In this document: piece by piece, positions 1-64,000 of the stretch
How the letters are laid out: each line of letters starts with the position of its first letter
Numbering within the stretch: the stretch's first letter is position 1
NCBI GenBank assembly: GCA_019359715.1
Contig: JAHHGS010000065.1
Span: 1 to 64,000 of the forward strand
Length of the DNA stretch: 64,000 bases
Direction: 5' to 3'
Source: Aphanocapsa sp. GSE-SYN-MK-11-07L
GTDB lineage: Bacteria > Cyanobacteriota > Cyanobacteriia > Thermosynechococcales > Thermosynechococcaceae
Notes under the pieces: generated by a model
What the model saw: the letters and a program-made list of their open reading frames with translations, nothing else
The model's database searches: none
What the model was told of the DNA's origin: nothing
Program-made: the position numbers and the translations under genes

Positions 1-1
1 C

Positions 2-172
2 TCTGGCAAGGCGTTTCGATGTGGTCATTGCGACTGGCGTGGGGATGCTGATTTGAACGGTGCTAAAAATATTTCTGCGATTGGGCTGTCCGTAAACCAG
101 CCTAGAGGTTCGGGACTTGTTTGCTCACTCCCTTCGACCCTGAGCTGGTCGAAGGGAGTGAGCATGTTCTAG
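2..172 (+). pseudogene. C-terminal end of an IS200/IS605 TnpB (OrfB) protein, 5' part outside the window
   Basis: The reading frame open from base 2 gives SGKAFRCGHCDWRG followed by DADLNGAKNI. This is the last zinc-knuckle Cys pair (CxxC) and the final RuvC-type Asp/Asn block of TnpB proteins, the RNA-guided nucleases of IS200/IS605 elements. After NI the frame runs about 30 more codons, the last part of which is made of a palindromic repeat, and ends at TAG 170-172. An element-end hairpin follows immediately. Whether the upstream part is intact cannot be seen, so it could be a live copy or a remnant. The repeat-derived tail suggests the original stop was lost. Confidence 0.75.
123..163. repeat. 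17-bp perfect inverted repeat with 7-nt loop, inside the TnpB frame
   Basis: Arms 123-139 and 147-163 are perfect reverse complements around the loop at 140-146. The core CCTTCGACC...GGTCGAAGG resembles a widespread dispersed bacterial palindromic repeat. It lies inside the tail of the TnpB reading frame and is translated as part of it. Confidence 0.8.
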
Positions 173-220
173 GGCTGCTCAAAGCCACCCGCTCAGCGTA
201 GCGACGGGTGGTAGTTTACA
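173..220 (+). mobile_element. Right-end hairpin of the IS200/IS605-type element
   Basis: CCACCCG (185-191) pairs with CGGGTGG (205-211) just after the TnpB stop and is followed by TAGTTTACA. A subterminal hairpin a few bases from the cleavage site is the usual right end of IS200/IS605 elements, which lack terminal inverted repeats. The exact end of the element is inferred, not proven. Confidence 0.6.
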
Positions 221-264
221 ATATAACCTGTATTCCATCTGAGTCGGAATTGCGATTCGGGTGG

Positions 265-528
265 CTAGAGTGCGCCAGAGTTTTGGAGTCCAGCAATCAC
301 GCCTGCGCCTAAAATGTGACCGAAGCTAGCGGTTGCCAACAGTTCCGGCACTCCAAATCCTTCAAATAAGGCTGGCACTTCCACCGGCAAGGCTGGGCCT
401 CTGCCCCGCTGCTGAATTGCCGATCGCCCAATCGCGATCGCAAACAAATTACAGAGCACCATCACCAGCCCAACAAAGGGAGTCCAACTATGGGTGGTTC
501 CTACTGTTGCTAACAAAATTGTCTGCAT
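265..528 (-). CDS. psaK: Photosystem I reaction centre subunit PsaK
   Basis: The 87-residue protein matches PsaK in length and sequence. It has an N-terminal membrane helix with LCNLFAIAIGR, the conserved PALFEGFGVPELLATASFGH segment, and a second helix ending GLQNSGAL. PsaK is a peripheral two-helix subunit of photosystem I that binds chlorophyll and helps couple antennae to the core. The ATG is preceded by AAAGGAGAA, a good ribosome binding site. The gene stands alone between the IS end and a roughly 190-bp gap. Family assignment is close to certain. Confidence 0.95.
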   Translation of the reverse strand: MQTILLATVGTTHSWTPFVGLVMVLCNLFAIAIGRSAIQQRGRGPALPVEVPALFEGFGVPELLATASFGHILGAGVIAGLQNSGAL

Positions 529-721
529 TACTTTTCTCCTTTAGCTGCTAAAACCAAGCTTCAGCGGTATCAATCCGTACAATTACTCAAGGATCTTAGA
601 AAGCTGGGGGGCAGTTTCTGGCATTCTGTTTTAAGAGTTAACACTTTAGTTTGCATTTGATTGCGAGGAATTAATTTTTATAACGCATCGCTCCCGCGAA
701 CAGGCGAGTGCTCTGCCTTGA

Positions 722-970
722 TTAACTTTTCTGCCGCAAATTAACAACCAAAATTGCCGCCAATAGAAACCAACACCCTTCCGCCGCTAGATTCAGTCGA
801 TGGATGTTTTCTCTATGGGCCGCCACTAAAATTTCGGTTTCAGTGCCTCCTCTTCGTACCACCTGGTCAAAATTTTGGTTGGCAGCAATCAGAGCCGCAT
901 AATCAATCAGGCTCCACGCGCCGGAAGCTAGCATGATCAGCACCCCTAAAATCGTTAGACCCATTTTCAT
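722..970 (-). CDS. Small two-helix membrane protein coupled to a glycosyltransferase
   Basis: This is an 82-residue protein I do not recognise. It shows two hydrophobic segments (about residues 3-30 and 60-77) around a charged loop containing ENIHRLNLAAEG. Its ATG overlaps the stop of the upstream GT2 gene by 4 bp (ATGA), so translation is probably coupled and the product may act with that enzyme or be its membrane partner. Function is unknown. Confidence 0.6.
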   Translation of the reverse strand: MKMGLTILGVLIMLASGAWSLIDYAALIAANQNFDQVVRRGGTETEILVAAHRENIHRLNLAAEGCWFLLAAILVVNLRQKS

Positions 971-1899
971 CTGGTACTCTTTAATTCAGCGTAGGCCGCA
1001 TAAACTCCCTGCACGTTGTACCAGTTCAGAAAAATTCTGGCGACTTCTAGGGCAAGTTGGGGTTTACCCTGCTGAATTAACCATTGCAGCAGCGGGGCCA
1101 TCGTTTGTTCATTGAGTTGCCCTCCCAAGGTCAGCAGCCCCCACAGCAGGCGATGCAACCACGTCATTTGAATCATCATCCGGACATCCCAAGTTGGATG
1201 CTTTTGATAAAACAAGACGCCCATTCGACCGCGCTGAATTTCTCGGTCAATCAAACCAGGAATTTGCTCTAGATTAAAAGCCGAATGCCAGTGATAGCCA
1301 ACTGCCGCTGGGGCTTTAATCAACTGTAACCCCAGTTGCTTCAGCCGCACCCCTAGCTCCAAATCTTCCCAACCATAGAGCTGAAACTGGCTGTCAAACA
1401 GACCGGCTTGCTCTAACCAATCGCGAGCGATCGCCACGTTGCCAGTGGCAAAATAGGCAGCCGAGAAGTCGGTCAACTTGTAAGGCTCACTGGTGGGCTG
1501 CTCAAAATTACAGGTGTTAATCACTCGCCCGTAGGTGAAAAGCCGATCGCTGCCCAGTTGTTGGTGTCCAGCCAGCAATGTCTCGGCGTGGGCTTGCAAA
1601 AAGACGGGGGTTACCACCAGGTCGCTGTCAATAAACACAATCGTGTCACCCGCTGCTTTGGCTACACCTAAATTACGGGCAGCAGCCGGCCCCAAATGAT
1701 CCTGACAAAATAATTGCAGTTGGGGGAACTCTAGTTGATGGGTGTGTAACCAGTCCACGGTGCCATCGGTGGAGCCATCATCAACGACGATAACTTCGTA
1801 GCGATGAGGGGCAGCCAAGGTTTGGGCAACAATTGCCCGCAGGCACTTTTCTAAAATCGGCAACCGATTGTAGGTGGGAATAACAACGCTAAAAAACAA
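967..1899 (-). CDS. Glycosyltransferase family 2
   Basis: The 310-residue protein is a GT-A fold glycosyltransferase, which transfers a sugar from a nucleotide-sugar donor during polysaccharide assembly. It begins with FSVVIPTYNR and has VVDDGSTDGT (residues 38-47, nucleotide binding), the metal-binding DSD at 91-93, and GWEDLELGVRLKQLG further on, with the acidic ED pair of the family. No transmembrane segments are evident, so it is probably cytosolic and membrane-associated. The start is TTG at 1897-1899: a stop lies four codons upstream in frame, the family N-terminus begins here, and an AGGA sits about 7 nt before it. It overlaps the next small gene by 4 bp. Specificity cannot be read. 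Confidence 0.85.
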   Translation of the reverse strand: MFFSVVIPTYNRLPILEKCLRAIVAQTLAAPHRYEVIVVDDGSTDGTVDWLHTHQLEFPQLQLFCQDHLGPAAARNLGVAKAAGDTIVFIDSDLVVTPVFLQAHAETLLAGHQQLGSDRLFTYGRVINTCNFEQPTSEPYKLTDFSAAYFATGNVAIARDWLEQAGLFDSQFQLYGWEDLELGVRLKQLGLQLIKAPAAVGYHWHSAFNLEQIPGLIDREIQRGRMGVLFYQKHPTWDVRMMIQMTWLHRLLWGLLTLGGQLNEQTMAPLLQWLIQQGKPQLALEVARIFLNWYNVQGVYAAYAELKSTR

Positions 1900-2019
1900 A
1901 GGGTCGTCCTAAGGAATTGGGTATGAAGTTGCGGTGCAAAGGTAAGCGTGGGCGATCTCGCCTATTCATTACAAAGCTTAGCCAGAAATGCAGAGCTGTT
2001 TCAGCTTAAACTTTGCGAT

Positions 2020-3033
2020 TTACGAATCGTTTGCTGCTGTCGCCTTGTACTCAATGATTTGCCCTGGCTTGCCCTGCCAGAGCCTTAACCCGTACTGGAG
2101 TTGACCCGCCAGTTGCGGAAATTTTGAGATCACGCAGAAAAAAGCATAAAGACGAGCATCGGTTGGTAGGTCGCCTTGCCGACAGCGATCGCGGTAGACC
2201 CGCAGCATTAGCAGGGGATAAACCGCAAACAGCAGCAGGCTAATGCCTTTGGTCGGCAACAGCAAGCCAACCGCGACCAGCGGTAGACCTAATCCCCAGA
2301 CCCAGCCGCTCTTGCTCTCGCGCACCATGTAGTTTTCTGGCGGTGTGCCATACATCGCTTTTCCTTCCGCCACCGACCAGCCAAACCGGCTGGCCCGCTT
2401 CCACCACTGCCCAAACTGATCCATGGCAATGTCGTGCAGGGTCATATCCGCATCCAGCCGCCGAATTTTCCAGCCTTTTTGCCGTAAGCGAATGCAGAGT
2501 TCGGGTTCTTCACCGCAAATTAAGGCCGGGTTGTAGCCCCCAACTTCTTGCAAAGCCTTGACCCGAACCAGTGCATCACCGCCACAGGCCAGCGCTTCTC
2601 CGATCGGGGTATTCCATTCCATCTCCGCCAGCCGATTGTAAGGCGTTGCTGCTGGAAACCGCTCTCGCCGCCGCCCGCAGGCGATCGCTAATTTTTGATT
2701 CTGATCTAAGGCAGAAATTGCTCGGTCAAGCCAGCCAGGCAGTAATTCGCAGTCACCATCGATAAATTGAACATATTCAAGCTCAGGCACCTTTTGAATC
2801 AGGGCTGTAAACCCAGCATTGCGACCCCGGGCAGCCGTCAGCGGTAAAGTCGCATCCAGTCCAACGGTTTCAATTCCCAATAATTTTGCTCGCTCAACGC
2901 TATCATCACTGGAGTCAGAATCAACGTAGACGCTCAGAAACTCATGCTCAGACTCAACCGGGAGTGACTCAAAACAGCGAACCAGTCGTTCTCCTTCGTT
3001 TCTGCCAATGATCACGATTCCAATCTTTGACAT
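2020..3033 (-). CDS. Glycosyltransferase family 2 with C-terminal membrane segments
   Basis: This 337-residue GT2 protein has the N-terminus MSKIGIVIIGRNEGERLV, a VDSDSSDDS block, a metal-binding FIDGDCELLPGW (about residues 91-102), and GEEPELCIRLRQKGW in the acceptor region. QWWKRASRFGW resembles the QxxRW-type motif. About residues 245-285 are hydrophobic, indicating membrane anchoring. It starts at a clear ATG. The previous gene on this strand ends 131 bp upstream, so it belongs to a leftward run of transferases. Sugar specificity is unknown. Confidence 0.85.
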   Translation of the reverse strand: MSKIGIVIIGRNEGERLVRCFESLPVESEHEFLSVYVDSDSSDDSVERAKLLGIETVGLDATLPLTAARGRNAGFTALIQKVPELEYVQFIDGDCELLPGWLDRAISALDQNQKLAIACGRRRERFPAATPYNRLAEMEWNTPIGEALACGGDALVRVKALQEVGGYNPALICGEEPELCIRLRQKGWKIRRLDADMTLHDIAMDQFGQWWKRASRFGWSVAEGKAMYGTPPENYMVRESKSGWVWGLGLPLVAVGLLLPTKGISLLLFAVYPLLMLRVYRDRCRQGDLPTDARLYAFFCVISKFPQLAGQLQYGLRLWQGKPGQIIEYKATAANDS

Positions 3034-3164
3034 AAGCTTTTAGAGTCAATCAACGCATGTGGCCAGTACAAAAAATAATATACAGTGCTTTTCAAGCGGC
3101 TAGGGGGCACTTGCATAACTCCCAGATCAAGTCTGACTTTGATCATTGCCCTAAAACCTGCACT

Positions 3165-4406
3165 TCAAACTGAGTTTGTCCCGTACTGCTGAATTAAGCT
3201 GCACCGATAGTGATAGATCGATTCCTGATCAAAGTTTCGGCCTGAGAGCGCCGCCTGACGGACTAGGGCTGCTAGCTTCACGCGGTCACGATCCAAGGCA
3301 ATAATCGTCTCCGCCAGTTTGCGCCAGTCGTTGACTGGGACAAATTGTCCACCGCCTTTTTCGGCCACCAATTCATCAGAATTAGCGCTGCTATAGCCGA
3401 CGATCGCACAACCCGAAACCAAGGCTTCAATCAGGCAGCGGGCTGATTCAGGCGTTTTGTGGCAGAACATAAACAGATGGCTATTTAGCAGCGTCGAGAG
3501 AACCTGGCCGCGATCGGAAACAAATCCTGGAAAGTCAATAAATGAGTCTACCGCCAGCTCTTTGGCCAGCGAAAGGGCATCATTCTGTAATGAACCGTCT
3601 CCTAGCCAAGTAGCTTTTAATTTTACGCCCGAATTCAAGGCTAAATGAATCGCGCGAATCCAGTCCAGCGGGCCTTTCATTTCACTGAGTCTGCCAGAGT
3701 AGCAAATTTGCAGGTCGTCCCCTTTAATAATGCTGGCCAACTTATGCTCCAAATTAGCTGGCTCAATTTGGTCGCTTTTGTTGGTACTGACTTTATGCAC
3801 TAAGTGAGGATTTTTACAATAAGGTGAAAACTCATTGAAGCAATCGCTCCCTTGCAGTAAAGCAACATTACTGCGGGATGCGACAAATCTAATGTATTGC
3901 TTCATCAGATTTGTGGTAATAGGATACTTTATTCTGCGTTTAAGCGGTTGAGTACGGGCCGTTTTGCGGAGGATTTCATACTCAATCCGAGCAATCATAA
4001 ACGCATAGGAGCGCCCCAGTGACATCGCTTCCAAACAAGCGACTCCTGCCCAATCTCCAATTAATACATAGGGTGAAAAAGCCAAATATTTTGAGTTGAG
4101 AATTTCCTGCCGCAGTAAATTACGAGTTTGTTTGAAACTAGCAATAAAATCTGTCAATTTGTAAGCATAGGGCAGAGGAATAATTTCCAGGCGATCGCGC
4201 AACGGCGAACTTGATACCTTGCACCAAGCTGAGTTTTCAGAAGTCTCACGCAGGCTTTCTGGCAATAACAAGCAGCCAACCGACAGATATTCAAAGTGGT
4301 TCAGAATTTGCGTAAACTCGCTATTTAAGGCTTGTTCATCAATCTCAAGCTCTCCCGCCGTATATCTAGTTGGCAACGGAGAAATTAGCAACAGTCTATC
4401 TTTCAT
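3165..4406 (-). CDS. Glycosyltransferase family 4
   Basis: This is a GT-B fold glycosyltransferase of about 413 residues. The C-terminal donor-binding half shows CYSGRLSEMKGPLDWIRAI, a LGDGS turn, FPGFV, and PESARCLIEALVSG, a degenerate form of the E-x7-E donor-binding motif. It probably adds a hexose or similar sugar to a lipid-linked repeat unit. I chose ATG 4404-4406; an in-frame TTG three codons upstream is possible but has no better ribosome binding site. The N-terminal half is poorly conserved, as is usual for this family. Confidence 0.8.
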   Translation of the reverse strand: MKDRLLLISPLPTRYTAGELEIDEQALNSEFTQILNHFEYLSVGCLLLPESLRETSENSAWCKVSSSPLRDRLEIIPLPYAYKLTDFIASFKQTRNLLRQEILNSKYLAFSPYVLIGDWAGVACLEAMSLGRSYAFMIARIEYEILRKTARTQPLKRRIKYPITTNLMKQYIRFVASRSNVALLQGSDCFNEFSPYCKNPHLVHKVSTNKSDQIEPANLEHKLASIIKGDDLQICYSGRLSEMKGPLDWIRAIHLALNSGVKLKATWLGDGSLQNDALSLAKELAVDSFIDFPGFVSDRGQVLSTLLNSHLFMFCHKTPESARCLIEALVSGCAIVGYSSANSDELVAEKGGGQFVPVNDWRKLAETIIALDRDRVKLAALVRQAALSGRNFDQESIYHYRCSLIQQYGTNSV

Positions 4407-4543
4407 GAAACTCAAGCTCTCAATTCAACCCCAATCTCAATCTTCTTTCTCTAGGAAAATAATCCTTTCTCAACCCGTTTAAAGCCATGCGTTGTTAGTA
4501 AAAACAGCTTTGAGTCCAACTCTAATATCGCGGCAATTATAAA

Positions 4544-5653
4544 TTATTTCTTTTTTGAGTCAAAATTCTCAAGCACATCTTTAAAAAACTCAAAATATTG
4601 TTGACCTAGACTTTGCCAAGAAAAGCGATTAACTGCCAGGGATCTCCTGGCTTGACTTTTTTCAGTCGATTTAGAGTTTAATCCAGATTTAATGCCATTA
4701 ATTGCTTTTGCTTCGTCGAGGGTATCAACAAGAATTGACGTATCTTCTAAAATCCATCCTGTTACTTCTCGATTGTGACTAACAATTGGCATTTCGCTGG
4801 CTAGAGCTTCGAGATAAATATTGCCGAAGGGTTCGTCTAAACTCAGGTGCAGCAAGCAGTCAGCCGTTTGATAGATTAAGGGCATCTGTTCGTAAGACAA
4901 GCGTTTGAGATGAAATCTGCCGGGCATTAGCTGGCTGCCCAAAGTCTGGATCGACTCACGTTCTGGCCCATCCCCACAAACTACTAAATGAGCATCGCTG
5001 ATCTTAGAAACAAACTGAATGCCTTCGGCAATCCGCTTAGAAGGAATTAGGGCGCTAACCATCAGCACAACTGGCACATCGGCTGGCAAATCGAAGGCTT
5101 GGCGATCGCCTGGGCCAGGTTTAAATACGTCTGGGTCAACCCCATTCGTAATTAAAGTGCAGCGCCAACGGTCTTGATTGCGCTCCAGATATTCTGGGTT
5201 GGTACAAATTAAACCATCGCAGCCAAAAAACCGATATTCTGAATTGTTTGAGATGGCAGGGTAGTCACCATTTTGAGTCACAAACACATGGGCCGGCCGC
5301 TGCCGACCGCCCCACCAGCGCAAAAACCAATTTAAGAACGGATAGCTACAGGTTACGGTCAGATCAAAATCTTCGGGTCGATAGGAGTTGAGCAATCCGA
5401 CGACAAAAGTTAGCTCTTCGTAAGCGTACTCGCTCCGCAGGATGGGAAATCTTGGCCAGCGTTCAAAAGATTCCCGTTCAATGTTGTCTACGTGCTGAAA
5501 GGAATAGGAAGCTCCGGCTCGCTGCTGGCCAGAGCCAAATAAAGTTACATCAACTTCGGCCCGCTGACCTAGTTCTTGGGCGATCGCCTCAAAGGCAACC
5601 TCAGCCCCCCGCGTAACTCGATGTAAGCCAGGTAAAACAAATGCGATTTGCAT
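4544..5653 (-). CDS. Glycosyltransferase family 4
   Basis: This is a 369-residue GT-B enzyme. The N-terminus MQIAFVLPGLHRVTRGAEVA contains the family's early Gly-rich loop. The C-terminal half has VLMVSALIPSKRIAEGI, CGDGPE, and LDEPFGNIYLEALASEMPIV with the E-x7-E donor motif. It starts at ATG 5651-5653 and sits first in the leftward group of transferases, opposite a long divergent intergenic region. Sugar specificity is not predictable from sequence alone. Confidence 0.87.
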   Translation of the reverse strand: MQIAFVLPGLHRVTRGAEVAFEAIAQELGQRAEVDVTLFGSGQQRAGASYSFQHVDNIERESFERWPRFPILRSEYAYEELTFVVGLLNSYRPEDFDLTVTCSYPFLNWFLRWWGGRQRPAHVFVTQNGDYPAISNNSEYRFFGCDGLICTNPEYLERNQDRWRCTLITNGVDPDVFKPGPGDRQAFDLPADVPVVLMVSALIPSKRIAEGIQFVSKISDAHLVVCGDGPERESIQTLGSQLMPGRFHLKRLSYEQMPLIYQTADCLLHLSLDEPFGNIYLEALASEMPIVSHNREVTGWILEDTSILVDTLDEAKAINGIKSGLNSKSTEKSQARRSLAVNRFSWQSLGQQYFEFFKDVLENFDSKKK

Positions 5654-6246
5654 TCCGTTTAATCTCGCCTACTGCCTATATTGCCTGGGGTCAGGCTGCT
5701 CTCGCTGTACTTTGACATCAAAACCGGATACCCCCTGCGTTGTCACTACCTTACCTAGCATTCAGGACACCCAATTTTACACGTTTTCGCTTCAGGATGT
5801 GATTTCAGTCTGGTTTCTGGGAAAATCATCTCCAGAACTGATTGTCATCCTAAATCAGTTAAGAGATTGAGGTGAGTGGTGAGAGACACATCCAAGGGGT
5901 GCAGCTCCCACAATGCTTGGAATTGCGACATATCAGCGGTGTCGGAATGATTCTAGAATCCGCCTGATCGAGCTTTTAAGCGAAAATCCAGAAGGCCGCG
6001 TTGACAAAAGTTAATACTTGTTTTAGCCTTGAAGGCGCAACAGTGACCAATATAATATTATTTTTCTTTGAAATATATTCACAGACATTGCTTGAGCGAC
6101 GGCAATTTAGCAAAGACCAGCCTGTATTCGTCAACTATATTTGACATTGAATCATGAGTCAGGCCTTGGATAAAAAACAGCGGTATTAAGCGTTGTTGTT
6201 GGATTTAGTCAATGAATTGCTCAAGTAGATCAAGTTTGAAAATCCT
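5654..6246. other. Divergent intergenic region of about 590 bp between two glycosyltransferase genes
   Basis: No convincing coding region is visible on either strand. The right half holds a sigma70-like promoter pointing right, annotated separately. The left half should carry the promoter for the leftward genes, but no clear match could be picked. The length is compatible with regulation of both arms of the polysaccharide locus. Confidence 0.5.
6029..6056 (+). promoter_or_regulatory. Putative sigma70-type promoter
   Basis: TTGAAG (6029-6034), a 16-nt spacer and a perfect TATAAT (6051-6056) lie about 190 bp upstream of the GT2 gene at 6247. A TTGACA also occurs at 6001-6006 but has no good -10 at the right distance. 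The long leader is unusual, and there is no experimental support. Confidence 0.4.
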
Positions 6247-7272
6247 ATGACTATCGAAAGTACACCAATTGTCAGCGTTATTCTGCCGACGTTTAATCGC
6301 GCCCATTTGTTACCTAGAACGATCAAGAGTGTTTTTAGCCAAACTTTATCCAACTTTGAGCTGATTATTGTTAATGATGGTTCAACGGATAATACGCTTG
6401 CGGTGCTGGCGCAAATATCAGACCCGCGAATTGTCTTGATCGATCTACCTAGAAATTTTGGAGCCACCTATGCCCGAAATGCTGGGATCGCTGCTGCCAG
6501 GGCAGAGCTTGTAGCATTCCTAGATAGTGATGATGAGTGGCTACCCGCGACATTAGAACTTCAGGTCGATCGGCTCAATTCCAGCGCTGATCCTTTGGCC
6601 AGCGTTGTCTATGCCGACGAAGTATTTTCCCAACCAAAATCTGCCACAAATCAGGCATCGCCAGCCTTAAGCGTTGCCAAACCTTACGAGGGCGACGTTT
6701 TTTACTTCTTATGTACGCGGGAGCTTTGCCCCAGCACTTCGATGGTGCTGGTTAAGCGCTCTGCTTTAATTCGAGTTGGCGGCTTTGACATCAACTTACC
6801 TAGTCAGCAAGACTGTGATTTGTTTTTGAAGTTGGCCTACACATCGAATCATTTTCTGGCGGTGAATCAGCCATTGGTGATTAAGAACAATAATGAATTT
6901 CGGATCAGCAATGATTTGGATGCCAAGGTGAGAGGGATTGAAGTCCTTGACTGTAAATGGGGCAAGATTATCAAACAGCGGTTTGGCGATGCGGTTTATC
7001 GCCAGTGGTTAAATTGGCTGTTCGATGTTGTTGATCGATTAAAAATTAGAAAAGCAGCCAGTGATGGCAAGATGATGTCAGCCTGGATAACTTTTCTCGG
7101 TTCCTTGGGCTCTGTCAGCCACAATAATTTTTGGGGGAGAGTTAAGCTGTTGCTCGTCGTCTTGCTGAAACAAGATGAGCAAGTCTATAAAAATCTGTAT
7201 CAGTTTTATCAGCGCAAACTAAAGCATCGCCCATCAAATCCTGCTGAGGGTCAATCTAGTCTAGAAACCTGA
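6247..7272 (+). CDS. Glycosyltransferase family 2
   Basis: This is a 341-residue GT-A enzyme. It shows IVSVILPTFNRAHLLPRTI, VNDGSTDNT, RNFGATYARNAGI, and the metal-binding FLDSDDEW (about residues 94-101), then SQQDCDLFLKLAY in the acceptor region. No membrane segments stand out. It is the first gene of a rightward group with two sugar oxidoreductases, so it may transfer a sugar those enzymes help make. The start ATG at 6247 places the family N-terminus correctly. Confidence 0.87.
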   Translation: MTIESTPIVSVILPTFNRAHLLPRTIKSVFSQTLSNFELIIVNDGSTDNTLAVLAQISDPRIVLIDLPRNFGATYARNAGIAAARAELVAFLDSDDEWLPATLELQVDRLNSSADPLASVVYADEVFSQPKSATNQASPALSVAKPYEGDVFYFLCTRELCPSTSMVLVKRSALIRVGGFDINLPSQQDCDLFLKLAYTSNHFLAVNQPLVIKNNNEFRISNDLDAKVRGIEVLDCKWGKIIKQRFGDAVYRQWLNWLFDVVDRLKIRKAASDGKMMSAWITFLGSLGSVSHNNFWGRVKLLLVVLLKQDEQVYKNLYQFYQRKLKHRPSNPAEGQSSLET

Positions 7273-7333
7273 ATTTTTCAATTTTGGTTTGACTTTTTGT
7301 GATGACGGATGTGCAGAATTTTGATCAACTCTT

Positions 7334-8473
7334 ATGAAAAGAACGCAGGTTGCGATCGTCGGCTGTGGTTTTGTGGCTGATTATTACGTGAAAACCTTGG
7401 CAGCACACCCGCAGCTAGAACTGCGCGGAGTCATGGATCAGGTTGCGGAGCGATCGGCTAAATTTTCTGCCTATCATTCTGTGCCCGTATACAAATCTTT
7501 GCCAGAACTCCTAGCGGATGAACAGATTGAGATTGTCCTGAATTTGACGAATCCGCGCAGCCATTATCAAGTTTCTAAAGCCTGTTTGCTGGCAGGCAAA
7601 CATGTTTATTCTGAGAAGCCGCTGGCCATGGACTTTGCGGAAGCTGAGGAGTTAGTTGGCTTAGCAGAGCAACTTGGCTTGCAACTTTCCTCGGCTCCCT
7701 GTAGTTTGCTGGGAGAAACGGCTCAAACCCTCTGGAAGGCCTTACGGGAAAACCAGATTGGTCAAGTTCGGGTGGTCTATGCCGAAATGGACGATGGGCT
7801 GGTGCATAAAATGCCCTATCAGCAATGGCTGAGTGAGTCTGGCACGCCCTGGCCCTACAAGGACGAATTTGAAGTCGGTTGCACCCTGGAACATGCGGGC
7901 TACTATTTGACTTGGCTAGTGGCATTCTTTGGGCCAGCCACTTCTGTTACTGCCTTTTCCACTTGCCTGATTCCTGACAAGGAAACAAGTTTACCGCTGG
8001 ATCTGGTTGCACCAGACTTTTCAGTCGCTTGTATTCAGTTTACCTCTGGGGTTGTGGCTCGTTTGACCTGTAGCATTGTCGTTCCCCATGACCACACGTT
8101 AAGAATTGTCGGTGATGATGGTGTGCTGTCTACCAAAGATTGCTGGTACTATCGATCGCCGGTTTTTATCAAGCGCATGATCACGATTCGACGCAAAACG
8201 TTTATGAACCCCCTGCGCCAAAACCTGCCGCTGCTCAAGAGCAACTATTTATCGAAGTTTAAGTACAAGGGATCGCAGCAAATGGATTTTAGCCGAGGGG
8301 TGGTAGAAATGGCAGAGGCGATCGCCGAAAATCGTCCCTCTCGTCTCTCTGCCCGCTACGCTTTACACGTGAATGAAATTACCCTAGCCATTCAAAATGC
8401 CTGGGAAAATAACTGCACCTACAAGCTAAAATCAACCTTTGCCCCCATTGCACCCATGACTTGGGCAAAGTAA
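7334..8473 (+). CDS. Gfo/Idh/MocA family NAD(P)-dependent oxidoreductase
   Basis: The 379-residue protein has an N-terminal Rossmann fold with VAIVGCGFVADYY (residues 6-18), then NLTNPRSHYQVSKACLLAGK and the signature SEKPLAMDFAEAEEL. This is followed by a C-terminal alpha/beta domain containing CTLEHAGYYL, where the catalytic His of the family is expected. Such enzymes oxidise or reduce sugar hydroxyls, often on nucleotide sugars for surface polysaccharides. It follows the GT2 gene by about 60 bp and precedes a second member of the same family. The substrate is unknown. Confidence 0.88.
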   Translation: MKRTQVAIVGCGFVADYYVKTLAAHPQLELRGVMDQVAERSAKFSAYHSVPVYKSLPELLADEQIEIVLNLTNPRSHYQVSKACLLAGKHVYSEKPLAMDFAEAEELVGLAEQLGLQLSSAPCSLLGETAQTLWKALRENQIGQVRVVYAEMDDGLVHKMPYQQWLSESGTPWPYKDEFEVGCTLEHAGYYLTWLVAFFGPATSVTAFSTCLIPDKETSLPLDLVAPDFSVACIQFTSGVVARLTCSIVVPHDHTLRIVGDDGVLSTKDCWYYRSPVFIKRMITIRRKTFMNPLRQNLPLLKSNYLSKFKYKGSQQMDFSRGVVEMAEAIAENRPSRLSARYALHVNEITLAIQNAWENNCTYKLKSTFAPIAPMTWAK

Positions 8474-8532
8474 TTTAAGTTTATCTCGACCTCAATCATC
8501 ATCTGAACACGCCCTAAAATAAGCGCTCTGGT

Positions 8533-9606
8533 ATGCCAAAAATAATTCGTTGGGGAATTTTAGGGACGGGCTACATTGCTGGAGAATTTGCTCAAGGGCT
8601 GAAGCGGGTTCCGAATATCCAACTGTTGGCTGTCGGTTCCCGCCAATTCAGCCGCGCCCAAGAATTTGCCAATCGTCACCAAATTCCCCAAGCCTTCGGC
8701 AGTTACGAAGATCTGGCCAATAGCGATCTGGACGTGGTCTATGTTGCTACTCCGGCAGCGCGGCATCGAGATGATTGTCTGCTTTGCCTCCATGCCAATA
8801 AAGCGGTGCTCTGCGAAAAACCTTTTACTATCAATGCTGCCCAAGCTAAGGAAGTGATTGAGTTAGCCCACAGCAAGCAGCTCTTTTGCATGGAAGCAAT
8901 GTGGATGCGCTTTATTCCGCTGATCCAGCAGGTCAAACGCATGATTGATGGTGGCGAGATCGGTGATATTTGCCTGCTAAGCGCTGATTTTAGCGTTCCG
9001 ACTGAATTTAGGCCTGAGAGTCGGTATTATGACCCGTCTCTGGGGGGAGGGGTGCTGCTCGATCGCGGCATTTACGCCCTTTCCCTCGCTTTTTATCTCT
9101 TGGGTGCGCCGGAATCGATGGTCAGTCAAGCTGCGATCGGAAAAACCCAGGTGGATGAACAGATCGGCATGGTTTTAAAGTACACGCAAGGTCAACTTGC
9201 TATTCTTTCTGCCAGTTTCCGCACCTACTCTCCCAACGAAGCAATTATTATGGGCACAAAGGGCAGAATCTGCCTCCATGAGCCATTTTATCGTCCCCAC
9301 AAAATATCTACAGTGACTAAGTTTCCCCTCGTGAGGGGATCTGCTGCCCCGACTTCAGTCGGGCTAAAACAGAAACTCACCGCTGCTATGAAGCAAAATG
9401 CATGGGTGCGATCGCTTTACTACCAATTTGAGCCTTTCCTTAAACCAGCCAAAACTACTTTGCAGCCCCCTGATGGTAATGGCTATAGCTATGAAGCCGC
9501 GGAAGTCGTTCGCTGTCTGCAAATGGGAGAACTTGAAAGCAAAATTATGCCCTTGGACGAAACGCTCAAAATTATGGCAGCAATCGATCAAATGCGCCAA
9601 GTCTAA
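8533..9606 (+). CDS. Gfo/Idh/MocA family oxidoreductase carrying a palindromic in-frame insertion
   Basis: This is a 357-residue paralogue of the preceding gene. It has IIRWGILGTGYIAGEFAQGL (Rossmann loop), CEKPFTINAAQA, and CMEAMWMRFIP, which resembles the dihydrodiol/xylose dehydrogenase branch. LDRGIYALSLAFYLLG follows, and the C-terminus has GNGYSYEAAEVVRCLQMGEL. Between HEPFYRP (about residues 253-259) and GNGYSYEA (about 316) the chain is longer than I would expect. Part of this stretch is encoded by two adjacent hairpins at 9325-9363, suggesting a repeat insertion that kept the frame. It may still be functional because the segment lies in a surface region of the C-terminal domain (inference). 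Confidence 0.85.
   Translation: MPKIIRWGILGTGYIAGEFAQGLKRVPNIQLLAVGSRQFSRAQEFANRHQIPQAFGSYEDLANSDLDVVYVATPAARHRDDCLLCLHANKAVLCEKPFTINAAQAKEVIELAHSKQLFCMEAMWMRFIPLIQQVKRMIDGGEIGDICLLSADFSVPTEFRPESRYYDPSLGGGVLLDRGIYALSLAFYLLGAPESMVSQAAIGKTQVDEQIGMVLKYTQGQLAILSASFRTYSPNEAIIMGTKGRICLHEPFYRPHKISTVTKFPLVRGSAAPTSVGLKQKLTAAMKQNAWVRSLYYQFEPFLKPAKTTLQPPDGNGYSYEAAEVVRCLQMGELESKIMPLDETLKIMAAIDQMRQV
9325..9363. repeat. Double-hairpin palindromic element inside a coding sequence
   Basis: CCCCTC/GAGGGG (9325-9330 with 9333-9338) and CCCGACT/AGTCGGG (9348-9354 with 9357-9363) form two tandem hairpins with 2-nt loops. The arrangement resembles transposon subterminal hairpins or REP-like units. It lies within the second oxidoreductase and is translated in frame. 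Confidence 0.65.
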
Positions 9607-9621
9607 GGCGATTAGACTAAG

Positions 9622-10848
9622 TCAGCGCGAGTAGCCTGATTCAGCCGCCAGATATTTTCTAAATAGTTCTGCTAATCTGCTCGCTTCGTGTTTAGCATCG
9701 TGGTTTTTAATCACTCGTTCGGCACCTACTTGACCCATCTGCTCCAATTGGTCTAGAGGAGTTTGCATGGCCACTCTCATGGCATCAGCTAGAGCCTCCG
9801 CAGAACCCGCTGGAATCAGCCAACCGCACTTACCCGGTTCTACCAACTCTGGAATCCCAGCGATGTAGGTACTAATCACCGGACGCGATAGCGCCAATGA
9901 CTCCATAATCACAACCGGCAATCCTTCGGCAAAACTGGGAGCCACCATGATTTGGGCCGCCAGAATTTGTTGGCGTACCTCAGCATTACTGGCCCAGCCA
10001 GTGATCTCAACATGGTTTTGGAGGTTGAGTTGACTGATCAAGGTTTCCAACTCAGGGCGCAGTGGGCCATCACCGACCAGGACAACTTTAAATTGCCGCC
10101 CTTCGATCGCAAGTTGGCTAATCGCTTCAATCAGCAGCAAATGACCTTTTTGTTCGTCTAGCCGACCAACACAGACAAATTGAGGGTGGGGCAGCAGGGG
10201 AACGTGGGGATGAGTCAAGAACATCTCGTCCACACCGCAGCGAATGATGTGAATTTTGCTCCATTGTTGATAGCCACACCAGCGAAATAACTGGCTTTTG
10301 CTAAATGAGCTGATTGTTGCCACAAAGGCAGCATGAGTAATTTTTTGCTGCATCCCCAATGCTTTAGGATTGTCGAATTCATGGGGCCCATGCACCGTGA
10401 AACTGTAGCGCGGGCCACCCAGCTCATGGCATAAAAGCGCCACCATGGCAGAATTAGTCGCAAAGTGAGCGTGAACGTGTTCAATGTTTTCCTCTGCCAG
10501 CCAACTGACCAGTAAGCACGCTTCTGCCAAGTAGGCGAGGTAAATTAAGATGCCGCGATCTGAACTTTTACCAACTTGGAGCGATAAGTTCAGCGCTTTC
10601 AAAAACCTGACCGGCCTGGTCGCAACTTGCCGCAGCAGACCCAGGAATAAGCCCGCTCGATTCCGATCCAGAATATACCGAGTTTGCTTGACCTCTTGTT
10701 GATCGGCTGTATCAACCAGGGTGGTTTCTGGAAACCGAATCGAAAATCGGCTGACCTCAATTCCGCAGGCTTCAATCCCAGCAATTTCCCTGCGAATAAA
10801 CGTGCAGGTAGAATAGGGATGTTGATTCATCAGGTAGCCAATTTTCAT
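9622..10848 (-). CDS. Glycosyltransferase family 4
   Basis: This is a 408-residue GT-B enzyme. The N-terminus KIGYLMNQHPYSTCTFIRRE and the middle HVHAHFATNSAMVALL plus FTVHGPHEF resemble colanic-acid/exopolysaccharide-type transferases. The donor domain has CVGRLDEQKGHLLLIEAI, VGDGPLRPELE, ITGWASNAEVRQQI, and SFAEGLPVVIMESLALSRPV with the E-x7-E motif. It is convergent with the oxidoreductase gene, 15 bp away. Start ATG at 10846-10848. Confidence 0.9.
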   Translation of the reverse strand: MKIGYLMNQHPYSTCTFIRREIAGIEACGIEVSRFSIRFPETTLVDTADQQEVKQTRYILDRNRAGLFLGLLRQVATRPVRFLKALNLSLQVGKSSDRGILIYLAYLAEACLLVSWLAEENIEHVHAHFATNSAMVALLCHELGGPRYSFTVHGPHEFDNPKALGMQQKITHAAFVATISSFSKSQLFRWCGYQQWSKIHIIRCGVDEMFLTHPHVPLLPHPQFVCVGRLDEQKGHLLLIEAISQLAIEGRQFKVVLVGDGPLRPELETLISQLNLQNHVEITGWASNAEVRQQILAAQIMVAPSFAEGLPVVIMESLALSRPVISTYIAGIPELVEPGKCGWLIPAGSAEALADAMRVAMQTPLDQLEQMGQVGAERVIKNHDAKHEASRLAELFRKYLAAESGYSR

Positions 10849-11194
10849 GATTTCATATTGGTTAAGTTTGGCGGAAGCGCACTAACGTATCTAGCAAAGT
10901 ATAAGACACTCTAAATACTGAAAACAAATTCAACAAAAACCAATAATTGAATGCCTAAAGATTTGAGTTTTTAAGACGACAATAACCCCCAATCGGCCAA
11001 GGAAACAACTCTTAGTTACACTGATGAAAATCCAGACTAAGACTCTCATATTCTTTCTCACTTAACTACTGGTCAAGATTTTCCAATGTCTATCAGAGCT
11101 GTTTTGGAACAGCTCCAGTCAAAATGGCGTCAGAGCATTTTTTGAGTGACCGTATAACCTTCACCAAGCCAACCCTGTTTTATCTGATTAACCT
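10849..11194. other. Divergent intergenic region of about 346 bp
   Basis: The region lies between a leftward GT4 gene and the rightward Wzy-like gene. It is AT-rich and I see no gene, RNA or strong palindrome in it. It presumably contains both promoters. Confidence 0.5.
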
Positions 11195-12436
11195 ATGAAC
11201 CGCAAACTATACTGGGCTGAAATTATTTTTGCAGTGATCGGATTTCTGTTTTATAGCGGAGCTACAATCGGAGGATTGAGGTTCGTGCTGCCACTTGGCC
11301 CAGTTAATTTATTGCTTCGCTATGGTTTGCTGGTGGGAAGTTTCATACTTTTATTATTGCGGTGGCGAGGCACTCTATTTACACTGCAAAAGTCGCTGCT
11401 GATTTGGCTACTGATTGGACTCATGTTTGCGTCTCTAATCTGGTCTATTAATCCTCAGGAAACTTTTACGCAATTGAGAGCAGATTTGTTGCCAATGATG
11501 CTTTTTAGCCTCTACTTTGCCAGTCGCTTTTCCTTGGATGAACAACTAGAGGTTGTCTCAATGGCGCTTGGCGCTGGGCTATTGATGAGCATTTTTTGTG
11601 CTGTGGTGGTGCCTAGCGTGGGTGTTCACCCTGCTGGCAGTGCTTTCGCTGGAGCATGGAAGGGAGTTTATATTGAAAAAAATGGATTTGGAGCAATTTC
11701 AGTCCTAACTGCAAATGTTCTATTTCTGAAAGCGATTTTTGCCAAAAAACATTATTTTAGGGCATGGTTTCCCTTTGGATTGGCAATGCTTGCAGTTCTC
11801 CGTTCCACCTCCAAAACCTCTCTAGCTTTGTCTTTTGTCACTCTGCTAATTATATTTTCAATTTATCACTTTAAATGGCAAGGAAAAAGGACAATTTTAA
11901 TCTCAGATATTTTGATTCTGATTGTAGGTGGCGTGATTACCTACGCAATCAGTCAGTTTGACAATGTTTTTGGCTCTCTTTCAGGCAGAACTGATGTTTG
12001 GAGTTTTGCGCTGCATAGATTGGGCGAAGACTATTTCTGGTTCGGCTTTGGCAAAGGAGCATTTTTTAATACGCCAGCGATTATGGAATCGTTTAGATTT
12101 GAGTACCAGTACATGGTTAACCATGCTCACAACGGGTATTTAGAGACTCTTTTAGACATAGGCTTTGTTGGAGTAATTATATTTCTTATTTGCTTCGTCT
12201 TGATCTACAGCAAGTCTTTTCAGCTTGCCTATAAAGCAGATCGACCCAGTGAATTATTTCCAATCACACTCCTAAATTTTTTGCTGCTTCAGAACTTGTC
12301 CGAAAGCTATTTGACCTATCGAGCAAATATTGTCTGGGTTTTGTTTGTCAGCACTTGTTTATCTGTTAATAAATACACCTTTATTAAATCAAAAATCGCA
12401 GCTAGTAGGAGGTCGGACTACAATACTAGCACCTAA
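11195..12436 (+). CDS. O-antigen ligase/polymerase (Wzy/ExoQ-like) membrane protein
   Basis: The 413-residue protein is almost entirely hydrophobic helices (roughly 10-12). It has a large loop containing SGRTDVWSFALHRLGEDYFWFGFGKGAFF and NHAHNGYLETLLDIGF (about residues 266-320). This RTxxW plus HNxYLxxLxxxG arrangement is the Wzy_C/O-antigen ligase signature. Such proteins polymerise or ligate undecaprenyl-linked repeat units on the periplasmic side of the inner membrane. It is followed 98 bp later by the GH74-like gene on the same strand. Polymerase and ligase cannot be told apart by sequence alone. Confidence 0.87.
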   Translation: MNRKLYWAEIIFAVIGFLFYSGATIGGLRFVLPLGPVNLLLRYGLLVGSFILLLLRWRGTLFTLQKSLLIWLLIGLMFASLIWSINPQETFTQLRADLLPMMLFSLYFASRFSLDEQLEVVSMALGAGLLMSIFCAVVVPSVGVHPAGSAFAGAWKGVYIEKNGFGAISVLTANVLFLKAIFAKKHYFRAWFPFGLAMLAVLRSTSKTSLALSFVTLLIIFSIYHFKWQGKRTILISDILILIVGGVITYAISQFDNVFGSLSGRTDVWSFALHRLGEDYFWFGFGKGAFFNTPAIMESFRFEYQYMVNHAHNGYLETLLDIGFVGVIIFLICFVLIYSKSFQLAYKADRPSELFPITLLNFLLLQNLSESYLTYRANIVWVLFVSTCLSVNKYTFIKSKIAASRRSDYNTST

Positions 12437-12534
12437 TTATTTTGCTGATTATTTTGAAGCAACAAGCTTCTCAGGCGTTGAATTCCTTCTAATCAATCCG
12501 CGATCGCATAAGCCCAAAAAGCCAGAAAAAATCA

Positions 12535-15018
12535 ATGCTTAATTCCTTTACAACAACCAAAGTAGGGCATTTGCCCAAACTTGCCAGAACTTTATTCTTG
12601 GGCACAGTCCTGGTGGTAGAAGTGGCCTGTAGCCGCTCGATTGCTCCAGCCAAACCATTGACCTATCAGCAAGCTGCCACTCCTAATCAGTCAACCCCAG
12701 CTAGCTCAACCAGCCCGCCTAAGAGCAGCGGCGGCATGTTTGCCTGGCGCAATGTCCCCTTGCAGGGAATGGGCTATGTGACGGGGATCGTGATTCACCC
12801 CGCTGCGCCCCATGATGTCTATATCCGCACGGATGTCGGTGGAGCCTACCGATTTGAACGGGCAAAAAGTCGTTGGCTTCCCCTCATGGACATGTTTGCT
12901 TCTAGGAGCGGGATTGGGGTTGAAAGTTTAGCCATTGATCCTCACCAACCGGGGCGGATCTACATCGTGATCGATTGGGCAAACTCAACCAAGGGGAATC
13001 CGCGAAATCCGATTTACACTTTTGCCGCCGAAGTTTTCCAATCTTCAGATCGGGGGGGGAGCTGGCAACCGCTGGGATTTGGGGCCAAGAATGTTTATGT
13101 CTCCCCAAACGGTGCTTACCGGATGTCCACCGGCGAAAGACTTGTGGTTGATCCGAATCAGGCAGGACTGCTGTTTTTTGCATCCCGGCGAGATGGACTT
13201 TGGCGCTATGACCAATCTTGGCAGCGGGTGGCCGGTGGACTGCCCGATCCGAAAACTTTCCCCAATTTTGCCAATAAGCAGGGTAAACCGAGGGGCGACT
13301 TGCCAGGCTTTACTTTTTTAGTGTTTGACCCACGATCGGCCAAAAGCAGCGGTCCCACCCAGACGCTCTACCTCGGAATCCATGCGGTTGGCTCTGCCGC
13401 TGGGGGCGTCTGGAAAAGTCAGAATGGTGGGCGATCGTGGGCCAATATTGGCGGAGCTGCGAATCCACTCCGGGGGGTGGTGGCCAGTGATGGCACCCTC
13501 TACGCTGCGTTTGGAACCAATGGCGACAAGGCCGGTGGCAGCCTGCGCAAACTCAAAAATGGCGTTTGGAGCGACATCACGCCTGAAAAACGGCGCAATT
13601 TCAACGGAATCACTGTCCAACCGAATCAGCCAACCACTGTCATGAGCATCTCAGGAAATCGGGTTTACCGCTCCACTGATGGCGGCATCAACTGGACAAC
13701 CCAAAAGATGGCGATGAAGGCTGATCAGAATCCTACCGCCCCAAAATACTATACCGAAGCCTCTGTTTCTGCTGGCGCATCCACGATCTTAATTGACCCC
13801 GCTAATGCTAAGCAGGCCTGGTGGACAAATGGCTACGGGGTTGCCCGCACTGATGATGTGGCAGCGCAGACTCCGTTCTGGGGCTGGCAGATGCAAAATC
13901 TGGAGGAAATGGTGGCCAAGGTTCTGCGCGTTCCACCCAAACTAGGTGGAGCTGACCTGCTGGCAAATGTTGGAGATATGATGGGCTTTCGGATTGAAAG
14001 TCGGAACCGAGTCCCTAACTCCACCTATAATCCAGTCGGAATTCCAGTGAATCCTGCCTTTAAGTGGGCCATGCCCCAAACCTGGAAGACCTACCCTTCT
14101 CCTTTCCCTCACGTCGCCATGGGGACGGGGCTTGACTATGCATACAAAAAGCCTGATTATGCTGCTTTTGTGGGCTGGCATCAATGGCAGTATTGGCCAG
14201 TCTACGGCTACACCAGTGACAATGGACGAAGCTGGCGGGCCTTTAACTCAGTCCCGAAACTCCACTGGGACAAGAAAAAACAGCAGTATGTAGAAAAGAC
14301 GCCGCTGGGCGGACAGATTGCCATGTCCCCAATTGATCCGAAGAACATGGTTTGGACGCCAACCCGCAGCGTTGATCCTCACTTCACTAAAGACGCAGGA
14401 CTAACTTGGCAACCCTGCAAGCTGGCCAATGGTCGCCCACTTCCAAATGCCTGGGCCAACTCCATCTCTCCCTGGGTGACGCCCTTTCTCTTAGCTGCCG
14501 ATCGCGCTGATCCCAAAGGACAAACCTTCTATTATTTCAATGGCAATACCTTTTACATCAGCAAAGATGGCGGAGCCACCTGGAATCTAGGCGCTTCCGG
14601 CGGTTTCCCACCATGGATTGTCTCGCCAGCGGTTGTGGTCAATCCCACTCAGCCAGGAGAGATCTGGATTAGTTTCGCCCGGAACCGTAATGCTGTCAAG
14701 GCAAATAAGCTCTTCCGCTCGGTTGATGGCGGAAAGAGCTTTCAGCCCCTAGAAACAGTTAAGAGCGCTGAAATAATCACCTTTGGCCGGGGTTTGTCGG
14801 CAACCCAGCCATTTGTTTATATTTTTGGCCAGATTGGTAAAGCTAGCCAAAATGCAATTTATAAATCTGAGGACATGGGGAAAACCTGGAAGCAAATTAG
14901 CAATCCGCAAGTGCAACAGTTCCCTGGCATAACCTATATGGAAGGAGATATGCGTACCCCTAATTTGGTTTACGTCAGCCTTGGGGGAAGAGGGATTATG
15001 GTCGGTGAGTTACGCTAG
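12535..15018 (+). CDS. GH74-like beta-propeller glycanase, probable lipoprotein
   Basis: The 827-residue protein has a hydrophobic N-terminus, then Cys32 and a Ser/Thr/Pro-rich linker (33-67). This looks like a lipoprotein, although the residues before the Cys (VVEVAC) are an atypical lipobox. The rest looks like the tandem seven-bladed propellers of GH74 xyloglucanases. YVTGIVIHP and RTDVGGAYR (98-106) match the family entry motif with catalytic base Asp100. VGDMMGF matches the family GDxxGF block with Asp481 as the likely acid. Many BNR/Asp-box turns follow (SSDRGGSW, STDGGINW, SKDGGATW, SVDGGKSF, SEDMGKTW). It probably cleaves a beta-glucan-like polymer outside the cytoplasm. Its position after the Wzy-like gene suggests a role in trimming or releasing the polymer made here. 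The exact substrate is unknown. Confidence 0.8.
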   Translation: MLNSFTTTKVGHLPKLARTLFLGTVLVVEVACSRSIAPAKPLTYQQAATPNQSTPASSTSPPKSSGGMFAWRNVPLQGMGYVTGIVIHPAAPHDVYIRTDVGGAYRFERAKSRWLPLMDMFASRSGIGVESLAIDPHQPGRIYIVIDWANSTKGNPRNPIYTFAAEVFQSSDRGGSWQPLGFGAKNVYVSPNGAYRMSTGERLVVDPNQAGLLFFASRRDGLWRYDQSWQRVAGGLPDPKTFPNFANKQGKPRGDLPGFTFLVFDPRSAKSSGPTQTLYLGIHAVGSAAGGVWKSQNGGRSWANIGGAANPLRGVVASDGTLYAAFGTNGDKAGGSLRKLKNGVWSDITPEKRRNFNGITVQPNQPTTVMSISGNRVYRSTDGGINWTTQKMAMKADQNPTAPKYYTEASVSAGASTILIDPANAKQAWWTNGYGVARTDDVAAQTPFWGWQMQNLEEMVAKVLRVPPKLGGADLLANVGDMMGFRIESRNRVPNSTYNPVGIPVNPAFKWAMPQTWKTYPSPFPHVAMGTGLDYAYKKPDYAAFVGWHQWQYWPVYGYTSDNGRSWRAFNSVPKLHWDKKKQQYVEKTPLGGQIAMSPIDPKNMVWTPTRSVDPHFTKDAGLTWQPCKLANGRPLPNAWANSISPWVTPFLLAADRADPKGQTFYYFNGNTFYISKDGGATWNLGASGGFPPWIVSPAVVVNPTQPGEIWISFARNRNAVKANKLFRSVDGGKSFQPLETVKSAEIITFGRGLSATQPFVYIFGQIGKASQNAIYKSEDMGKTWKQISNPQVQQFPGITYMEGDMRTPNLVYVSLGGRGIMVGELR

Positions 15019-15043
15019 GTTCTCACCCACCAGCCAAAACTTG
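14995..15043. repeat. Copy 1 of an imperfect 49-bp direct repeat (GH74 3' end junction)
   Basis: This segment covers the last eight codons of the GH74-like gene, its stop, and sequence that on the minus strand reads RQVLAGG-stop, like the end of the GT4 gene at 16419. It matches 16391-16439 at 40 of 49 positions by eye. Confidence 0.8.
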
Positions 15044-15061
15044 CCGTTAGTGGTGAAGGTA

Positions 15062-15106
15062 ATGATTTTGGGTAGTTTGAACAAAGCCCAGATCACCCAA
15101 AATCAT
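15062..15106. terminator. Hairpin between two convergent genes
   Basis: Perfect 12-bp arms (15062-15073 and 15095-15106) surround a 21-nt loop. The hairpin sits in the gap between the convergent GH74-like gene and the methyltransferase gene, so it may end transcription from both sides. It lacks a clean T-run. Confidence 0.45.
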
Positions 15107-15113
15107 GACAAAT

Positions 15114-15923
15114 TTAGGACAACCGCTTTTTTTCAGGGTCTTTTTCAAGCATAAAAACAGTATTATCGTATCCTCCGTTTAAGAATCCTAAGGATAAATT
15201 AGCTGCTATCATTATGAATGCTTCGATGAAAGGCTTGACAGGGCGAGGATAGTATGCGCGCTCACCATAGATTGCTGTAATGGTAAAACCATTTTGCTCA
15301 CAAAATATACTAAGTCCATTACGAGATAGTAGGTCAGTATAAAAGGTTGGAAATGGTCCGAAACCAGGTTTCCCTGCACTTGAGTTACCAAATATATACT
15401 TGAAGGCCCATACATGAAACCAGTGTGGAGTAAAGTTTGTGATAAAACCTCGAACAGATCTGGGGTCGGGAACTCGTAGGACTAAAAGACCGCCTTGTTT
15501 CAACCACGTATAAAAGTTTTTCAAAACCGCATCTGACTCTTTTATATGTTCAAGAACATATGCACAGTAAATTACATCATATTTTTCCTTAGGTAGCTCA
15601 ACGTGTCGCAGATCACCCTCTACTATTTCATCAAGATCATGCTGGATATTTTTCCTCATTTCTAGAGCATCTCTATCAATATCTAATCCCGTAATATGAT
15701 ATGGAATATCTTTTAAATTAAACCACCAACGCTGTCCACATCCCGCTTCTAAGATATTTAATGAAATCCCAGCACTCGACTTATTCCTAATAGAATTCTC
15801 AATAATTTTAGAGATTTCTTGGCAAGAAGCTATTTTTTTGATCGGAAGTTTAATCATTGTCATGGCTCCGCTAGTAGTAATGGTATTCAAGTAAGGATTT
15901 TGAGCAGCGTGAACTTGTCCCAT
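15114..15923 (-). CDS. Class I SAM-dependent methyltransferase
   Basis: The protein is about 269 residues. ILEAGCG is the glycine-rich motif I of SAM binding. Then come TGLDIDRDAL (acidic residue binding the ribose), VEGDLRHVELPKEKYDVIYCAYVLEHI and GGLLVLRVPDP. The fold is that of UbiE/type-11 methyltransferases, common in polysaccharide loci where they methylate sugars. The gene looks more AT-rich than its neighbours and is flanked by a duplicated GH74/GT4 junction, suggesting later insertion. Start: ATG 15921-15923 is preferred; a TTG three codons upstream and internal ATGs are alternatives. Confidence 0.8.
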   Translation of the reverse strand: MGQVHAAQNPYLNTITTSGAMTMIKLPIKKIASCQEISKIIENSIRNKSSAGISLNILEAGCGQRWWFNLKDIPYHITGLDIDRDALEMRKNIQHDLDEIVEGDLRHVELPKEKYDVIYCAYVLEHIKESDAVLKNFYTWLKQGGLLVLRVPDPRSVRGFITNFTPHWFHVWAFKYIFGNSSAGKPGFGPFPTFYTDLLSRNGLSIFCEQNGFTITAIYGERAYYPRPVKPFIEAFIMIAANLSLGFLNGGYDNTVFMLEKDPEKKRLS

Positions 15924-15932
15924 GTTGCTCAA

Positions 15933-16390
15933 AATCCTCTTACATCTTTAGGGCAACAGTAGTTATTCCCTATTAAATTAGTAATCCAGAAAAGCAACAG
16001 TATATCAAATGTATCAATGGGAAGAATTTACAACCCAAAGGAAGCCATTCTGAGGGGTAATTACCTCCATTTTAAAATGAGAAAGATGGAGAAAACAAAT
16101 TACTGTAAAGGGAAAGCTGAAGAGAACACATTTTAGAAAGTGATAGTAGCAGAGATTCCAAAGGTAACGCAAGTCCAGATATCAATTTTACTGCTTTGGT
16201 TGAGGAGCAAGAAGTGAGAGAAAAGGGTGAGAAATCATTACAATCCTCCAAGAACGACCTTCTACTCCATACATTTGAATTTTCCCGTTAAGATAATCCC
16301 TAACCAGACAAGTTAATTGTCGTTCTACACTCAAAATCCTGACTTAAATACCACCTATTGTTCAACAAGGTTGCCCTGATTGGGAAAGAA
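15933..16390. other. AT-rich intergenic stretch of about 460 bp upstream of the methyltransferase
   Basis: No coding region is supported. The stretch lies between the methyltransferase start and the second copy of the duplicated junction, and probably came in with the methyltransferase gene. Confidence 0.4.
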
Positions 16391-16439
16391 ATTATGGTCG
16401 GTGAGTTGCGCTAAGTCCTCATTCGTTTGCCAAAACTTG
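16391..16439. repeat. Copy 2 of the imperfect 49-bp direct repeat (orphan GH74 3' end)
   Basis: The sequence encodes IMVGELR-stop, the same last residues as the GH74-like protein (GIMVGELR), but no GH74 gene precedes it. It runs into the true 3' end of the leftward GT4 gene (stop 16419-16421). This is an orphan gene tail left by a duplication or insertion event. Confidence 0.8.
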
Positions 16440-17657
16440 TCTTAAATTGAGCGCAATCACTTCAGCGCTGCGTTTGTGGCTGAATTTTGCAATGATTTTT
16501 CTTCGGGCAGCCTGGCTGAGGGCGATCGCTAAATTACTCTCTTTCAGCACTTTTTCAATCGTGTTCGCCAAAGATTCTGGATCTTTGGGAGCAACCATGA
16601 GACCATCCACTCCCTGGTCAATCAGTTCAGCGTTGCCACCCACTTGTGTAACGACAACTGGCAGCTCCATTGCCATTGCTTCCATCACTGCCACTGGAAC
16701 CCCTTCATTCAGGCTAGCCAAGGCGAAAATATGTGCTTCCTCTAGTCCCTGACGGATTTGGTCTTCCGAAACGGCGCCCATCAACTCAACGGATTCTGAT
16801 AAGCCCTGCTCGCGAATCAATTCCGCCAACTCTTGGTGGTAGCCATTTCCCCCCTGCTCATCTTCGCCAGCAATTTGCAACTTTACTTTGATGCCCCGCT
16901 GTTGGAGCAGGATCATCGCTTGGAGTAAATACTTGTGTCCTTTGATCAGATTGAGTCGCCCACAGCTAAAAATTCGGCAAGTTTGAGCGGGCGACCAGGG
17001 TTGATAAGTCGTTTGTCGCTGAAAAATCTCAAGATTAACCCCCATCGGGGCCACTTCGAGCTGGTCTGGTAGAGAACCCGCTAAGGTTAGCTTGGTTGAA
17101 TCCAGCAATTTCTGAGAGATCACAACCGCAAACAGAGCATGCCGCCATTTCTCGGCTTGATTTGACCCGTAAAGTTCCAGGGTTGGCCCGTGCAGGGTGA
17201 GGCTGTAGGTCAAACCAAAAAGCTGAGCAGCCAGCAGCGCAATATTGGCTGATTCAGCGCAGGAATGAACATGAATGTGAGTAAACTTCTTGCGCGCTGC
17301 GATCGCACTTAGCTTGGCAGCAACCGGGGCCATGGCCAGCAACTTGAATTTTTGGGCCAGAGATAATTCTTTGGCTGCAGCGATAGTTGTCAAGCAGCGC
17401 AGCCATCCCCTTGGCCCAGCTTGCAGGAGTGCGATCGCGGAGGTTGAAAAATCGGCGATCGAAAACGGCACCAGATAACTGGTTTGCAGGATAGCCTGAT
17501 CTGACCATGCATGGGATGAAATACCACGATGCGGTAACCGAGTCGAAATCAAATCTGCGCTAACACCTAGCTCAGCTAACGCCTGGCGCTCCTTCCAAAA
17601 GAAGTTGTGTGTCTGTCCTGGAAACTCAGGGATCAGATAGCCAATTTTTATCTCCAT
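16419..17657 (-). CDS. Glycosyltransferase family 4
   Basis: This is a 412-residue GT-B enzyme. The N-terminus KIGYLIPEFPGQTHNFFWKE plus HIHVHSCAESANIALLAAQL and LTLHGPTLELYG resembles the GT4 encoded at 9622-10848, so the two may be paralogues. The donor domain shows FSCGRLNLIKGHKYLLQAM, IAGEDEQGG, LMGAVSEDQI, and SLNEGVPVAVMEAMAMELPVV (E-x7-E). It is 104 bp downstream of another GT4 gene on the same strand. Sugar specificity is unknown. Confidence 0.9.
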   Translation of the reverse strand: MEIKIGYLIPEFPGQTHNFFWKERQALAELGVSADLISTRLPHRGISSHAWSDQAILQTSYLVPFSIADFSTSAIALLQAGPRGWLRCLTTIAAAKELSLAQKFKLLAMAPVAAKLSAIAARKKFTHIHVHSCAESANIALLAAQLFGLTYSLTLHGPTLELYGSNQAEKWRHALFAVVISQKLLDSTKLTLAGSLPDQLEVAPMGVNLEIFQRQTTYQPWSPAQTCRIFSCGRLNLIKGHKYLLQAMILLQQRGIKVKLQIAGEDEQGGNGYHQELAELIREQGLSESVELMGAVSEDQIRQGLEEAHIFALASLNEGVPVAVMEAMAMELPVVVTQVGGNAELIDQGVDGLMVAPKDPESLANTIEKVLKESNLAIALSQAARRKIIAKFSHKRSAEVIALNLRQVLANE

Positions 17658-17761
17658 ATATAATTATTGATTCATGACAAAAAGCAGGAATTATTCATGG
17701 CATCATCCTTAATCTGGCTTGAATGCTTTCTGTCTTTAATGCTTGATCAGTTGTTGCAACT

Positions 17762-19075
17762 TCAGTCGGGAATTCCTGCTGGCTCTCGACTCTTACATGG
17801 CTGATTTTGAGGTTGCCAAAAACTTGGCTTGCTGCCTTGCTTAGTTTTGACCCATTCGTATATCTCCAGCATTTTGAGGGCTTTTTGATCCCAAGTAAAG
17901 TATTGCATCGCATAGGCATATGCTTGCGAAGAGAATGAGTCAATCTGGGCTGGGTTGAGGATTAGCTTCTCTAGTTTGGTCGTAAATTCATCCGCAATGG
18001 CTGCCAAATTCCCCAGGTTGACTTTTTCGCCTTTGCCATTCTGAGTCAACTCGCCTGGCGCGCCATAGTTAACGACAATACAAGCCATGCCGCAGGCCAT
18101 TGCTTCAATTACAACGCCTGCCCCTAGCTCGCGAATCGAAGGAAAGGCAAAAATTTCTGCGTTTCGCATTAACTCTCCGACTTCTGCTTGCGACTTTTGC
18201 CCCACCAGTTTCACGCATTGCTCTAGGTTGTGCGTTTGAATCAGAGCTTCTAAACGAGGTCGCTCCGGGCCTTCGCCAACGATGATCAGTTGATGCTGCT
18301 GCAAAATTGAACTAGCAGCAAAGGCCCGGACAACGACCTCTGGGAGTTTGTAAGGAACCAATCGCCCGACGAATAAAACAGTCAGGCGCTGATTTGGCTG
18401 CCGCTCAACTCGCTGAAATAGCTCTGGGTCGATGCCGATTTCGGGAAAGTCGATCAGCTTATCAATCGCAGAGGGAGGCAGATCGGCAGCCGTATGACTA
18501 AATGCGGTCAGAATGCAAGCGGAGCGTTGATAAGTCGAGCGATAAAAGGGCAAGAACTTGTAGGCAGCGCGCAACTGGCTCAACAATTCGCGCTCCCGAA
18601 CCTGTTCATCTCTAAATTGTTTGGGCCAGGGTAGATTTCCGTTTAACGGCCCCAAGACAAACGGGACTGGACTCCGGCTGGCGATCAGGCTAGGTAGAGT
18701 TGGAGTCATCGGTGTTACCCGATGGACAATATCAAAGCAACCAGCTTGGAGTTCCCGACGAAAATGTCGCCACGCCTCCCATTCAAAAGCGAGATAGCTG
18801 GGATAATTCATCGCAATTTGAGTTGTCCAAGCCTTGTTGCTACCGCCGCGGAGAAGTCCAGCCAGTTTATAGAGCGGAGCCGCTACTTTTTCGGTATCTA
18901 AGTAAACAACCTTAGCCTTACCAAATCCCGCTTTTTCAATGTTTGACTGATTGCGAATCTGAGTGGCAACAGTTACTTCAGCATAATCAGCGATCGCGCG
19001 GGCAAATTTGTATCCAACAACGGGTAATGACGGCCAACAGGGGTTACAGTCATCTGCAAGAATTAAAACTCGCAT
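17762..19075 (-). CDS. Glycosyltransferase family 4
   Basis: This is a 437-residue GT-B enzyme. The N-terminal half includes FDIVHRVTPMTPTLPSLI and PFVLGPLNGNLPWP. The donor half has VLFVGRLVPYKLPEVVVRAF, IVGEGPERPRLEALI, LVGQKSQAEVGELM, and SIRELGAGVVIEAMACGMACIV (E-x7-E). The roughly 25 residues after the conserved C-terminal helix (EIYEWVKTKQG) are polar and variable. It starts at ATG 19073-19075. The upstream gap of over 400 bp suggests it may have its own promoter. Confidence 0.88.
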   Translation of the reverse strand: MRVLILADDCNPCWPSLPVVGYKFARAIADYAEVTVATQIRNQSNIEKAGFGKAKVVYLDTEKVAAPLYKLAGLLRGGSNKAWTTQIAMNYPSYLAFEWEAWRHFRRELQAGCFDIVHRVTPMTPTLPSLIASRSPVPFVLGPLNGNLPWPKQFRDEQVRERELLSQLRAAYKFLPFYRSTYQRSACILTAFSHTAADLPPSAIDKLIDFPEIGIDPELFQRVERQPNQRLTVLFVGRLVPYKLPEVVVRAFAASSILQQHQLIIVGEGPERPRLEALIQTHNLEQCVKLVGQKSQAEVGELMRNAEIFAFPSIRELGAGVVIEAMACGMACIVVNYGAPGELTQNGKGEKVNLGNLAAIADEFTTKLEKLILNPAQIDSFSSQAYAYAMQYFTWDQKALKMLEIYEWVKTKQGSKPSFWQPQNQPCKSREPAGIPD

Positions 19076-19508
19076 GGGTTATATTGCCAGCCTTGTGCTG
19101 GTGAGTAATTGGGAACATTTCAACAATCAAAACAATTCTCAAACGTCTAATCTGAGATGGAAGCCAGAAGATCTCAGAGCAATCACAGTATTTCCTCAGA
19201 TCCTAAAATTTGGAATCTGAAAACCCCCAGGTAATTTATAGCACTACTATATAGTTATTGATAGTCTTACTTTAGGATTCTCCTCCTAAAAACCTAAAAA
19301 CCCTCTTCCAGCAAAGGTTTTAGCCTCAAAAGCAGTTGAGAAATCACAAGAAGAACCCACAAGCTTTCTCAAAACCCAAAAAAATTCTCAAACGCTTATT
19401 TTTGGGTGGTATCCAAAGGGGAGCCGATAAATACCAATCAATAAACCCATTCTGGCAAACCAGCTCATACTCAAGTTCCTCAAAGCTAAAAGGGTTTTTT
19501 AACCTGTG
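19076..19508. other. Gene-free gap of about 430 bp
   Basis: This AT-rich sequence lies between two leftward glycosyltransferase genes. Short rightward reading frames here are not protein-like and partly mirror the adjacent gene. No repeat or RNA was recognised. Confidence 0.45.
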
Positions 19509-20558
19509 CTACCAGTAGCCAAACCTGCTTCTAAACTTAATTTCAAAGTTGGCTTGAGTAAAAACCACAAAATCTGCCATAAAAGCAACAACCGAGAAGG
19601 GGAGGCGAACAAACTTGCTTTTCAAAGTATGCTGCTGGAGCTGTTTAAACCGTCTGAAAAGCATCGAAGAAGGAATCACTACCCAACCTCTAGCAGCAAC
19701 TCTATCCTCAAGAAAAGCTTTAAACCATAAAGGATTCGTTTGGTATCTCTGCTCAAGAACGCTGGCTGCATCTGCTTGAGGATGACAAATTGACCATAAA
19801 TCTTCAAAAAGCCAGAAGTTAAAAATGCTGCCAATCACAATTCGCCTTTCATGTCTGAGTAAAGCAGGAATAGATGTGTAAGCTTCAAAGATATGATACG
19901 CATTTTCCGTGCATTTTACTCTTGTCGGTATGGTTGGGCAGGTAAAATAGTTTGTGGTCAGCATTGCGTTTAAAAATCCATCTTCAACCGATAATCCAAC
20001 CGGCATCCATATTTTTCTCAAAACGGCTGAGCGTCCGCAATATAACTGACCACAAATCCGCCCATCCCCGGTAGAAGAAGCTTGCAAAGACAGCTTCTCC
20101 AAGTAGTTTTTTTGTTGCTTTAAAGCGACATCTTTAACGGGAGTATCAGTTGCAACCCAAGCTTCTGGAGTAGTCTCAAGCGTAGATAGCATCAAACTCA
20201 TCGTTTCCGCTTGCACAAGCTGGATATCAGCATCCATTAAAAACAAATACTTTGCATCTTGATCAGAAAAATCGTGAATATATGAATTCCAGGCATTGCT
20301 TTTGCCAGCTTGCGCGATCGCTCGCACTTCATAGGCAATGGGTACCATTAAATTTGTCTCTAGTTGCTCAAAAAAAGAGTGAGCAATTTGCTCAGTTGCA
20401 TCGCTGCATCCGTTCGGCACCACCACGATTTGAATCCAATCGATGTTGAATTTCTGGGGATGAACAGGTTGAAATAAGGTTTGCCGAAATAGGGACGCTA
20501 AAGTTTGCTCAATTTTCGATGCTTCGTTGTAGGCAAGGATGCCAATACTAATCTTCAT
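19509..20558 (-). CDS. Glycosyltransferase family 2
   Basis: The protein is about 349 residues from the chosen start, which places MKISIGILAYNEASKIEQTL at the N-terminus as is usual for GT2. It has VVVPNGCSDATEQ, AGKSNAWN, and the metal-binding LFLMDADIQLV, then GLSVEDGFLNAML with the acidic ED pair. An upstream ATG at 20655-20657 would add 33 residues and overlap the preceding gene, but those residues have no family support. The GNAWN-type motif and the central region resemble cellulose-synthase-like GT2 enzymes without obvious membrane helices. Confidence 0.82.
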   Translation of the reverse strand: MKISIGILAYNEASKIEQTLASLFRQTLFQPVHPQKFNIDWIQIVVVPNGCSDATEQIAHSFFEQLETNLMVPIAYEVRAIAQAGKSNAWNSYIHDFSDQDAKYLFLMDADIQLVQAETMSLMLSTLETTPEAWVATDTPVKDVALKQQKNYLEKLSLQASSTGDGRICGQLYCGRSAVLRKIWMPVGLSVEDGFLNAMLTTNYFTCPTIPTRVKCTENAYHIFEAYTSIPALLRHERRIVIGSIFNFWLFEDLWSICHPQADAASVLEQRYQTNPLWFKAFLEDRVAARGWVVIPSSMLFRRFKQLQQHTLKSKFVRLPFSVVAFMADFVVFTQANFEIKFRSRFGYW

Positions 20559-20644
20559 GGATGTCTTGATGGGTAATTGGCCAGAGTGTTGATCTTTCAA
20601 TTGGCTGGGAACAAACAATCTAAAGCTCAATTCTTCCGTTATCC

Positions 20645-21523
20645 TCAAAACGGGCATACTTCCATTAGACGGTCAAGGTCAATTTTTAGTTCATGTTCCT
20701 GGCATAAATCATAAAGTTGTTGAGCTGCTGCTATTTGACTGCCTAGAGCCTGTAAGTTTGTTTTTTCAAGCTCAGGTAAGCCAATCGATGCATAGTAGTC
20801 TTTGAATTTAAAGTCTTTGCCGGGTATTTTATCGGAAATCCCGATCCAGCCAGAAGGGATATTGTAGGCATCAGATAAAATTAGCCCGTGCAAGGAGCTA
20901 GAGGCAATTCTCTCGCAACTGCAAACTAGGTCAACTAATTTATCAATGCTCGTTTTGATGTCTATGAACAGAACTTCTGGGCTTTCCATAAACTGCTTGA
21001 GAATGGGATCGTTCCGTTCTAAATGGTGGGGAATAATCCCTAATTTGTAGCGTTTTTTGACCTTTGGCTGATAGTAACGCGGCCAGAGTAGGGCTGGATC
21101 GCCATAGATGTCTGGGCACTCAACCCCCATCGATCGACTATGGTCTGCGCTGAGTGGGCCGCGGACGGCCAGAATTTTTTTAGGAGGCTGTCTAAATTGA
21201 TTGTAGTTAGAAGTGAACCCAGCCCCCCAAATCACCGTTTGGCAATCTGCATACTGCATGACGCTGCCAATCACCATATAGAGCGTTCTGTCCTCTGGAT
21301 CTTGGGCTAGAGGCTCTAATAGCCTTAAATTAATGTCAACTCCTTTTGCTTTTGCCTTAGATAGTTTTTCAATCAGAACTGGATTTAAGGCATCTCCCCA
21401 ATTCTTAGTATCGAACCACAAAAATTCTAGGTGTTTACTCCAAACAGTTGACCACAAAGGCGATAAGGCGATATCCTTGCCCCTTAAAACCCAATTCCTG
21501 GCAAATGCGCGTACTTTTGACAT
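20645..21523 (-). CDS. Polysaccharide pyruvyl transferase family protein (ExoV-like)
   Basis: The 292-residue protein has MVIGSVMQYADCQTVIWGAG, LAVRGPLSADHSRSMG, YGDPALLWPRYY, GIIPHHLERND and ASSSLHGLILSDAYNIP. These are hallmarks of the PS_pyruv_trans family. The family transfers pyruvate from phosphoenolpyruvate to sugar hydroxyls, giving acidic ketal decorations on exopolysaccharides. It lies upstream of a GT2 gene in the leftward run. A second family member is at 36817-38022. Confidence 0.85.
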   Translation of the reverse strand: MSKVRAFARNWVLRGKDIALSPLWSTVWSKHLEFLWFDTKNWGDALNPVLIEKLSKAKAKGVDINLRLLEPLAQDPEDRTLYMVIGSVMQYADCQTVIWGAGFTSNYNQFRQPPKKILAVRGPLSADHSRSMGVECPDIYGDPALLWPRYYQPKVKKRYKLGIIPHHLERNDPILKQFMESPEVLFIDIKTSIDKLVDLVCSCERIASSSLHGLILSDAYNIPSGWIGISDKIPGKDFKFKDYYASIGLPELEKTNLQALGSQIAAAQQLYDLCQEHELKIDLDRLMEVCPF

Positions 21524-21563
21524 AATGTTTTAAAATTAATGTCTTAGAACTATCTTGCTTGGA

Positions 21564-22586
21564 TTAACTCTTGTTGATCACTTCCTTGAAGCTGCTTTTG
21601 GGCTGAGTTAATTTTTTGCCCCAAGCAATCCAATGACTTTCATAGTAGTAGGTCGATAAGTGCGCTAAGCCAAACGTTAGGGCAAAGGAAAGCGGTCGCT
21701 TAGCATACACAATTAGCTTATCCCCCGACCCTAGCCAACCATAATACGTGATTGGGTGAATTACGTACAGCGCGTAGGATATTTCACCAATATAAGCAAG
21801 CATCCGTGTGTTGAGTAGTTTGAGCAGCCAAGACTTATTTGGATGCAATGTCGAGCCAACCAATAAAACCGCAAAGTATGGGCGGAAGTACCTGACAACA
21901 CCACTGGCAGGATGGCAAGAAATTAAAAGCAGCACTAAGCATAGATAGGGGTTTAGCCTTTTGATCATCTGTAAGAGTGGAGTCCCCAATCGACCTTCAT
22001 TGATCAGCGCTAAACATGCCCCAACTAAAATTTCATCTACTCGGGCATAGGTAGCAATTGAAACGGGCTGCCCGTGCAGAATTCTAAATCCAGTTACTAC
22101 GAGGCAGAAAGCTGGCAGCAATAGCAGTCCGCGCTGTCGGAATAGTCCAAACAGGAATGCAATAAACAGATAGAACTGCATTTCGACGCAGAGACTCCAG
22201 AAGTGAGCAGTCAGAGGAGTGATCCAGGTTGTATCTAGGTTGGCATAAAAAAGAAAGTTAGCCAGGTAGGCGCCAAAGGGGGCTGCCTGAAGCGGGAGGG
22301 CGATGATCAGAAATGCCCATGCTAAGGGAAGAATCCGAAAAAAGCGGCGAATTAAGAAATCCCGAACATTTGCGCGATGGATCAGGGTACTTGTGATTAG
22401 GAAACCTGAGAGCGCAAAGAATAAACTCATGCCCAACAAAGCAAATGTAATGTTAAGTTGCCATGACTTGAGACCCAACGGGAGCATGTGAGCTGCTAAC
22501 ACACAAAGAATACTGATCCCTCGCCAACCATCTAAAGCTGGATAGCGTGGTAGACGATGAGACGGCAACGATTGGGGTGTATCCAT
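21564..22586 (-). CDS. Acyltransferase 3 family membrane protein (OafA/NodX type)
   Basis: The N-terminus after the chosen ATG (22584-22586) gives RYPALDGWRGISILCVLAAHM, the family entry motif with catalytic His/Asp-type residues. About ten hydrophobic helices follow, with HFWSLCVEMQFYLF and a C-terminal YALYVIHPITYYGW. These inner-membrane proteins move acetyl or other acyl groups onto sugars of surface polysaccharides. A frame extension of 45 residues upstream lacks family similarity and was not used. It lies between the pyruvyl transferase and a GT2 gene. Confidence 0.88.
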   Translation of the reverse strand: MDTPQSLPSHRLPRYPALDGWRGISILCVLAAHMLPLGLKSWQLNITFALLGMSLFFALSGFLITSTLIHRANVRDFLIRRFFRILPLAWAFLIIALPLQAAPFGAYLANFLFYANLDTTWITPLTAHFWSLCVEMQFYLFIAFLFGLFRQRGLLLLPAFCLVVTGFRILHGQPVSIATYARVDEILVGACLALINEGRLGTPLLQMIKRLNPYLCLVLLLISCHPASGVVRYFRPYFAVLLVGSTLHPNKSWLLKLLNTRMLAYIGEISYALYVIHPITYYGWLGSGDKLIVYAKRPLSFALTFGLAHLSTYYYESHWIAWGKKLTQPKSSFKEVINKS

Positions 22587-22771
22587 ACTGATCGGGCTGG
22601 CTTCAAGGATTAGATTTGATTTTGGTGTATGGTTCAGCGAAAATTGCAGGGCAATAAGACTGGCTGATGACCCAGGCTGACCGTTCTTGGCGATCGCGCA
22701 ATTGATCCAACTACTCGCCAAGAACTGGAGCTGAAATTTATTTTACGATCCAGAACTGAAATTAATAAAGC

Positions 22772-23983
22772 TCATGATATGTCTCTTCTGGTTGAATTCC
22801 AGTTTTTCTGAGCATTAAACATCGACATCAGGTAAAGCGGAATTTTCCAGAGAATATAGAGCGGAACAGCAATCAATTTAATCAACGGCAACTCCGCTCG
22901 CCCAAATTTAGCCCAACCCAGAATAATTGACAAGCCAAGAAATAAACCCGTTAAAAGCAGCAGAAAGATGGGTAGCCATAGTGCCATCACCGAGCGGGCT
23001 AGGAGACTAAGCAGGGTCATACCTAGCCAGAGCAGAACCAGCAGCGCTAGAGGCGGAATCCAAAGTTCCAACCCCAGGGCAAACAAATCAGGTCGCCCTT
23101 GCTGAAAGGCGGTTTGCAGCAGCTTGGGAAGATAGGTCTTCATGACTTGGAGATGACCGTGTTCCCAGCGAGTTCGCTGTCCTTTCGCAACCTGCTGATC
23201 TTGAGGAAGCTGGCTCAGCACAAGCGCCTCAGGACAGAATTGGGGGGGGTAACCGGCGATCGCCAAGTCAAGGCCCAATTTCATATCTTCCACAATGTGT
23301 CCGCTGGCCAAATCAACCGAGCAAATGACTGGCCAAGGAAAAGCCATTCCGGTTCCGGTCAGTAAACAGGCTAATCCTAACTTATGCAGCCCCAATGGGC
23401 GAACCCAATTTTTGACCTTAAACGCAAAGGCTGAAATCAAGTCTTTTTGACTGGGCTGGGCAGGTTGATCTAGCAAATAAATCGCTTGGATCGGTCTTTG
23501 GACGGCGAAGGCTTGTTGAGCCAACACGGGCAAAGCCCCAGATTGAACTTGGCAATCAGCATCCACCATCACGACAACGTCCGGCGGTTGCTGGCTGAGA
23601 TGGCGGAGTCCAAAATCTAGCGCGTAGCCCTTTCCCCGATGGTTGGGATCATGACGTGCAATCACTGTTGCTCCCATTGCAGCGGCGATCGCGGCGGTTT
23701 GATCCTCGCAGTTGTCGGCAACAACCACGACCTGATCGGTTGCCTTAACCTGCTTGAGCAAAGACTGTAGCGTTGACTCGATCACCAGTGCTTCATTATG
23801 GGCAGGCATTAAGACAGCGACTTTGATCTGCTGCCAATCAACGTCTCGCTTGCTGGGGCGATCGGGCAAAAATACGGCTGAGCATGATTCAACCAGTAAA
23901 ACAATTGTCGGGATCAAAAGGGCGATCGCAAGCAGCGACAGGAAAATCTGGGTCAGAAATGCTAAAGGTATTTCAGCTAACAT
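22772..23983 (-). CDS. Membrane-bound processive-type glycosyltransferase family 2
   Basis: This is a 403-residue protein. An N-terminal membrane helix (about 10-35) precedes a GT2 domain with VAVLMPAHNEALVIESTL, VVVADNCEDQT, VVMVDADCQV, SGHIVEDMKLGLDLAIAG, and QRTRWEHGHL, the QxxRW motif. Several C-terminal helices follow, as in cellulose-synthase-like enzymes. It is probably an inner-membrane enzyme extending a chain or acting on a lipid carrier. Its ATG overlaps the stop of the wzc-like gene (TAATG), so the two are translationally coupled. Confidence 0.9.
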   Translation of the reverse strand: MLAEIPLAFLTQIFLSLLAIALLIPTIVLLVESCSAVFLPDRPSKRDVDWQQIKVAVLMPAHNEALVIESTLQSLLKQVKATDQVVVVADNCEDQTAAIAAAMGATVIARHDPNHRGKGYALDFGLRHLSQQPPDVVVMVDADCQVQSGALPVLAQQAFAVQRPIQAIYLLDQPAQPSQKDLISAFAFKVKNWVRPLGLHKLGLACLLTGTGMAFPWPVICSVDLASGHIVEDMKLGLDLAIAGYPPQFCPEALVLSQLPQDQQVAKGQRTRWEHGHLQVMKTYLPKLLQTAFQQGRPDLFALGLELWIPPLALLVLLWLGMTLLSLLARSVMALWLPIFLLLLTGLFLGLSIILGWAKFGRAELPLIKLIAVPLYILWKIPLYLMSMFNAQKNWNSTRRDIS

Positions 23984-26277
23984 TATTTGCGATTCATCTT
24001 ATTGAGTAGAAGATCCAGATTTGGATCATCAACCACAGGCTCATTCAGCGGCACTTTTAGCCCGTAAGGATAAGGTCTCAACCGCCCATAGGACTTGTGT
24101 TCTTGATGTTGGCTATCGGTATCCACTGCATTAGCCACTAAACCCAGTATCTGAGAGTCGGAGGTTGCAAGCATTGTCTTAGCCGTAATCGCTTCCGCCG
24201 AAGTCACCAAGCGCGGGCGAACGACCATCAGGATTCCATCCGCCGCTTTACCCAGAACTATCGCATCCACAGCTCCTTGCAGCGGAGGAGTGTCAATAAT
24301 CACATATTCATACTCTTGTAAAAAGGAATCAATTACCGTGAACATTGCATCTGAATCAATCAGAGCTAAAGGGTTGGGGGGCATCACCCCTGCCGCCAAA
24401 ACAGTCAAATTGGGTAAAACCTGTTTGAACGAATGCTTTAGGTCTCCCGCACCAAACAGAACATGGCTAAATCCGATTGGGTCAGTTAAATTCCAGAGCC
24501 GATGCTGAGAGGGATTTCTCAGGTCTGCATCGACTAGCAGCACCCGCCGTCCCGATTGAGCAAGGCTAGCGGCCAAGTTTGCAGCCACCTCAGACTTACC
24601 CTCTCCAGGCACTGAGCTTGTGACAACAATTGCTCTCAACTTTTTGTCGGAACGCAGAAATCGCAGGTTAGCCTGCAAGATTTCATAGGCTGCACCGACG
24701 GGTGACTGCGGATCGTGTAGTGTAATGATCCGAGTTGAAAATTGGTCAACGTAAGAAGAAAGCATCTTCAACGCTTTTTTGTCTGGAGACTTGAACTGGG
24801 GAACCACCCCCAGCAGCTTGAAGCCAAAGAGAGCCTCAGCGTCTTTAACCGTCTTGATTGATTTATCAAGAATGTCGAGTAAGAAAGCTGTCGCAACCCC
24901 CATTAAAGCACCAACAACCAAACCCGCCGCCAGTAACCTCAAGTTACCTGAGCCAAGTGCTTTAGTCGGTTCAAAGGCTTTTTCCAAAATTCGAGCATTG
25001 CCAACATCCTGATTTTCGGCTAGCTCAGTTTCCTTACTTTTGGCTAACAACGTTTCATAGTTGGTTTGGGCCGCTTTCAATCGCTGCTCTAGGAGTTGCT
25101 GATTTTTTTCCAATTCAGGAAACCGATTCAGCCGTCGCGAGTAGTCTTGCCGCGATCGCTGCAATGCTTGGAGCTGCTTCTGAGCCGCCAACCGACTAGC
25201 CTCCGCAGTTGCCAGATTTTCTGCCAGTTGCTGCTTAAGTCCGCCAATTTGCAGGTCGCCTGGTGCAACTGCGCTTGAACCAACAACCTGCTGAATTCGA
25301 TTCCTCAGAATCGCTCTCAGATTGTCTGCTTGACCTTTCAAATCAACAATAATTGGACTCTTGTCGGTGTAAAGTTCACTTTGTCCAGCCAATTGATACT
25401 CTACTTTTTGCAGTTCGGTCAGAGCATTTTGCACCCCAGGGGTTTGGCTCAAGGTGCTCAGCTTAATTGCTTGGGACGGAGAAAGACCCAACTGCTGTTG
25501 TAGTTCGTTAGACTGCGCCGTAAAGCTCGCCAGTTCAGACTCCGTCAATTGAACCTGTTCGTCAGCCGTTTTCATCAAATCAACTGCCGCATCCATTTCT
25601 GGCTCTAGGGAAGCAATCCTATAGCGCTCTTTAAACTGACTCAATGCTTCTGCTGCTTTGCGGAGGGCTAATTCGGCTTGAGGTAACTGAACGTTGATAA
25701 AAGCTTTGGCACTCGTAGCGTCCCCCCGATTACCCGAAATGTTGCTCTTAAGATAAGCACTCATCAGGTAATTAACGACATTAGCAGCTAGCTTTGGATC
25801 CTGAGATTTATAGCCAATCTGGAGAACGTCTGTGCCAGGGACTGATTTGACCGACAGTGGGCGGACAAAATCTTCAGGAGCAATTAATTCACCAGCGGCA
25901 TTTCTAATATTCAGGGCACTGATCGTTTCCTGGAGTAACGGCGATGACTTCAAAACCTCTGCTTGCGTTTGCAGATAAGATGCAAGCGGGCTATCCTTAC
26001 CACCCGTCTGAACGTCTAAAGCATTGAATTCCTGACCGACACCCGTCAGGGCAGAAGTAGGATTACTCCGTTGAAAGAGCAGCTTGCCTTCAGCTTCATA
26101 GCCAGGTTTCTTGGAAAAGGAGACATAAACCGCTGCCGAAGCAAAAAGTATAAGGACAGCAGTTGCAGGCAACCAACGCCTTTTCAAGACTAGCCAGTAG
26201 CCTTGAGGATCAATTTCCTCAATGTATTCCCTATGCTTTATCGGGCTTTGGTTCTCCAAAATCTGCCTTGCTCCCAA
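23983..26277 (-). CDS. wzc: Polysaccharide co-polymerase/tyrosine autokinase (Wzc-like)
   Basis: This is a 764-residue protein. A Wzz domain comes first (ID-PQGYWLVLKRRW, membrane helix about 33-52). Long coiled-coil segments follow (about 190-440), then a second membrane helix (about 463-487) and a C-terminal BY-kinase: Walker A SSVPGEGKSEVAANLA, Walker A' VLLVDADLRNP, Walker B YVIIDTPP. Such proteins set chain length and control Wzy-dependent polymer export by cycling phosphorylation. The C-terminal tail has only three tyrosines (SYGRLRPYPYG), fewer than typical clusters. The gene is coupled to the next GT2 gene by a 1-bp overlap. Start ATG at 26275-26277. Confidence 0.93.
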   Translation of the reverse strand: MGARQILENQSPIKHREYIEEIDPQGYWLVLKRRWLPATAVLILFASAAVYVSFSKKPGYEAEGKLLFQRSNPTSALTGVGQEFNALDVQTGGKDSPLASYLQTQAEVLKSSPLLQETISALNIRNAAGELIAPEDFVRPLSVKSVPGTDVLQIGYKSQDPKLAANVVNYLMSAYLKSNISGNRGDATSAKAFINVQLPQAELALRKAAEALSQFKERYRIASLEPEMDAAVDLMKTADEQVQLTESELASFTAQSNELQQQLGLSPSQAIKLSTLSQTPGVQNALTELQKVEYQLAGQSELYTDKSPIIVDLKGQADNLRAILRNRIQQVVGSSAVAPGDLQIGGLKQQLAENLATAEASRLAAQKQLQALQRSRQDYSRRLNRFPELEKNQQLLEQRLKAAQTNYETLLAKSKETELAENQDVGNARILEKAFEPTKALGSGNLRLLAAGLVVGALMGVATAFLLDILDKSIKTVKDAEALFGFKLLGVVPQFKSPDKKALKMLSSYVDQFSTRIITLHDPQSPVGAAYEILQANLRFLRSDKKLRAIVVTSSVPGEGKSEVAANLAASLAQSGRRVLLVDADLRNPSQHRLWNLTDPIGFSHVLFGAGDLKHSFKQVLPNLTVLAAGVMPPNPLALIDSDAMFTVIDSFLQEYEYVIIDTPPLQGAVDAIVLGKAADGILMVVRPRLVTSAEAITAKTMLATSDSQILGLVANAVDTDSQHQEHKSYGRLRPYPYGLKVPLNEPVVDDPNLDLLLNKMNRK

Positions 26278-26407
26278 TAAGGTAAAGATTTTCTGCCTTT
26301 ATAGTAGCCCAAAAGTTTGAATTTGCTGACGAGATAATTAGGCTAAGAATATCGATCGATTTAGCCTGAGCGATCAGCCTCAAATACATGAATACTAATT
26401 AATTGAA

Positions 26408-26560
26408 TCATTTGATACTACTGTCGTACCGCTGATAAATCTGACTTCCAATTTTTGACCAGTCGAATTGCTGGGCTAAATGATAACTCTGGGCAGACAT
26501 TTGTTCCCATTGCCCGCATGGTGTGCTTAAAGCGTAGGTTAAACTCGTCACCGAGTCTTG
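26408..26560 (-). pseudogene. Truncated C-terminal tail of a GT4 glycosyltransferase
   Basis: The open frame between two stops encodes about 50 residues ending GQWEQMSAQSYHLAQQF, DWSKIGSQIYQRYDSSIK and a stop. The FDWSKIGSQIYQRY pattern is the last helix of GT4 enzymes and closely parallels LNWDRIASQTRQVYEKAL at the end of the adjacent intact GT4. No start and no donor domain are present. It is best explained as a remnant of a deleted or recombined transferase. Confidence 0.75.
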
Positions 26561-26574
26561 TCATAGTGACAATC

Positions 26575-27702
26575 TCATTCCACATCAGTGAATCCTACTG
26601 GTGCAACAACGCCGTTTAGAGCCTTTTCATAAACCTGCCTGGTTTGAGAAGCAATTCGATCCCAGTTCAGACGCTGCTCAGCAAACAAACGGGCAGACTT
26701 TTCACGCTTAATGCATTCCTGTGGATCATCTACCAAACTCAGAATAGAGTCCACTAATCCCTCAACATCTCCAATAGGTAACAGAGATGCAAATGTGTCT
26801 TCTGTGTAGTCTGGGATGCCACCGACGTGATTAGAAATAATCGGTAGGCCACAGGAAATTGCTTCCAGAAGCGCGTTGTTAGCTGTGCAATCGAGTAGCG
26901 GTAAAAACAACAGAGTGGCTTGACGGTACAAATCGCGGAGTTGTTCGTCTGAAATACCAGAATGCCAGGTTACTTGAGAATGCCGAGCAATGCGGTAGAA
27001 AAAAGGATCATTACGCTTGCTGATGGGTACAACTAGGTCAAATTGAATACAAGGATTTTTTTCTAAAACCTTGTCAATTGCGCAAGCAAGAGTTTGGAGA
27101 TCTCGTAGCCAAGTCCCACAAAATACGCAACGAGGGTGTTTGTGATGTTTGAATGAAATTGTCTCTTTTGCTGGAGGACAGAAAAAGTCAAGATCGACAC
27201 CGTGGGGAATAAAATGGACATGGCCGGGAAGATACTGCTCGAAGTAGGAAGCATCCTGGCTGCTGAGGACAATCACTTCATCTAAGGAGGAAATCAACTC
27301 TGGTTGATGACGCTGTAATCGCCATAAACCGGCAGGCTGGTGGACGGTTGCCACCAATTTGAAGGATAGACGCTGTTTCCATAATGGCAATATGCCAATG
27401 TTTCGCTCAGCATAGATAGCATGTACGAGATTGTACTGAGAACTGAAGCATCGCCATAGCGCCTCCAGTTCCAATCGGGTTCCACTCTCATCATAGGTTG
27501 AACTCCATTTTTTCTTTCCTGCAAGATAAGATAGGAGACGACGAGTCAGCCTTGGTAAAGGCTGACCGTTTTTAAATATACTCGCATGGCATCCTGGCAT
27601 GGAATCAGCAAGGGCATCACAAACCCTTTCATAGCCGCTATGTTTTCCCATCCAAGGGAAATTCTCTTGTAGCCAAAGTAATTTTATTTGATTGTTAATC
27701 AT
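26575..27702 (-). CDS. Glycosyltransferase family 4
   Basis: This is a 375-residue GT-B enzyme. The N-terminal half carries LLWLQENFPWMGKHSGYERV and LVATVHQPAGLWRL. The donor half has CVFCGTWLRDLQTLACAI, WHSGISDEQLRDLYRQ, LLDCTANNALLEAISCGLPII, and SNHVGGIPDYT, with a GT4-like donor-site pattern. It starts at ATG 27700-27702. Directly downstream lies the remnant tail of another GT4, so this area has undergone rearrangement. Confidence 0.85.
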   Translation of the reverse strand: MINNQIKLLWLQENFPWMGKHSGYERVCDALADSMPGCHASIFKNGQPLPRLTRRLLSYLAGKKKWSSTYDESGTRLELEALWRCFSSQYNLVHAIYAERNIGILPLWKQRLSFKLVATVHQPAGLWRLQRHQPELISSLDEVIVLSSQDASYFEQYLPGHVHFIPHGVDLDFFCPPAKETISFKHHKHPRCVFCGTWLRDLQTLACAIDKVLEKNPCIQFDLVVPISKRNDPFFYRIARHSQVTWHSGISDEQLRDLYRQATLLFLPLLDCTANNALLEAISCGLPIISNHVGGIPDYTEDTFASLLPIGDVEGLVDSILSLVDDPQECIKREKSARLFAEQRLNWDRIASQTRQVYEKALNGVVAPVGFTDVE

Positions 27703-28112
27703 TATAATTTATTGATTATTATCAATCATTTCTTAAGACTTATGCTAAGTTAAAATGTGCATATTTGTCAATAATTTAAGACATCTTAGAATCAATTACT
27801 TTGCAATACAATAAGCATTTTTGGCAAGTTCTCACTCTTCTACTTATCCGAAAGTGTTTTGATGATTGAATGAGCAAATTCATCAGATGTGTTGGCTATT
27901 AAAAAAAGCTTTTCTAGGGCCATCCTCGAATCCTTCTGCTCAAATCGAAGTCGTTACTAGCAACTTAAAATCACCCAAAGCTTTATTACTTAGAATTATC
28001 AAACCCGTAGCGTAGTGAACCGGATTTATGACAAAAATCTGCTAGAGTAAAAGTCTCCGCTAAAGTTTATAATCGATTTAATTTTAAACCTCCTTTGAAT
28101 TCCTCAACAACT
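27703..28112. other. AT-rich gene-free gap of about 410 bp
   Basis: It lies between two leftward GT4 genes. I see no supported gene, RNA or strong palindrome. Confidence 0.45.
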
Positions 28113-29327
28113 CTACAATTTCGAATACGTTTGAATAAGTTCAACGTTGAGTTTGTCTAGGTTGTGATGCTCCTCGACAAATCGTCGTCCTTCTCTGCCC
28201 AATGTCTCCGATATTTCAGGGTGGTCAATCAGATATTGAAGTCTTTCAGCTAATGCTTCGACATTTTTTTCGGGAACGAGAAAACCCGATTCCCCATTCT
28301 TGACCAATTCGGGGATCCCACTATGCACTGTGCTAAGTATCGGTAAACCTATAGCCATTGCTTCCATAATCGCCACTGGAATCCCTTCCTTGTCGCCATC
28401 AGCACTTGTAACGCTAGGGGACAGGAAAATGTCTGTATTGTACCTTAAGGCAGTTATGTCTTCTCGCGTTTTCCATCCCAATAGTTTCACCTTTTCGTTA
28501 ATTGCTAGGTCGTCGATCAGATTCTGAAGATTTTCTCTGAGGGTACCTTCCCCGGCAATTAAATACTCGATGTCGTAACCCAGATCCAGCAATTTAGCCA
28601 CTGCCAAAATTCCATATTCGATCCCTTTCTTTTCTTCAAGCCTAGCGACTGATAGTATCCGGGCTTTATTTTCTGACCTGAGTTTTTTCAATTCTGGACT
28701 TAGCTGATTGATATCTATGCCCATTCGGTGAACAATGGTTCGATTTGGGTTAGATCCCAATTTCAGGAGCGTTTGATGAATCAAATCGGAGACGGCAATA
28801 ATAAGATCTCCCTGAGCAAAAAGCTTGTTGTATAGATTTGGCCCATACTTTTGAATTTCTCTAGAGATATCGGCACCATGAAAGAACGTAACAATTTTTG
28901 CATCGGTCACCCCCAGATCCTTGAGAAGAATTCCTTTTCGACCCTCCCAACCGAAATTACAAACGATAATATCAAATGGTTCGTTTTGTAGAATAAAAGC
29001 GGCTAAATATAGGATATTGAGGTTTGTTGCTTCTTTCCTGTACTTGAATAAGTTGAGCGATTTTAGAATTGCGATCGGATTTTTGGGAAGGCTTAAGGCT
29101 ATGAGTCGAATTCCTTGAGCGTTACGCAGTAATGGGCTGGACGGAATAGAAAAGGCACGACTAAGTAGCCTATATTTTTCTACGTCTAAATGATTTTGAG
29201 GTTGACGAATAAGATTAGAGGTAAAGATTTGAACACTATGACCATTGTCTAGGAGGGCCTTCATCTGGTCAAGGATAAAGGTTTCCGATAGTGTAGGGAA
29301 GGAGGTAACAAGGAATGCAATATTCAT
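28113..29327 (-). CDS. Glycosyltransferase family 4 (colanic-acid type)
   Basis: This is a 404-residue GT-B enzyme. The N-terminus IAFLVTSFPTLSETFILDQM is typical of WcaL/AmsK-like transferases. FDIIVCNFGWEGRKG and VTFFHGADISREIQ lie in the acceptor half. In the donor half are SVARLEEKKGIEYGILAVAK, IAGEGTLRENLQNLI, LLGWKTREDI and VTSADGDKEGIPVAIMEAMA (E-x7-E region). ATG 29325-29327 is preceded by AAGGAGG about 20 nt upstream, so the ribosome binding site is not obvious. Base composition is more AT-rich than the central housekeeping genes. Confidence 0.9.
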   Translation of the reverse strand: MNIAFLVTSFPTLSETFILDQMKALLDNGHSVQIFTSNLIRQPQNHLDVEKYRLLSRAFSIPSSPLLRNAQGIRLIALSLPKNPIAILKSLNLFKYRKEATNLNILYLAAFILQNEPFDIIVCNFGWEGRKGILLKDLGVTDAKIVTFFHGADISREIQKYGPNLYNKLFAQGDLIIAVSDLIHQTLLKLGSNPNRTIVHRMGIDINQLSPELKKLRSENKARILSVARLEEKKGIEYGILAVAKLLDLGYDIEYLIAGEGTLRENLQNLIDDLAINEKVKLLGWKTREDITALRYNTDIFLSPSVTSADGDKEGIPVAIMEAMAIGLPILSTVHSGIPELVKNGESGFLVPEKNVEALAERLQYLIDHPEISETLGREGRRFVEEHHNLDKLNVELIQTYSKL

Positions 29328-29982
29328 ATTTTGGCGAGTTAAAAAACGACAAGCTTTGATCAGACTGATGGAAGCATAATAAATTTATAATAAAAAATGA
29401 TTAATGACAAAGTCTCCTTGATTCAGTAGCTTGATTGAACCCAGAAAGAAACACCTTCAGATGTGGTTGAATCTCAAACTTGATGAGACTATCCGCAGAA
29501 CATATAAAATTTATTTAAACGTCAATATTATTACTACGATGTACTGCTATAAGCCTGCTCAATCTGTCCTTACAGATGGGCTAATTCGCAACTATTCTAG
29601 TAAAAAGAAACGCCATGGCGGATGCCCCTGCATAAGCTGCTGTTGGTGGGTGCGGGGATAAACAAATCACTAGGCGTTAATCTTGTAGCAAGATGTTTAA
29701 TCTGCTGGTTGGTGTTAAATCCGTACCTGAAACCAAGATGCTTTGCTTGAAAAAAGGTTTGAAAATTTGGAGCCAATAATAGCAGTCTCAAAACAATCGT
29801 GAGATTTGAATAGGTTGTGAGGGGCGCACTCATAGAGTCGGCCCTCACAACCTATTGGGAATCGCTATAGGTGAATAACTCAAATCAGCGATCTTTACTG
29901 ATTTCTGATCGGGTACAGCAGCTAGAGTAGTAATCTAATTCTGGAGTACCCTTGACGCACCAATAAACTGCGAAGACCACAG
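29328..29982. other. Intergenic region of about 655 bp with a 15-bp inverted repeat
   Basis: No convincing gene is present. A short leftward frame at 29597-29848 has no recognisable domain and no ribosome binding site. The region holds the palindrome annotated at 29809-29856 and may be decayed mobile-element sequence. Confidence 0.4.
29809..29856. repeat. 15-bp perfect inverted repeat, 18-nt loop
   Basis: Arms 29809-29823 and 29842-29856 (AATAGGTTGTGAGGG and its complement) are perfect. It is located about 130-175 bp downstream of the WecG-like gene. There is no T-run on either side, so a repeat or mobile-element end is as likely as a terminator. Confidence 0.65.
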
Positions 29983-30789
29983 CTAGCGATCGCTAGCGCT
30001 CTGGGCAAAATCTTTGGGACGATATTGCGATACTCGCTCAGACCAAGGATTACGATAAAGGTTGAGCTTCTGCTTTAAGAACAAAAGTAAGCAAGGAAGA
30101 TCGTCAACAATGTAACGTTTCCATAGTCGGTTACGGTCTTGAGAGATCCGATAGAGCCACTCCAAACCTACCTCACTCATCCATTTAGGCGAGCGCCTAA
30201 CATGACCTGCTTCAAAATCCAGGGTTGCGCCAACTGCCAGAATCGTCTTAACTCTTCTCAATTGGCTCTGATACTTATAGACCCACTTCTCTTGTTTCGG
30301 TGCACCGACCCCGATCGCTAAAACAGTTGCGCCGGATTGGTTAATCAGGTTAACAATCTCGCGGCACTCTGCTTCATCTTTCTCGAATCCAAAGGATGGG
30401 GAGTGAGCAGCGACCACAATTTCACGACCAATTTTGCGGTTGATTCTCTCCTGTGCCTTGAGGGCAACACCCGGTGCAGCGCCAAGCAAAAACATCTTAA
30501 CTGAGTCGTCGTCTCTGTAATATTCACAGAAGTCGGGGAAAAAGTCTGAACCCGATATTTTTTCCTGAAACGGCATGCCTAGCAGCTTGGAAACAAACAA
30601 CAATATCTGACTATCACAAACGCGATAGCTCGCAGCTTGATAGGCAATGTAGAACTCCTCATCCGCCTGGAGTTTGGAAAGGTGATCTAGATTGGCTGTG
30701 AAGACGACTCCACCCTTACACAAGGCTTTCAGGAGTTGGAGTTTTGAGATGTTATGAATATCTAGGTTCAACAGTTTAACAGTTTTCAC
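29983..30789 (-). CDS. WecG/TagA/CpsF family glycosyltransferase (GT26)
   Basis: The protein is about 268 residues and has the family blocks FTANLDHLSKLQADEEF, CDSQILLFVSKLLGMPF, GSDFFPDFCEYY, FLLGAAPGVALKAQERI, LAIGVGAPKQEKWVYKY, GATLDFEAGHVRRSPKWM and GLEWLYRISQDRNRLWKRY. These enzymes add a sugar such as ManNAc(A) to a lipid-linked intermediate at the inner membrane. I chose GTG 30787-30789, which has an AGGGGGAA 9 nt upstream and starts just before VKLLNLDIHN. A TTG 26 codons upstream is possible but less likely. It lies alone between two long gaps. Confidence 0.88.
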   Translation of the reverse strand: MKTVKLLNLDIHNISKLQLLKALCKGGVVFTANLDHLSKLQADEEFYIAYQAASYRVCDSQILLFVSKLLGMPFQEKISGSDFFPDFCEYYRDDDSVKMFLLGAAPGVALKAQERINRKIGREIVVAAHSPSFGFEKDEAECREIVNLINQSGATVLAIGVGAPKQEKWVYKYQSQLRRVKTILAVGATLDFEAGHVRRSPKWMSEVGLEWLYRISQDRNRLWKRYIVDDLPCLLLFLKQKLNLYRNPWSERVSQYRPKDFAQSASDR

Positions 30790-30867
30790 AGATGGATTCC
30801 CCCTGTAAAGAGGCGATCGAGAAAGCGATCGCAGTTGCGTAAAACCAAAGTCAACAGAGGATACCAA

Positions 30868-31294
30868 TGAACAAATTGGGACATTTATGAAACCCGGAAT
30901 TACTTACTGAACTGAGCGACTTTGTCAAGGTTCAGCAATGTTCTTTAACAAGGTACGATAATACAGTACTTTAAAGTGTGTTGCACGATTCAAAAAATGG
31001 TCAGAAAGTTTTATGGTCAGCTTAAGAAATTCCTATGATCAAAATGGAGAGAAATTGTTGGTTTAGACCAAACCCTCGACAGCTTATTTTCGAGCCGAAC
31101 GTGCCGATTTTTCAGGCGAACTAAGCCAAGAAACACTTGAGAATTGACTGTAACCCCTGCCGAATCGACTCTACGCGAATTAACAGGGTTAATTGATATT
31201 CGCTCTCATCGCAATTTGAGCTAGTTGCTCAAGTAGGCAGACTGTGAAAAAGAATTCCTTAGAAACCCTTTTTCACAGCTCATTAAGGGCTGAC
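30868..31294. other. Intergenic region of about 430 bp
   Basis: No gene is supported. Short open stretches such as TAYFRAERADFSGELSQETL are not recognisable. The right end carries the hairpin following the beta-helix gene. Confidence 0.4.
31242..31278 (-). terminator. Hairpin downstream of the Calx-beta/beta-helix gene
   Basis: CTGTGAAAAAG (31242-31252) pairs with CTTTTTCACAG (31268-31278) around a 15-nt loop, 17 bp after the stop at 31295. The A/T runs sit within the stem. A very similar hairpin occurs on the other side of the gene at 33968-33998. Confidence 0.6.
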
Positions 31295-33781
31295 TTATGC
31301 ATTTACCATGGCTGGATTTTGTGCAGCTACGGCCCACAGGTTCTCAGAGCCAAATGGATGATCACTAAGCTGGAAGTTTGTTTTTGGCTGGGTCGATGAA
31401 TTAATTCCTAGGTAAAAAGGTGAACTATTTTGACTCTCCAACTCGCCAAGTTTTGTTGGTACGGAGCTACCGGACATTACCGTTTGCGAGATTGACTCAC
31501 TCTTCCCATAGAATGAACCATCGTTAGGCTTAAAGGTTCCCAGTCCGTTACTGCTGTAGCTTTGCTGTCCAGATGAAACCACTTGACCACTCAGTGGATC
31601 GCTCACTGCGGCGGGTTGCTTGGGAGCAGAACTTGCCGCAGTTACTTGACCAGAGATTGTGTCCATTCGCATCGTTCTTGTTGCTGAGGCAGGCGTTTTG
31701 GTTTGAACCAGTTCAGCCGCCCCAATGTCATGTGTGCCATCTGTCCGAGCATTGCCAAAGTAGTCTTTGGTAATCGTGTTCAGGGGCAATCCGGCATTGG
31801 CAGCAGGAGAAGTTGATTTTAACCGATAATCTGCTGCCGTTAGTCCACCTGGATTGACAAACTGGGGATCTGCATAAATATCACCAGACCCTTTAGCTGC
31901 TTTTCCGAGAGTGCCACCAGACCAAACATTGTGGGAAAATTGGAGTCCAGGTGTATTCGCTGTGATGAAGGCTAGCCCGGCACTTTTGGTGCGCTGAAAG
32001 ATATTGTTCTGAATGGTGACGTTGGTTGGTGTGCTTCTGCTAATCAGCAGTTCGCGATCGCTGGCACCATAAATTGTGTTGTTGACAATTTGCGTATTTT
32101 GAACCATATTCAGGAGCGATACACCAGCTCGACCCCCAATCACGATGTTGTTGTTGATGACATTCTTATCGTTCAGATTAGAGACTGAATAGCGCTCATT
32201 GTTCATCTCAATCCCAACCGCAGCCCACCACTGGTTATTGATTTTATTGAAAAAATTGGAATTTTCAGTGGTGTAGATCAGATTATTTTCAAAGACTGAA
32301 TGGGTTGCATTATCCAAATACATCTGAACACTGAAATTATCATGCAGGGTATTGCTGGCAGCCCGCACGTTATCTGAGAGTGTGGCAGTTATTCCCTCGC
32401 CGTAGTTATTGTAGACATAGTTGTTCGTAACCGTGGCGTTTTTGCCATTCGAGATGGTGATCCCACTTGCCCAGCCATAGGATGTCCGAGCTTTGTTACC
32501 AAGCGCCGAATTATAAACTGTGTTCCCGTCCACTAGGACATTAGAGGTGCCGCCAAAGGTATTGCCGTAAATGCCAATTCCATGCCCGTAAATATCATGA
32601 ACTGTATTATTCAGTACATTCAAATTTTGAGCCTTAATGCCAATAATCCCAGTTTTACCGTTGCTAATATCAAAGCCTTGAATCGTCACATACTGGCCGC
32701 CAACGGCAATAATGTCTTTGCTAGCGTTGCCCTTTAAATAGACTTTCTCGTCTCCGTAGTTTTTAATCACGAGGGGAGAGTTAGCACTACCATCACGATC
32801 AGCGCCAATCCAAACAGAAGTGTTTTCATAGGTACCGCCTCGGACATAGATCGTGCCCCCTACACCATCAGCCATCCGGTTGACTGCTGCTTGAATGGTC
32901 TTGAACGGCTGGTCGATCGTGCCTAGATTGCTGTCGCTACCATTAGCTGCCACGTAAACCGTCTTGCCTAGATTGAGCGGAGAGAGATCATCATTCAGAA
33001 TTGTGGCAGTGCTTTGGCGTGTTGTGCCCAAGAGCGCATTGGTTGGTGTGCCTAAATTGACTGTAAAAGTCTCGTTATTCTCAACTGTCTTGTCTCCATT
33101 TACCAAAACAGTAATTGTTTTGCTGGTTTGACCAGCAGTAAATGTCAGTACCCCATCGTTATCGACATAGTCAGACCCAGCGATCGCCGTTCCATTGTCA
33201 ATCGTGTAAGGCACCTTTACTGTCCGACTAGTAAGATGGCTAAAATTAACCGTAAACGTTAAGGCCGTCACACCACTATCCCCCTCGCTGCGGCTGACGA
33301 TGGTTGGACTTAAACTAACTGTGGGCAAGGGATCATTATCTAGAATTGTCAGTTTGGCAGTGTTTTGGCTACCTAGAGTTGCACCGCCCGTCAGATTGCC
33401 CAAACTTAAATTAAGGGTTTCATTGGCTTCATTCTTTGCATCATCAACAATCGGAATCGTGATCGTTTTAGATGAAGTATCACCATCAGCAAATGCGACG
33501 ACGATTGGACTACTCTTGTAGTCACCAAACATTCGCTTGGCTGTTCCATCAGCGACAGAAACTGTAGCGCTGACAACACCACTGCTTCCCCCTGTGCGGG
33601 TGACTGTTACCGCAGCGACTGCAACGCCATTCTCGTTAATGCTAAAGGTTGGTGCACTAAAGGCCAGACTACCAGAGCTGGGTGTGCTTAAATTATAATT
33701 GAGTGCGCTATTGTTAGTGGATTGATCCAGTAAACCTGGCAGGCTAGAGGCGGTTTCAAGCTTCAACTTTTGAGTAGACAC
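31295..33781 (-). CDS. Surface protein with two Calx-beta domains and a right-handed parallel beta-helix
   Basis: This is an 828-residue protein. Residues about 35-150 and 152-268 are Calx-beta repeats (FSINENGVAVAAVTVTRTGG; NEANETLNLSL; TAKLTILDND; VENNETFTVNLG), acidic and probably Ca-binding. From about 278, TVYVAANGSDSNLGTIDQPF and KTIQAAVNRM open a DUF1565/pectate-lyase-like parallel beta-helix with regular Asn-rich turns. The C-terminal roughly 130 residues are Ser/Gln-rich and lack a clear domain. There is no Sec signal, so export could be by a type I system. It might be a polysaccharide-modifying enzyme (lyase or epimerase) or an adhesin. The GTG start has AAAGGAT 7 nt upstream. Confidence 0.8.
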   Translation of the reverse strand: MSTQKLKLETASSLPGLLDQSTNNSALNYNLSTPSSGSLAFSAPTFSINENGVAVAAVTVTRTGGSSGVVSATVSVADGTAKRMFGDYKSSPIVVAFADGDTSSKTITIPIVDDAKNEANETLNLSLGNLTGGATLGSQNTAKLTILDNDPLPTVSLSPTIVSRSEGDSGVTALTFTVNFSHLTSRTVKVPYTIDNGTAIAGSDYVDNDGVLTFTAGQTSKTITVLVNGDKTVENNETFTVNLGTPTNALLGTTRQSTATILNDDLSPLNLGKTVYVAANGSDSNLGTIDQPFKTIQAAVNRMADGVGGTIYVRGGTYENTSVWIGADRDGSANSPLVIKNYGDEKVYLKGNASKDIIAVGGQYVTIQGFDISNGKTGIIGIKAQNLNVLNNTVHDIYGHGIGIYGNTFGGTSNVLVDGNTVYNSALGNKARTSYGWASGITISNGKNATVTNNYVYNNYGEGITATLSDNVRAASNTLHDNFSVQMYLDNATHSVFENNLIYTTENSNFFNKINNQWWAAVGIEMNNERYSVSNLNDKNVINNNIVIGGRAGVSLLNMVQNTQIVNNTIYGASDRELLISRSTPTNVTIQNNIFQRTKSAGLAFITANTPGLQFSHNVWSGGTLGKAAKGSGDIYADPQFVNPGGLTAADYRLKSTSPAANAGLPLNTITKDYFGNARTDGTHDIGAAELVQTKTPASATRTMRMDTISGQVTAASSAPKQPAAVSDPLSGQVVSSGQQSYSSNGLGTFKPNDGSFYGKSESISQTVMSGSSVPTKLGELESQNSSPFYLGINSSTQPKTNFQLSDHPFGSENLWAVAAQNPAMVNA

Positions 33782-33905
33782 AACTTAATCCTTTGAACTT
33801 CTAAATGATTTCTCATGTGGGTTTATGAGGTAGATGCAGTTTGCTAAATACTGTTAGTAAAAGTCCCTGAGTAATTTTTACTCAGGAAAATACAGCAATC
33901 CAAAC

Positions 33906-33939
33906 TGAACCTCCGAGTGGCGCGCCACTCGGAGGTTCA
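33906..33939. repeat. 34-nt perfect palindrome centred on GGCGCGCC
   Basis: Every base from 33906 to 33939 pairs with its partner with no loop; the arm reads TGAACCTCCGAGTGGCG. It lies about 125 bp upstream of the beta-helix gene. It could be an operator for a dimeric regulator, a cruciform, or a terminator-like element. Confidence 0.8.
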
Positions 33940-33967
33940 AATTTGATCTAACTATCATGAACAGGCT

Positions 33968-33998
33968 GTGAAAAAAGACCCCCAAGAGCCTTTTTCAC
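33968..33998. repeat. Hairpin similar to the one at 31242-31278
   Basis: GTGAAAAA (33968-33975) pairs with TTTTTCAC (33991-33998). The surrounding CTGTGAAAAA-AGA-...-CCTTTTTCAC pattern matches the downstream hairpin of the beta-helix gene, so the gene is bracketed by two related elements. Confidence 0.6.
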
Positions 33999-34453
33999 GA
34001 CTCCACTCATTTTCACAAGTCACGTAGAATCGCCGTAGACGAGCTACGATGCAAAAATGATCTAGGATTACCTGCTAACTGATTGTGAGAAAATCATCCC
34101 CCCATCCAGAATTATGATTCTAGATCAGGGTTGGGTCTGTGATTTGAGTCATCATAGATGTTGATTCAGGTCACAGCAGATTTGGCAAGTTTTGTCCAGC
34201 GGATGGCTTAGGCTGCTGCGATCCAGGTTAGTCCCGACACCTTAGTGTAAGAGGGATGGTAAAACAGCCAGATAATCCTCTGGTTAAGTCGCAAGGCAGA
34301 CCTAGACCAAGAAATCTGTTGCAGCGGAGACTGAGGGGCTAAGCTAAGGGGAGAGCAGATTTCCGGGAATTTTGCCTGAACTGATTCAGAAGTAACTTTC
34401 AGAATCATGGACTTGATGCTAACATTCGCTGGTAAGTCAGGGTTTAGAAGCCA

Positions 34454-35338
34454 ATGAGCCGAATTGCACAGTCCAAATCCCAAACTGGCAGACAGCCCTC
34501 GAAGATGGTTTACTCGGCAGAAAGCCAGGTTAAGCATCCGATTCGCTTAGTTCAACTGATGTGGGCAGATTTGCTGAGTTCGCGCGAGTTGACTTGGCGG
34601 CTGCTGGTTAGAGATATTAAGGCGCAGTATCGCCAATCGATGCTGGGCTTTGTCTGGGCGTTTATTCCGCCCATCGTGACTGCGCTTGGGTTTATGCTGG
34701 CCAAGAGTAATGGAATTGTAAATATTGGCGAAACGAATTTTCCTTACCCAGCCTTTGTCATGTTCAGTACTGCTTTATGGCAAACCTTCTCCGAATCCGT
34801 CAGTCTGCCCATTCAACAAGTCAATGCATCTAAGACGATGCTGGCCAGAATTCGCTTTCCTAGAGAAGCGCTAATTCTTTCGGCTGAAGGGCAAGTTCTG
34901 TTCAATTTTGCGATCAAGCTGATCTTGATTATTGGCGTTTTTATCTGGTTTCGAGTTCCGATCACCTGGAACGTTCTGATCGCACCCGTTGCTTTGATTC
35001 ATTTGATCATTCTCGGTACGGCGATCGGAACATTCTTAGCTCCCCTTGGTTCGCTATCAAATGATGTCACTAAAAGCTTGACCTTTATCCTGAGCTTTTG
35101 GATGCTACTAACCCCGGTCGTCTATCCAACGCCTGAGCAAGGTATTTTCGCGACTATTGTCCGTCTCAACCCGGTCACACCGCTGCTAGTCACGACCAGA
35201 GAGTTAGCGACAACAGGTCAAATCTCTGATCCTCAGAGCTTTTGGATTGCTAGCATCCTGGCATATCTGGGGTTAATATTGGCTTGGCTTATTTATCGAC
35301 TGGCAATGCCATTTGTAATTGAAAGGGTTAGTTCCTAA
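34454..35338 (+). CDS. wzm: ABC-2 type polysaccharide export permease (Wzm/TagG-like)
   Basis: The 294-residue inner-membrane permease has the N-terminal amphipathic entry motif ELTWRLLVRDIKAQYRQS and MLGFVWAFIPPIVTALGFML, followed by about six helices and the typical TPVVYP segment. With the next gene it forms an ABC exporter that moves lipid-linked polysaccharide from cytoplasm to periplasm. It overlaps wzt by 1 bp (TAATG). The ATG at 34454 has a weak ribosome binding site; an ATG 17 codons later (34505) is an alternative start. Confidence 0.92.
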   Translation: MSRIAQSKSQTGRQPSKMVYSAESQVKHPIRLVQLMWADLLSSRELTWRLLVRDIKAQYRQSMLGFVWAFIPPIVTALGFMLAKSNGIVNIGETNFPYPAFVMFSTALWQTFSESVSLPIQQVNASKTMLARIRFPREALILSAEGQVLFNFAIKLILIIGVFIWFRVPITWNVLIAPVALIHLIILGTAIGTFLAPLGSLSNDVTKSLTFILSFWMLLTPVVYPTPEQGIFATIVRLNPVTPLLVTTRELATTGQISDPQSFWIASILAYLGLILAWLIYRLAMPFVIERVSS

Positions 35339-36642
35339 TGATCTCAGATCTAAACTCGCAAACTGTTGATGGTCGAGCAACTCCCATAGATTCAGTCGCT
35401 GAAGATGCAGAGGTCGTGCTGGCGGTAAATGGAGTCTCAAAAAAGTTTTGCCGGGACCTCAAGCGTTCCATGATGTATGGGATTCACGATATTACTGGAG
35501 AACTCTTGGGGCTAAGAGAACAGAGCGAGCAGCTACGCAAGAAAGAATTTTGGGCTTTAAACGATGTCAGCTTTCAGCTTCGCAGGGGAGACGCTTTGGG
35601 GTTGATTGGCAAGAATGGCAGTGGCAAGTCAACTTTGCTGCGGATTATTGCTGGATTAATCAAACCTGACAAGGGCAATGTAGAAGTCTATGGACGAGTT
35701 GCCCCCTTGATTGCATTAGGAGCTGGATTTAACCCAGTGTTAACAGGACGTGAGAACATTTATGCCAACATGTCAATCCTGGGTCTATCTAAGCAAGAGA
35801 TTGATCAGCGGTTTGATCAGGTGATAGATTTTGCCGAAGTTGGTGATGCGATCGATGCTCCAGTCCGGGGCTATAGTTCAGGGATGGCCGCTCGCCTGGG
35901 GTTTGCCAGTGCTATTCATACGGAACCCGATATTTTGCTAATCGACGAAGTACTGGCGGTAGGTGACATTAAATTTCGAGCAAAGTGCGAGCGTAAGCTG
36001 CATACGTTACGTCGAAATGGGACATCGTTTGTCTTGGTCAGCCATCAACCTCATGCAATATTGAATGTCTGCAACGCGGCGATTTATCTATCAAAGGGAC
36101 AGTTGATGTCATCTGGCGATACTTTTTCAATTATGAGTCAATATGAAGAGGACTTATTTTTGGGAGATGAGAAAAGAACAGTTGGAGTCATGTATCTGCC
36201 GGAAAAACCGGTTAGCGAGAGTACGGGCATTGATATCACTTATTTATTTTTTAGAGACAAAGACGGCAACATTCTTGAAACCCCGATTACCGGTGAGCCA
36301 TGCACTTTTTGCGTTGGTTATAACTCGCGACTAGAAGTTGAAAATGCAGGGGTTAATTTTGGGATTCAAGAAATCGGTGGAGACGGAGATCATGTCCTGA
36401 GGCTGAGTAGTTTTCAAGATAAGGAACCCCTGAAAATATTGCCGGGTAAACATGAAGTTCAAGTCAAAATGCCTTACCTAGGAATTAAGCCTGGCATTTA
36501 CATGATGACCGCGAACATTAGAAAAGATTCCCTTTATATGTTTGATGTGGTTGACACCTATCGGTTCTCAGTCATTTCTAAAAACCCGATGTCGTACTGC
36601 TCGTTTTATCAACCGCGATCCTGGGAAGTTGTTAACAAGTGA
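35338..36642 (+). CDS. wzt: ABC transporter ATP-binding protein with Wzt-type C-terminal domain
   Basis: This is a 434-residue protein. The ATPase domain has Walker A GKNGSGKST (residues 91-99), signature YSSGMAARLGFA, Walker B ILLIDEVLAVGD and the H-loop VLVSHQP. The TagH-like ALNDVSFQLRRGDALGLIG precedes Walker A. Residues about 290-430 form an extra C-terminal beta-sandwich like the Wzt_C domain, which recognises the modified end of the polymer. That implies chains terminated by a specific modification. It is coupled to wzm. The N-terminal 25 residues are variable. Confidence 0.92.
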   Translation: MISDLNSQTVDGRATPIDSVAEDAEVVLAVNGVSKKFCRDLKRSMMYGIHDITGELLGLREQSEQLRKKEFWALNDVSFQLRRGDALGLIGKNGSGKSTLLRIIAGLIKPDKGNVEVYGRVAPLIALGAGFNPVLTGRENIYANMSILGLSKQEIDQRFDQVIDFAEVGDAIDAPVRGYSSGMAARLGFASAIHTEPDILLIDEVLAVGDIKFRAKCERKLHTLRRNGTSFVLVSHQPHAILNVCNAAIYLSKGQLMSSGDTFSIMSQYEEDLFLGDEKRTVGVMYLPEKPVSESTGIDITYLFFRDKDGNILETPITGEPCTFCVGYNSRLEVENAGVNFGIQEIGGDGDHVLRLSSFQDKEPLKILPGKHEVQVKMPYLGIKPGIYMMTANIRKDSLYMFDVVDTYRFSVISKNPMSYCSFYQPRSWEVVNK

Positions 36643-36721
36643 CATCCCAATTTAAGGATTTTTAGAGTACAACACTACGTACTTATCTCCGAAACCACCA
36701 CCTTGGAAACAAGCCATCAGA

Positions 36722-36755
36722 CGACAAAGAAATACATTAAAATATTTCTTTGTCG
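36722..36755. terminator. Hairpin after wzt
   Basis: Perfect 13-bp arms (CGACAAAGAAATA at 36722-36734 with 36743-36755) surround an 8-nt loop, 80 bp after the wzt stop. No T-run follows, so it may be an attenuator or processing site rather than a classical terminator. Confidence 0.45.
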
Positions 36756-36816
36756 AGGTCAATTAAAGTCTTCTGACATATACTTAATCTCTTGCAATCT
36801 TATGAGGTAGCAAATT

Positions 36817-38022
36817 TTGAAAGTAGCTCTCACAGGCATTACTGGAATGCGCAATCGAGGGGTAGAGGCGATTATTGTCCCTACGATTCAGCAACTGCAT
36901 CAACGCAATCCAAATCTAGAAATAGATGTTTTAACCAGGACACCTGACTATGATCAGCTTCGATTAAAATCTGATCGAGTGAATATTGGACTTGAGGAAG
37001 ATTACTTGAAGGTTCCTAGCCGGAAGAAACGTTGGCTGGCCAAGATTCTTCCGGGTTACAAGTTGCCTGCTCCATTAATTAGCAATGCTTCAGTTGTGAT
37101 TGTAACGGGTGGCGATTTATTTGGTTCTGATTATGGAGTCTCCTCAGTCAAACGGCACTACCGACCCCTGGAACTTGCATTAGATGCTGGGGTTCCAGTA
37201 ATTTTTCTGGCTCAGTCTGTCGGCCCATTTAAAACGGAAGCAGAGGCTGAACTGTGGCTGAGTGTTGCGCGGCGAGCTAAACTTGTCAGCGTCCGCGAGA
37301 CATTTTCCAATGATTATGTGACTAAAACGTTGGGATTGCCAGAAACCCAAGTTAAGCTGACGGCTGACCCTGCTTTTCTTTTAAAAACTCCTGAACCGCA
37401 AATCTTAAGCAATCTATGTGAGTATTACGGGCTTTCTGCCGATCGCCCAGTTGTTGCTCTAGGAGTTAGCAATGCAATATGCCGCTATGCCGGTGGTGAA
37501 TATGAAAATCACCTACAGAGTTGGCAAAAAGCGATTGCGATGATTCTAGATGAATTTGATGCTGATGTCTTAATTATTCCGCATGTCCAAGAGATTAGCC
37601 CGTTTAATAATGACCGCTTTATTGCGACTGAGTTATTGAAAAGATTTAATTTTAACCCCAGGATTAAACTAGCAGATGCCGAACATTCCGCTTCAGAGTT
37701 TAAAGGTTTGATCAGTAGTTGCAATATGGTTATTGGTGAGCGCATGCATTCCTGCTTTGCAGGTCTTTCAAGTGGAGTGTGTACTGTCGCTGTCGGATAC
37801 TCTGTAAAAGCAGAAGGAGTCATGACCGATCTATTTGGAGCTGAATTTATTAAAAATAGATTGCTGATTTCAGTTCAAGACTTCATGGACGAGAAAAAGG
37901 CTCGTGAAACGATCGGAAATGCCTGGAATTATCGCACGCAAGCAGCCGAAAAGTTGCGAGATGAAGTACCAAAATTCAAACTTGCTGCATCATCAGTATT
38001 TGATTTAATCGTAGGAAAATAG
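36817..38022 (+). CDS. Polysaccharide pyruvyl transferase family protein (CsaB-like)
   Basis: The 401-residue protein has KVALTGITGMRNRGVEAII at the N-terminus, VVIVTGGDLFGSDYG, VIFLAQSVGPFKTEAEAEL, SVRETFSNDYV, TADPAFLL, DVLIIPHVQEIS and CNMVIGERMHSCFAGLSSG. This is the PS_pyruv_trans fold. It likely adds ketal-linked pyruvate to a sugar of the polymer exported by Wzm/Wzt. The start is TTG at 36817, with GAGGTAG 6 nt upstream; the family N-terminus begins exactly here and no ATG is near. Confidence 0.87.
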   Translation: MKVALTGITGMRNRGVEAIIVPTIQQLHQRNPNLEIDVLTRTPDYDQLRLKSDRVNIGLEEDYLKVPSRKKRWLAKILPGYKLPAPLISNASVVIVTGGDLFGSDYGVSSVKRHYRPLELALDAGVPVIFLAQSVGPFKTEAEAELWLSVARRAKLVSVRETFSNDYVTKTLGLPETQVKLTADPAFLLKTPEPQILSNLCEYYGLSADRPVVALGVSNAICRYAGGEYENHLQSWQKAIAMILDEFDADVLIIPHVQEISPFNNDRFIATELLKRFNFNPRIKLADAEHSASEFKGLISSCNMVIGERMHSCFAGLSSGVCTVAVGYSVKAEGVMTDLFGAEFIKNRLLISVQDFMDEKKARETIGNAWNYRTQAAEKLRDEVPKFKLAASSVFDLIVGK

Positions 38023-38223
38023 CTAATTAACTGCAATCTCGAACCGGATCAACTTCTTTCGTTTGGTTGACAAACTGAATCATCTGGGGCGGCCTGCTAG
38101 TTTTGAACAGTTTAGGCAATTTGCTGACTTCGTTGGTCGTGTCAAGCTACTTTAACTTCCGTGAAGGGAATTGATGTCTGGCAACCTTGGTGTGAGATTC
38201 TGAAATCTAGCAACGGCAGTTAA

Positions 38224-39201
<978 letters not shown>

Positions 39202-39401
39202 ACAGCTTTTTGGTAACTCACTGATCACTCAATCTTTGTTCCAGTGTATTGGAATGCTATGTGACGCTACACGGCTTTTGCATGTAGCACCAGAATGGTT
39301 CACGCGACTTAGTTTTACTTATGGGTAGTCCTAAATCATTACTTAAATACCGCTACCCAATCGCTAATGCTCAGCGATCGCCTCTGAAATTGGAGCGGAG
39401 G

Positions 39402-39842
39402 TTATTGCTCCAGTTCCAAGGGCTGCACAAAGATTTCAGCCTCAGAGAAGGGGCAGATTTGGGGGAGTTGCTTGGGGTTGAGGGGTGTTTCTTTGCCCAC
39501 CAGCAGTAGCCCATCTTCATAGCCAATGGCGATCGCCTGAAGCAAGTAGGGCTTGAGGCTGGGGTTTTGATCTAAGAGACGATTAATTTTACGCCGCTGC
39601 TCCTTGATCGTGTAAAACCAGCTTTTGGAACGAGCATTGGATTGGTAGTGCCACTTCAGGAGATGCCCCAGCAAAACGCCTAAGCGATTTTCTAGCTCTT
39701 GCCGCTCTTGTCTGCCCAACGATTCAATCTCCTCAACCAGATTGTCAATATCCAGATCATCCAACTTTCCAGAGCGCAGTAGCTCAGCTTGTTGCTGTGT
39801 CCAAGCGTAGAAGTCTTGTTCATAGAGGGTTGTCGTTTGCAT
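39402..39842 (-). CDS. DUF29 family protein
   Basis: This is an approximately 146-residue protein with LYEQDFYAWTQQQAELLRSG, DIDNLVEEIESLGRQERQEL and LGVLLGHLLKWHYQ, the signature of the DUF29 family, which is very common in cyanobacteria and of unknown role. The family is often found in multiple genomic copies. I chose ATG 39840-39842, with AGGTG 6 nt upstream; a GTG three codons earlier is the alternative. It lies convergent to por and downstream of thrS. The 200-bp gap to por holds nothing recognisable. Confidence 0.87.
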   Translation of the reverse strand: MQTTTLYEQDFYAWTQQQAELLRSGKLDDLDIDNLVEEIESLGRQERQELENRLGVLLGHLLKWHYQSNARSKSWFYTIKEQRRKINRLLDQNPSLKPYLLQAIAIGYEDGLLLVGKETPLNPKQLPQICPFSEAEIFVQPLELEQ

Positions 39843-39903
39843 GGGCTTCACCTGCTAATTGTAATCATTGTGGCATTTTGAACCTCATGTGAGACGCACT
39901 CCA

Positions 39904-39941
39904 CCACCCCGGAAGGGGTCTACCACTTTTGCAAGAGGTCT
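39904..39941. mobile_element. Solo terminal-repeat motif near a short hairpin after thrS
   Basis: TGCAAGAGGTCT (39930-39941) matches the terminal inverted repeat of the MITE at 59469-59600. It follows a small ACCCC/GGGGT hairpin within 39904-39920. It is only a fragment, immediately after the thrS stop, and may represent an excised or decayed copy. Confidence 0.45.
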
Positions 39942-39944
39942 ATT

Positions 39945-41774
39945 CTACAACTGCTCTTGATTGAGAATGGCTGACTGCAATTTTGTCAGCACTTCTGGCA
40001 CAGCAATCACACCCAAGTCGCCAGAGGCGCGGGTGCGGAGGCTGAGGCTATTCGACTCGACTTCTTTGGCTCCGACCACCGCCATGACCGGAATTTTTTG
40101 CTTTTCAGCATTGCGGATTTGCTTACCGAGGCGATCGCCATTGGTATCGACTTCCACCCGTAGTCCCTGGGCTAGCATTTGAGCCGCTACCTGTTGAGCA
40201 AAAGGCAGTTGCTCATCGCCGACGGGCAGCAACCGCACCTGCATAGGCGCTAACCAGAGCGGGAAATCGCCGGTATACTCCTCAATGAGAATTCCGATTA
40301 GCCGCTCTAGGGAACCAAAGGGGGCGCGGTGGATCATGACCGGGCGCTGGCGAGTCCCATCTTCAGCCACATACTCCAGGTCGAACCGTTCTGGCAGAAT
40401 GTAATCAACTTGAACCGTTCCCAACTGCCACTCCCGCTCTAGGGCATCTTGGAAAATAAAGTCCAGCTTTGGCCCATAAAAGGCTGCTTCGCCAATGCCT
40501 TCAAAGTGCTCCATGCCGAGAGTTTCCACAGCCCGACGAATCGCTCCTTCTGCCTTACTCCAAGCTTCATCGGAGCCAATGTATTTGTCCGATGCCGGAT
40601 CGCGGAAGCTGAGTCGAGCTTTAAAGTTCTTGAGCTGTAGCTGTTTGAACACAGTCAAGATTAAATCGACAACGCTCAGGAACTCAGCATCCAGTTGTTC
40701 AGGAGTAACAAACAGGTGAGAATCATCAACCGTAAAGCCGCGCACACGGGTCAATCCACCCAACTCACCCGATTGCTCGTAGCGATAGACGGTGCCAAAC
40801 TCGGCTAGGCGCATCGGCAAATTGCGATAGGAGCGCAGTTCGCTTTTATAGATTTGAATGTGAAAGGGGCAGTTCATCGGCTTCATCACAAACCCTTGTT
40901 CTGCCAGCCGATCGCCTTCGTTCTCGCTCATCAGCGGGAACATATCTTCTTTGTACTTTTGCCAATGCCCAGAGGTTTTGAACAAATCGACCCTGGAAAT
41001 GTGGGGAGTGACAACGGGCAAATAACCCCGCTTCAGTTGCTCCTGCTTCAGAAAGTCTTCTAAAAGCGATCGCAAAACTGTCCCCTTGGGCGTCCACAGC
41101 GGTAGCCCCGGCCCGACTTGGTCACTAAACACAAACAGCCCCAGTTCTTTGCCCAGCTTGCGGTGGTCACGCTTGAGGGCTTCTTCTTTACGGCGCTGAT
41201 ATTCGGCTAATTGCGCTGGGGTTTCCCAGGCGGTGCCATAAATCCGCTGGAGTTGGGCTTTGGTTTCATCGCCGCGCCAGTAAGCGCCGGCCACGCTTTC
41301 GAGGGCGATCGCCTCTGGATTTAAATCTGCCGTGTTGGCAACGTGGGGGCCAGCGCACAAATCCCACCACTGATCGCCAAGGTGATAGATCGTAATTGGC
41401 TCTTGCAGTCCGGCTAAGATTTCTAGCTTGTAGGGTTCGTTGATCGCTTGAATCCGCCGCTCAGCCTCTTCTCGGCTGACTTCTTCTCGGCTGACGGGCA
41501 GCTTGCGCTTGATAATTTTGACCATTTCCTTTTGGATCGCTTTTAGATCCTTTTCGGTAAACGGTTCTGGGTTGTCGAAGTCGTAGTAGAACCCGTAGTC
41601 AATCCAAGGCCCAATTGTGACTTGCGCTTTTGGAAATAGCTTTTGCACCGCCATCGCCAGCACATGAGAGGTTGTGTGCCGGATTTGCTTCAGCGTTTCC
41701 GATTCGCCAGTCCGGGGCAGAGAAACGGGCGATGCTGGCGCAGCAATTGGGGCAGATGGCTCTGAAGCAGGCAT
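39945..41774 (-). CDS. thrS: Threonine-tRNA ligase
   Basis: This is a 609-residue class II aminoacyl-tRNA synthetase. The editing domain has HTTSHVLA (HxxxH) and DLCAGPHVANT. The catalytic domain has MKPMNCPFHI, RLAEFGTVYRYEQSGEL, GLTRVRGFTVDDSHLF (motif 2) and VMIHRAPFGSLERLIGIL (motif 3), followed by a C-terminal anticodon domain (VRLLPVGDEQLPFAQ). The N-terminal TGS domain of the E. coli enzyme is absent; the protein starts with a short Pro/Ala-rich tail. Start ATG 41772-41774. It is divergent from the saccharopine-dehydrogenase-like gene. Confidence 0.95.
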   Translation of the reverse strand: MPASEPSAPIAAPASPVSLPRTGESETLKQIRHTTSHVLAMAVQKLFPKAQVTIGPWIDYGFYYDFDNPEPFTEKDLKAIQKEMVKIIKRKLPVSREEVSREEAERRIQAINEPYKLEILAGLQEPITIYHLGDQWWDLCAGPHVANTADLNPEAIALESVAGAYWRGDETKAQLQRIYGTAWETPAQLAEYQRRKEEALKRDHRKLGKELGLFVFSDQVGPGLPLWTPKGTVLRSLLEDFLKQEQLKRGYLPVVTPHISRVDLFKTSGHWQKYKEDMFPLMSENEGDRLAEQGFVMKPMNCPFHIQIYKSELRSYRNLPMRLAEFGTVYRYEQSGELGGLTRVRGFTVDDSHLFVTPEQLDAEFLSVVDLILTVFKQLQLKNFKARLSFRDPASDKYIGSDEAWSKAEGAIRRAVETLGMEHFEGIGEAAFYGPKLDFIFQDALEREWQLGTVQVDYILPERFDLEYVAEDGTRQRPVMIHRAPFGSLERLIGILIEEYTGDFPLWLAPMQVRLLPVGDEQLPFAQQVAAQMLAQGLRVEVDTNGDRLGKQIRNAEKQKIPVMAVVGAKEVESNSLSLRTRASGDLGVIAVPEVLTKLQSAILNQEQL

Positions 41775-41943
41775 AACGTAATCCTTAGATGCAAAAAGCG
41801 CTGTCGGGCTAGTTTCTATGATAATCTGCCCCTTTGCCGCTAGGGGATTTGAGAGTGGTCGCCGCTTGGAATTACAAAAGGAAACCTTTTGTCCAATCTA
41901 AATCAGATCGCTATATCATGCGTGAAAGAGAGCGATCGCCGCA

Positions 41944-43080
41944 ATGAAACAGGTTTTAGTGATTGGTGGAGCCGGACGGATTGGCCAGAGCGTTGCCGCC
42001 GATTTGTTGGCGTACAGTCCGGCCGAGGTGACAATTACAGGCCGCCATCCGAGTGTGGGTGAGCAGGTGGCCCACCGGTTAGGGGTTAAATTTTTACGGC
42101 TTGAGCTGGCGGATCAGCCGGGACTAGTGCCGGCGATCGCTAGGGCTGATTTGGTCATTCACTGCGCGGGGCCGTTTTTGCATCGCGATAGCCGCGTTCT
42201 CAAAACCTGCCTCCAGCAGCAGGTCAATTACCTAGATGTCAGCGATCATCGCTCTTTTACGATCCAGTCTTTAGATTATCGGGCAGCAGCCGAGCAGGCT
42301 GGAATGACTGCGGTTGTGAATACGGGCATTTTTCCGGGTATTTCTAACAGCATGGTGCGGCAAGATGTGGAAGCGCTTGACCGAGCTGACCAAATTCATC
42401 TCAGCTACGTGGTGGCCGGGTCGGGTGGAGCCGGACAAACAGTGATGAAAACCACCTTTTTGGGGCTACAGCACCCCTTCCCGGTCTGGCGACAGGGGGA
42501 GTGGCAGACCGTGATGCCCTACAGCGATCGCGAAATCGTCAAGTTTCCGGCTCCCTATGGGGCGGCTCCGGTTTACTGGTTTGACATGCCGGAAGCCTAC
42601 ACGCTGCCCCAGGCTTTTCCGACTGTCCAAACCGTGGTGACAAAGTTTGGCTCATTGCCGGATGTTTACAATCACATCACCTGGGCGATCGCCCATCAGT
42701 TGCCCAAGACCTGGCTCCAAAATCCAGCAGTGCAAAATTTTTTGGCCTGGGGGAGTTACACCACAACTCAAGTCACCGATCGCTGGAGCGGAGTTGGGGT
42801 GGCAATTTGCTCCCAAGTTGAGGGAGTTAAAAATAGTCAACCTGCCACCGTCTCTTCCAGCTTGTTTTTGCCCGACACGGCGATCGCGGCTGGCTACGGC
42901 ACCGGCAGTTTGGCCCAGTTGCTATTGACCGGAGAACTGAATCAGCCTGGCGTTTGGACGGTGGAAGAAGTTTTGCCGACGGCTTTGTTTGCGCGAGTCA
43001 TGGGTCAGCGCAATGTCACAATTAATCAGGTGACTAATCTCAGAACCCAAATCGGAAGCTCGCTACCAGATTCCCTATGA
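41944..43080 (+). CDS. Saccharopine dehydrogenase-like NAD(P)-binding protein
   Basis: This is a 378-residue protein with an N-terminal Rossmann fold: VLVIGGAGRIGQSVAADLL, ITGRHPSVGEQVA, DLVIHCAGPFLHRDSRVLKT and YLDVSDHRSFT, then TGIFPGISNSMVRQDVE. It belongs to the Sacchrp_dh_NADP superfamily, whose members are often of unknown function and not lysine enzymes. A cyanobacterial housekeeping reductase is possible. Its stop overlaps the next gene's ATG by 4 bp (ATGA), so the two products are probably made together. The ATG at 41944 is clear. Confidence 0.82.
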   Translation: MKQVLVIGGAGRIGQSVAADLLAYSPAEVTITGRHPSVGEQVAHRLGVKFLRLELADQPGLVPAIARADLVIHCAGPFLHRDSRVLKTCLQQQVNYLDVSDHRSFTIQSLDYRAAAEQAGMTAVVNTGIFPGISNSMVRQDVEALDRADQIHLSYVVAGSGGAGQTVMKTTFLGLQHPFPVWRQGEWQTVMPYSDREIVKFPAPYGAAPVYWFDMPEAYTLPQAFPTVQTVVTKFGSLPDVYNHITWAIAHQLPKTWLQNPAVQNFLAWGSYTTTQVTDRWSGVGVAICSQVEGVKNSQPATVSSSLFLPDTAIAAGYGTGSLAQLLLTGELNQPGVWTVEEVLPTALFARVMGQRNVTINQVTNLRTQIGSSLPDSL

Positions 43081-44486
43081 AGTCTTTAGTTCGTGTTCGT
43101 CCTCAGCGCCTTTGGTTTGAACGAGTCATGGCGATCGTCGCTACAGCCAATCTGGGGTTGGTCTTGTTTGACCTCAGCTATGTCCCCTGGCGAGACTTTT
43201 GGCTCCAAGGCAAAATTCAAATTCCCTTGATTAAAGTTGGGGTCAGGCTGCAAATGCCGCCTCAAATTACCGAGTGGTATGACCCAATTAAAGGGATTGA
43301 ACCCTACCGGGAAACCCAGCAATATTTAGAAACTGTCCAACAGCTCCAGCAGCAGGTGAATCAGTTTGGGCTAGAGTCGCCCCAAGCGCAAGCCACCCTC
43401 AACCGCTTGGGCAAACTCAGCAGTGAAATGATTGAAACCAATCCATTTCAGTTGGCCAACAAAAGTGGGGCCTTAGAGAAGATCAAAAGCAGAATGCGAT
43501 CGCGAATTTTTGGCACAACTGTCAATACCTCGGCTCGTCAATCTTTCAACATTTTTTGGAGTTCAAAATACCTCACTCCGGCCACTTGGTCAAAAGAGAT
43601 AACTTGGTTCAACGCCCAAATTGTCCCCCTAATTCAAACCAACTACTTTCGCTCTCTCGATGAGACGGGCAACTTTACTGATGATTTTGGTCAACTAGAC
43701 ATTTGGTTCAACGTCCTGTTTGCCCTAGAGTTCGCTGCCCGGACGTTTGTGATTAGCCGCCGCCATCCGGGTTTAAGCTGGCGAGATGCGATGCTGTGGC
43801 GCTGGTACGATGTGCTGCTGTTCTTTCCGTTTTGGCTGTTTCTACCCTCTTGGGGCTGGTTGCGAATTATTCCGGTTGAAATTCGGCTGCATCAAGCCAA
43901 ATTAGTCAACCTAGAGCGGATTAGGCGGCAGGTAACGCAGGGGTTTGTGACCAGCATTGCCCAAGAGCTGAGTCAGGCAGTCGTGCTCCAAGTGCTGAGT
44001 CAAGTTCAGGCAACCCTGCGGCGGGGAGATTTTTCCTGGTTGCTCCAGCCAGCGCAATCCCAAGCTTTGACTAAATATCAGCCAGATAGCGTCAATGAAG
44101 TGGCGGCGATCGCCAGCCTCTTGGTCAAAGTCACCGTTTATGATGTGTTGCCTCGCATCCAACCCGATGTAGAAGCGATTCTGCGCCACAACATTGAACA
44201 AATTTTAAGCCAGGCTCCTGCCTACAGCACCCTTAAGAGCTTGCCTGGTTTGGGAGGATTGCCCAGCCAATTAACCGAGCGTCTAGCGACAGAAATTGTT
44301 CAGTCTACCTACAACATTCTGACCAGCTCAATGGCTGATTCAGTCGGAGCAGAGCTAACCCAGAATTTAGTCCAGCACGTTCAACAGGCGCTCATCAGCG
44401 AGTTGCGGCAGCAGCAAGTCTTAACAGAAGTGCAAATTTTAGTCAGCGAATGGCTCGAAAAAGTCAAACATAGCTACGGTAAATGA
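43077..44486 (+). CDS. Conserved-looking membrane protein, unknown function
   Basis: This is a 469-residue protein with an N-terminal helix (about 15-35), a soluble Gln-rich region with heptad-like spacing (about 75-125), and two or three helices around 215-285 (DIWFNVLFALEFAARTFVI; MLWRWYDVLLFFPFWLFL). A long helical C-terminal region follows. The block EFAARTFVI...RWYDVLLFFPFWLF...LRIIPVEIRL resembles segments S2-S4 of ion-channel voltage sensors but no pore region is visible. It is translationally coupled to the preceding dehydrogenase-like gene. I do not recognise a named family. Confidence 0.7.
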   Translation: MKSLVRVRPQRLWFERVMAIVATANLGLVLFDLSYVPWRDFWLQGKIQIPLIKVGVRLQMPPQITEWYDPIKGIEPYRETQQYLETVQQLQQQVNQFGLESPQAQATLNRLGKLSSEMIETNPFQLANKSGALEKIKSRMRSRIFGTTVNTSARQSFNIFWSSKYLTPATWSKEITWFNAQIVPLIQTNYFRSLDETGNFTDDFGQLDIWFNVLFALEFAARTFVISRRHPGLSWRDAMLWRWYDVLLFFPFWLFLPSWGWLRIIPVEIRLHQAKLVNLERIRRQVTQGFVTSIAQELSQAVVLQVLSQVQATLRRGDFSWLLQPAQSQALTKYQPDSVNEVAAIASLLVKVTVYDVLPRIQPDVEAILRHNIEQILSQAPAYSTLKSLPGLGGLPSQLTERLATEIVQSTYNILTSSMADSVGAELTQNLVQHVQQALISELRQQQVLTEVQILVSEWLEKVKHSYGK

Positions 44487-44517
44487 TGATTCGTGCTCAA
44501 TAATTTCACTGAACAAT

Positions 44518-44961
44518 ATGCGTCAAGAATTTGTCGATCGGTTTAATGCCCTGCTTTCAGAAAAGCGACAAGGACTGTGGAAAGATGGTTGGGTTTACGG
44601 TCGGCTAAAGCAAGAATTTGACCTGCAACCCGATGAACTAGACGCCATGGCAACCGGATTAGGATTCAAGTACAAATGGAATCCAATGCTGAAAGAGATT
44701 TTAGAGCAACAGTGGCAAAAAGAAGAACCCCGCTGGCTGGAGCAAAAGCTGAATCAACTGCAAGCAGAGGTCTCCGCCAAACGACAAGCCGCCAGCATTG
44801 ACCGCAAAATCGCCACTTTACTGGCTGAACTGGAAACTTCCGGTGGACTGAGACAACAACTCACCGATGTCGAACGGGCGCTCATCTCTCTGATTCTCAA
44901 AATGAGTGAAGACGAACAAATCTGGTTACTAGAAATAATTTTCAATCGCTATAAACAGTGA
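44518..44961 (+). CDS. Small hypothetical protein
   Basis: This is a 147-residue, highly charged and mostly helical protein: FNALLSEKRQGLWKDGWVYG, RLKQEFDLQPDELDAM, LEQKLNQLQAEVSAKRQA. It has no membrane segments or known motifs. It follows the membrane-protein gene by 31 bp on the same strand and may be co-transcribed. It ends 17 bp before the convergent cobD stop. No function can be assigned. Confidence 0.6.
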   Translation: MRQEFVDRFNALLSEKRQGLWKDGWVYGRLKQEFDLQPDELDAMATGLGFKYKWNPMLKEILEQQWQKEEPRWLEQKLNQLQAEVSAKRQAASIDRKIATLLAELETSGGLRQQLTDVERALISLILKMSEDEQIWLLEIIFNRYKQ

Positions 44962-44977
44962 CTAGCAGGGTTGCCCT

Positions 44978-46066
44978 TTAGAGGACTTCTGCCAGAGTCA
45001 TTAGCAAACGCTGGTTTTCGGCTTCCGTGCGGACTGCCACCCGAAAATAGCGATCGCCCAATTCTGGAAAACTCTGGCAGTCACGGATCAAAATTTGGGC
45101 GTGTTGCAGCAATTTTGCCTGCACTTGCTCCACAGGGCGCTGGCACTCCACCAACAAAAAATTTGCTGCCCCTGGCAGTGGCGTCAGTCCCGGTAGGGCA
45201 GTTAAGCCGTTGTAGAGTTGTGCTCTAGCTGGAGGGAGCCAGGCCCACGTTCGAGCTTGAAACTCAGTATCAGCCAAAATGGCCTGAGTCGCTGCTTCAG
45301 CCAAAACGTTTACCGGCCAGGGATCTCGCCACTGCTGCCAGCGTTGCAGCCGCTCAGGCTGAGCGATCGCGTAGCCAATTCGCAATCCTGGCAGGCTGTA
45401 GAACTTGGTCAGCGATCGCAAAATGACCAAATTTTCATACTCTGGCACCAGATCAATCAGGCTTTGCTGCTCTGTCGGGGGCAGAAAATCCATAAATGCC
45501 TCATCGACCACAACCAAAGCAAATCGCTCTAGCCAGGGACGCAAACTCTCTAGGGAGAATAGCAACCCGGTCGGGTTATGGGGGTTATTCAGTAATAGTC
45601 CGAGTTGATTTGAAGATTGCTCGGTCAGGCTCAAACAACCAGCCAAGGCTTCTGCTGCGTCCAAAGATTGGCTATTTGTGGCAATCGGCAATGGGTATGG
45701 ACGGACTGATCCCGAAAACGCCTGCATTGCCCGCCCATAATCGCCAAAGGCGGGGGTTAGGAGGAGGGTTTGCTCAAGTTGAGCCAATTCTCGCCCTGCC
45801 CAAGTCAGTAACTCTGCCGAACCGTTGCCTGGAAGCACCCAGTCAGGATTCAGGTGATGATAGTTGGCCAAGCTTTGGCGCAATGAACTGTAGCTGGGAT
45901 CTGGATAGGCACTCAGGCGATCGCAAGCAGCCTGAATCGCGGCGATCGCTGACTGGGGCGGCCCCAAAGGATTAATGCTGGCAGAAAAATCTAGAATCAA
46001 ACTTAGAGGGCAACCGGCAAGCGCCGCCGCCCAAGCCAAGTTACCCCCATGTAGCGGTCGTGACAA
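44978..46066 (-). CDS. cobD: Threonine-phosphate decarboxylase
   Basis: This is a 362-residue PLP enzyme of the fold-type I aminotransferase family. It makes (R)-1-amino-2-propanol phosphate for the nucleotide loop of cobalamin. HGGNLAWAAALAGC, FSASINPLGPP, LPGNGSAELLTW, NNPHNPTGLL, VVDEAFMDFLP and ILRSLTKFYSLPGLRIGYA (PLP lysine) are characteristic. The start is TTG 46064-46066, with AGGA about 7 nt upstream; the family N-terminus RPLHGGN begins here and there is no ATG. No cobalamin riboswitch is seen upstream, only a 22-bp hairpin. Confidence 0.9.
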   Translation of the reverse strand: MSRPLHGGNLAWAAALAGCPLSLILDFSASINPLGPPQSAIAAIQAACDRLSAYPDPSYSSLRQSLANYHHLNPDWVLPGNGSAELLTWAGRELAQLEQTLLLTPAFGDYGRAMQAFSGSVRPYPLPIATNSQSLDAAEALAGCLSLTEQSSNQLGLLLNNPHNPTGLLFSLESLRPWLERFALVVVDEAFMDFLPPTEQQSLIDLVPEYENLVILRSLTKFYSLPGLRIGYAIAQPERLQRWQQWRDPWPVNVLAEAATQAILADTEFQARTWAWLPPARAQLYNGLTALPGLTPLPGAANFLLVECQRPVEQVQAKLLQHAQILIRDCQSFPELGDRYFRVAVRTEAENQRLLMTLAEVL

Positions 46067-46102
46067 AGATTTTTCCTAGAACGAGCAACTACAGTCTTAG
46101 TC

Positions 46103-46149
46103 AACAATTTCGAGTAGCGTCAGCGATGCTGACGCTACTCGAAATTGTT
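46103..46149 (-). terminator. 22-bp perfect hairpin between the HU gene and cobD
   Basis: Arms 46103-46124 and 46128-46149 are perfect complements with a 3-nt loop. It lies 26 bp after the HU gene stop on the minus strand and probably ends its transcript, though no long T-run follows. Confidence 0.6.
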
Positions 46150-46174
46150 AAAAATTGGAGACTACCAGAAACGT

Positions 46175-46480
46175 TTACTTCTTTTTGCCCTTGGCAGGAG
46201 CAGGCGGTGGAGCCACCTTTTCCTTGAACAACTTTCCGGCAGAAAAAGCGGGCACCTTGGTGGCTGGAATCTCCATTTTGGCCCCAGTTTTAGGATTACG
46301 CCCTTCTCTGGCTTTACGCTCGCGGGGCTCAAAAGAGCCAAACCCGACTAGCGTAACTTTATTGCCCGTAGAAACAGCTTCCACAATTGCTTCTAGTGCA
46401 GCCGATAAAACAGCATCTGCTTGCTTTTTGGTCACGCTAGCCTTGTCAGCAACTGCGTCTACCAATTCTCCTTTGTTCAT
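46175..46480 (-). CDS. hup: HU family DNA-binding protein
   Basis: The protein is 101 residues. MNKGELVDAVADKASVTKKQ, the GNKVTLVGFGSFEPRERKAR strand with the DNA-minor-groove arm RNPKTGAKMEIPA, and VPAFSAGKLFKEKV match HU across its full length. It bends DNA and organises the nucleoid as a dimer. The C-terminal extension APPPAPAKGKKK is longer and more basic than in E. coli HU; it may add nonspecific DNA contact. ATG preceded by GAGGAGC. It is followed by a hairpin terminator. Confidence 0.95.
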   Translation of the reverse strand: MNKGELVDAVADKASVTKKQADAVLSAALEAIVEAVSTGNKVTLVGFGSFEPRERKAREGRNPKTGAKMEIPATKVPAFSAGKLFKEKVAPPPAPAKGKKK

Positions 46481-47235
46481 GCGTTTAGCTCCTCTTAAAG
46501 GTTGACTTTCTGGGCTTTACTCAGTGACTTGTAACTCCGAATCTTCCGCCTTTGGCAACAAACTAAAGACTTAGATTTTCTAACTGGTGAGAAAACTTGA
46601 GCCAAAATGGCTGAAAGTCTCACAGCCTCGAAGTTCCGATGCCTTATTCTAGAATAGCCAAGACGGATATGGATCGTTGAAACCTTTAAGATATATGGAT
46701 CTCAGGGTTTTCTATGCATTTTATGCTCAAATTGCGCTTAAAGAATATTTTTTAATTAAGCTGAAACCTTTGTAAATCAAGCTTTTTAGCGTGAGTTCAA
46801 GTTGTCTGAGCTGCCAAATTTTCAACCCGATCGCAGACACTAATTTTTGGGGTGCAATGGCAAAAAAGCGAGCAAGCAGTTACATTCCTTTACGTTAATC
46901 GCTTTAATTTTGCTCACTCCTGCCTCTTTTAACCCGTCGCAATTATGTTTTGCGGGCGATCGCATAACCACCTCAGTCGAAAAATTGCCGCCAGTAACTA
47001 TTTTTAATTCTGCAAATTAATTTCAGATAAAAGCCATCTTTCAAAAATAGGTTCTGAGGGTGCGAAGTAATCCTTCAGATTCTAGGCTTCGACCTGAGCG
47101 CTTAGCCGGAGGTAAGAACCGGATTAGAAGTCACCAGAATTGATTGGGCTTTCTATGATTTGTACACGAGACATTATGAGCGATCGCTCCCAACCCGTCA
47201 TGAGCATCTCTTTTCAAAGTAGGTCACACAAAAGT
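46481..47235. other. Gene-free region of about 755 bp between the HU gene and pilQ
   Basis: I see no protein-coding or named RNA gene. It should include the HU promoter (leftward) at its left side and the end of the pil transcript at its right side. An unannotated small RNA is possible but not supported by any clear structure. Confidence 0.45.
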
Positions 47236-47265
47236 CGATGAGTAGGGATAACTCCCTACTCATCG
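47236..47265 (-). terminator. Rho-independent terminator of the pil operon
   Basis: A perfect 13-bp stem (47236-47248 with 47253-47265) and 4-nt loop start 25 bp after the pilQ stop. On the minus strand it is followed by ACTTTTGTGT, a short T-rich tail. Confidence 0.75.
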
Positions 47266-47289
47266 ATCGGATTGAGTGCCACATTGGCT

Positions 47290-49437
47290 TTACGGCGCAG
47301 CAGGCGGAGCACCTGGCCCTGGCGAGTACTGGTAACCAAAGTTAGATGACTGTGAATCATCAACAATCTTAGGCGTGACCAGCACCACCAGCTCTTGTCG
47401 CTGCTTCTGATTAGATTCACGTCTGAATAACCTGCCAAGAAGAGGAATATCGCCCAGGATTGGAATTTTGGTGACGCTAGATCGATCAATATCTTGAATA
47501 ATCCCACTCAAGAGGAGCGTTTGCCCATCTCGTAGTCTAATTTGTCCTGTTTCTAAGCGTCGCTGGGCAAGCAAGGTACCGGTTGAAGGGTTGGATACGC
47601 CCGGAAAGACAACACTGTAGGTTCCTGATGGAGAACTCACCTCTGGAGAGATGTTCAAAGTGATAAAACCGTTATCATCAATCCGATCAACAGTCACATT
47701 GAAAATGACTCCAGCAGGACGAATGATTGGCCTAATTTGAGTACCTGTAGTGGCACCACCCGATGAAGTAGCAACATTTGACACTGTTGATTCAATGCCT
47801 GAAAAAATTTCTTGAGTCAAGTTTACCTGCGCAGCACTCCCCTCTTGAACCAGCAAGGTCGGGTTAGTGAGGATTTTGGCATTACCAGATTGAATTTGGA
47901 TAACTAGACTAGCAAAGAAATTACTAACCGTGTCTCCAACCGGTAACCCAGGTATTGAGATACCAGGAAAAGCAATTGGCTGCCTGATACCTCCATCTTC
48001 GAGAATAACACCAGGAAAAGCTTGTGGCGCTAAAGTACCCGAAGGTTGAGTGCCTCTCTGAAGAGTTAAACCCGTAGCATCAAAAATTGCTCCAAACAGA
48101 CTCGTACCAAAATTAGTTTGAAAATCCGCATTAGATTGTTGAGAATTGAGCAAGTTTACGTCAACAAACTTGACATTGATCAGCGCCTGTCTTTTCCGCA
48201 CATCCAACTGAGTCAAAACTGAAGTAGCAAGTTCCACTTTACGCGGGGTGCCAATTAAAGTAACACTGTTAGTGCGAGCGTCCGCCACAACTTGCAATCC
48301 AGCCAATAAATTGCCTGTAGTAGCGCCATCCGCCCCCGCCCCACCATTAGCCCCATAAGATTCCAGGATTTCCAGCGCCCCTTGCTGGGTAATATTATCG
48401 GTGATGGTATTTTGTCGGTTAACTGCGGTTAGAGCCGTTGTGCCTGAAGACGTAGTTACCCCCCCACCAGTACCTTGACTAACACTACCCCCGGTCTGAG
48501 CCTCAGAGGATAGGGTTTGTACCGTAGTTTGCTGACTGGTAGCCCGCATTTGATTGAGGCGAATTGTTTTCACAATTCGGTTTTGGGCTTCTGGTGGCAA
48601 ATTTTTACCCACAAAAATAGTTTGTCCGACCCGATTGGCTTGTAAGCCAGTCACCCGCAGCACATAGTTGAAAACATCCTGCACCGATTCATTCTCAATA
48701 TCTAAAGAGATCGTCTGCCCCGTTCCGGCAGGAGCGCCAGTGGTAGCGTCACTCGTCGCTTCCGCAAACGCCACATTCACCCCAGCCGCTCTCGCCAATA
48801 GCGTCAATACCTCTCGGACGGGTGCTTCCCGCAGCAGCAAGCGAGGAATCCGCTCGCTGGTGTTTAAATCAATCACATCTGGATTTGGATCAATTGGCCC
48901 AACCGACATATCGCCAACCGGGGGGGCAACGGCGCGCGGCATAAATGGCGGGGCTGCGGCTGGGCGCTGCCCCATGGTGTTGGGCTGAGTTTGGCTGGCT
49001 GCGCTTGGGCCAGCCGGTTGTTGAACCGACGCAAAATTGAGCACCAGTCCACCGCCAGCATCCCGACGAATCACCTCGCCAGTCGGGGCTGCCCCAGTCC
49101 CCGTCACCGTGACCCGAATTGTGCTGGCATCGAGCTGGACAATTTCGATCGCGCTCACGCCGGGGGCTGGATTTTCTTGGCGGAAGTTTGGCCCGTCTGG
49201 TAAGCGGAGTTGGCTATTGCTGATGTCAGCGATCGCAGTATTGCCGCGATTGACCGTAAACACGGGCGGCCGGTTATTGCCCTGAGTATTAAAGATTAGC
49301 TGCAACCCGGTTGAGGTTGGGTTGAGTTTAACTCCGGTAATTTCGGTTTGAGCTGCCCAACTGGGTTGAGGTGCAGCAACCAACAAAGCGGCTGCACCAG
49401 CGATCGCGATCGCATCTAATCCTTGATACCGTTTCAC
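47290..49437 (-). CDS. pilQ: Type IV pilus secretin PilQ
   Basis: This 715-residue protein forms the outer-membrane channel for type IV pili. A signal peptide (about 1-28, ending SWA-A) precedes an AMIN domain (about 30-130), a Pro/Ala linker, then an STN/N0 domain (LLLREAPVREVLTLLARAAG), an N1-like domain, and the secretin core ending DGQTLLLSGIIQDIDRSS, PILGDIPLLGRLF and QELVVLVTPKIVDD. A Gly/Ser/Thr/Gln-rich insertion occurs around 305-360. The start is GTG at 49435-49437 with AGAGGAGT upstream. It is the last gene of the pilMNOQ operon, 84 bp after pilO. Confidence 0.94.
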   Translation of the reverse strand: MKRYQGLDAIAIAGAAALLVAAPQPSWAAQTEITGVKLNPTSTGLQLIFNTQGNNRPPVFTVNRGNTAIADISNSQLRLPDGPNFRQENPAPGVSAIEIVQLDASTIRVTVTGTGAAPTGEVIRRDAGGGLVLNFASVQQPAGPSAASQTQPNTMGQRPAAAPPFMPRAVAPPVGDMSVGPIDPNPDVIDLNTSERIPRLLLREAPVREVLTLLARAAGVNVAFAEATSDATTGAPAGTGQTISLDIENESVQDVFNYVLRVTGLQANRVGQTIFVGKNLPPEAQNRIVKTIRLNQMRATSQQTTVQTLSSEAQTGGSVSQGTGGGVTTSSGTTALTAVNRQNTITDNITQQGALEILESYGANGGAGADGATTGNLLAGLQVVADARTNSVTLIGTPRKVELATSVLTQLDVRKRQALINVKFVDVNLLNSQQSNADFQTNFGTSLFGAIFDATGLTLQRGTQPSGTLAPQAFPGVILEDGGIRQPIAFPGISIPGLPVGDTVSNFFASLVIQIQSGNAKILTNPTLLVQEGSAAQVNLTQEIFSGIESTVSNVATSSGGATTGTQIRPIIRPAGVIFNVTVDRIDDNGFITLNISPEVSSPSGTYSVVFPGVSNPSTGTLLAQRRLETGQIRLRDGQTLLLSGIIQDIDRSSVTKIPILGDIPLLGRLFRRESNQKQRQELVVLVTPKIVDDSQSSNFGYQYSPGPGAPPAAP

Positions 49438-49521
49438 TTTTCACTCCTCTTCAACAAATGATCAAAATTATTAATCGTCAAATCGTTTATTGCGCTCAAC
49501 CGGCGGGCAAGCCATCAAAAA

Positions 49522-50226
49522 TTAAGGGGGGGGAGCTGCCGCTGGGGGGGGAGCCGCCGCCGCAATTTCTTCGGGAGTCAGCGGAACATAGGCAACTAGC
49601 TCAAAAGTAGAAGTAATTTGGTCTCGCCCCGTAGACTCTTTTGCCTCAGCTTGCACCTCCGTTGTTAGTTTTTGAACCACCAAAAGCGTTTGCAAGCGAT
49701 CAATGGTTTGCAGAATATTCAGGGTCTGGCTAAAACTGCCCTTGAACGAAACCGCCGTTACCTGCCGCTTCAGCTTGTTATTTAAATCTCCCCCCAGCGA
49801 TGAATCCGTCACAATCACGGGATCTGTCGGCTCGAATTTAAGCAGTTGAGCTTGGTTCTGAACAATCATTTTGTTCAAGTCAAGCAGCAGTGTATCGAGA
49901 GCAGCCTGGGATGAAAAGAGCGCCCTCACTTCCTGATTTCCGGACTTGGCCCGATTAACGCTAGCAATTACCCCCTGGACTTGCTTCACCAGCTCAGCTT
50001 TTTGGGCCAGATCGGCTTGCTTTTGGTCAATGCTCTCGCTCAGTTTGCCAGACTCTTGCAGGGCAGGCAGGATCAGCATATTGCCCAAGTAGGCAGCCAC
50101 ACCTATCCCTAAGACACCGATCAGAATCCCAGTCACAACCGGGGTAAACGTAATCCCAAAAAGTTGGGGATAGGCTTTTACCTCTGGCTCTGGAGCGGAG
50201 GGTGCGTATTCTCCGGTCAGGGTCAT
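49522..50226 (-). CDS. pilO: Type IV pilus assembly protein PilO
   Basis: This 234-residue inner-membrane protein has one N-terminal helix (GITFTPVVTGILIGVLGIGV, about 24-43), a coiled-coil (SESIDQKQADLAQKAELVKQ), and a periplasmic ferredoxin-like domain. It pairs with PilN to link the cytoplasmic PilM ring to the secretin. The C-terminus is a Pro/Ala tail (AAAAPPPAAAPPP). Its ATG overlaps the pilN stop by 4 bp. Assignment rests mainly on operon position plus topology. Confidence 0.88.
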   Translation of the reverse strand: MTLTGEYAPSAPEPEVKAYPQLFGITFTPVVTGILIGVLGIGVAAYLGNMLILPALQESGKLSESIDQKQADLAQKAELVKQVQGVIASVNRAKSGNQEVRALFSSQAALDTLLLDLNKMIVQNQAQLLKFEPTDPVIVTDSSLGGDLNNKLKRQVTAVSFKGSFSQTLNILQTIDRLQTLLVVQKLTTEVQAEAKESTGRDQITSTFELVAYVPLTPEEIAAAAPPPAAAPPP

Positions 50227-51014
50227 TGCTTAATCACTCCTTTCTGCTTCAGAAAATTAATCCGCGAGACCAGTCCAGCCGCCCCATTCTTACTCAATTC
50301 TGGCAGCAAGGCTGAGGCAGGAGTTGTCGTCGTGGCTGTGGTAATTGTGTAGTCGATCAAGCTGGGGCCTTTAGCATCTTCAGGCGCTCGCTGCGATCGC
50401 ACCAACTTAGTTGAATCGCTCTTCAGAAAAGGAGATTGTTGCAGGATCAGCACGAAATCGTTGATGTCGCTAAAGGAGCGAGCTTTACCCGTCAGCGTCA
50501 GAGCAGTACTGCCATCAGGCGGTGGGGCTGGAGCGGCGGCGGGAGCTGGCGCAGGAGCAGCACCATCTGCCGGAGCAGCGGCGGGAGCGGGTGCCGGGGG
50601 TGGGGCCGGTGCCGCCTGCTCAATTTTGGCGATTTGGAGCGTTGGGGGTACGCGATCGCGAATATCCTGGAGGGTGGCTGACCACGGTTTGATCTGATTA
50701 AACACAGTCGCCAGCGCTTGGGTCTCGGTATTGATCCGCTGTTCTTCGGCTTTGAGTTTATCTAGCTCAGACAACTGAGGGGCAATTTTAGCCAGTTGGT
50801 CATCCAGATTTCGCTCTTGTTCAGCCAGTTGTTGATTCCGAAAAGTCAGGAGGGCTGAACCCAGTAGCACCAACCCCACCGCCGCTGCTGCAACCACGCC
50901 CCCTAAAATGATCGGGGTATTATCGACTGGGCCAGCCGCCACACCGCCGCGTGAGACTTCCTCTTTGCCAAAGCCCGGCCGATCTCTGAGCAGATTAATA
51001 TCAATTGAAAACAT
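50223..51014 (-). CDS. pilN: Type IV pilus assembly protein PilN
   Basis: This is a 263-residue protein. The N-terminus MFSIDINLLRDRPGFG has the conserved INLL motif that binds PilM. A membrane helix (about 33-58), a coiled coil (LAEQERNLDDQLAKIAPQLS) and a C-terminal periplasmic domain (ALTLTGKARSFSDINDFVLI) follow. Between them lies an Ala/Pro-rich, low-complexity linker of about 40 residues (roughly 133-170). It overlaps pilM by 1 bp (TAATG) and pilO by 4 bp, so the genes are tightly coupled. Confidence 0.92.
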   Translation of the reverse strand: MFSIDINLLRDRPGFGKEEVSRGGVAAGPVDNTPIILGGVVAAAAVGLVLLGSALLTFRNQQLAEQERNLDDQLAKIAPQLSELDKLKAEEQRINTETQALATVFNQIKPWSATLQDIRDRVPPTLQIAKIEQAAPAPPPAPAPAAAPADGAAPAPAPAAAPAPPPDGSTALTLTGKARSFSDINDFVLILQQSPFLKSDSTKLVRSQRAPEDAKGPSLIDYTITTATTTTPASALLPELSKNGAAGLVSRINFLKQKGVIKQ

Positions 51015-52096
51015 TACTGTGCCCCTCGTAAACCCAACCCGACCACCGTTCCCAACCCTGGCCGCTTTTCGGCAGAAACATCTTGCGGAAGCTGTAGCCC
51101 CAAATTTTCGACTGGGTCAACCAAGGTTGCCGTTAAGTTCAACCGCTGGGTAAAGAACTCGTCAATTTGCCCCACGCCTGCCCCCGGCCCAGCCAGTAAA
51201 ACTTGAGCAATTTCTAAATCTTCGCCCTGGTTTAAGTAGAAATCTACCGAGCGCCGAATCTCATCGGCCAAATCGCCCAAGACTCTGATAATGGCGGCAG
51301 CGCTAGGATTACTGGCACCGCCATCCGTGGGGCTAACGGGCACCGTCATGCTGCTGAGCAAATCAACCCCCATCGCGGTTGGCAAGTTCATGGCTCGACT
51401 AATCGCGGCCTGAATTTGCTGGGTACCAATTGGCACCTTGCGGTTGAACTGGGGAATCCCATCCATGACGATACTAATTTCAGTCCCGTCGTACTCAATA
51501 TCTACAACTGCTACTGCTTCACCGGGGGCAAACTGCAAAAGCTGGTTGCGAATGGTGCGCATCAGGGCAAAGCTACTGACTTCCAAAAAATTCAGTTGCA
51601 GACCAGCCTGGGCAAAGACATTAATATAAGACTCAGTAATTTCTTTCGGCGTAGCGACGAGCAAGACTTCTACCCGCTCAATCCCATCCTCATCGATCGT
51701 GGTTCCTAGTTTTTGGTAGTCTACATCTGCTTCTTCTCTTGGAAAAGGCAAATAAAGCGCCGCCTCTTGATTGAGCACCATGTCTCTGAGTTCAAAATCA
51801 TCCAGCTCAGCCGGCAGCTTGATCAAGCGAATCACTGCCTCTCCAATTGGGACGGCACTCGCAGCTTGCTTGAGCTTAACTTTCTTCTCCTCTAACCCCT
51901 GCCGAATAGCATCGGCGATCGCCATCACATCAACGATCCGGCCGTCATGAAACGCCCCTTCAGGCATCGGAACCGATGACAGAGATGTCATCTTGATTCC
52001 TGACTTTAATTGTTGCAGTTGGGCAATATTGACACGCTCTGGGGTAAGTTCTACCCCCAAGCCCTGTTTAGCCCTAGAAAACAGCGAAGCGATCAC
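51014..52096 (-). CDS. pilM: Type IV pilus assembly protein PilM
   Basis: This is a 360-residue actin-like ATPase-fold protein of the inner-membrane alignment complex. GVELTPERVNIAQLQ, VMAIADAIRQGLEEKKVKLK, EADVDYQKLG, AVAVVDIEYDGTEISIVMDG and VLLAGPGAGVGQIDEFF correspond to the nucleotide-binding blocks of PilM. It starts at GTG 52094-52096 with no strong ribosome binding site; the family N-terminus fits. It is the first gene of the operon. No pilP gene is present, as is usual in cyanobacteria. Confidence 0.93.
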   Translation of the reverse strand: MIASLFSRAKQGLGVELTPERVNIAQLQQLKSGIKMTSLSSVPMPEGAFHDGRIVDVMAIADAIRQGLEEKKVKLKQAASAVPIGEAVIRLIKLPAELDDFELRDMVLNQEAALYLPFPREEADVDYQKLGTTIDEDGIERVEVLLVATPKEITESYINVFAQAGLQLNFLEVSSFALMRTIRNQLLQFAPGEAVAVVDIEYDGTEISIVMDGIPQFNRKVPIGTQQIQAAISRAMNLPTAMGVDLLSSMTVPVSPTDGGASNPSAAAIIRVLGDLADEIRRSVDFYLNQGEDLEIAQVLLAGPGAGVGQIDEFFTQRLNLTATLVDPVENLGLQLPQDVSAEKRPGLGTVVGLGLRGAQ

Positions 52097-52519
52097 AGCG
52101 TTGTCCGTTGCGTTAGCTAAAGGTTTTGAGTTGGACTTGAGGAGTGAGTTGAGGGAGGCTATCCCTAGATGGGATAATAGCGGACTTCGAGCAAAATCGC
52201 TAGCTATTTATATGCGAAACAATAAGTCCCTATGCAGGTGTCGCTGATGCTCGTCAGGCGTTAATTACTCAACAAGACTGTTGACTCGATGGCTGAGAAC
52301 ATTAATACCGTCAATGCTCTCTAATATTCTTAATCTAATTAATAACTCTGATCCATTCGATCGATTCGTTTAAGACAGCTACACAAATGCTGTTTGGTTT
52401 CACCCCCCGTAGGAGTTATTTTGCCAGAACCCCTTCCTGATTGTCAAAGGGATGAAGCGTAAACCCAACATCAAAACAGCGGCATTTAGGTCTGACGATC
52501 AGAAGCTGGTCTGAGGAAG
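52097..52519. other. Intergenic region of about 420 bp upstream of pilM
   Basis: No gene seen. It probably contains the leftward pil promoter and the 3' end of the BMC/permease transcript. A short imperfect palindrome occurs near 52160. Confidence 0.4.
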
Positions 52520-53302
52520 CTAACTAGAGGCACTCGTATAAAAGCGCAAAGCAAACTGCCAGAATCGGCTAGACGTATAGAATAGTCCTGCTGCCAAGCA
52601 AGCTGAGGCTAGAAGCCAACTTGTTTGAGAGCGGGCTAAAATTACTTCGGCTGGAGCAGTGGTTAAAAATGCAACCGGAATTACAAATGTAAAGAAAATC
52701 CGATAGCTGGCTGGGTAGGCCGCCATCGGAAACCGTCCGGCTTCAACTAGCCCCCGCAATACTTCGGTCACATTGTAGATTTTGACAAACCAAATACTAG
52801 TGGCTCCTAACATAAACCAAAGGCTATACAAGCTGATCAAGCCAAAGCCAAGCGGAATCATGCCGACTAAGTAGCTAGTGAATGGCAAATCGAGTTGATG
52901 CCCGGCATAGCCAATCAAAATTAATCCAAACAGCAAATCTGGCAACCCCCAAGGTGAAAGGGTGTAGGTGGAAAGCCAAAACTGACTGCTAATCGGTTTG
53001 AGCAAGACAAAATCTAAGGTTCCTTCTTGAACATGGCGGACAATCCGGTTTAGATTTGGCACCAAAAAGCTGGCCGAAAATCCCTGGAGGAGCGTGAAGA
53101 TGCCTAAGACAATCAGCGCCTCATCCCAAGACCAACCGCTAAACGTATAGCCTTGGCGGTAGAACAAAAATAGTCCAAACAGGCTACCGGCAAGGTTCCC
53201 TAGACTACTGAGGCTAGCCAGCAAAAAGTTAGCCCGATATTCCATTTCAGCCGCGATCGCGGCTCCCCAAAACTGCCTCAGTATCCGTAGGTATTTCTGC
53301 AT
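52520..53302 (-). CDS. ABC-2 type transporter permease (DUF990-like)
   Basis: This is a 260-residue protein with about six membrane helices. The N-terminal ILRQFWGAAIAAEMEYRANF and central LNRIVRHVQEGTLDFVLLKP are typical of ABC-2 permeases of this branch, which usually pair with a second permease and an ATPase. Neither partner is adjacent. It begins 3 bp after the stop of the BMC shell protein gene, so the two are almost certainly co-transcribed. The substrate is unknown. Confidence 0.8.
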   Translation of the reverse strand: MQKYLRILRQFWGAAIAAEMEYRANFLLASLSSLGNLAGSLFGLFLFYRQGYTFSGWSWDEALIVLGIFTLLQGFSASFLVPNLNRIVRHVQEGTLDFVLLKPISSQFWLSTYTLSPWGLPDLLFGLILIGYAGHQLDLPFTSYLVGMIPLGFGLISLYSLWFMLGATSIWFVKIYNVTEVLRGLVEAGRFPMAAYPASYRIFFTFVIPVAFLTTAPAEVILARSQTSWLLASACLAAGLFYTSSRFWQFALRFYTSASS

Positions 53303-53305
53303 GGT

Positions 53306-53620
53306 CTAGAGCAAAAAATCATCGGCAGGCTGACCCGATGGAGCGTTGACGGGTAAGACAAATTCCAGGTTGTCATTCGGGCGGGCAATAATTTGATGGG
53401 AAACTAACTCACCGCCCTCGACATGGCGGACAGCATCAATCCCAGCTTTGACGGCTGCATTCACTTCGCCAACGTCGCCTCGGATCACGACAGTCCAGTA
53501 GGCACCCCCGACTTGCTCGCAGCTTACCACCGCCACCTGAGCACTTTTCACCATCGCATCTGCGACCTGCAGCAGAGAGGGATAGCCTTTAACTTGCACC
53601 ATGCCGATCGCGATCGTCAT
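53306..53620 (-). CDS. Bacterial microcompartment shell protein (CcmK-like)
   Basis: This is an approximately 104-residue single-BMC-domain protein: AIGMVQVKGYPSLLQVADAM, VIRGDVGEVNAAVKAGIDA, GGELVSHQIIARP and NDNLEFVLPV are the family blocks. Hexamers of such proteins tile carboxysome facets. The loop at the central pore reads QVGGAYW instead of the KIGSG of CcmK1/2, so pore chemistry should differ. It is a satellite gene away from any ccm operon. I chose ATG 53618-53620; a TTG three codons upstream is possible. Confidence 0.88.
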   Translation of the reverse strand: MTIAIGMVQVKGYPSLLQVADAMVKSAQVAVVSCEQVGGAYWTVVIRGDVGEVNAAVKAGIDAVRHVEGGELVSHQIIARPNDNLEFVLPVNAPSGQPADDFLL

Positions 53621-53907
53621 AACTACCAAATCATCTGCTTGAAATCTGAGCAGCAGAGCATACTTGGATCATAGCCGCTGATTATTGTTTAAGTTCAAAA
53701 ATTGCCAGTCCCAAATTTGCCATCCCCCGCTTAGACCACAGCAACCGCATGTAGATTCTGAAGGATTAAACCCCGCCAGGAATAGCTCGCCGAGGTATGC
53801 CTGGCAGACCAATTTCTGACTATAAATTTTTGCACCGATTATTCGCAACTGACCCCAGAGATCAGAGATAGTCAAACTAGAGATTGCTTTTATCTGCTTA
53901 GGCAAAA

Positions 53908-54579
53908 ATGATCGCTCATCCTAGCCTAGAACAACTGGCTGCCCAGCTTAAAAGCCCAATTTTAAAAGATCGGGTGTTGGCTTTGATTGAGCTGAAAAAA
54001 GAAACCATTTCTGTCCAAGATGCCTATCCATTGCTGAAGCAGGCGATCGCCGATGAAAATGTCCAGATTCGCGGCATGGCAGCTTTCTCACTTGGCATTA
54101 AGCAAACGCCCGAAAATTGGTCGATTCTGACCGAGCTATTAAACGCTGACCCAGACTATAACGTGCGAGCGATGGCTGCCGGAGCCTTAGGCTATCTGGA
54201 AGACAAGCGCGCCGTCGATTGTCTGCGTCACGCTTTTTATGAAGATACAAGCTGGTTAGTCCAGTTCAGCGCTGCGGTTGCCCTCGGCAATTTGCGCGAC
54301 CTTCAGGCCCAAGCTGTTTTGCTAGAGGCGCTAGCTAGCTCAAATACACTGCTGCAAGAGGCGGCGGTGATGGCGCTAGGCGAAATTGGCGCGGTTGAAC
54401 ACGTCGATCGCCTGCTCAGCTTTGTCAACTCCAATGACTGGATGCTGCGGAAACGGTTAGCAGAGGCTTTAGGCAATTTACCCTGTCCCCAAAGTCAGTC
54501 AGCTCTAAAATTTTTGCAGAAGGACGCGCACCCACAGGTTGCCGCAGCCGCCAAGTTAGCCCTCGAAGATTCAGAATAA
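53908..54579 (+). CDS. HEAT-repeat protein, NblB/CpcE-type bilin lyase homologue
   Basis: This is a 223-residue all-helical protein built of HEAT repeats (NVQIRGMAAFSLG; NVRAMAAGALGYL; WLVQFSAAVALGNL; LLQEAAVMALGEIG; WMLRKRLAEALGNL). The length and repeat pattern resemble NblB, a bilin-lyase homologue needed for phycobilisome breakdown, and the CpcE/CpcF family. The neighbouring genes (phycobiliprotein-like and CpcS-like) support a role with bilin proteins, but HEAT similarity alone is not specific. The ATG at 53908 starts the first repeat. Confidence 0.75.
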   Translation: MIAHPSLEQLAAQLKSPILKDRVLALIELKKETISVQDAYPLLKQAIADENVQIRGMAAFSLGIKQTPENWSILTELLNADPDYNVRAMAAGALGYLEDKRAVDCLRHAFYEDTSWLVQFSAAVALGNLRDLQAQAVLLEALASSNTLLQEAAVMALGEIGAVEHVDRLLSFVNSNDWMLRKRLAEALGNLPCPQSQSALKFLQKDAHPQVAAAAKLALEDSE

Positions 54580-54651
54580 AGCTTTCAGAACCGTAACCTA
54601 GAAAATTCTAAATCAGTTCACCTATCTGATTCGACATACCTATCGTCAAGA

Positions 54652-55230
54652 CTAATCACGAAATTGCTTGAGTTGCTCAATCAGGCGATCGAAGTAGGGG
54701 GCAAGGGTGGCTGACTGGTCTGGGGCAACCCGCTTTAAGCTAGCCGTCTTGATTCCTTCTAGCCCGACCACCATTGCATCAAGCGGCACCTGCAATTCTT
54801 GATAGAGCAGTTGCATGTAATGCAGTCCTTCGGAACTGGTGTAATCCGTTCGCTGACCGACAATGCCGTAGGTAATGCAGCGTAAAAAGTGCCAAAAGTC
54901 TCGCCAGCAGGCAGCAGCCCGTTCTGGCGGGTAAAGTCCGCCTCCCGGTTCAGTCATGTTGGGAAAAGTTTGGATGACCTGCGCTCTGGCTTCATCAACA
55001 ATTTCGCTGACCTGATCGCGCAGCAGTTGAACAACTGGCAATAGCTGCGAGGACTGGGGCGACAGGGTTTGAAGTTGCTCAAGCTCTTGATCAGTCAAGT
55101 AACACCCTTGGTCATCGGCGGCCTGGAAAAGGGCGATCGAGTCCACAGAATGGCTGTCTTGCCAAGTTGAAAAGCTGACAATTCTGGCTTTTTGGATCAG
55201 CTCTCGAACTTTTTCGCTCAGTGGTGCCAT
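54652..55230 (-). CDS. Phycobiliprotein-like globin (phycobilisome protein family)
   Basis: This is a 192-residue protein. The segment PPERAAACWRDFWHFLRCITYGIVG matches (in pieces) the phycobiliprotein chromophore region, with the Cys in the position that binds bilin in allophycocyanin and phycocyanin. GLHYMQLLYQELQVP followed by AMVVGLEGIK matches the C-terminal helix. The N-terminal part is divergent and longer than in core subunits. It is not in an apc or cpc operon. It could be a minor bilin carrier or regulator. Start ATG 55228-55230, which overlaps a rightward ATG in CCATGG. Confidence 0.78.
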   Translation of the reverse strand: MAPLSEKVRELIQKARIVSFSTWQDSHSVDSIALFQAADDQGCYLTDQELEQLQTLSPQSSQLLPVVQLLRDQVSEIVDEARAQVIQTFPNMTEPGGGLYPPERAAACWRDFWHFLRCITYGIVGQRTDYTSSEGLHYMQLLYQELQVPLDAMVVGLEGIKTASLKRVAPDQSATLAPYFDRLIEQLKQFRD

Positions 55231-55408
55231 GGTCAAAATTCAACTTAAATTCAGGACTCAAACCACTCCCATTTTTGCATTAGCGGGCCGCCCTAAATCT
55301 GTGATGATTTTAAGCTGGTTGGCAAATCAAAATCCTGACGTGAATCCAATCAAACCCAGCCCTCAGCACTTTGCCATAGAGTGGAGAAAGCTGCTACTAC
55401 TCACACCT

Positions 55409-56068
55409 ATGGATCTTCAGCAAATCGAAACCGATCTGCAAAACCCGGATTTTCAATATCGTCTCAAGGCGATCGCTGCCCTCAAAGATTACCCTTCAGA
55501 GGTGGCAGTTCCGATTTTGAGCCGCCATTTACACGACTCTGAGTTTTTAGTCCGATCGTTTGTGGCGATGGGTTTAGGCAAACAGCGGATCGACAAATCC
55601 TTTGCCCTGCTGCTTCAGATCATGAAATTTGACAATACGCCGAACGTGCGGGCCGAAGCCGCCAACTCTTTATCGCTGTTTGGACGAATTTCAGCCTCTC
55701 ATTTGGTGCAAGCGTTTGTGCAGGATGATCACTGGCTGGTGCGGCGCAGCATTTTAGCTGCCTTGGTTGAATTAGGCTGCGCTGAAGAAGTGTTAGAGGT
55801 TTGCCAAGAAGCGCTCAAGGGTGAAGATCAGCCCGTCCAAGAAACGGCAGTCGATGCGCTGGGATCGCTGGCCCAGACTCGGCAACAGGCAGCCGCCCTG
55901 TCTCATTTGCTGGTGCTTAAGGATGCTCCGAGCGATCGCCTGCGGGTGCGAGTCGCCTATGCGCTGAAGCAGTTTGAACACCCAGCAGCCAAAGATGCGC
56001 TGGCTCAACTCAGACAAGACCCCAGCCATCAGGTGATCGGGGCGGCGCTCGAAGATTTAGTCCCCTAA
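55409..56068 (+). CDS. HEAT-repeat protein
   Basis: This is an approximately 219-residue protein from the chosen start MDLQQIETDLQNPDFQYRLK. HEAT repeats are clear: KAIAALKDYPSEVAVPIL, FLVRSFVAMGLGKQR, NVRAEAANSLSLFGRI, WLVRRSILAALVELG, PVQETAVDALGSLA and RLRVRVAYALKQFE. It is similar in size and pattern to the HEAT protein at 53908, and both flank the phycobiliprotein-like gene. The frame is open back to an ATG at 55229, but the first 60 residues lack repeats and overlap the divergent gene's start. Confidence 0.75.
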   Translation: MDLQQIETDLQNPDFQYRLKAIAALKDYPSEVAVPILSRHLHDSEFLVRSFVAMGLGKQRIDKSFALLLQIMKFDNTPNVRAEAANSLSLFGRISASHLVQAFVQDDHWLVRRSILAALVELGCAEEVLEVCQEALKGEDQPVQETAVDALGSLAQTRQQAAALSHLLVLKDAPSDRLRVRVAYALKQFEHPAAKDALAQLRQDPSHQVIGAALEDLVP

Positions 56069-56201
56069 TCGCTAACGCATAAATTGGCTAAAATGTCTAT
56101 AGCGATGTAGCGACGGTTACAGATTTTTACAGAAAAACTGTCAAAGTCAGGGAGGATTTAAGGCAACTTTTGGCCATGCTGAGGTCAAGCAGGAGGAGAT
56201 T

Positions 56202-56405
56202 ATGGCTAAGTTATTGGGGTCAGGGCAGATGACCTGGAAACTTGAAGGGGCGATCGACTGCGCTTTGCACTTGCGGCATCATCCCTCCGAGCCGTGGTTT
56301 CCCTACGAAAATTTTCCAGAATACGTTGTTGCCGATCCCCCGGAAATTTCTAAGGGGTATGCCACTTTTCTGGCATTGCTGAAGAAAGGCTGGACGACAG
56401 TTTGA
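56202..56405 (+). CDS. Short hypothetical protein
   Basis: This is a 67-residue protein with WKLEGAIDCALHLRHHPSEP and WFPYENFPEYVVADPPE. It has no recognised domain. The ATG has a very strong ribosome binding site (AGGAGGAG, 5 nt spacing), so translation is likely. It lies between the HEAT gene and the CpcS-like lyase on the same strand and could be part of that unit. Confidence 0.6.
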   Translation: MAKLLGSGQMTWKLEGAIDCALHLRHHPSEPWFPYENFPEYVVADPPEISKGYATFLALLKKGWTTV

Positions 56406-56510
56406 ATAATATGAAGTAGCATGAAGGAGTGTAAAAATTTCGCAAACAGCTTGACTTAGGTGCTTGTTTACGCAGTATTGAAACTTTAGTCTTGGTGAGG
56501 TTTGGTTCAG

Positions 56511-57050
56511 ATGGTATCGCAAACAGCTCAGCTCTCTTTGGCATCCCTGGTGCAAGCGTTTTTTCAGCAATCTGAGGGAGAGTGGCGATCGCAGCGTCGC
56601 TACTACACCCTCAAAGACGGAGCCGGAGAAGCTCAAGAAGTTGTTAGCCTTTTGACCGTCAAGTTTTTAGCTCAAGGAGATTCACAGCTAATTGAGCTGG
56701 CTCACTTACATCAACTGGCAGACGAAACCGCCTTAACCTGCGGTGTCCTCACGACTTGGGACAGTAATTACATCGGGCCGAGTCCTAAGCAGATGCAGGG
56801 TTCTACTGTTTTTGGTGTGCTGGGAACAGGCCTGTATCGCGATCGCGGCTTTTCGACCACCAAGCCAGTGATTGCCCAATTCTCAATGCGCGACCCGAAG
56901 ACAATGTGCCTACGCACCGAGTACAGCGGCAATGTGTTTGAAGAAGAAGTCAAGCTAATTGGCACCCAGTATCGCACTCGCCAAACCATCATTTCTCGCG
57001 CTGGTCAAGAGCAAATGATTGGGCAGTATCTAGAGAACCGAATCGCCTAG
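56511..57050 (+). CDS. cpcS: CpcS/CpeS family phycobiliprotein lyase
   Basis: This is a 179-residue protein with the lipocalin-like S/U-type lyase blocks: LVQAFFQQSEGEWRSQRRYY, LTCGVLTTWDSNY, STVFGVLGTGLYRDRGF, QFSMRDPKTMCLRTEYSG and EEEVKLIGTQYRTRQTII. Such enzymes attach phycocyanobilin to Cys in phycobiliproteins. I chose ATG 56511, with GAGGT about 10 nt upstream; a TTG three codons earlier is less likely. A strong terminator follows. CpcS and CpcU cannot be told apart here. Confidence 0.87.
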   Translation: MVSQTAQLSLASLVQAFFQQSEGEWRSQRRYYTLKDGAGEAQEVVSLLTVKFLAQGDSQLIELAHLHQLADETALTCGVLTTWDSNYIGPSPKQMQGSTVFGVLGTGLYRDRGFSTTKPVIAQFSMRDPKTMCLRTEYSGNVFEEEVKLIGTQYRTRQTIISRAGQEQMIGQYLENRIA

Positions 57051-57069
57051 TCAACAAAACAAGCCTGAC

Positions 57070-57104
57070 AGCTCAAAAGCCTCGCATTGCGAGGCTTTTG
57101 AGCT
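57070..57104. terminator. Strong bidirectional-type hairpin
   Basis: Perfect 16-bp arms (57070-57085 and 57089-57104) surround a 3-nt loop with internal AAAA/TTTT. It lies 20 bp after the lyase stop and 34 bp before the stop of the convergent gene at 57138. Confidence 0.8.
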
Positions 57105-57137
57105 ATAGAGTCCCATTAGGTTAAGTGCTAGAAGTCG

Positions 57138-57407
57138 TTACCACGGGTCGGCAATTTGAAAGCGATCGCCATCAAACCCGTTTTCTACAGTGGCTTCTAG
57201 CTTGGGAGCAAATGGCGCAGGCTTGGATATCACCTGGGTTGGCGAGTCAGGAATGTCAAAAGCCATTAATAGTAAAGCGGCGATCGTAATAATTAGCTGC
57301 TCTGTCAGCCGGAGGGCAAACAGTATTACCACTGCCATTACTAATCCGACTGTCCGAATTGTCCTGAGAAACGTAGGAAGCACCTTGCTGCTAGGTGCAA
57401 TAAACAT
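57138..57407 (-). CDS. Small membrane protein, unknown function
   Basis: This is an approximately 89-residue protein with one long hydrophobic stretch (TVGLVMAVVILFALRLTEQL and IITIAALLLMAFD, perhaps two helices) and a polar C-terminus. ATG 57405-57407 has GGAGAACAACAG just upstream, a good ribosome binding site; an ATG 20 codons earlier (57467) is weaker. It is convergent with the lyase gene and shares its terminator. No family recognised. Confidence 0.6.
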   Translation of the reverse strand: MFIAPSSKVLPTFLRTIRTVGLVMAVVILFALRLTEQLIITIAALLLMAFDIPDSPTQVISKPAPFAPKLEATVENGFDGDRFQIADPW

Positions 57408-57749
57408 CTGTTGTTCTCCTAATCCTGCCAGTGGAGCACTGTAGGCAGATTCAGCACAAGTGTCCATTAATTTACTACCCTATTTAACCTGTTCAATTTC
57501 AATCCTGCCTTATTTAAAACCCTGATCAGCAGAATCACAAGGAACTTCATACTTTTGGACGGTATTTTGATCCAGGATTACTCATACTTTTTAACTCAAA
57601 CCCTCTGCAAGCAAGACTCGATGCGATCAGACTACCCGGTTCCAGCGACAGCGAGAGTAATACTCTGATCGCTATTTAATTGCTTCTGCTGGCGATCGAC
57701 GGATAATAAATGACAATCGATTTTTTTAATTTGACTCGGAGAAAATCAA
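57408..57749. other. Divergent gap of about 340 bp
   Basis: It lies between the small membrane protein and the serine hydrolase gene. No gene or clear signal was found; it probably contains promoters for both. Confidence 0.4.
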
Positions 57750-58754
57750 GTGAAACTGAGATGGCTGTTGCCGAGTATCGTAAGTGCGGTTTTGATTTCA
57801 GAACCAGCCAGGGCAGATCAGCCCTATCAATTTGCTCATCAACCTACAGTGCCCACTGCAATTGCTCAAGCCTCAACTCCCCTAACTGCCCCGTCTGCTA
57901 CGCCAGACTTGGGGGTTTTGCCTTTGGGACAACCTTTAACCTGGCTCCAGCAGCGTTTAGCAACTTACCGCACCCGCTACCCTGCCTTCAGAACTGGGAT
58001 GTTTTTCTTGGATATGGACAACGGCAATTATGCTGACCTGAATGGAACCCAAGTTTTCCCCGCCGCTAGCATTATTAAGCTGCCGATTTTGGTTGCATTT
58101 TTCCAAGCTGTTGATGCTGGCAAAGTCCGACTGGATGAAACGCTGACCATGCGCCCAGAAATGATCGCCTCTGGGTCGGGTGAAATGCAATTTTTACGCC
58201 CTTGGAGTAAGTTCAGCGCCCTGCACACCGTCACCCAAATGAGTGTGATCAGCGACAATACAGCCACCAACATGATCCTGCGCCGCTTGGGAGGCGCAAC
58301 CGTCGTTAATCAGCGGTTTCGCAGTTGGGGACTGCAACAAACGACGATTCGGAATTGGTTGCCTGACTTGCGGGGGACAAATACCACCACGCCCAAAGAG
58401 TTGGTCTATTTGCTTTTACAGCTTGAGCAAGGCAAGTTGCTCTCACCCCAGACCCAACAGCAAGCCTTTGGCATCCTGACTAGGACAAAGAATCGGAAAC
58501 TGCTGGCAGCAGGTGTCGGCCCAGGCGCTGTGATTGCCCATAAGACCGGAGATATTGGCTTCATGCTAGGAGATGCAGGCCTGGTTAGAATGCCGAGCGG
58601 AAAGCGCTACATGGCAGCCGTGATTGCTAAAACTCCCTACGATGACCCCAAAGGATGGGATTTTATGCGCGATGTTTCCCGGATTGTCTACACTTACCTG
58701 AGTCAGCCAGCACCAGCGGCCCTAGAGGAGCCAAGGGATTCAAATGGCTTCTAA
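57750..58754 (+). CDS. Class A beta-lactamase-like serine hydrolase
   Basis: This is a 334-residue exported protein. The signal peptide [20 protein letters not shown] ends near RA-D. The catalytic motifs are Ser107-x-x-Lys (PAASIIKLP), SDN ([12 protein letters not shown]), and KTG (IAHKTGDIG). Overall it resembles class A beta-lactamases; chromosomal cyanobacterial homologues may hydrolyse beta-lactams or act on peptidoglycan precursors. It starts at GTG with GGAG upstream. Its 3' end overlaps the convergent ispF by 15 bp. Confidence 0.87.
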
Positions 58755-59222
58755 CAAAGCCACGGCATAGGCAGCAATCCCCTCTTCTCGGCCGACTGGG
58801 CCGAGTTTTTCGTTTGTGGTGGCTTTAATGCCGATCTGTTCAGGCTGAATTTGCAGCACCGTGGCTAGGCGATCGCGCATGGCCGCAATATGCCCCTTTA
58901 GCTTTGGGCGCTCTGCTACCACCACCGAGTCAATATTACCGACTTGCCAACCTTGGGCTTGAATTAGCTCCGCAACTTGAGCAAGCAACTGTAAACTATC
59001 TGCCCCGGCCCACTGCGGGTCGGTGGGAGGAAAGTAATGCCCAATATCTCCTAAGCTCAAAGCTCCCAGCAGGGCATCCATAATCGCGTGGGTCAATACA
59101 TCGGCATCGCTGTGCCCTAGTAAACCCAGCTCGTGCTCAATTTTAACCCCGCCTAAAATCAGCGATCGCCCAGCCACCAACTGATGAATATCGTAGCCAT
59201 TGCCAATCCGAACTTGAGCCAT
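58740..59222 (-). CDS. ispF: 2-C-methyl-D-erythritol 2,4-cyclodiphosphate synthase
   Basis: This 160-residue enzyme of the MEP isoprenoid pathway converts CDP-ME-2-phosphate to MEcPP. It has [11 protein letters not shown] (metal-binding DxH), [35 protein letters not shown] and [20 protein letters not shown]. It forms homotrimers with Zn at the active site. Length is full. Start ATG 59220-59222. Its end overlaps the convergent hydrolase gene. Confidence 0.95.
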
Positions 59223-59270
59223 TTTTGAAAGACAATCAAAGTGAGATGCTCGTAGGTGTTGAGACTTCTA

Positions 59271-59483
59271 ATGGCTCAAACTGAATTCCATTATCTCCCG
59301 GAAAGGGCTGGCGATGATCATTTTTACCCAGCCAAATTTCTAGGGGAATGGAGTTATGAACCGGATAAGCATCACAAGTTCGTCCAGCAACTTGCCAATT
59401 TTACACGCCATACATACGCTGCTGTAGGAAGGAATGTTAGGGTCGTCAGCAAAAATCATTCGCTCAATAGACCTCTTGCATGA
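59271..59483 (+). pseudogene. Short ORF whose 3' end is replaced by a MITE
   Basis: The frame MAQTEFHYLPERAGDD...YAAVGRNVRVVSKNHSLN runs into the left end of the MITE (codons RPLA then stop lie in the repeat). The protein is not recognised and no ribosome binding site is obvious. It may be the head of a gene cut by the insertion, or a chance frame. Confidence 0.3.
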
Positions 59484-59600
59484 ATCATCAAGATAAACGA
59501 TTTTTCGTCCCCCTAGCCCCCCAATTTTGGGGGAACCGGTTCTTAAGTCCCCCAGAATTGGGGGATTTAAGGGGCTTTCCAGTATTCATACAAGAGGTCT
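59469..59600. mobile_element. MITE-like element of about 132 bp
   Basis: Terminal inverted repeats AGACCTCTTGCATGAAT (59469-59485) and its complement (59584-59600) match at 16 of 17 positions. The ends could be flanked by TA or AAT duplications. The interior holds a C-rich/G-rich inverted repeat (CCCCCTAGCCCCCCAATT... with ...AATTGGGGGATTTAAGGGG) but no ORF, so it would need a transposase in trans. The downstream 126 bp to trmD hold only a start-less leftward open frame. Confidence 0.8.
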
Positions 59601-59726
59601 AATATCTGGCGGGAGTATTTTAGCTTCAGTTGTGGCGCTATTTTTGCCCATACGCCGTGCCAGGAAAGTAAATCTTTCTCGAACTCACTAATTTTACCAA
59701 GGTTGACAGCTTCAGAAAGTGATTGC

Positions 59727-60431
59727 TCAATTCTGACTCTGCTGGGCTTTTAGCCATTTCGCATAGAGGTCGGGGCGGCGATCGCGGGTGCGTTGCTGTT
59801 GCTGTTCGTAGCGCCAGCGCTCAATTTCACCGTGATTGCCTGAGCGCAGCACCTCTGGTATGCCCCAGCCCCGAAACTCGGCAGGGCGAGTGTAGTGGGG
59901 GTAGTCGAGTAAACCTGCTTCAAAGCTCTCTAGCTTTAAAGATTCCTCCTTGCCAACGGTGCCGGGAAGCAGTCGAATGACGCCATTCAGCAGCGCTAAG
60001 GCCGGAATTTCGCCACAGGTGAGAACAAAATCACCCAGAGAGACTTCTCGCGTCACTAAATGATCCACTACTCGCTCGTCTACCCCTTCGTAGTGCCCGC
60101 AAATGATCACCAACTGATCAACATTTTGGGCAAAGTCCTGGAACATTTGCTGCTGCATCGGCTCCCCTTGGGGAGTCATCAGCAGCAAATGACGGCGGGG
60201 CAAGCGCGGCAGCGCTTCTACAGCGGCAAAAATGGGTTCTGGCTTCAGCACCATGCCGACTCCTCCCCCGTAAGGCTCATCGTCAACTCGATGGTGCTTA
60301 TCGGTGGTAAAGTCGCGTGGGTTAGTGAGGTGAACTTCGGCAATTTTTTTGGCCAAAGCTTTGCCAATTAGCCCGGACTCGAGGGGAGAGTTAAAAAACT
60401 CAGGAAATAAAGTGACAAGATCAAAACGCAC
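59727..60431 (-). CDS. trmD: tRNA (guanine-N1-)-methyltransferase
   Basis: This 234-residue SPOUT enzyme methylates G37 next to the anticodon to prevent frameshifting. It has MRFDLVTLFPEFF, YGGGVGMVLKPEPIF, IICGHYEGVDERV, SLGDFVLTCGEIPALALLNG (knot region), GTVGKEESLKLESFEAGLLD and YPHYTRPAEFRGWGIPEVL. The start is GTG at 60429-60431 with a weak ribosome binding site. It lies just downstream of the divergent cphB promoter region. Confidence 0.95.
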   Translation of the reverse strand: MRFDLVTLFPEFFNSPLESGLIGKALAKKIAEVHLTNPRDFTTDKHHRVDDEPYGGGVGMVLKPEPIFAAVEALPRLPRRHLLLMTPQGEPMQQQMFQDFAQNVDQLVIICGHYEGVDERVVDHLVTREVSLGDFVLTCGEIPALALLNGVIRLLPGTVGKEESLKLESFEAGLLDYPHYTRPAEFRGWGIPEVLRSGNHGEIERWRYEQQQQRTRDRRPDLYAKWLKAQQSQN

Positions 60432-60644
60432 GATCGCAGGGTCAGAAATAACAATTGAGGTTCAGTTGGCGCCACTAACCTGTAAATGTGATGAGTTAAT
60501 GGCAAAAGGCTCGAAAAAGATGTTCATAAAACCTTAAATCTTTCTAGAATAATCTGACATGGCCCGTGATAAATCCAATCAGAAACTTCTGGTCAAAGGG
60601 AGGGGCGTTCGTTAACCTTGAAACTTAGATCACTTTGGATCAAT

Positions 60645-61511
60645 ATGTTGCAGTTGACCTCTCAACCCTCTGAACCCAGCACCCTTCTACCCATCAAGAG
60701 TGCTGTGATGGCGATCGGCGGGGCCGAAGACAAAGTGCGCGGGCGGCAGATTTTGCAAACCTTTTTTAACCGGGCCGGGGGTGAGGAGGCAATAATTGCG
60801 GTGATTCCCTCCGCCTCCCGCGAACCGGATGTGATGGGACAGGTTTACCTCGATATTTTTACAGAGATGGGGGCCAAGGGAGTGGAAGTGATGATGGTGA
60901 CAGAGCGCCATCACGGGGAAGACGATCAGCTCCTCACTAGTTTAGAAGACTGTACCGGCGTGTTTATGTCTGGTGGCGACCAAATTCGCCTCTGTGCCCT
61001 GCTCGAAGACACGCCTTTAATGGAAAAGGTGAGGGCGAAAGTTTGGCAGGGAGAAGTTGTGCTGGCCGGCACCAGTGCGGGAGCGGCCGTTTTAGGGCAC
61101 CACATGATTGCCAGCGGCGGCAGCGGCGAAGCGCCCAATCGGGCCCTCGTCGATATGGCGATCGGGCTAGGCATTATTCCAGAGGTAATTGTGGACCAGC
61201 ATTTTTATAACCGGAATCGGCTGGCTCGTTTGATTAGCGCGATCGCCGCTCACCCCGACCGGCTTGGGATCGGGGTTGATGAAGACACCTGCGCTCTGTT
61301 TGAAGCCGATGGCTTAATTCAAGTAATTGGGAAAGGGGCAGTGACGATCGTTGATCCCCGCCATGTCACCTGTAGCAACTACAACAGCACCGGCATGACT
61401 GATCCCTTGAGTCTTTACAACTTGAAGCTGCATGTCTTAAGCCACGGGGACTGTTATGACTTGCACAAACACGAAGTTCACAGCCAGAAAGCTGAGTTTC
61501 CATCTGTTTGA
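60645..61511 (+). CDS. cphB: Cyanophycinase
   Basis: This 288-residue serine peptidase (S51 type) degrades the nitrogen reserve cyanophycin to beta-Asp-Arg dipeptides. AIGGAEDKVRGRQILQTFF, FMSGGDQIRL, and the nucleophile elbow AGTSAGAAVLGH (Ser144) are diagnostic; DQHFYNRNRLARLISAIA follows. I chose ATG 60645-60647; an in-frame TTG nine codons upstream (60618) is an alternative. It lies 101 bp upstream of cphA on the same strand, the usual cyanobacterial arrangement. Confidence 0.95.
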   Translation: MLQLTSQPSEPSTLLPIKSAVMAIGGAEDKVRGRQILQTFFNRAGGEEAIIAVIPSASREPDVMGQVYLDIFTEMGAKGVEVMMVTERHHGEDDQLLTSLEDCTGVFMSGGDQIRLCALLEDTPLMEKVRAKVWQGEVVLAGTSAGAAVLGHHMIASGGSGEAPNRALVDMAIGLGIIPEVIVDQHFYNRNRLARLISAIAAHPDRLGIGVDEDTCALFEADGLIQVIGKGAVTIVDPRHVTCSNYNSTGMTDPLSLYNLKLHVLSHGDCYDLHKHEVHSQKAEFPSV

Positions 61512-61612
61512 ACGTTGATTTGCGTTTGCGATCGCCCGCTTAAGTTGCGTTAGCATCAGCTACTAATTTTCTCTCCGTCTATGATATTCTTTATTGCCCC
61601 TTAAGTCTTCCC

Positions 61613-64000
61613 ATGAAAATTCTCAAGATGCAGACCCTGCGCGGCCCCAACTATTGGAGCATTCGTCGCCACAAGCTGATTGTGATGCGCCTTGACTTGG
61701 AAAGCTTGGCTGAGCAGCCTTCAAATCAAATCCCTGGCTTTTATGAAGGGCTGGTGGGACTGTTACCGAGTTTGCAGGCTCATTTTTGCTCCCTCGGACA
61801 GGCCGGCGGCTTTTTGACCCGCCTCAGAGAAGGCACGATGATGGGGCACATTATTGAGCACGTTGCCCTCGAACTGCAAGACCTGGCCGGGATGCCAGTC
61901 GGGTTTGGGCGCACTCGTCAAACTGCTACCCCTGGCATTTATCAGGTGGTGATGGAATATTTGGATGAGCAAGCGGGGCGCTATGCGGCTAGAGCCGCCG
62001 TTAGACTCTGTCAGAGCATTGTTGACATCGGCAGCTACTCCCGCTCGGAGCTAGCCCAAGACTTGGCAGACCTGCAAGAGCTGTGGGCAAAAGCTTCTTT
62101 GGGGCCAAGCACCGAAGCGATCGTCAAAGAAGCAGAAGCGCGGGGCATTCCCTGGCTAGAATTGAGCAGCCGGGCTATTATTCAACTCGGCTATGGTGCC
62201 AACCAGCGGCGAATTCAAGCGACCTTGAGCGATCGCACTGGCGTACTAGCAGTCGAACTAGCCGGAGACAAAGAAGGCACCAAGCAAATGCTGGCGGACG
62301 CAGGCATCCCCGTCCCCAAGGGGACGATTGTTTCTTACCTGGATGACTTGGAACACGCGATCGCTGACATAGGTGGCTATCCCGTCGTGATCAAACCCTT
62401 AAACGGCAACCACGGACGCGGAATCACGATTGGGGTTGAAGATTGGGAAGTAGCTGAGCAAGCCTACGATAGCGCCAGTGCCGTCTCTAAAGATGTAATC
62501 GTTGAACACTACCACCCTGGCAGTGACCATCGCGTGTTGGTGGTGAACGGCAAAGTGGTGGCGGTGGCAGAGCGAGTGCCAGCCCATGTGGTCGGCGATG
62601 GGCGATCGACGATTGAAGAATTAATTGAAATTACCAACCAAGACCCGCAGCGGGGAGAAGGGCACGCCAATGTGCTGACCAAGATTGACATTAACCACAC
62701 GACTTGGCAGCTCCTCGACCAGCAGGGGCATACCCTAGACAGCGTTTTATCCGCTGGTGAAGTCTGCTACCTGCGCGGCACCGCCAATTTAAGTACGGGC
62801 GGGATTGCCGTCGATCGCACCGATGATATCCACCCTGAAAATGTCTGGATTGCCCAGCGGGCCGCCCAGGTAATTGGACTCGACATTGCCGGCATTGATG
62901 TCGTGACGCCAGATATCACCCAACCGATGACGGAAGTCGGGGGAGTGATTGTGGAAATCAACGCTGCTCCTGGCTTTCGGATGCACACTTCTCCCAGCCG
63001 GGGGATTGCCCGCAATGTGGCTGAGCCAGTGATTGACATGCTGTTTCCACCCGGTCGGCCCTGCCGGATTCCGATTATTGCCGTCACAGGCACGAATGGG
63101 AAGACTACTACTACCCGCCTGATTGCCCACATTTGCAGGCAAACCCAGCGCACCGTCGGCTACACGACCACCGATGGGATTTACGTTGGCGACTATCTGG
63201 TTGAAAAAGGCGACACGACTGGCCCCCAAAGCGCTCGCTTGATTCTGAAAGACCCGACCGTAGAAATTGCGGTTTTGGAAGCAGCTAGGGGCGGAATTCT
63301 TCGCTCTGGCTTGGGGTTTGACTATTGCGATGTCGGTGTAATCTTAAACGTGCAGGCTGACCATCTGGGGATTGGGGACATCGACACCCTAGAGCAACTG
63401 GCCGACCTGAAAGCAGTTGTGGCTGAATCTGCCCGCCCGGATGGCTATGTGATTCTCAACGCCGATGACCCGATGGTGGTTTCGATGACCGAGCAGGTCA
63501 AAGCCCAAGTTGCCTATTTTTCGATGGAAGCAGACAATCCAATCGTCCAAGACCACATTGAGCGAGGCGGTCTGGCCGCTGTCTATGAAAATGGCTATCT
63601 GTCGATTCTGAAAGGGGATTGGACGCTGCGGATTGAGCAGGCAATTAACGTGCCGATCACCTTGGGCGGACGGGCTAACTTTATGATTGCCAATGCCCTA
63701 GCCGCCAGCCTGGCTGCGTTTTGCCAGGGGATTGCGATCGAGCATATTCGGGTGGCGTTGGCTAGCTTCCGCACTTCTGTCAGCCAAACTCCGGGGCGGA
63801 TGAACCTGATTAATTTAGGAAAATTCAGCGTCCTGCTGGACTATGCCCACAATCCGGCGGGCTATGCAGCGGTGGGCGAATTTGTGAAGAAATGGCCAGG
63901 GCAGCGGATTGGCGTTCTGGGCGCACCCGGCGATCGCCGCAACGAAGACCTGATTAGCTTAGGAGCGATCGCCGCTGGCATTTTCAACCAAGTGATTGTC
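61613..64000 (+). CDS. cphA: Cyanophycin synthetase, C-terminus outside the window
   Basis: There are 796 codons to the window edge, still open; full enzymes have about 870-900 residues. The N-terminal domain (LRGPNYWSIRRHKLIVMRLD) is followed by an ATP-grasp domain that adds Asp (KEGTKQMLADAGIPVPKG; PVVIKPLNGNHGRGITIGV; EINAAPGFRMH). A Mur-ligase-like domain adds Arg, with its P-loop GTNGKTTTT at 493-501, then DTTGPQSARLILKDP, LEAARGGILRSGLGFD and LDYAHNPAGYAAVGEF. ATP-dependent synthesis of the Asp-Arg polymer is the role. ATG 61613; no frame break seen. Confidence 0.96.
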   Translation, partial: MKILKMQTLRGPNYWSIRRHKLIVMRLDLESLAEQPSNQIPGFYEGLVGLLPSLQAHFCSLGQAGGFLTRLREGTMMGHIIEHVALELQDLAGMPVGFGRTRQTATPGIYQVVMEYLDEQAGRYAARAAVRLCQSIVDIGSYSRSELAQDLADLQELWAKASLGPSTEAIVKEAEARGIPWLELSSRAIIQLGYGANQRRIQATLSDRTGVLAVELAGDKEGTKQMLADAGIPVPKGTIVSYLDDLEHAIADIGGYPVVIKPLNGNHGRGITIGVEDWEVAEQAYDSASAVSKDVIVEHYHPGSDHRVLVVNGKVVAVAERVPAHVVGDGRSTIEELIEITNQDPQRGEGHANVLTKIDINHTTWQLLDQQGHTLDSVLSAGEVCYLRGTANLSTGGIAVDRTDDIHPENVWIAQRAAQVIGLDIAGIDVVTPDITQPMTEVGGVIVEINAAPGFRMHTSPSRGIARNVAEPVIDMLFPPGRPCRIPIIAVTGTNGKTTTTRLIAHICRQTQRTVGYTTTDGIYVGDYLVEKGDTTGPQSARLILKDPTVEIAVLEAARGGILRSGLGFDYCDVGVILNVQADHLGIGDIDTLEQLADLKAVVAESARPDGYVILNADDPMVVSMTEQVKAQVAYFSMEADNPIVQDHIERGGLAAVYENGYLSILKGDWTLRIEQAINVPITLGGRANFMIANALAASLAAFCQGIAIEHIRVALASFRTSVSQTPGRMNLINLGKFSVLLDYAHNPAGYAAVGEFVKKWPGQRIGVLGAPGDRRNEDLISLGAIAAGIFNQVIV

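Follow-up and report, generated by a model that had tools for sequence, protein, structure and literature searches.

The stretch of DNA analysed here (the window; 64,000 nucleotides from the cyanobacterium Aphanocapsa sp. GSE-SYN-MK-11-07L) carries at 12535–15018 on the forward strand a reading frame of 827 codons, running from an ATG at 12535 to a stop at 15018 as an earlier note on this DNA had placed it, which encodes an 827-residue, putatively exported glycoside hydrolase of the GH74 type. The gene is present as a single copy in a genome of 5.1 Mb that is 99.5% complete. This genome also encodes about 28 TonB-dependent receptor beta-barrels, a number that seems high for a cyanobacterium of its size. 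Directly upstream on the same strand lies a Wzy_C (PF04932) polysaccharide polymerase gene (11195–12436), and the 98-bp distance that the earlier note had given corresponds to a spacer (12437–12534, forward) without a predicted terminator or promoter. Further forward-strand genes encode a GT2 glycosyltransferase (6247–7272), a Gfo/Idh/MocA sugar oxidoreductase (7334–8473) with 66–69% identity to one in Nostocales loci that combine GH74 and Wzy, and a second Gfo/Idh/MocA oxidoreductase (8533–9606).

The reverse strand carries a GT2 glycosyltransferase (2020–3033; 47–61% identity to counterparts in those Nostocales loci), two GT4-type glycosyltransferases (3165–4415, 44–46%; and 9622–10848, 51–58% to a counterpart in part of the loci), a membrane acyltransferase (Acyl_transf_3; 21564–22721), a GT2-type glycosyltransferase (22772–23983; 51–56% to the glycosyltransferase that follows Wzc in the Nostocales loci), a Wzc/Wzz-type regulator of chain length and export (23983–26277; 41–44%) and a WecG/TagA/CpsF glycosyltransferase (29983–30867; 55–61%). 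At the edge of this polysaccharide region, a reverse-strand gene (31295–33781) combines Calx-beta repeats with a right-handed beta-helix, and its product is possibly an exported protein of the lyase or epimerase type. Base composition is uneven, with GC 0.405 in the Wzy gene against 0.531 in the GH74 gene; the methyltransferase gene at 15114–15932 (GC 0.377) is, like the Wzy gene, AT-rich relative to its surroundings (about 0.50), and these flanking genes suggest an exchange of locus parts. The Wzy–GH74 tandem may therefore be a recent join, the GC difference fitting a mosaic assembly.

Pfam analysis of the predicted protein revealed BNR/Asp-box repeats, in line with the many Asp-box turns described previously, together with a Sortilin/Vps10-type propeller; a GH74 model proper was not among the Pfam matches, and an NCBIfam scan gave zero matches above the cut-off. 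Searching the PDB with phmmer returned 17 sequence matches, all of them GH74-type (best 2cn2, E 5e-57) rather than the non-enzymatic propellers that the earlier note had considered damaging to its reading, and the alignment to ClGH74A (6p2m) was end to end. An AlphaFold2 model of residues 68–827, built from 14 close homologues, reached a mean pLDDT of 77 and a pTM of 0.69. The 25 best Foldseek matches of this model were all GH74 chains (E 2e-49 to 6e-17, TM 0.40–0.74; 6p2m at E 2.2e-49), and the first non-GH74 fold in the ranking had an E-value of 5e-13. In the model, the tandem seven-bladed propellers match GH74 structures along the full length, at an rmsd of 6–7 Å that goes with a loosely predicted relative orientation of the propellers. 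The E-values and the conservation across cyanobacteria exclude a chance match, and the description of the protein as GH74-like is borne out, GH74 being the sole full-length match in both sequence and structure. A VPS10-like, non-catalytic propeller was rejected as an identity on the basis of this full-length match and of two invariant catalytic residues.

These residues are Asp100 (codon 12832–12834, forward) and Asp481 (codon 13975–13977, forward), which the earlier note had named as the two halves of the GH74 signature. Asp100, in RTDVGGAYR, aligns with the catalytic Asp in RADIGGAYR of 2cn2, where 2cn3 has Ala (RAAIGGAYR), while Asp481, in VGDMMGF, aligns with the second catalytic Asp, that of the GD..GF motif of 6p2m and 6p2n (sequences as printed in the HMMER alignments). 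Both were invariant in 55/55 aligned proteins from cyanobacteria, Bradyrhizobium and heterotrophs, a set in which a few loci overlap. Judged by homology and by the fold match, the two would face each other across the cleft, the arrangement that the earlier note had asked about.

The positions that contact xyloglucan have fared differently. Trp126 of ClGH74A, which forms the −4 subsite (PMC8245568) and was used to fix the numbering, is replaced by Tyr161; the position of Trp367 is taken by Lys, and no HQ[FYW] motif is left. A tandem Trp is found in five reference sequences (6p2m, 6p2n, Burkholderia, Streptomyces and Nonomuraea) and is, by our inference, the pair linked to processivity in Paenibacillus enzymes (PMC10317168). 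Its loop (LWWP or AWWP in heterotroph GH74 xyloglucanases) is deleted from the window protein at approximately 13648–13668 on the forward strand (..MSISG-NRVYRS..), and within the aligned set it is kept by none of the cyanobacterial members nor by the Bradyrhizobium protein. The window protein thus lacks the aromatic platform of GH74 endo-xyloglucanases at subsites −4 and +3/+5. Since Xanthomonas Xeg74 cuts xyloglucan despite being without the +3/+5 aromatics (PMC8245568), the changed platform argues for another substrate but does not prove it. As judged from these alignments, the protein is no ordinary xyloglucanase: the cutting residues are kept and much of the grip on xyloglucan appears to be lost. 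With several xyloglucan contact positions changed, the earlier suggestion that the polymer is beta-glucan-like finds no support.

The N-terminus carries a predicted export signal (12535–12633, forward) that ends at Cys32, and the protein is likely exported. The Cys follows a hydrophobic stretch and is accompanied by a Ser/Thr/Pro linker, so the lipoprotein-like character proposed previously holds to that extent; a certain lipid anchor does not, because the non-canonical lipobox (V-E-V-A-C, followed by Ser) has Glu at −3 and does not match [LVI][ASTVI][GAS]C. A Cys at the equivalent place occurs in many, not all, members of the protein's own clade (clade C, below), several having it and others none.

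Phylogenetic analysis separated the cyanobacterial GH74 proteins into three main lineages, A, B and C, beside the xyloglucanase clade. Clade C comprises the window protein and Nostocales proteins with 48–58% identity, clade B counted 18 proteins in the first tree, and clade A possibly represents two lineages. Clades B and C and the xyloglucanases each occupied one side of their own 100% branch, which places the window protein outside the characterised xyloglucanase clade; the comparison with plant-degrading GH74 that the earlier note had proposed therefore separates the two. The deep order of the clades was not settled in the tree, nor by an AU test for joining clade C with the xyloglucanases (p 0.50).

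The genomic neighbourhoods of these lineages were compared by counting related ORFs in loci of about 18 kb (8-kb flanks), with the window's polysaccharide genes as seeds; one Wzx and one Wza seed were added, and the own matches of these two were left uncounted. Clade A loci held a mean of 4.2 polysaccharide ORFs (at least two in 6/6) and clade B loci 3.1 (at least two in 12/17), against 0.2 in 40 control loci from the same genomes (at least two in 2/40) and zero in heterotroph GH74 loci (at least two in 0/6), several of which instead hold catabolic genes such as GH3, GH9, arabinofuranosidase, xylose genes and TonB receptors. Clade B loci contain Wzx, a Pfam-less multi-pass protein resembling Wzy, a Wzz/Wzc-like protein and several GT2 enzymes. 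A multi-pass membrane family (cluster c5) recurs in clade B loci L069, L070, L072–L074, L078 and L079 (e.g., L078 15305–16600), and the member that was scanned is without a Pfam match and resembles a divergent type of Wzy polymerase. On a Bradyrhizobium barranii plasmid (L080, match 12001–14004), a GH74-like gene whose product also lacks the tandem-Trp loop lies beside glycosyltransferase, asparagine-synthase-like and sugar-transferase genes, possibly with the same polysaccharide role outside the cyanobacteria.

Clade C loci averaged 0.56 polysaccharide ORFs within 8 kb, with at least two in 2/16. The impression from these flanks that clade C is hardly linked to polysaccharide loci was corrected by wider regions and by a co-occurrence search, in which 193 genomes of one Nostocales-type family were queried for both the window Wzy_C protein and GH74. 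Each of the 39 genomes that carry a clade-C GH74 (bits over 800) also encoded the window-type Wzy, at about E 1e-58 or better, so that among the 193 genomes the enzyme occurs only with this polymerase. The remaining genomes had it in 28/154 cases at E below 1e-55, a cut-off set after the values were seen (Fisher 5e-23, kinship of the genomes ignored). The coupling persisted at genus level (16/16 with clade-C GH74 vs 9/40 without; p 5e-8, kinship again ignored) and within the genera that vary in both genes (g63, 3/3 vs 0/6; g175 and g191, each 1/1 vs 0/1). Genomes with clade B only served as an internal control, and a strong window-type Wzy was found in 3/20 of them, which is not above background. 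The 28 genomes with Wzy and without the GH74 imply that the polymer does not depend on the enzyme. In a class-wide search, the closest relatives of the Wzy did not adjoin GH74, and Wzy similarity alone is therefore no predictor of adjacency.

In six of the 39 clade-C genomes, all Nostocales, the GH74 gene lies 9–15 kb from the window-type Wzy in loci that also hold Wzx, directly beside GH74 in five of the six. These loci have WecG, Wzc, GT2, GT4 or oxidoreductase genes in common with the window, and nine window proteins have counterparts in Nostocales GH74 loci or related Wzy loci (Wzy 31–38% identity, GH74 53–55%). Thus clade-C GH74 is linked to a Wzx/Wzy-type exopolysaccharide locus both by co-occurrence and by these six loci with GH74, Wzx and Wzy. 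From its gene content, the window carries a form of a conserved polysaccharide locus, one where GH74 has ended up right behind Wzy. Wzx lies on a different contig of the window's genome, and most clade-C genomes have GH74 apart from the Wzy locus; cyanobacterial exopolysaccharide genes are known to be scattered (PMC4594306).

Taken together, the fold and family match, the catalytic pair, the changed contacts, the adjacency to Wzy, the conserved locus and the exceptionless co-occurrence with Wzy in the family tested make it probable, to our judgement, that the window protein is an exported GH74-type endo-glycanase that would be dedicated to a single conserved Wzx/Wzy-type exopolysaccharide system of cyanobacteria and cut its polymer. 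The two catalytic Asp would sit in the cleft between the two seven-bladed propellers, and the neighbouring Wzy would join the repeat units. Held by its N-terminus in the periplasm or at the outer envelope, the enzyme would cut within the nascent or finished polymer, and the cut could set chain length, release the polymer from the cell or clear trapped chains. Trimming or release of the cell's own coat polymer is the probable purpose, because the gene stands beside a polymerase, much of the xyloglucan grip is lost and the enzyme is found, among the genomes compared, only with that Wzy type. The earlier note had likewise tied the protein to the cell's own polysaccharide, a proposal strengthened by the 39/39 coupling, by the conserved Nostocales locus and by the same pattern in the two other cyanobacterial GH74 clades. 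We also lean, if only slightly, towards a broader reading in which most cyanobacterial GH74 proteins are not xyloglucanases but hydrolases that process exopolysaccharide, in three or more separate lineages, each with its own Wzx/Wzy-type locus. Clade C would then cut the polymer of one WecG–Wzc–Wzy system and would represent a subfamily of GH74 whose substrate is new and not xyloglucan.

The strongest rival, which overlaps with this main reading, is that the enzyme acts on the mature sheath or slime for development (hormogonium release, false branching or sheath opening) and not during synthesis. Clade C occurs in Calothrix, Rivularia, Scytonema and Mastigocoleus, genera known for sheaths, tapering or branching, and its genes are often away from the locus, as would be expected for separately regulated release enzymes. 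Actinoplanes GimA and GimB, which cut a self-made sporangium matrix (PMC12691653, PMC13390465), are a proven precedent with another fold. However, the window GH74 directly follows Wzy on the same strand, and some clade B relatives carry a pair of membrane segments at the N-terminus, which points to a periplasmic location; we regard such a developmental role as possible but doubtful.

The enzyme could also be a scavenging xyloglucanase or general beta-glucanase that attacks external polysaccharide of plants, algae or lichen partners and lies in the locus by chance. Its closest characterised relatives are xyloglucanases, its genome has many TonB-dependent receptors, and the hosts of its clade include Rhizonema and Scytonema, genera to which lichen photobionts belong. 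This explanation is nonetheless weakened by the changed or deleted xyloglucan contact positions and by a genome search that found no GH31 and no GH35, the latter result arguing against feeding on xyloglucan together with the genome-wide coupling to a single Wzy lineage; the catabolic neighbours of heterotroph GH74 genes are also missing beside the window gene, and we consider it unlikely. Least likely is a propeller without catalytic activity whose role would be to bind or guide the polymer. Asp-box propellers frequently serve for binding, and the subsites have changed, but binding alone would not require both catalytic Asp to be invariant over such deep divergence.

The putative processing enzyme has parallels among known enzymes. 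It has the full-length double-propeller fold, both catalytic Asp and the Asp-box repeats in common with the GH74 endo-xyloglucanases (ClGH74A, 6p2m; C. thermocellum, 2cn2; PgGH74, 6p2n; Streptomyces; Xanthomonas Xeg74), but differs from them in its separate clade, the deleted tandem-Trp loop, the changes at the W126 and HQ[FYW] positions, and a gene neighbourhood of polysaccharide synthesis rather than catabolism, without an alpha-xylosidase partner. Xeg74, which like the window protein lacks the +3/+5 aromatic platform, is encoded in a locus for xyloglucan utilisation, together with GH31, GH35, GH95 and TonB transporters (PMC8245568). Another parallel is with Actinoplanes GimA and GimB (GH5), where a polysaccharide cluster adjoins gimB, and with WpsE (GH26): these glycoside hydrolases are likewise linked to Wzx/Wzy-type polysaccharide clusters, but belong to other families and folds. 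A nearly full-length GH74 match was also found in a 4.9-kb "Bacteriophage sp." record from human faeces (GenBank MT838787.1), which may be a mislabelled bacterial fragment.

PslG, BcsZ, AlgL and ExoK are hydrolases or lyases of exopolysaccharide loci that cut the polymer of their own locus, with folds unrelated to GH74. Hydrolases in polysaccharide loci are known in kind, while in the open-licence literature we found no study of GH74 in exopolysaccharide synthesis, nor of cyanobacterial xyloglucanases; GH74 is treated in the literature examined as a family acting on plant xyloglucan. If the cyanobacterial branches process their own exopolysaccharide, the family would have an unstudied biosynthetic side, and "xyloglucanase" annotations in cyanobacteria would be misleading. 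An enzyme matched to a cyanobacterial polymer would help in reading the structure of that polymer and offer a means to control sheath, slime and biofilm. With one hydrolase coupled to one polymerase, the control of chain length and release of cyanobacterial exopolysaccharides would also become directly testable.
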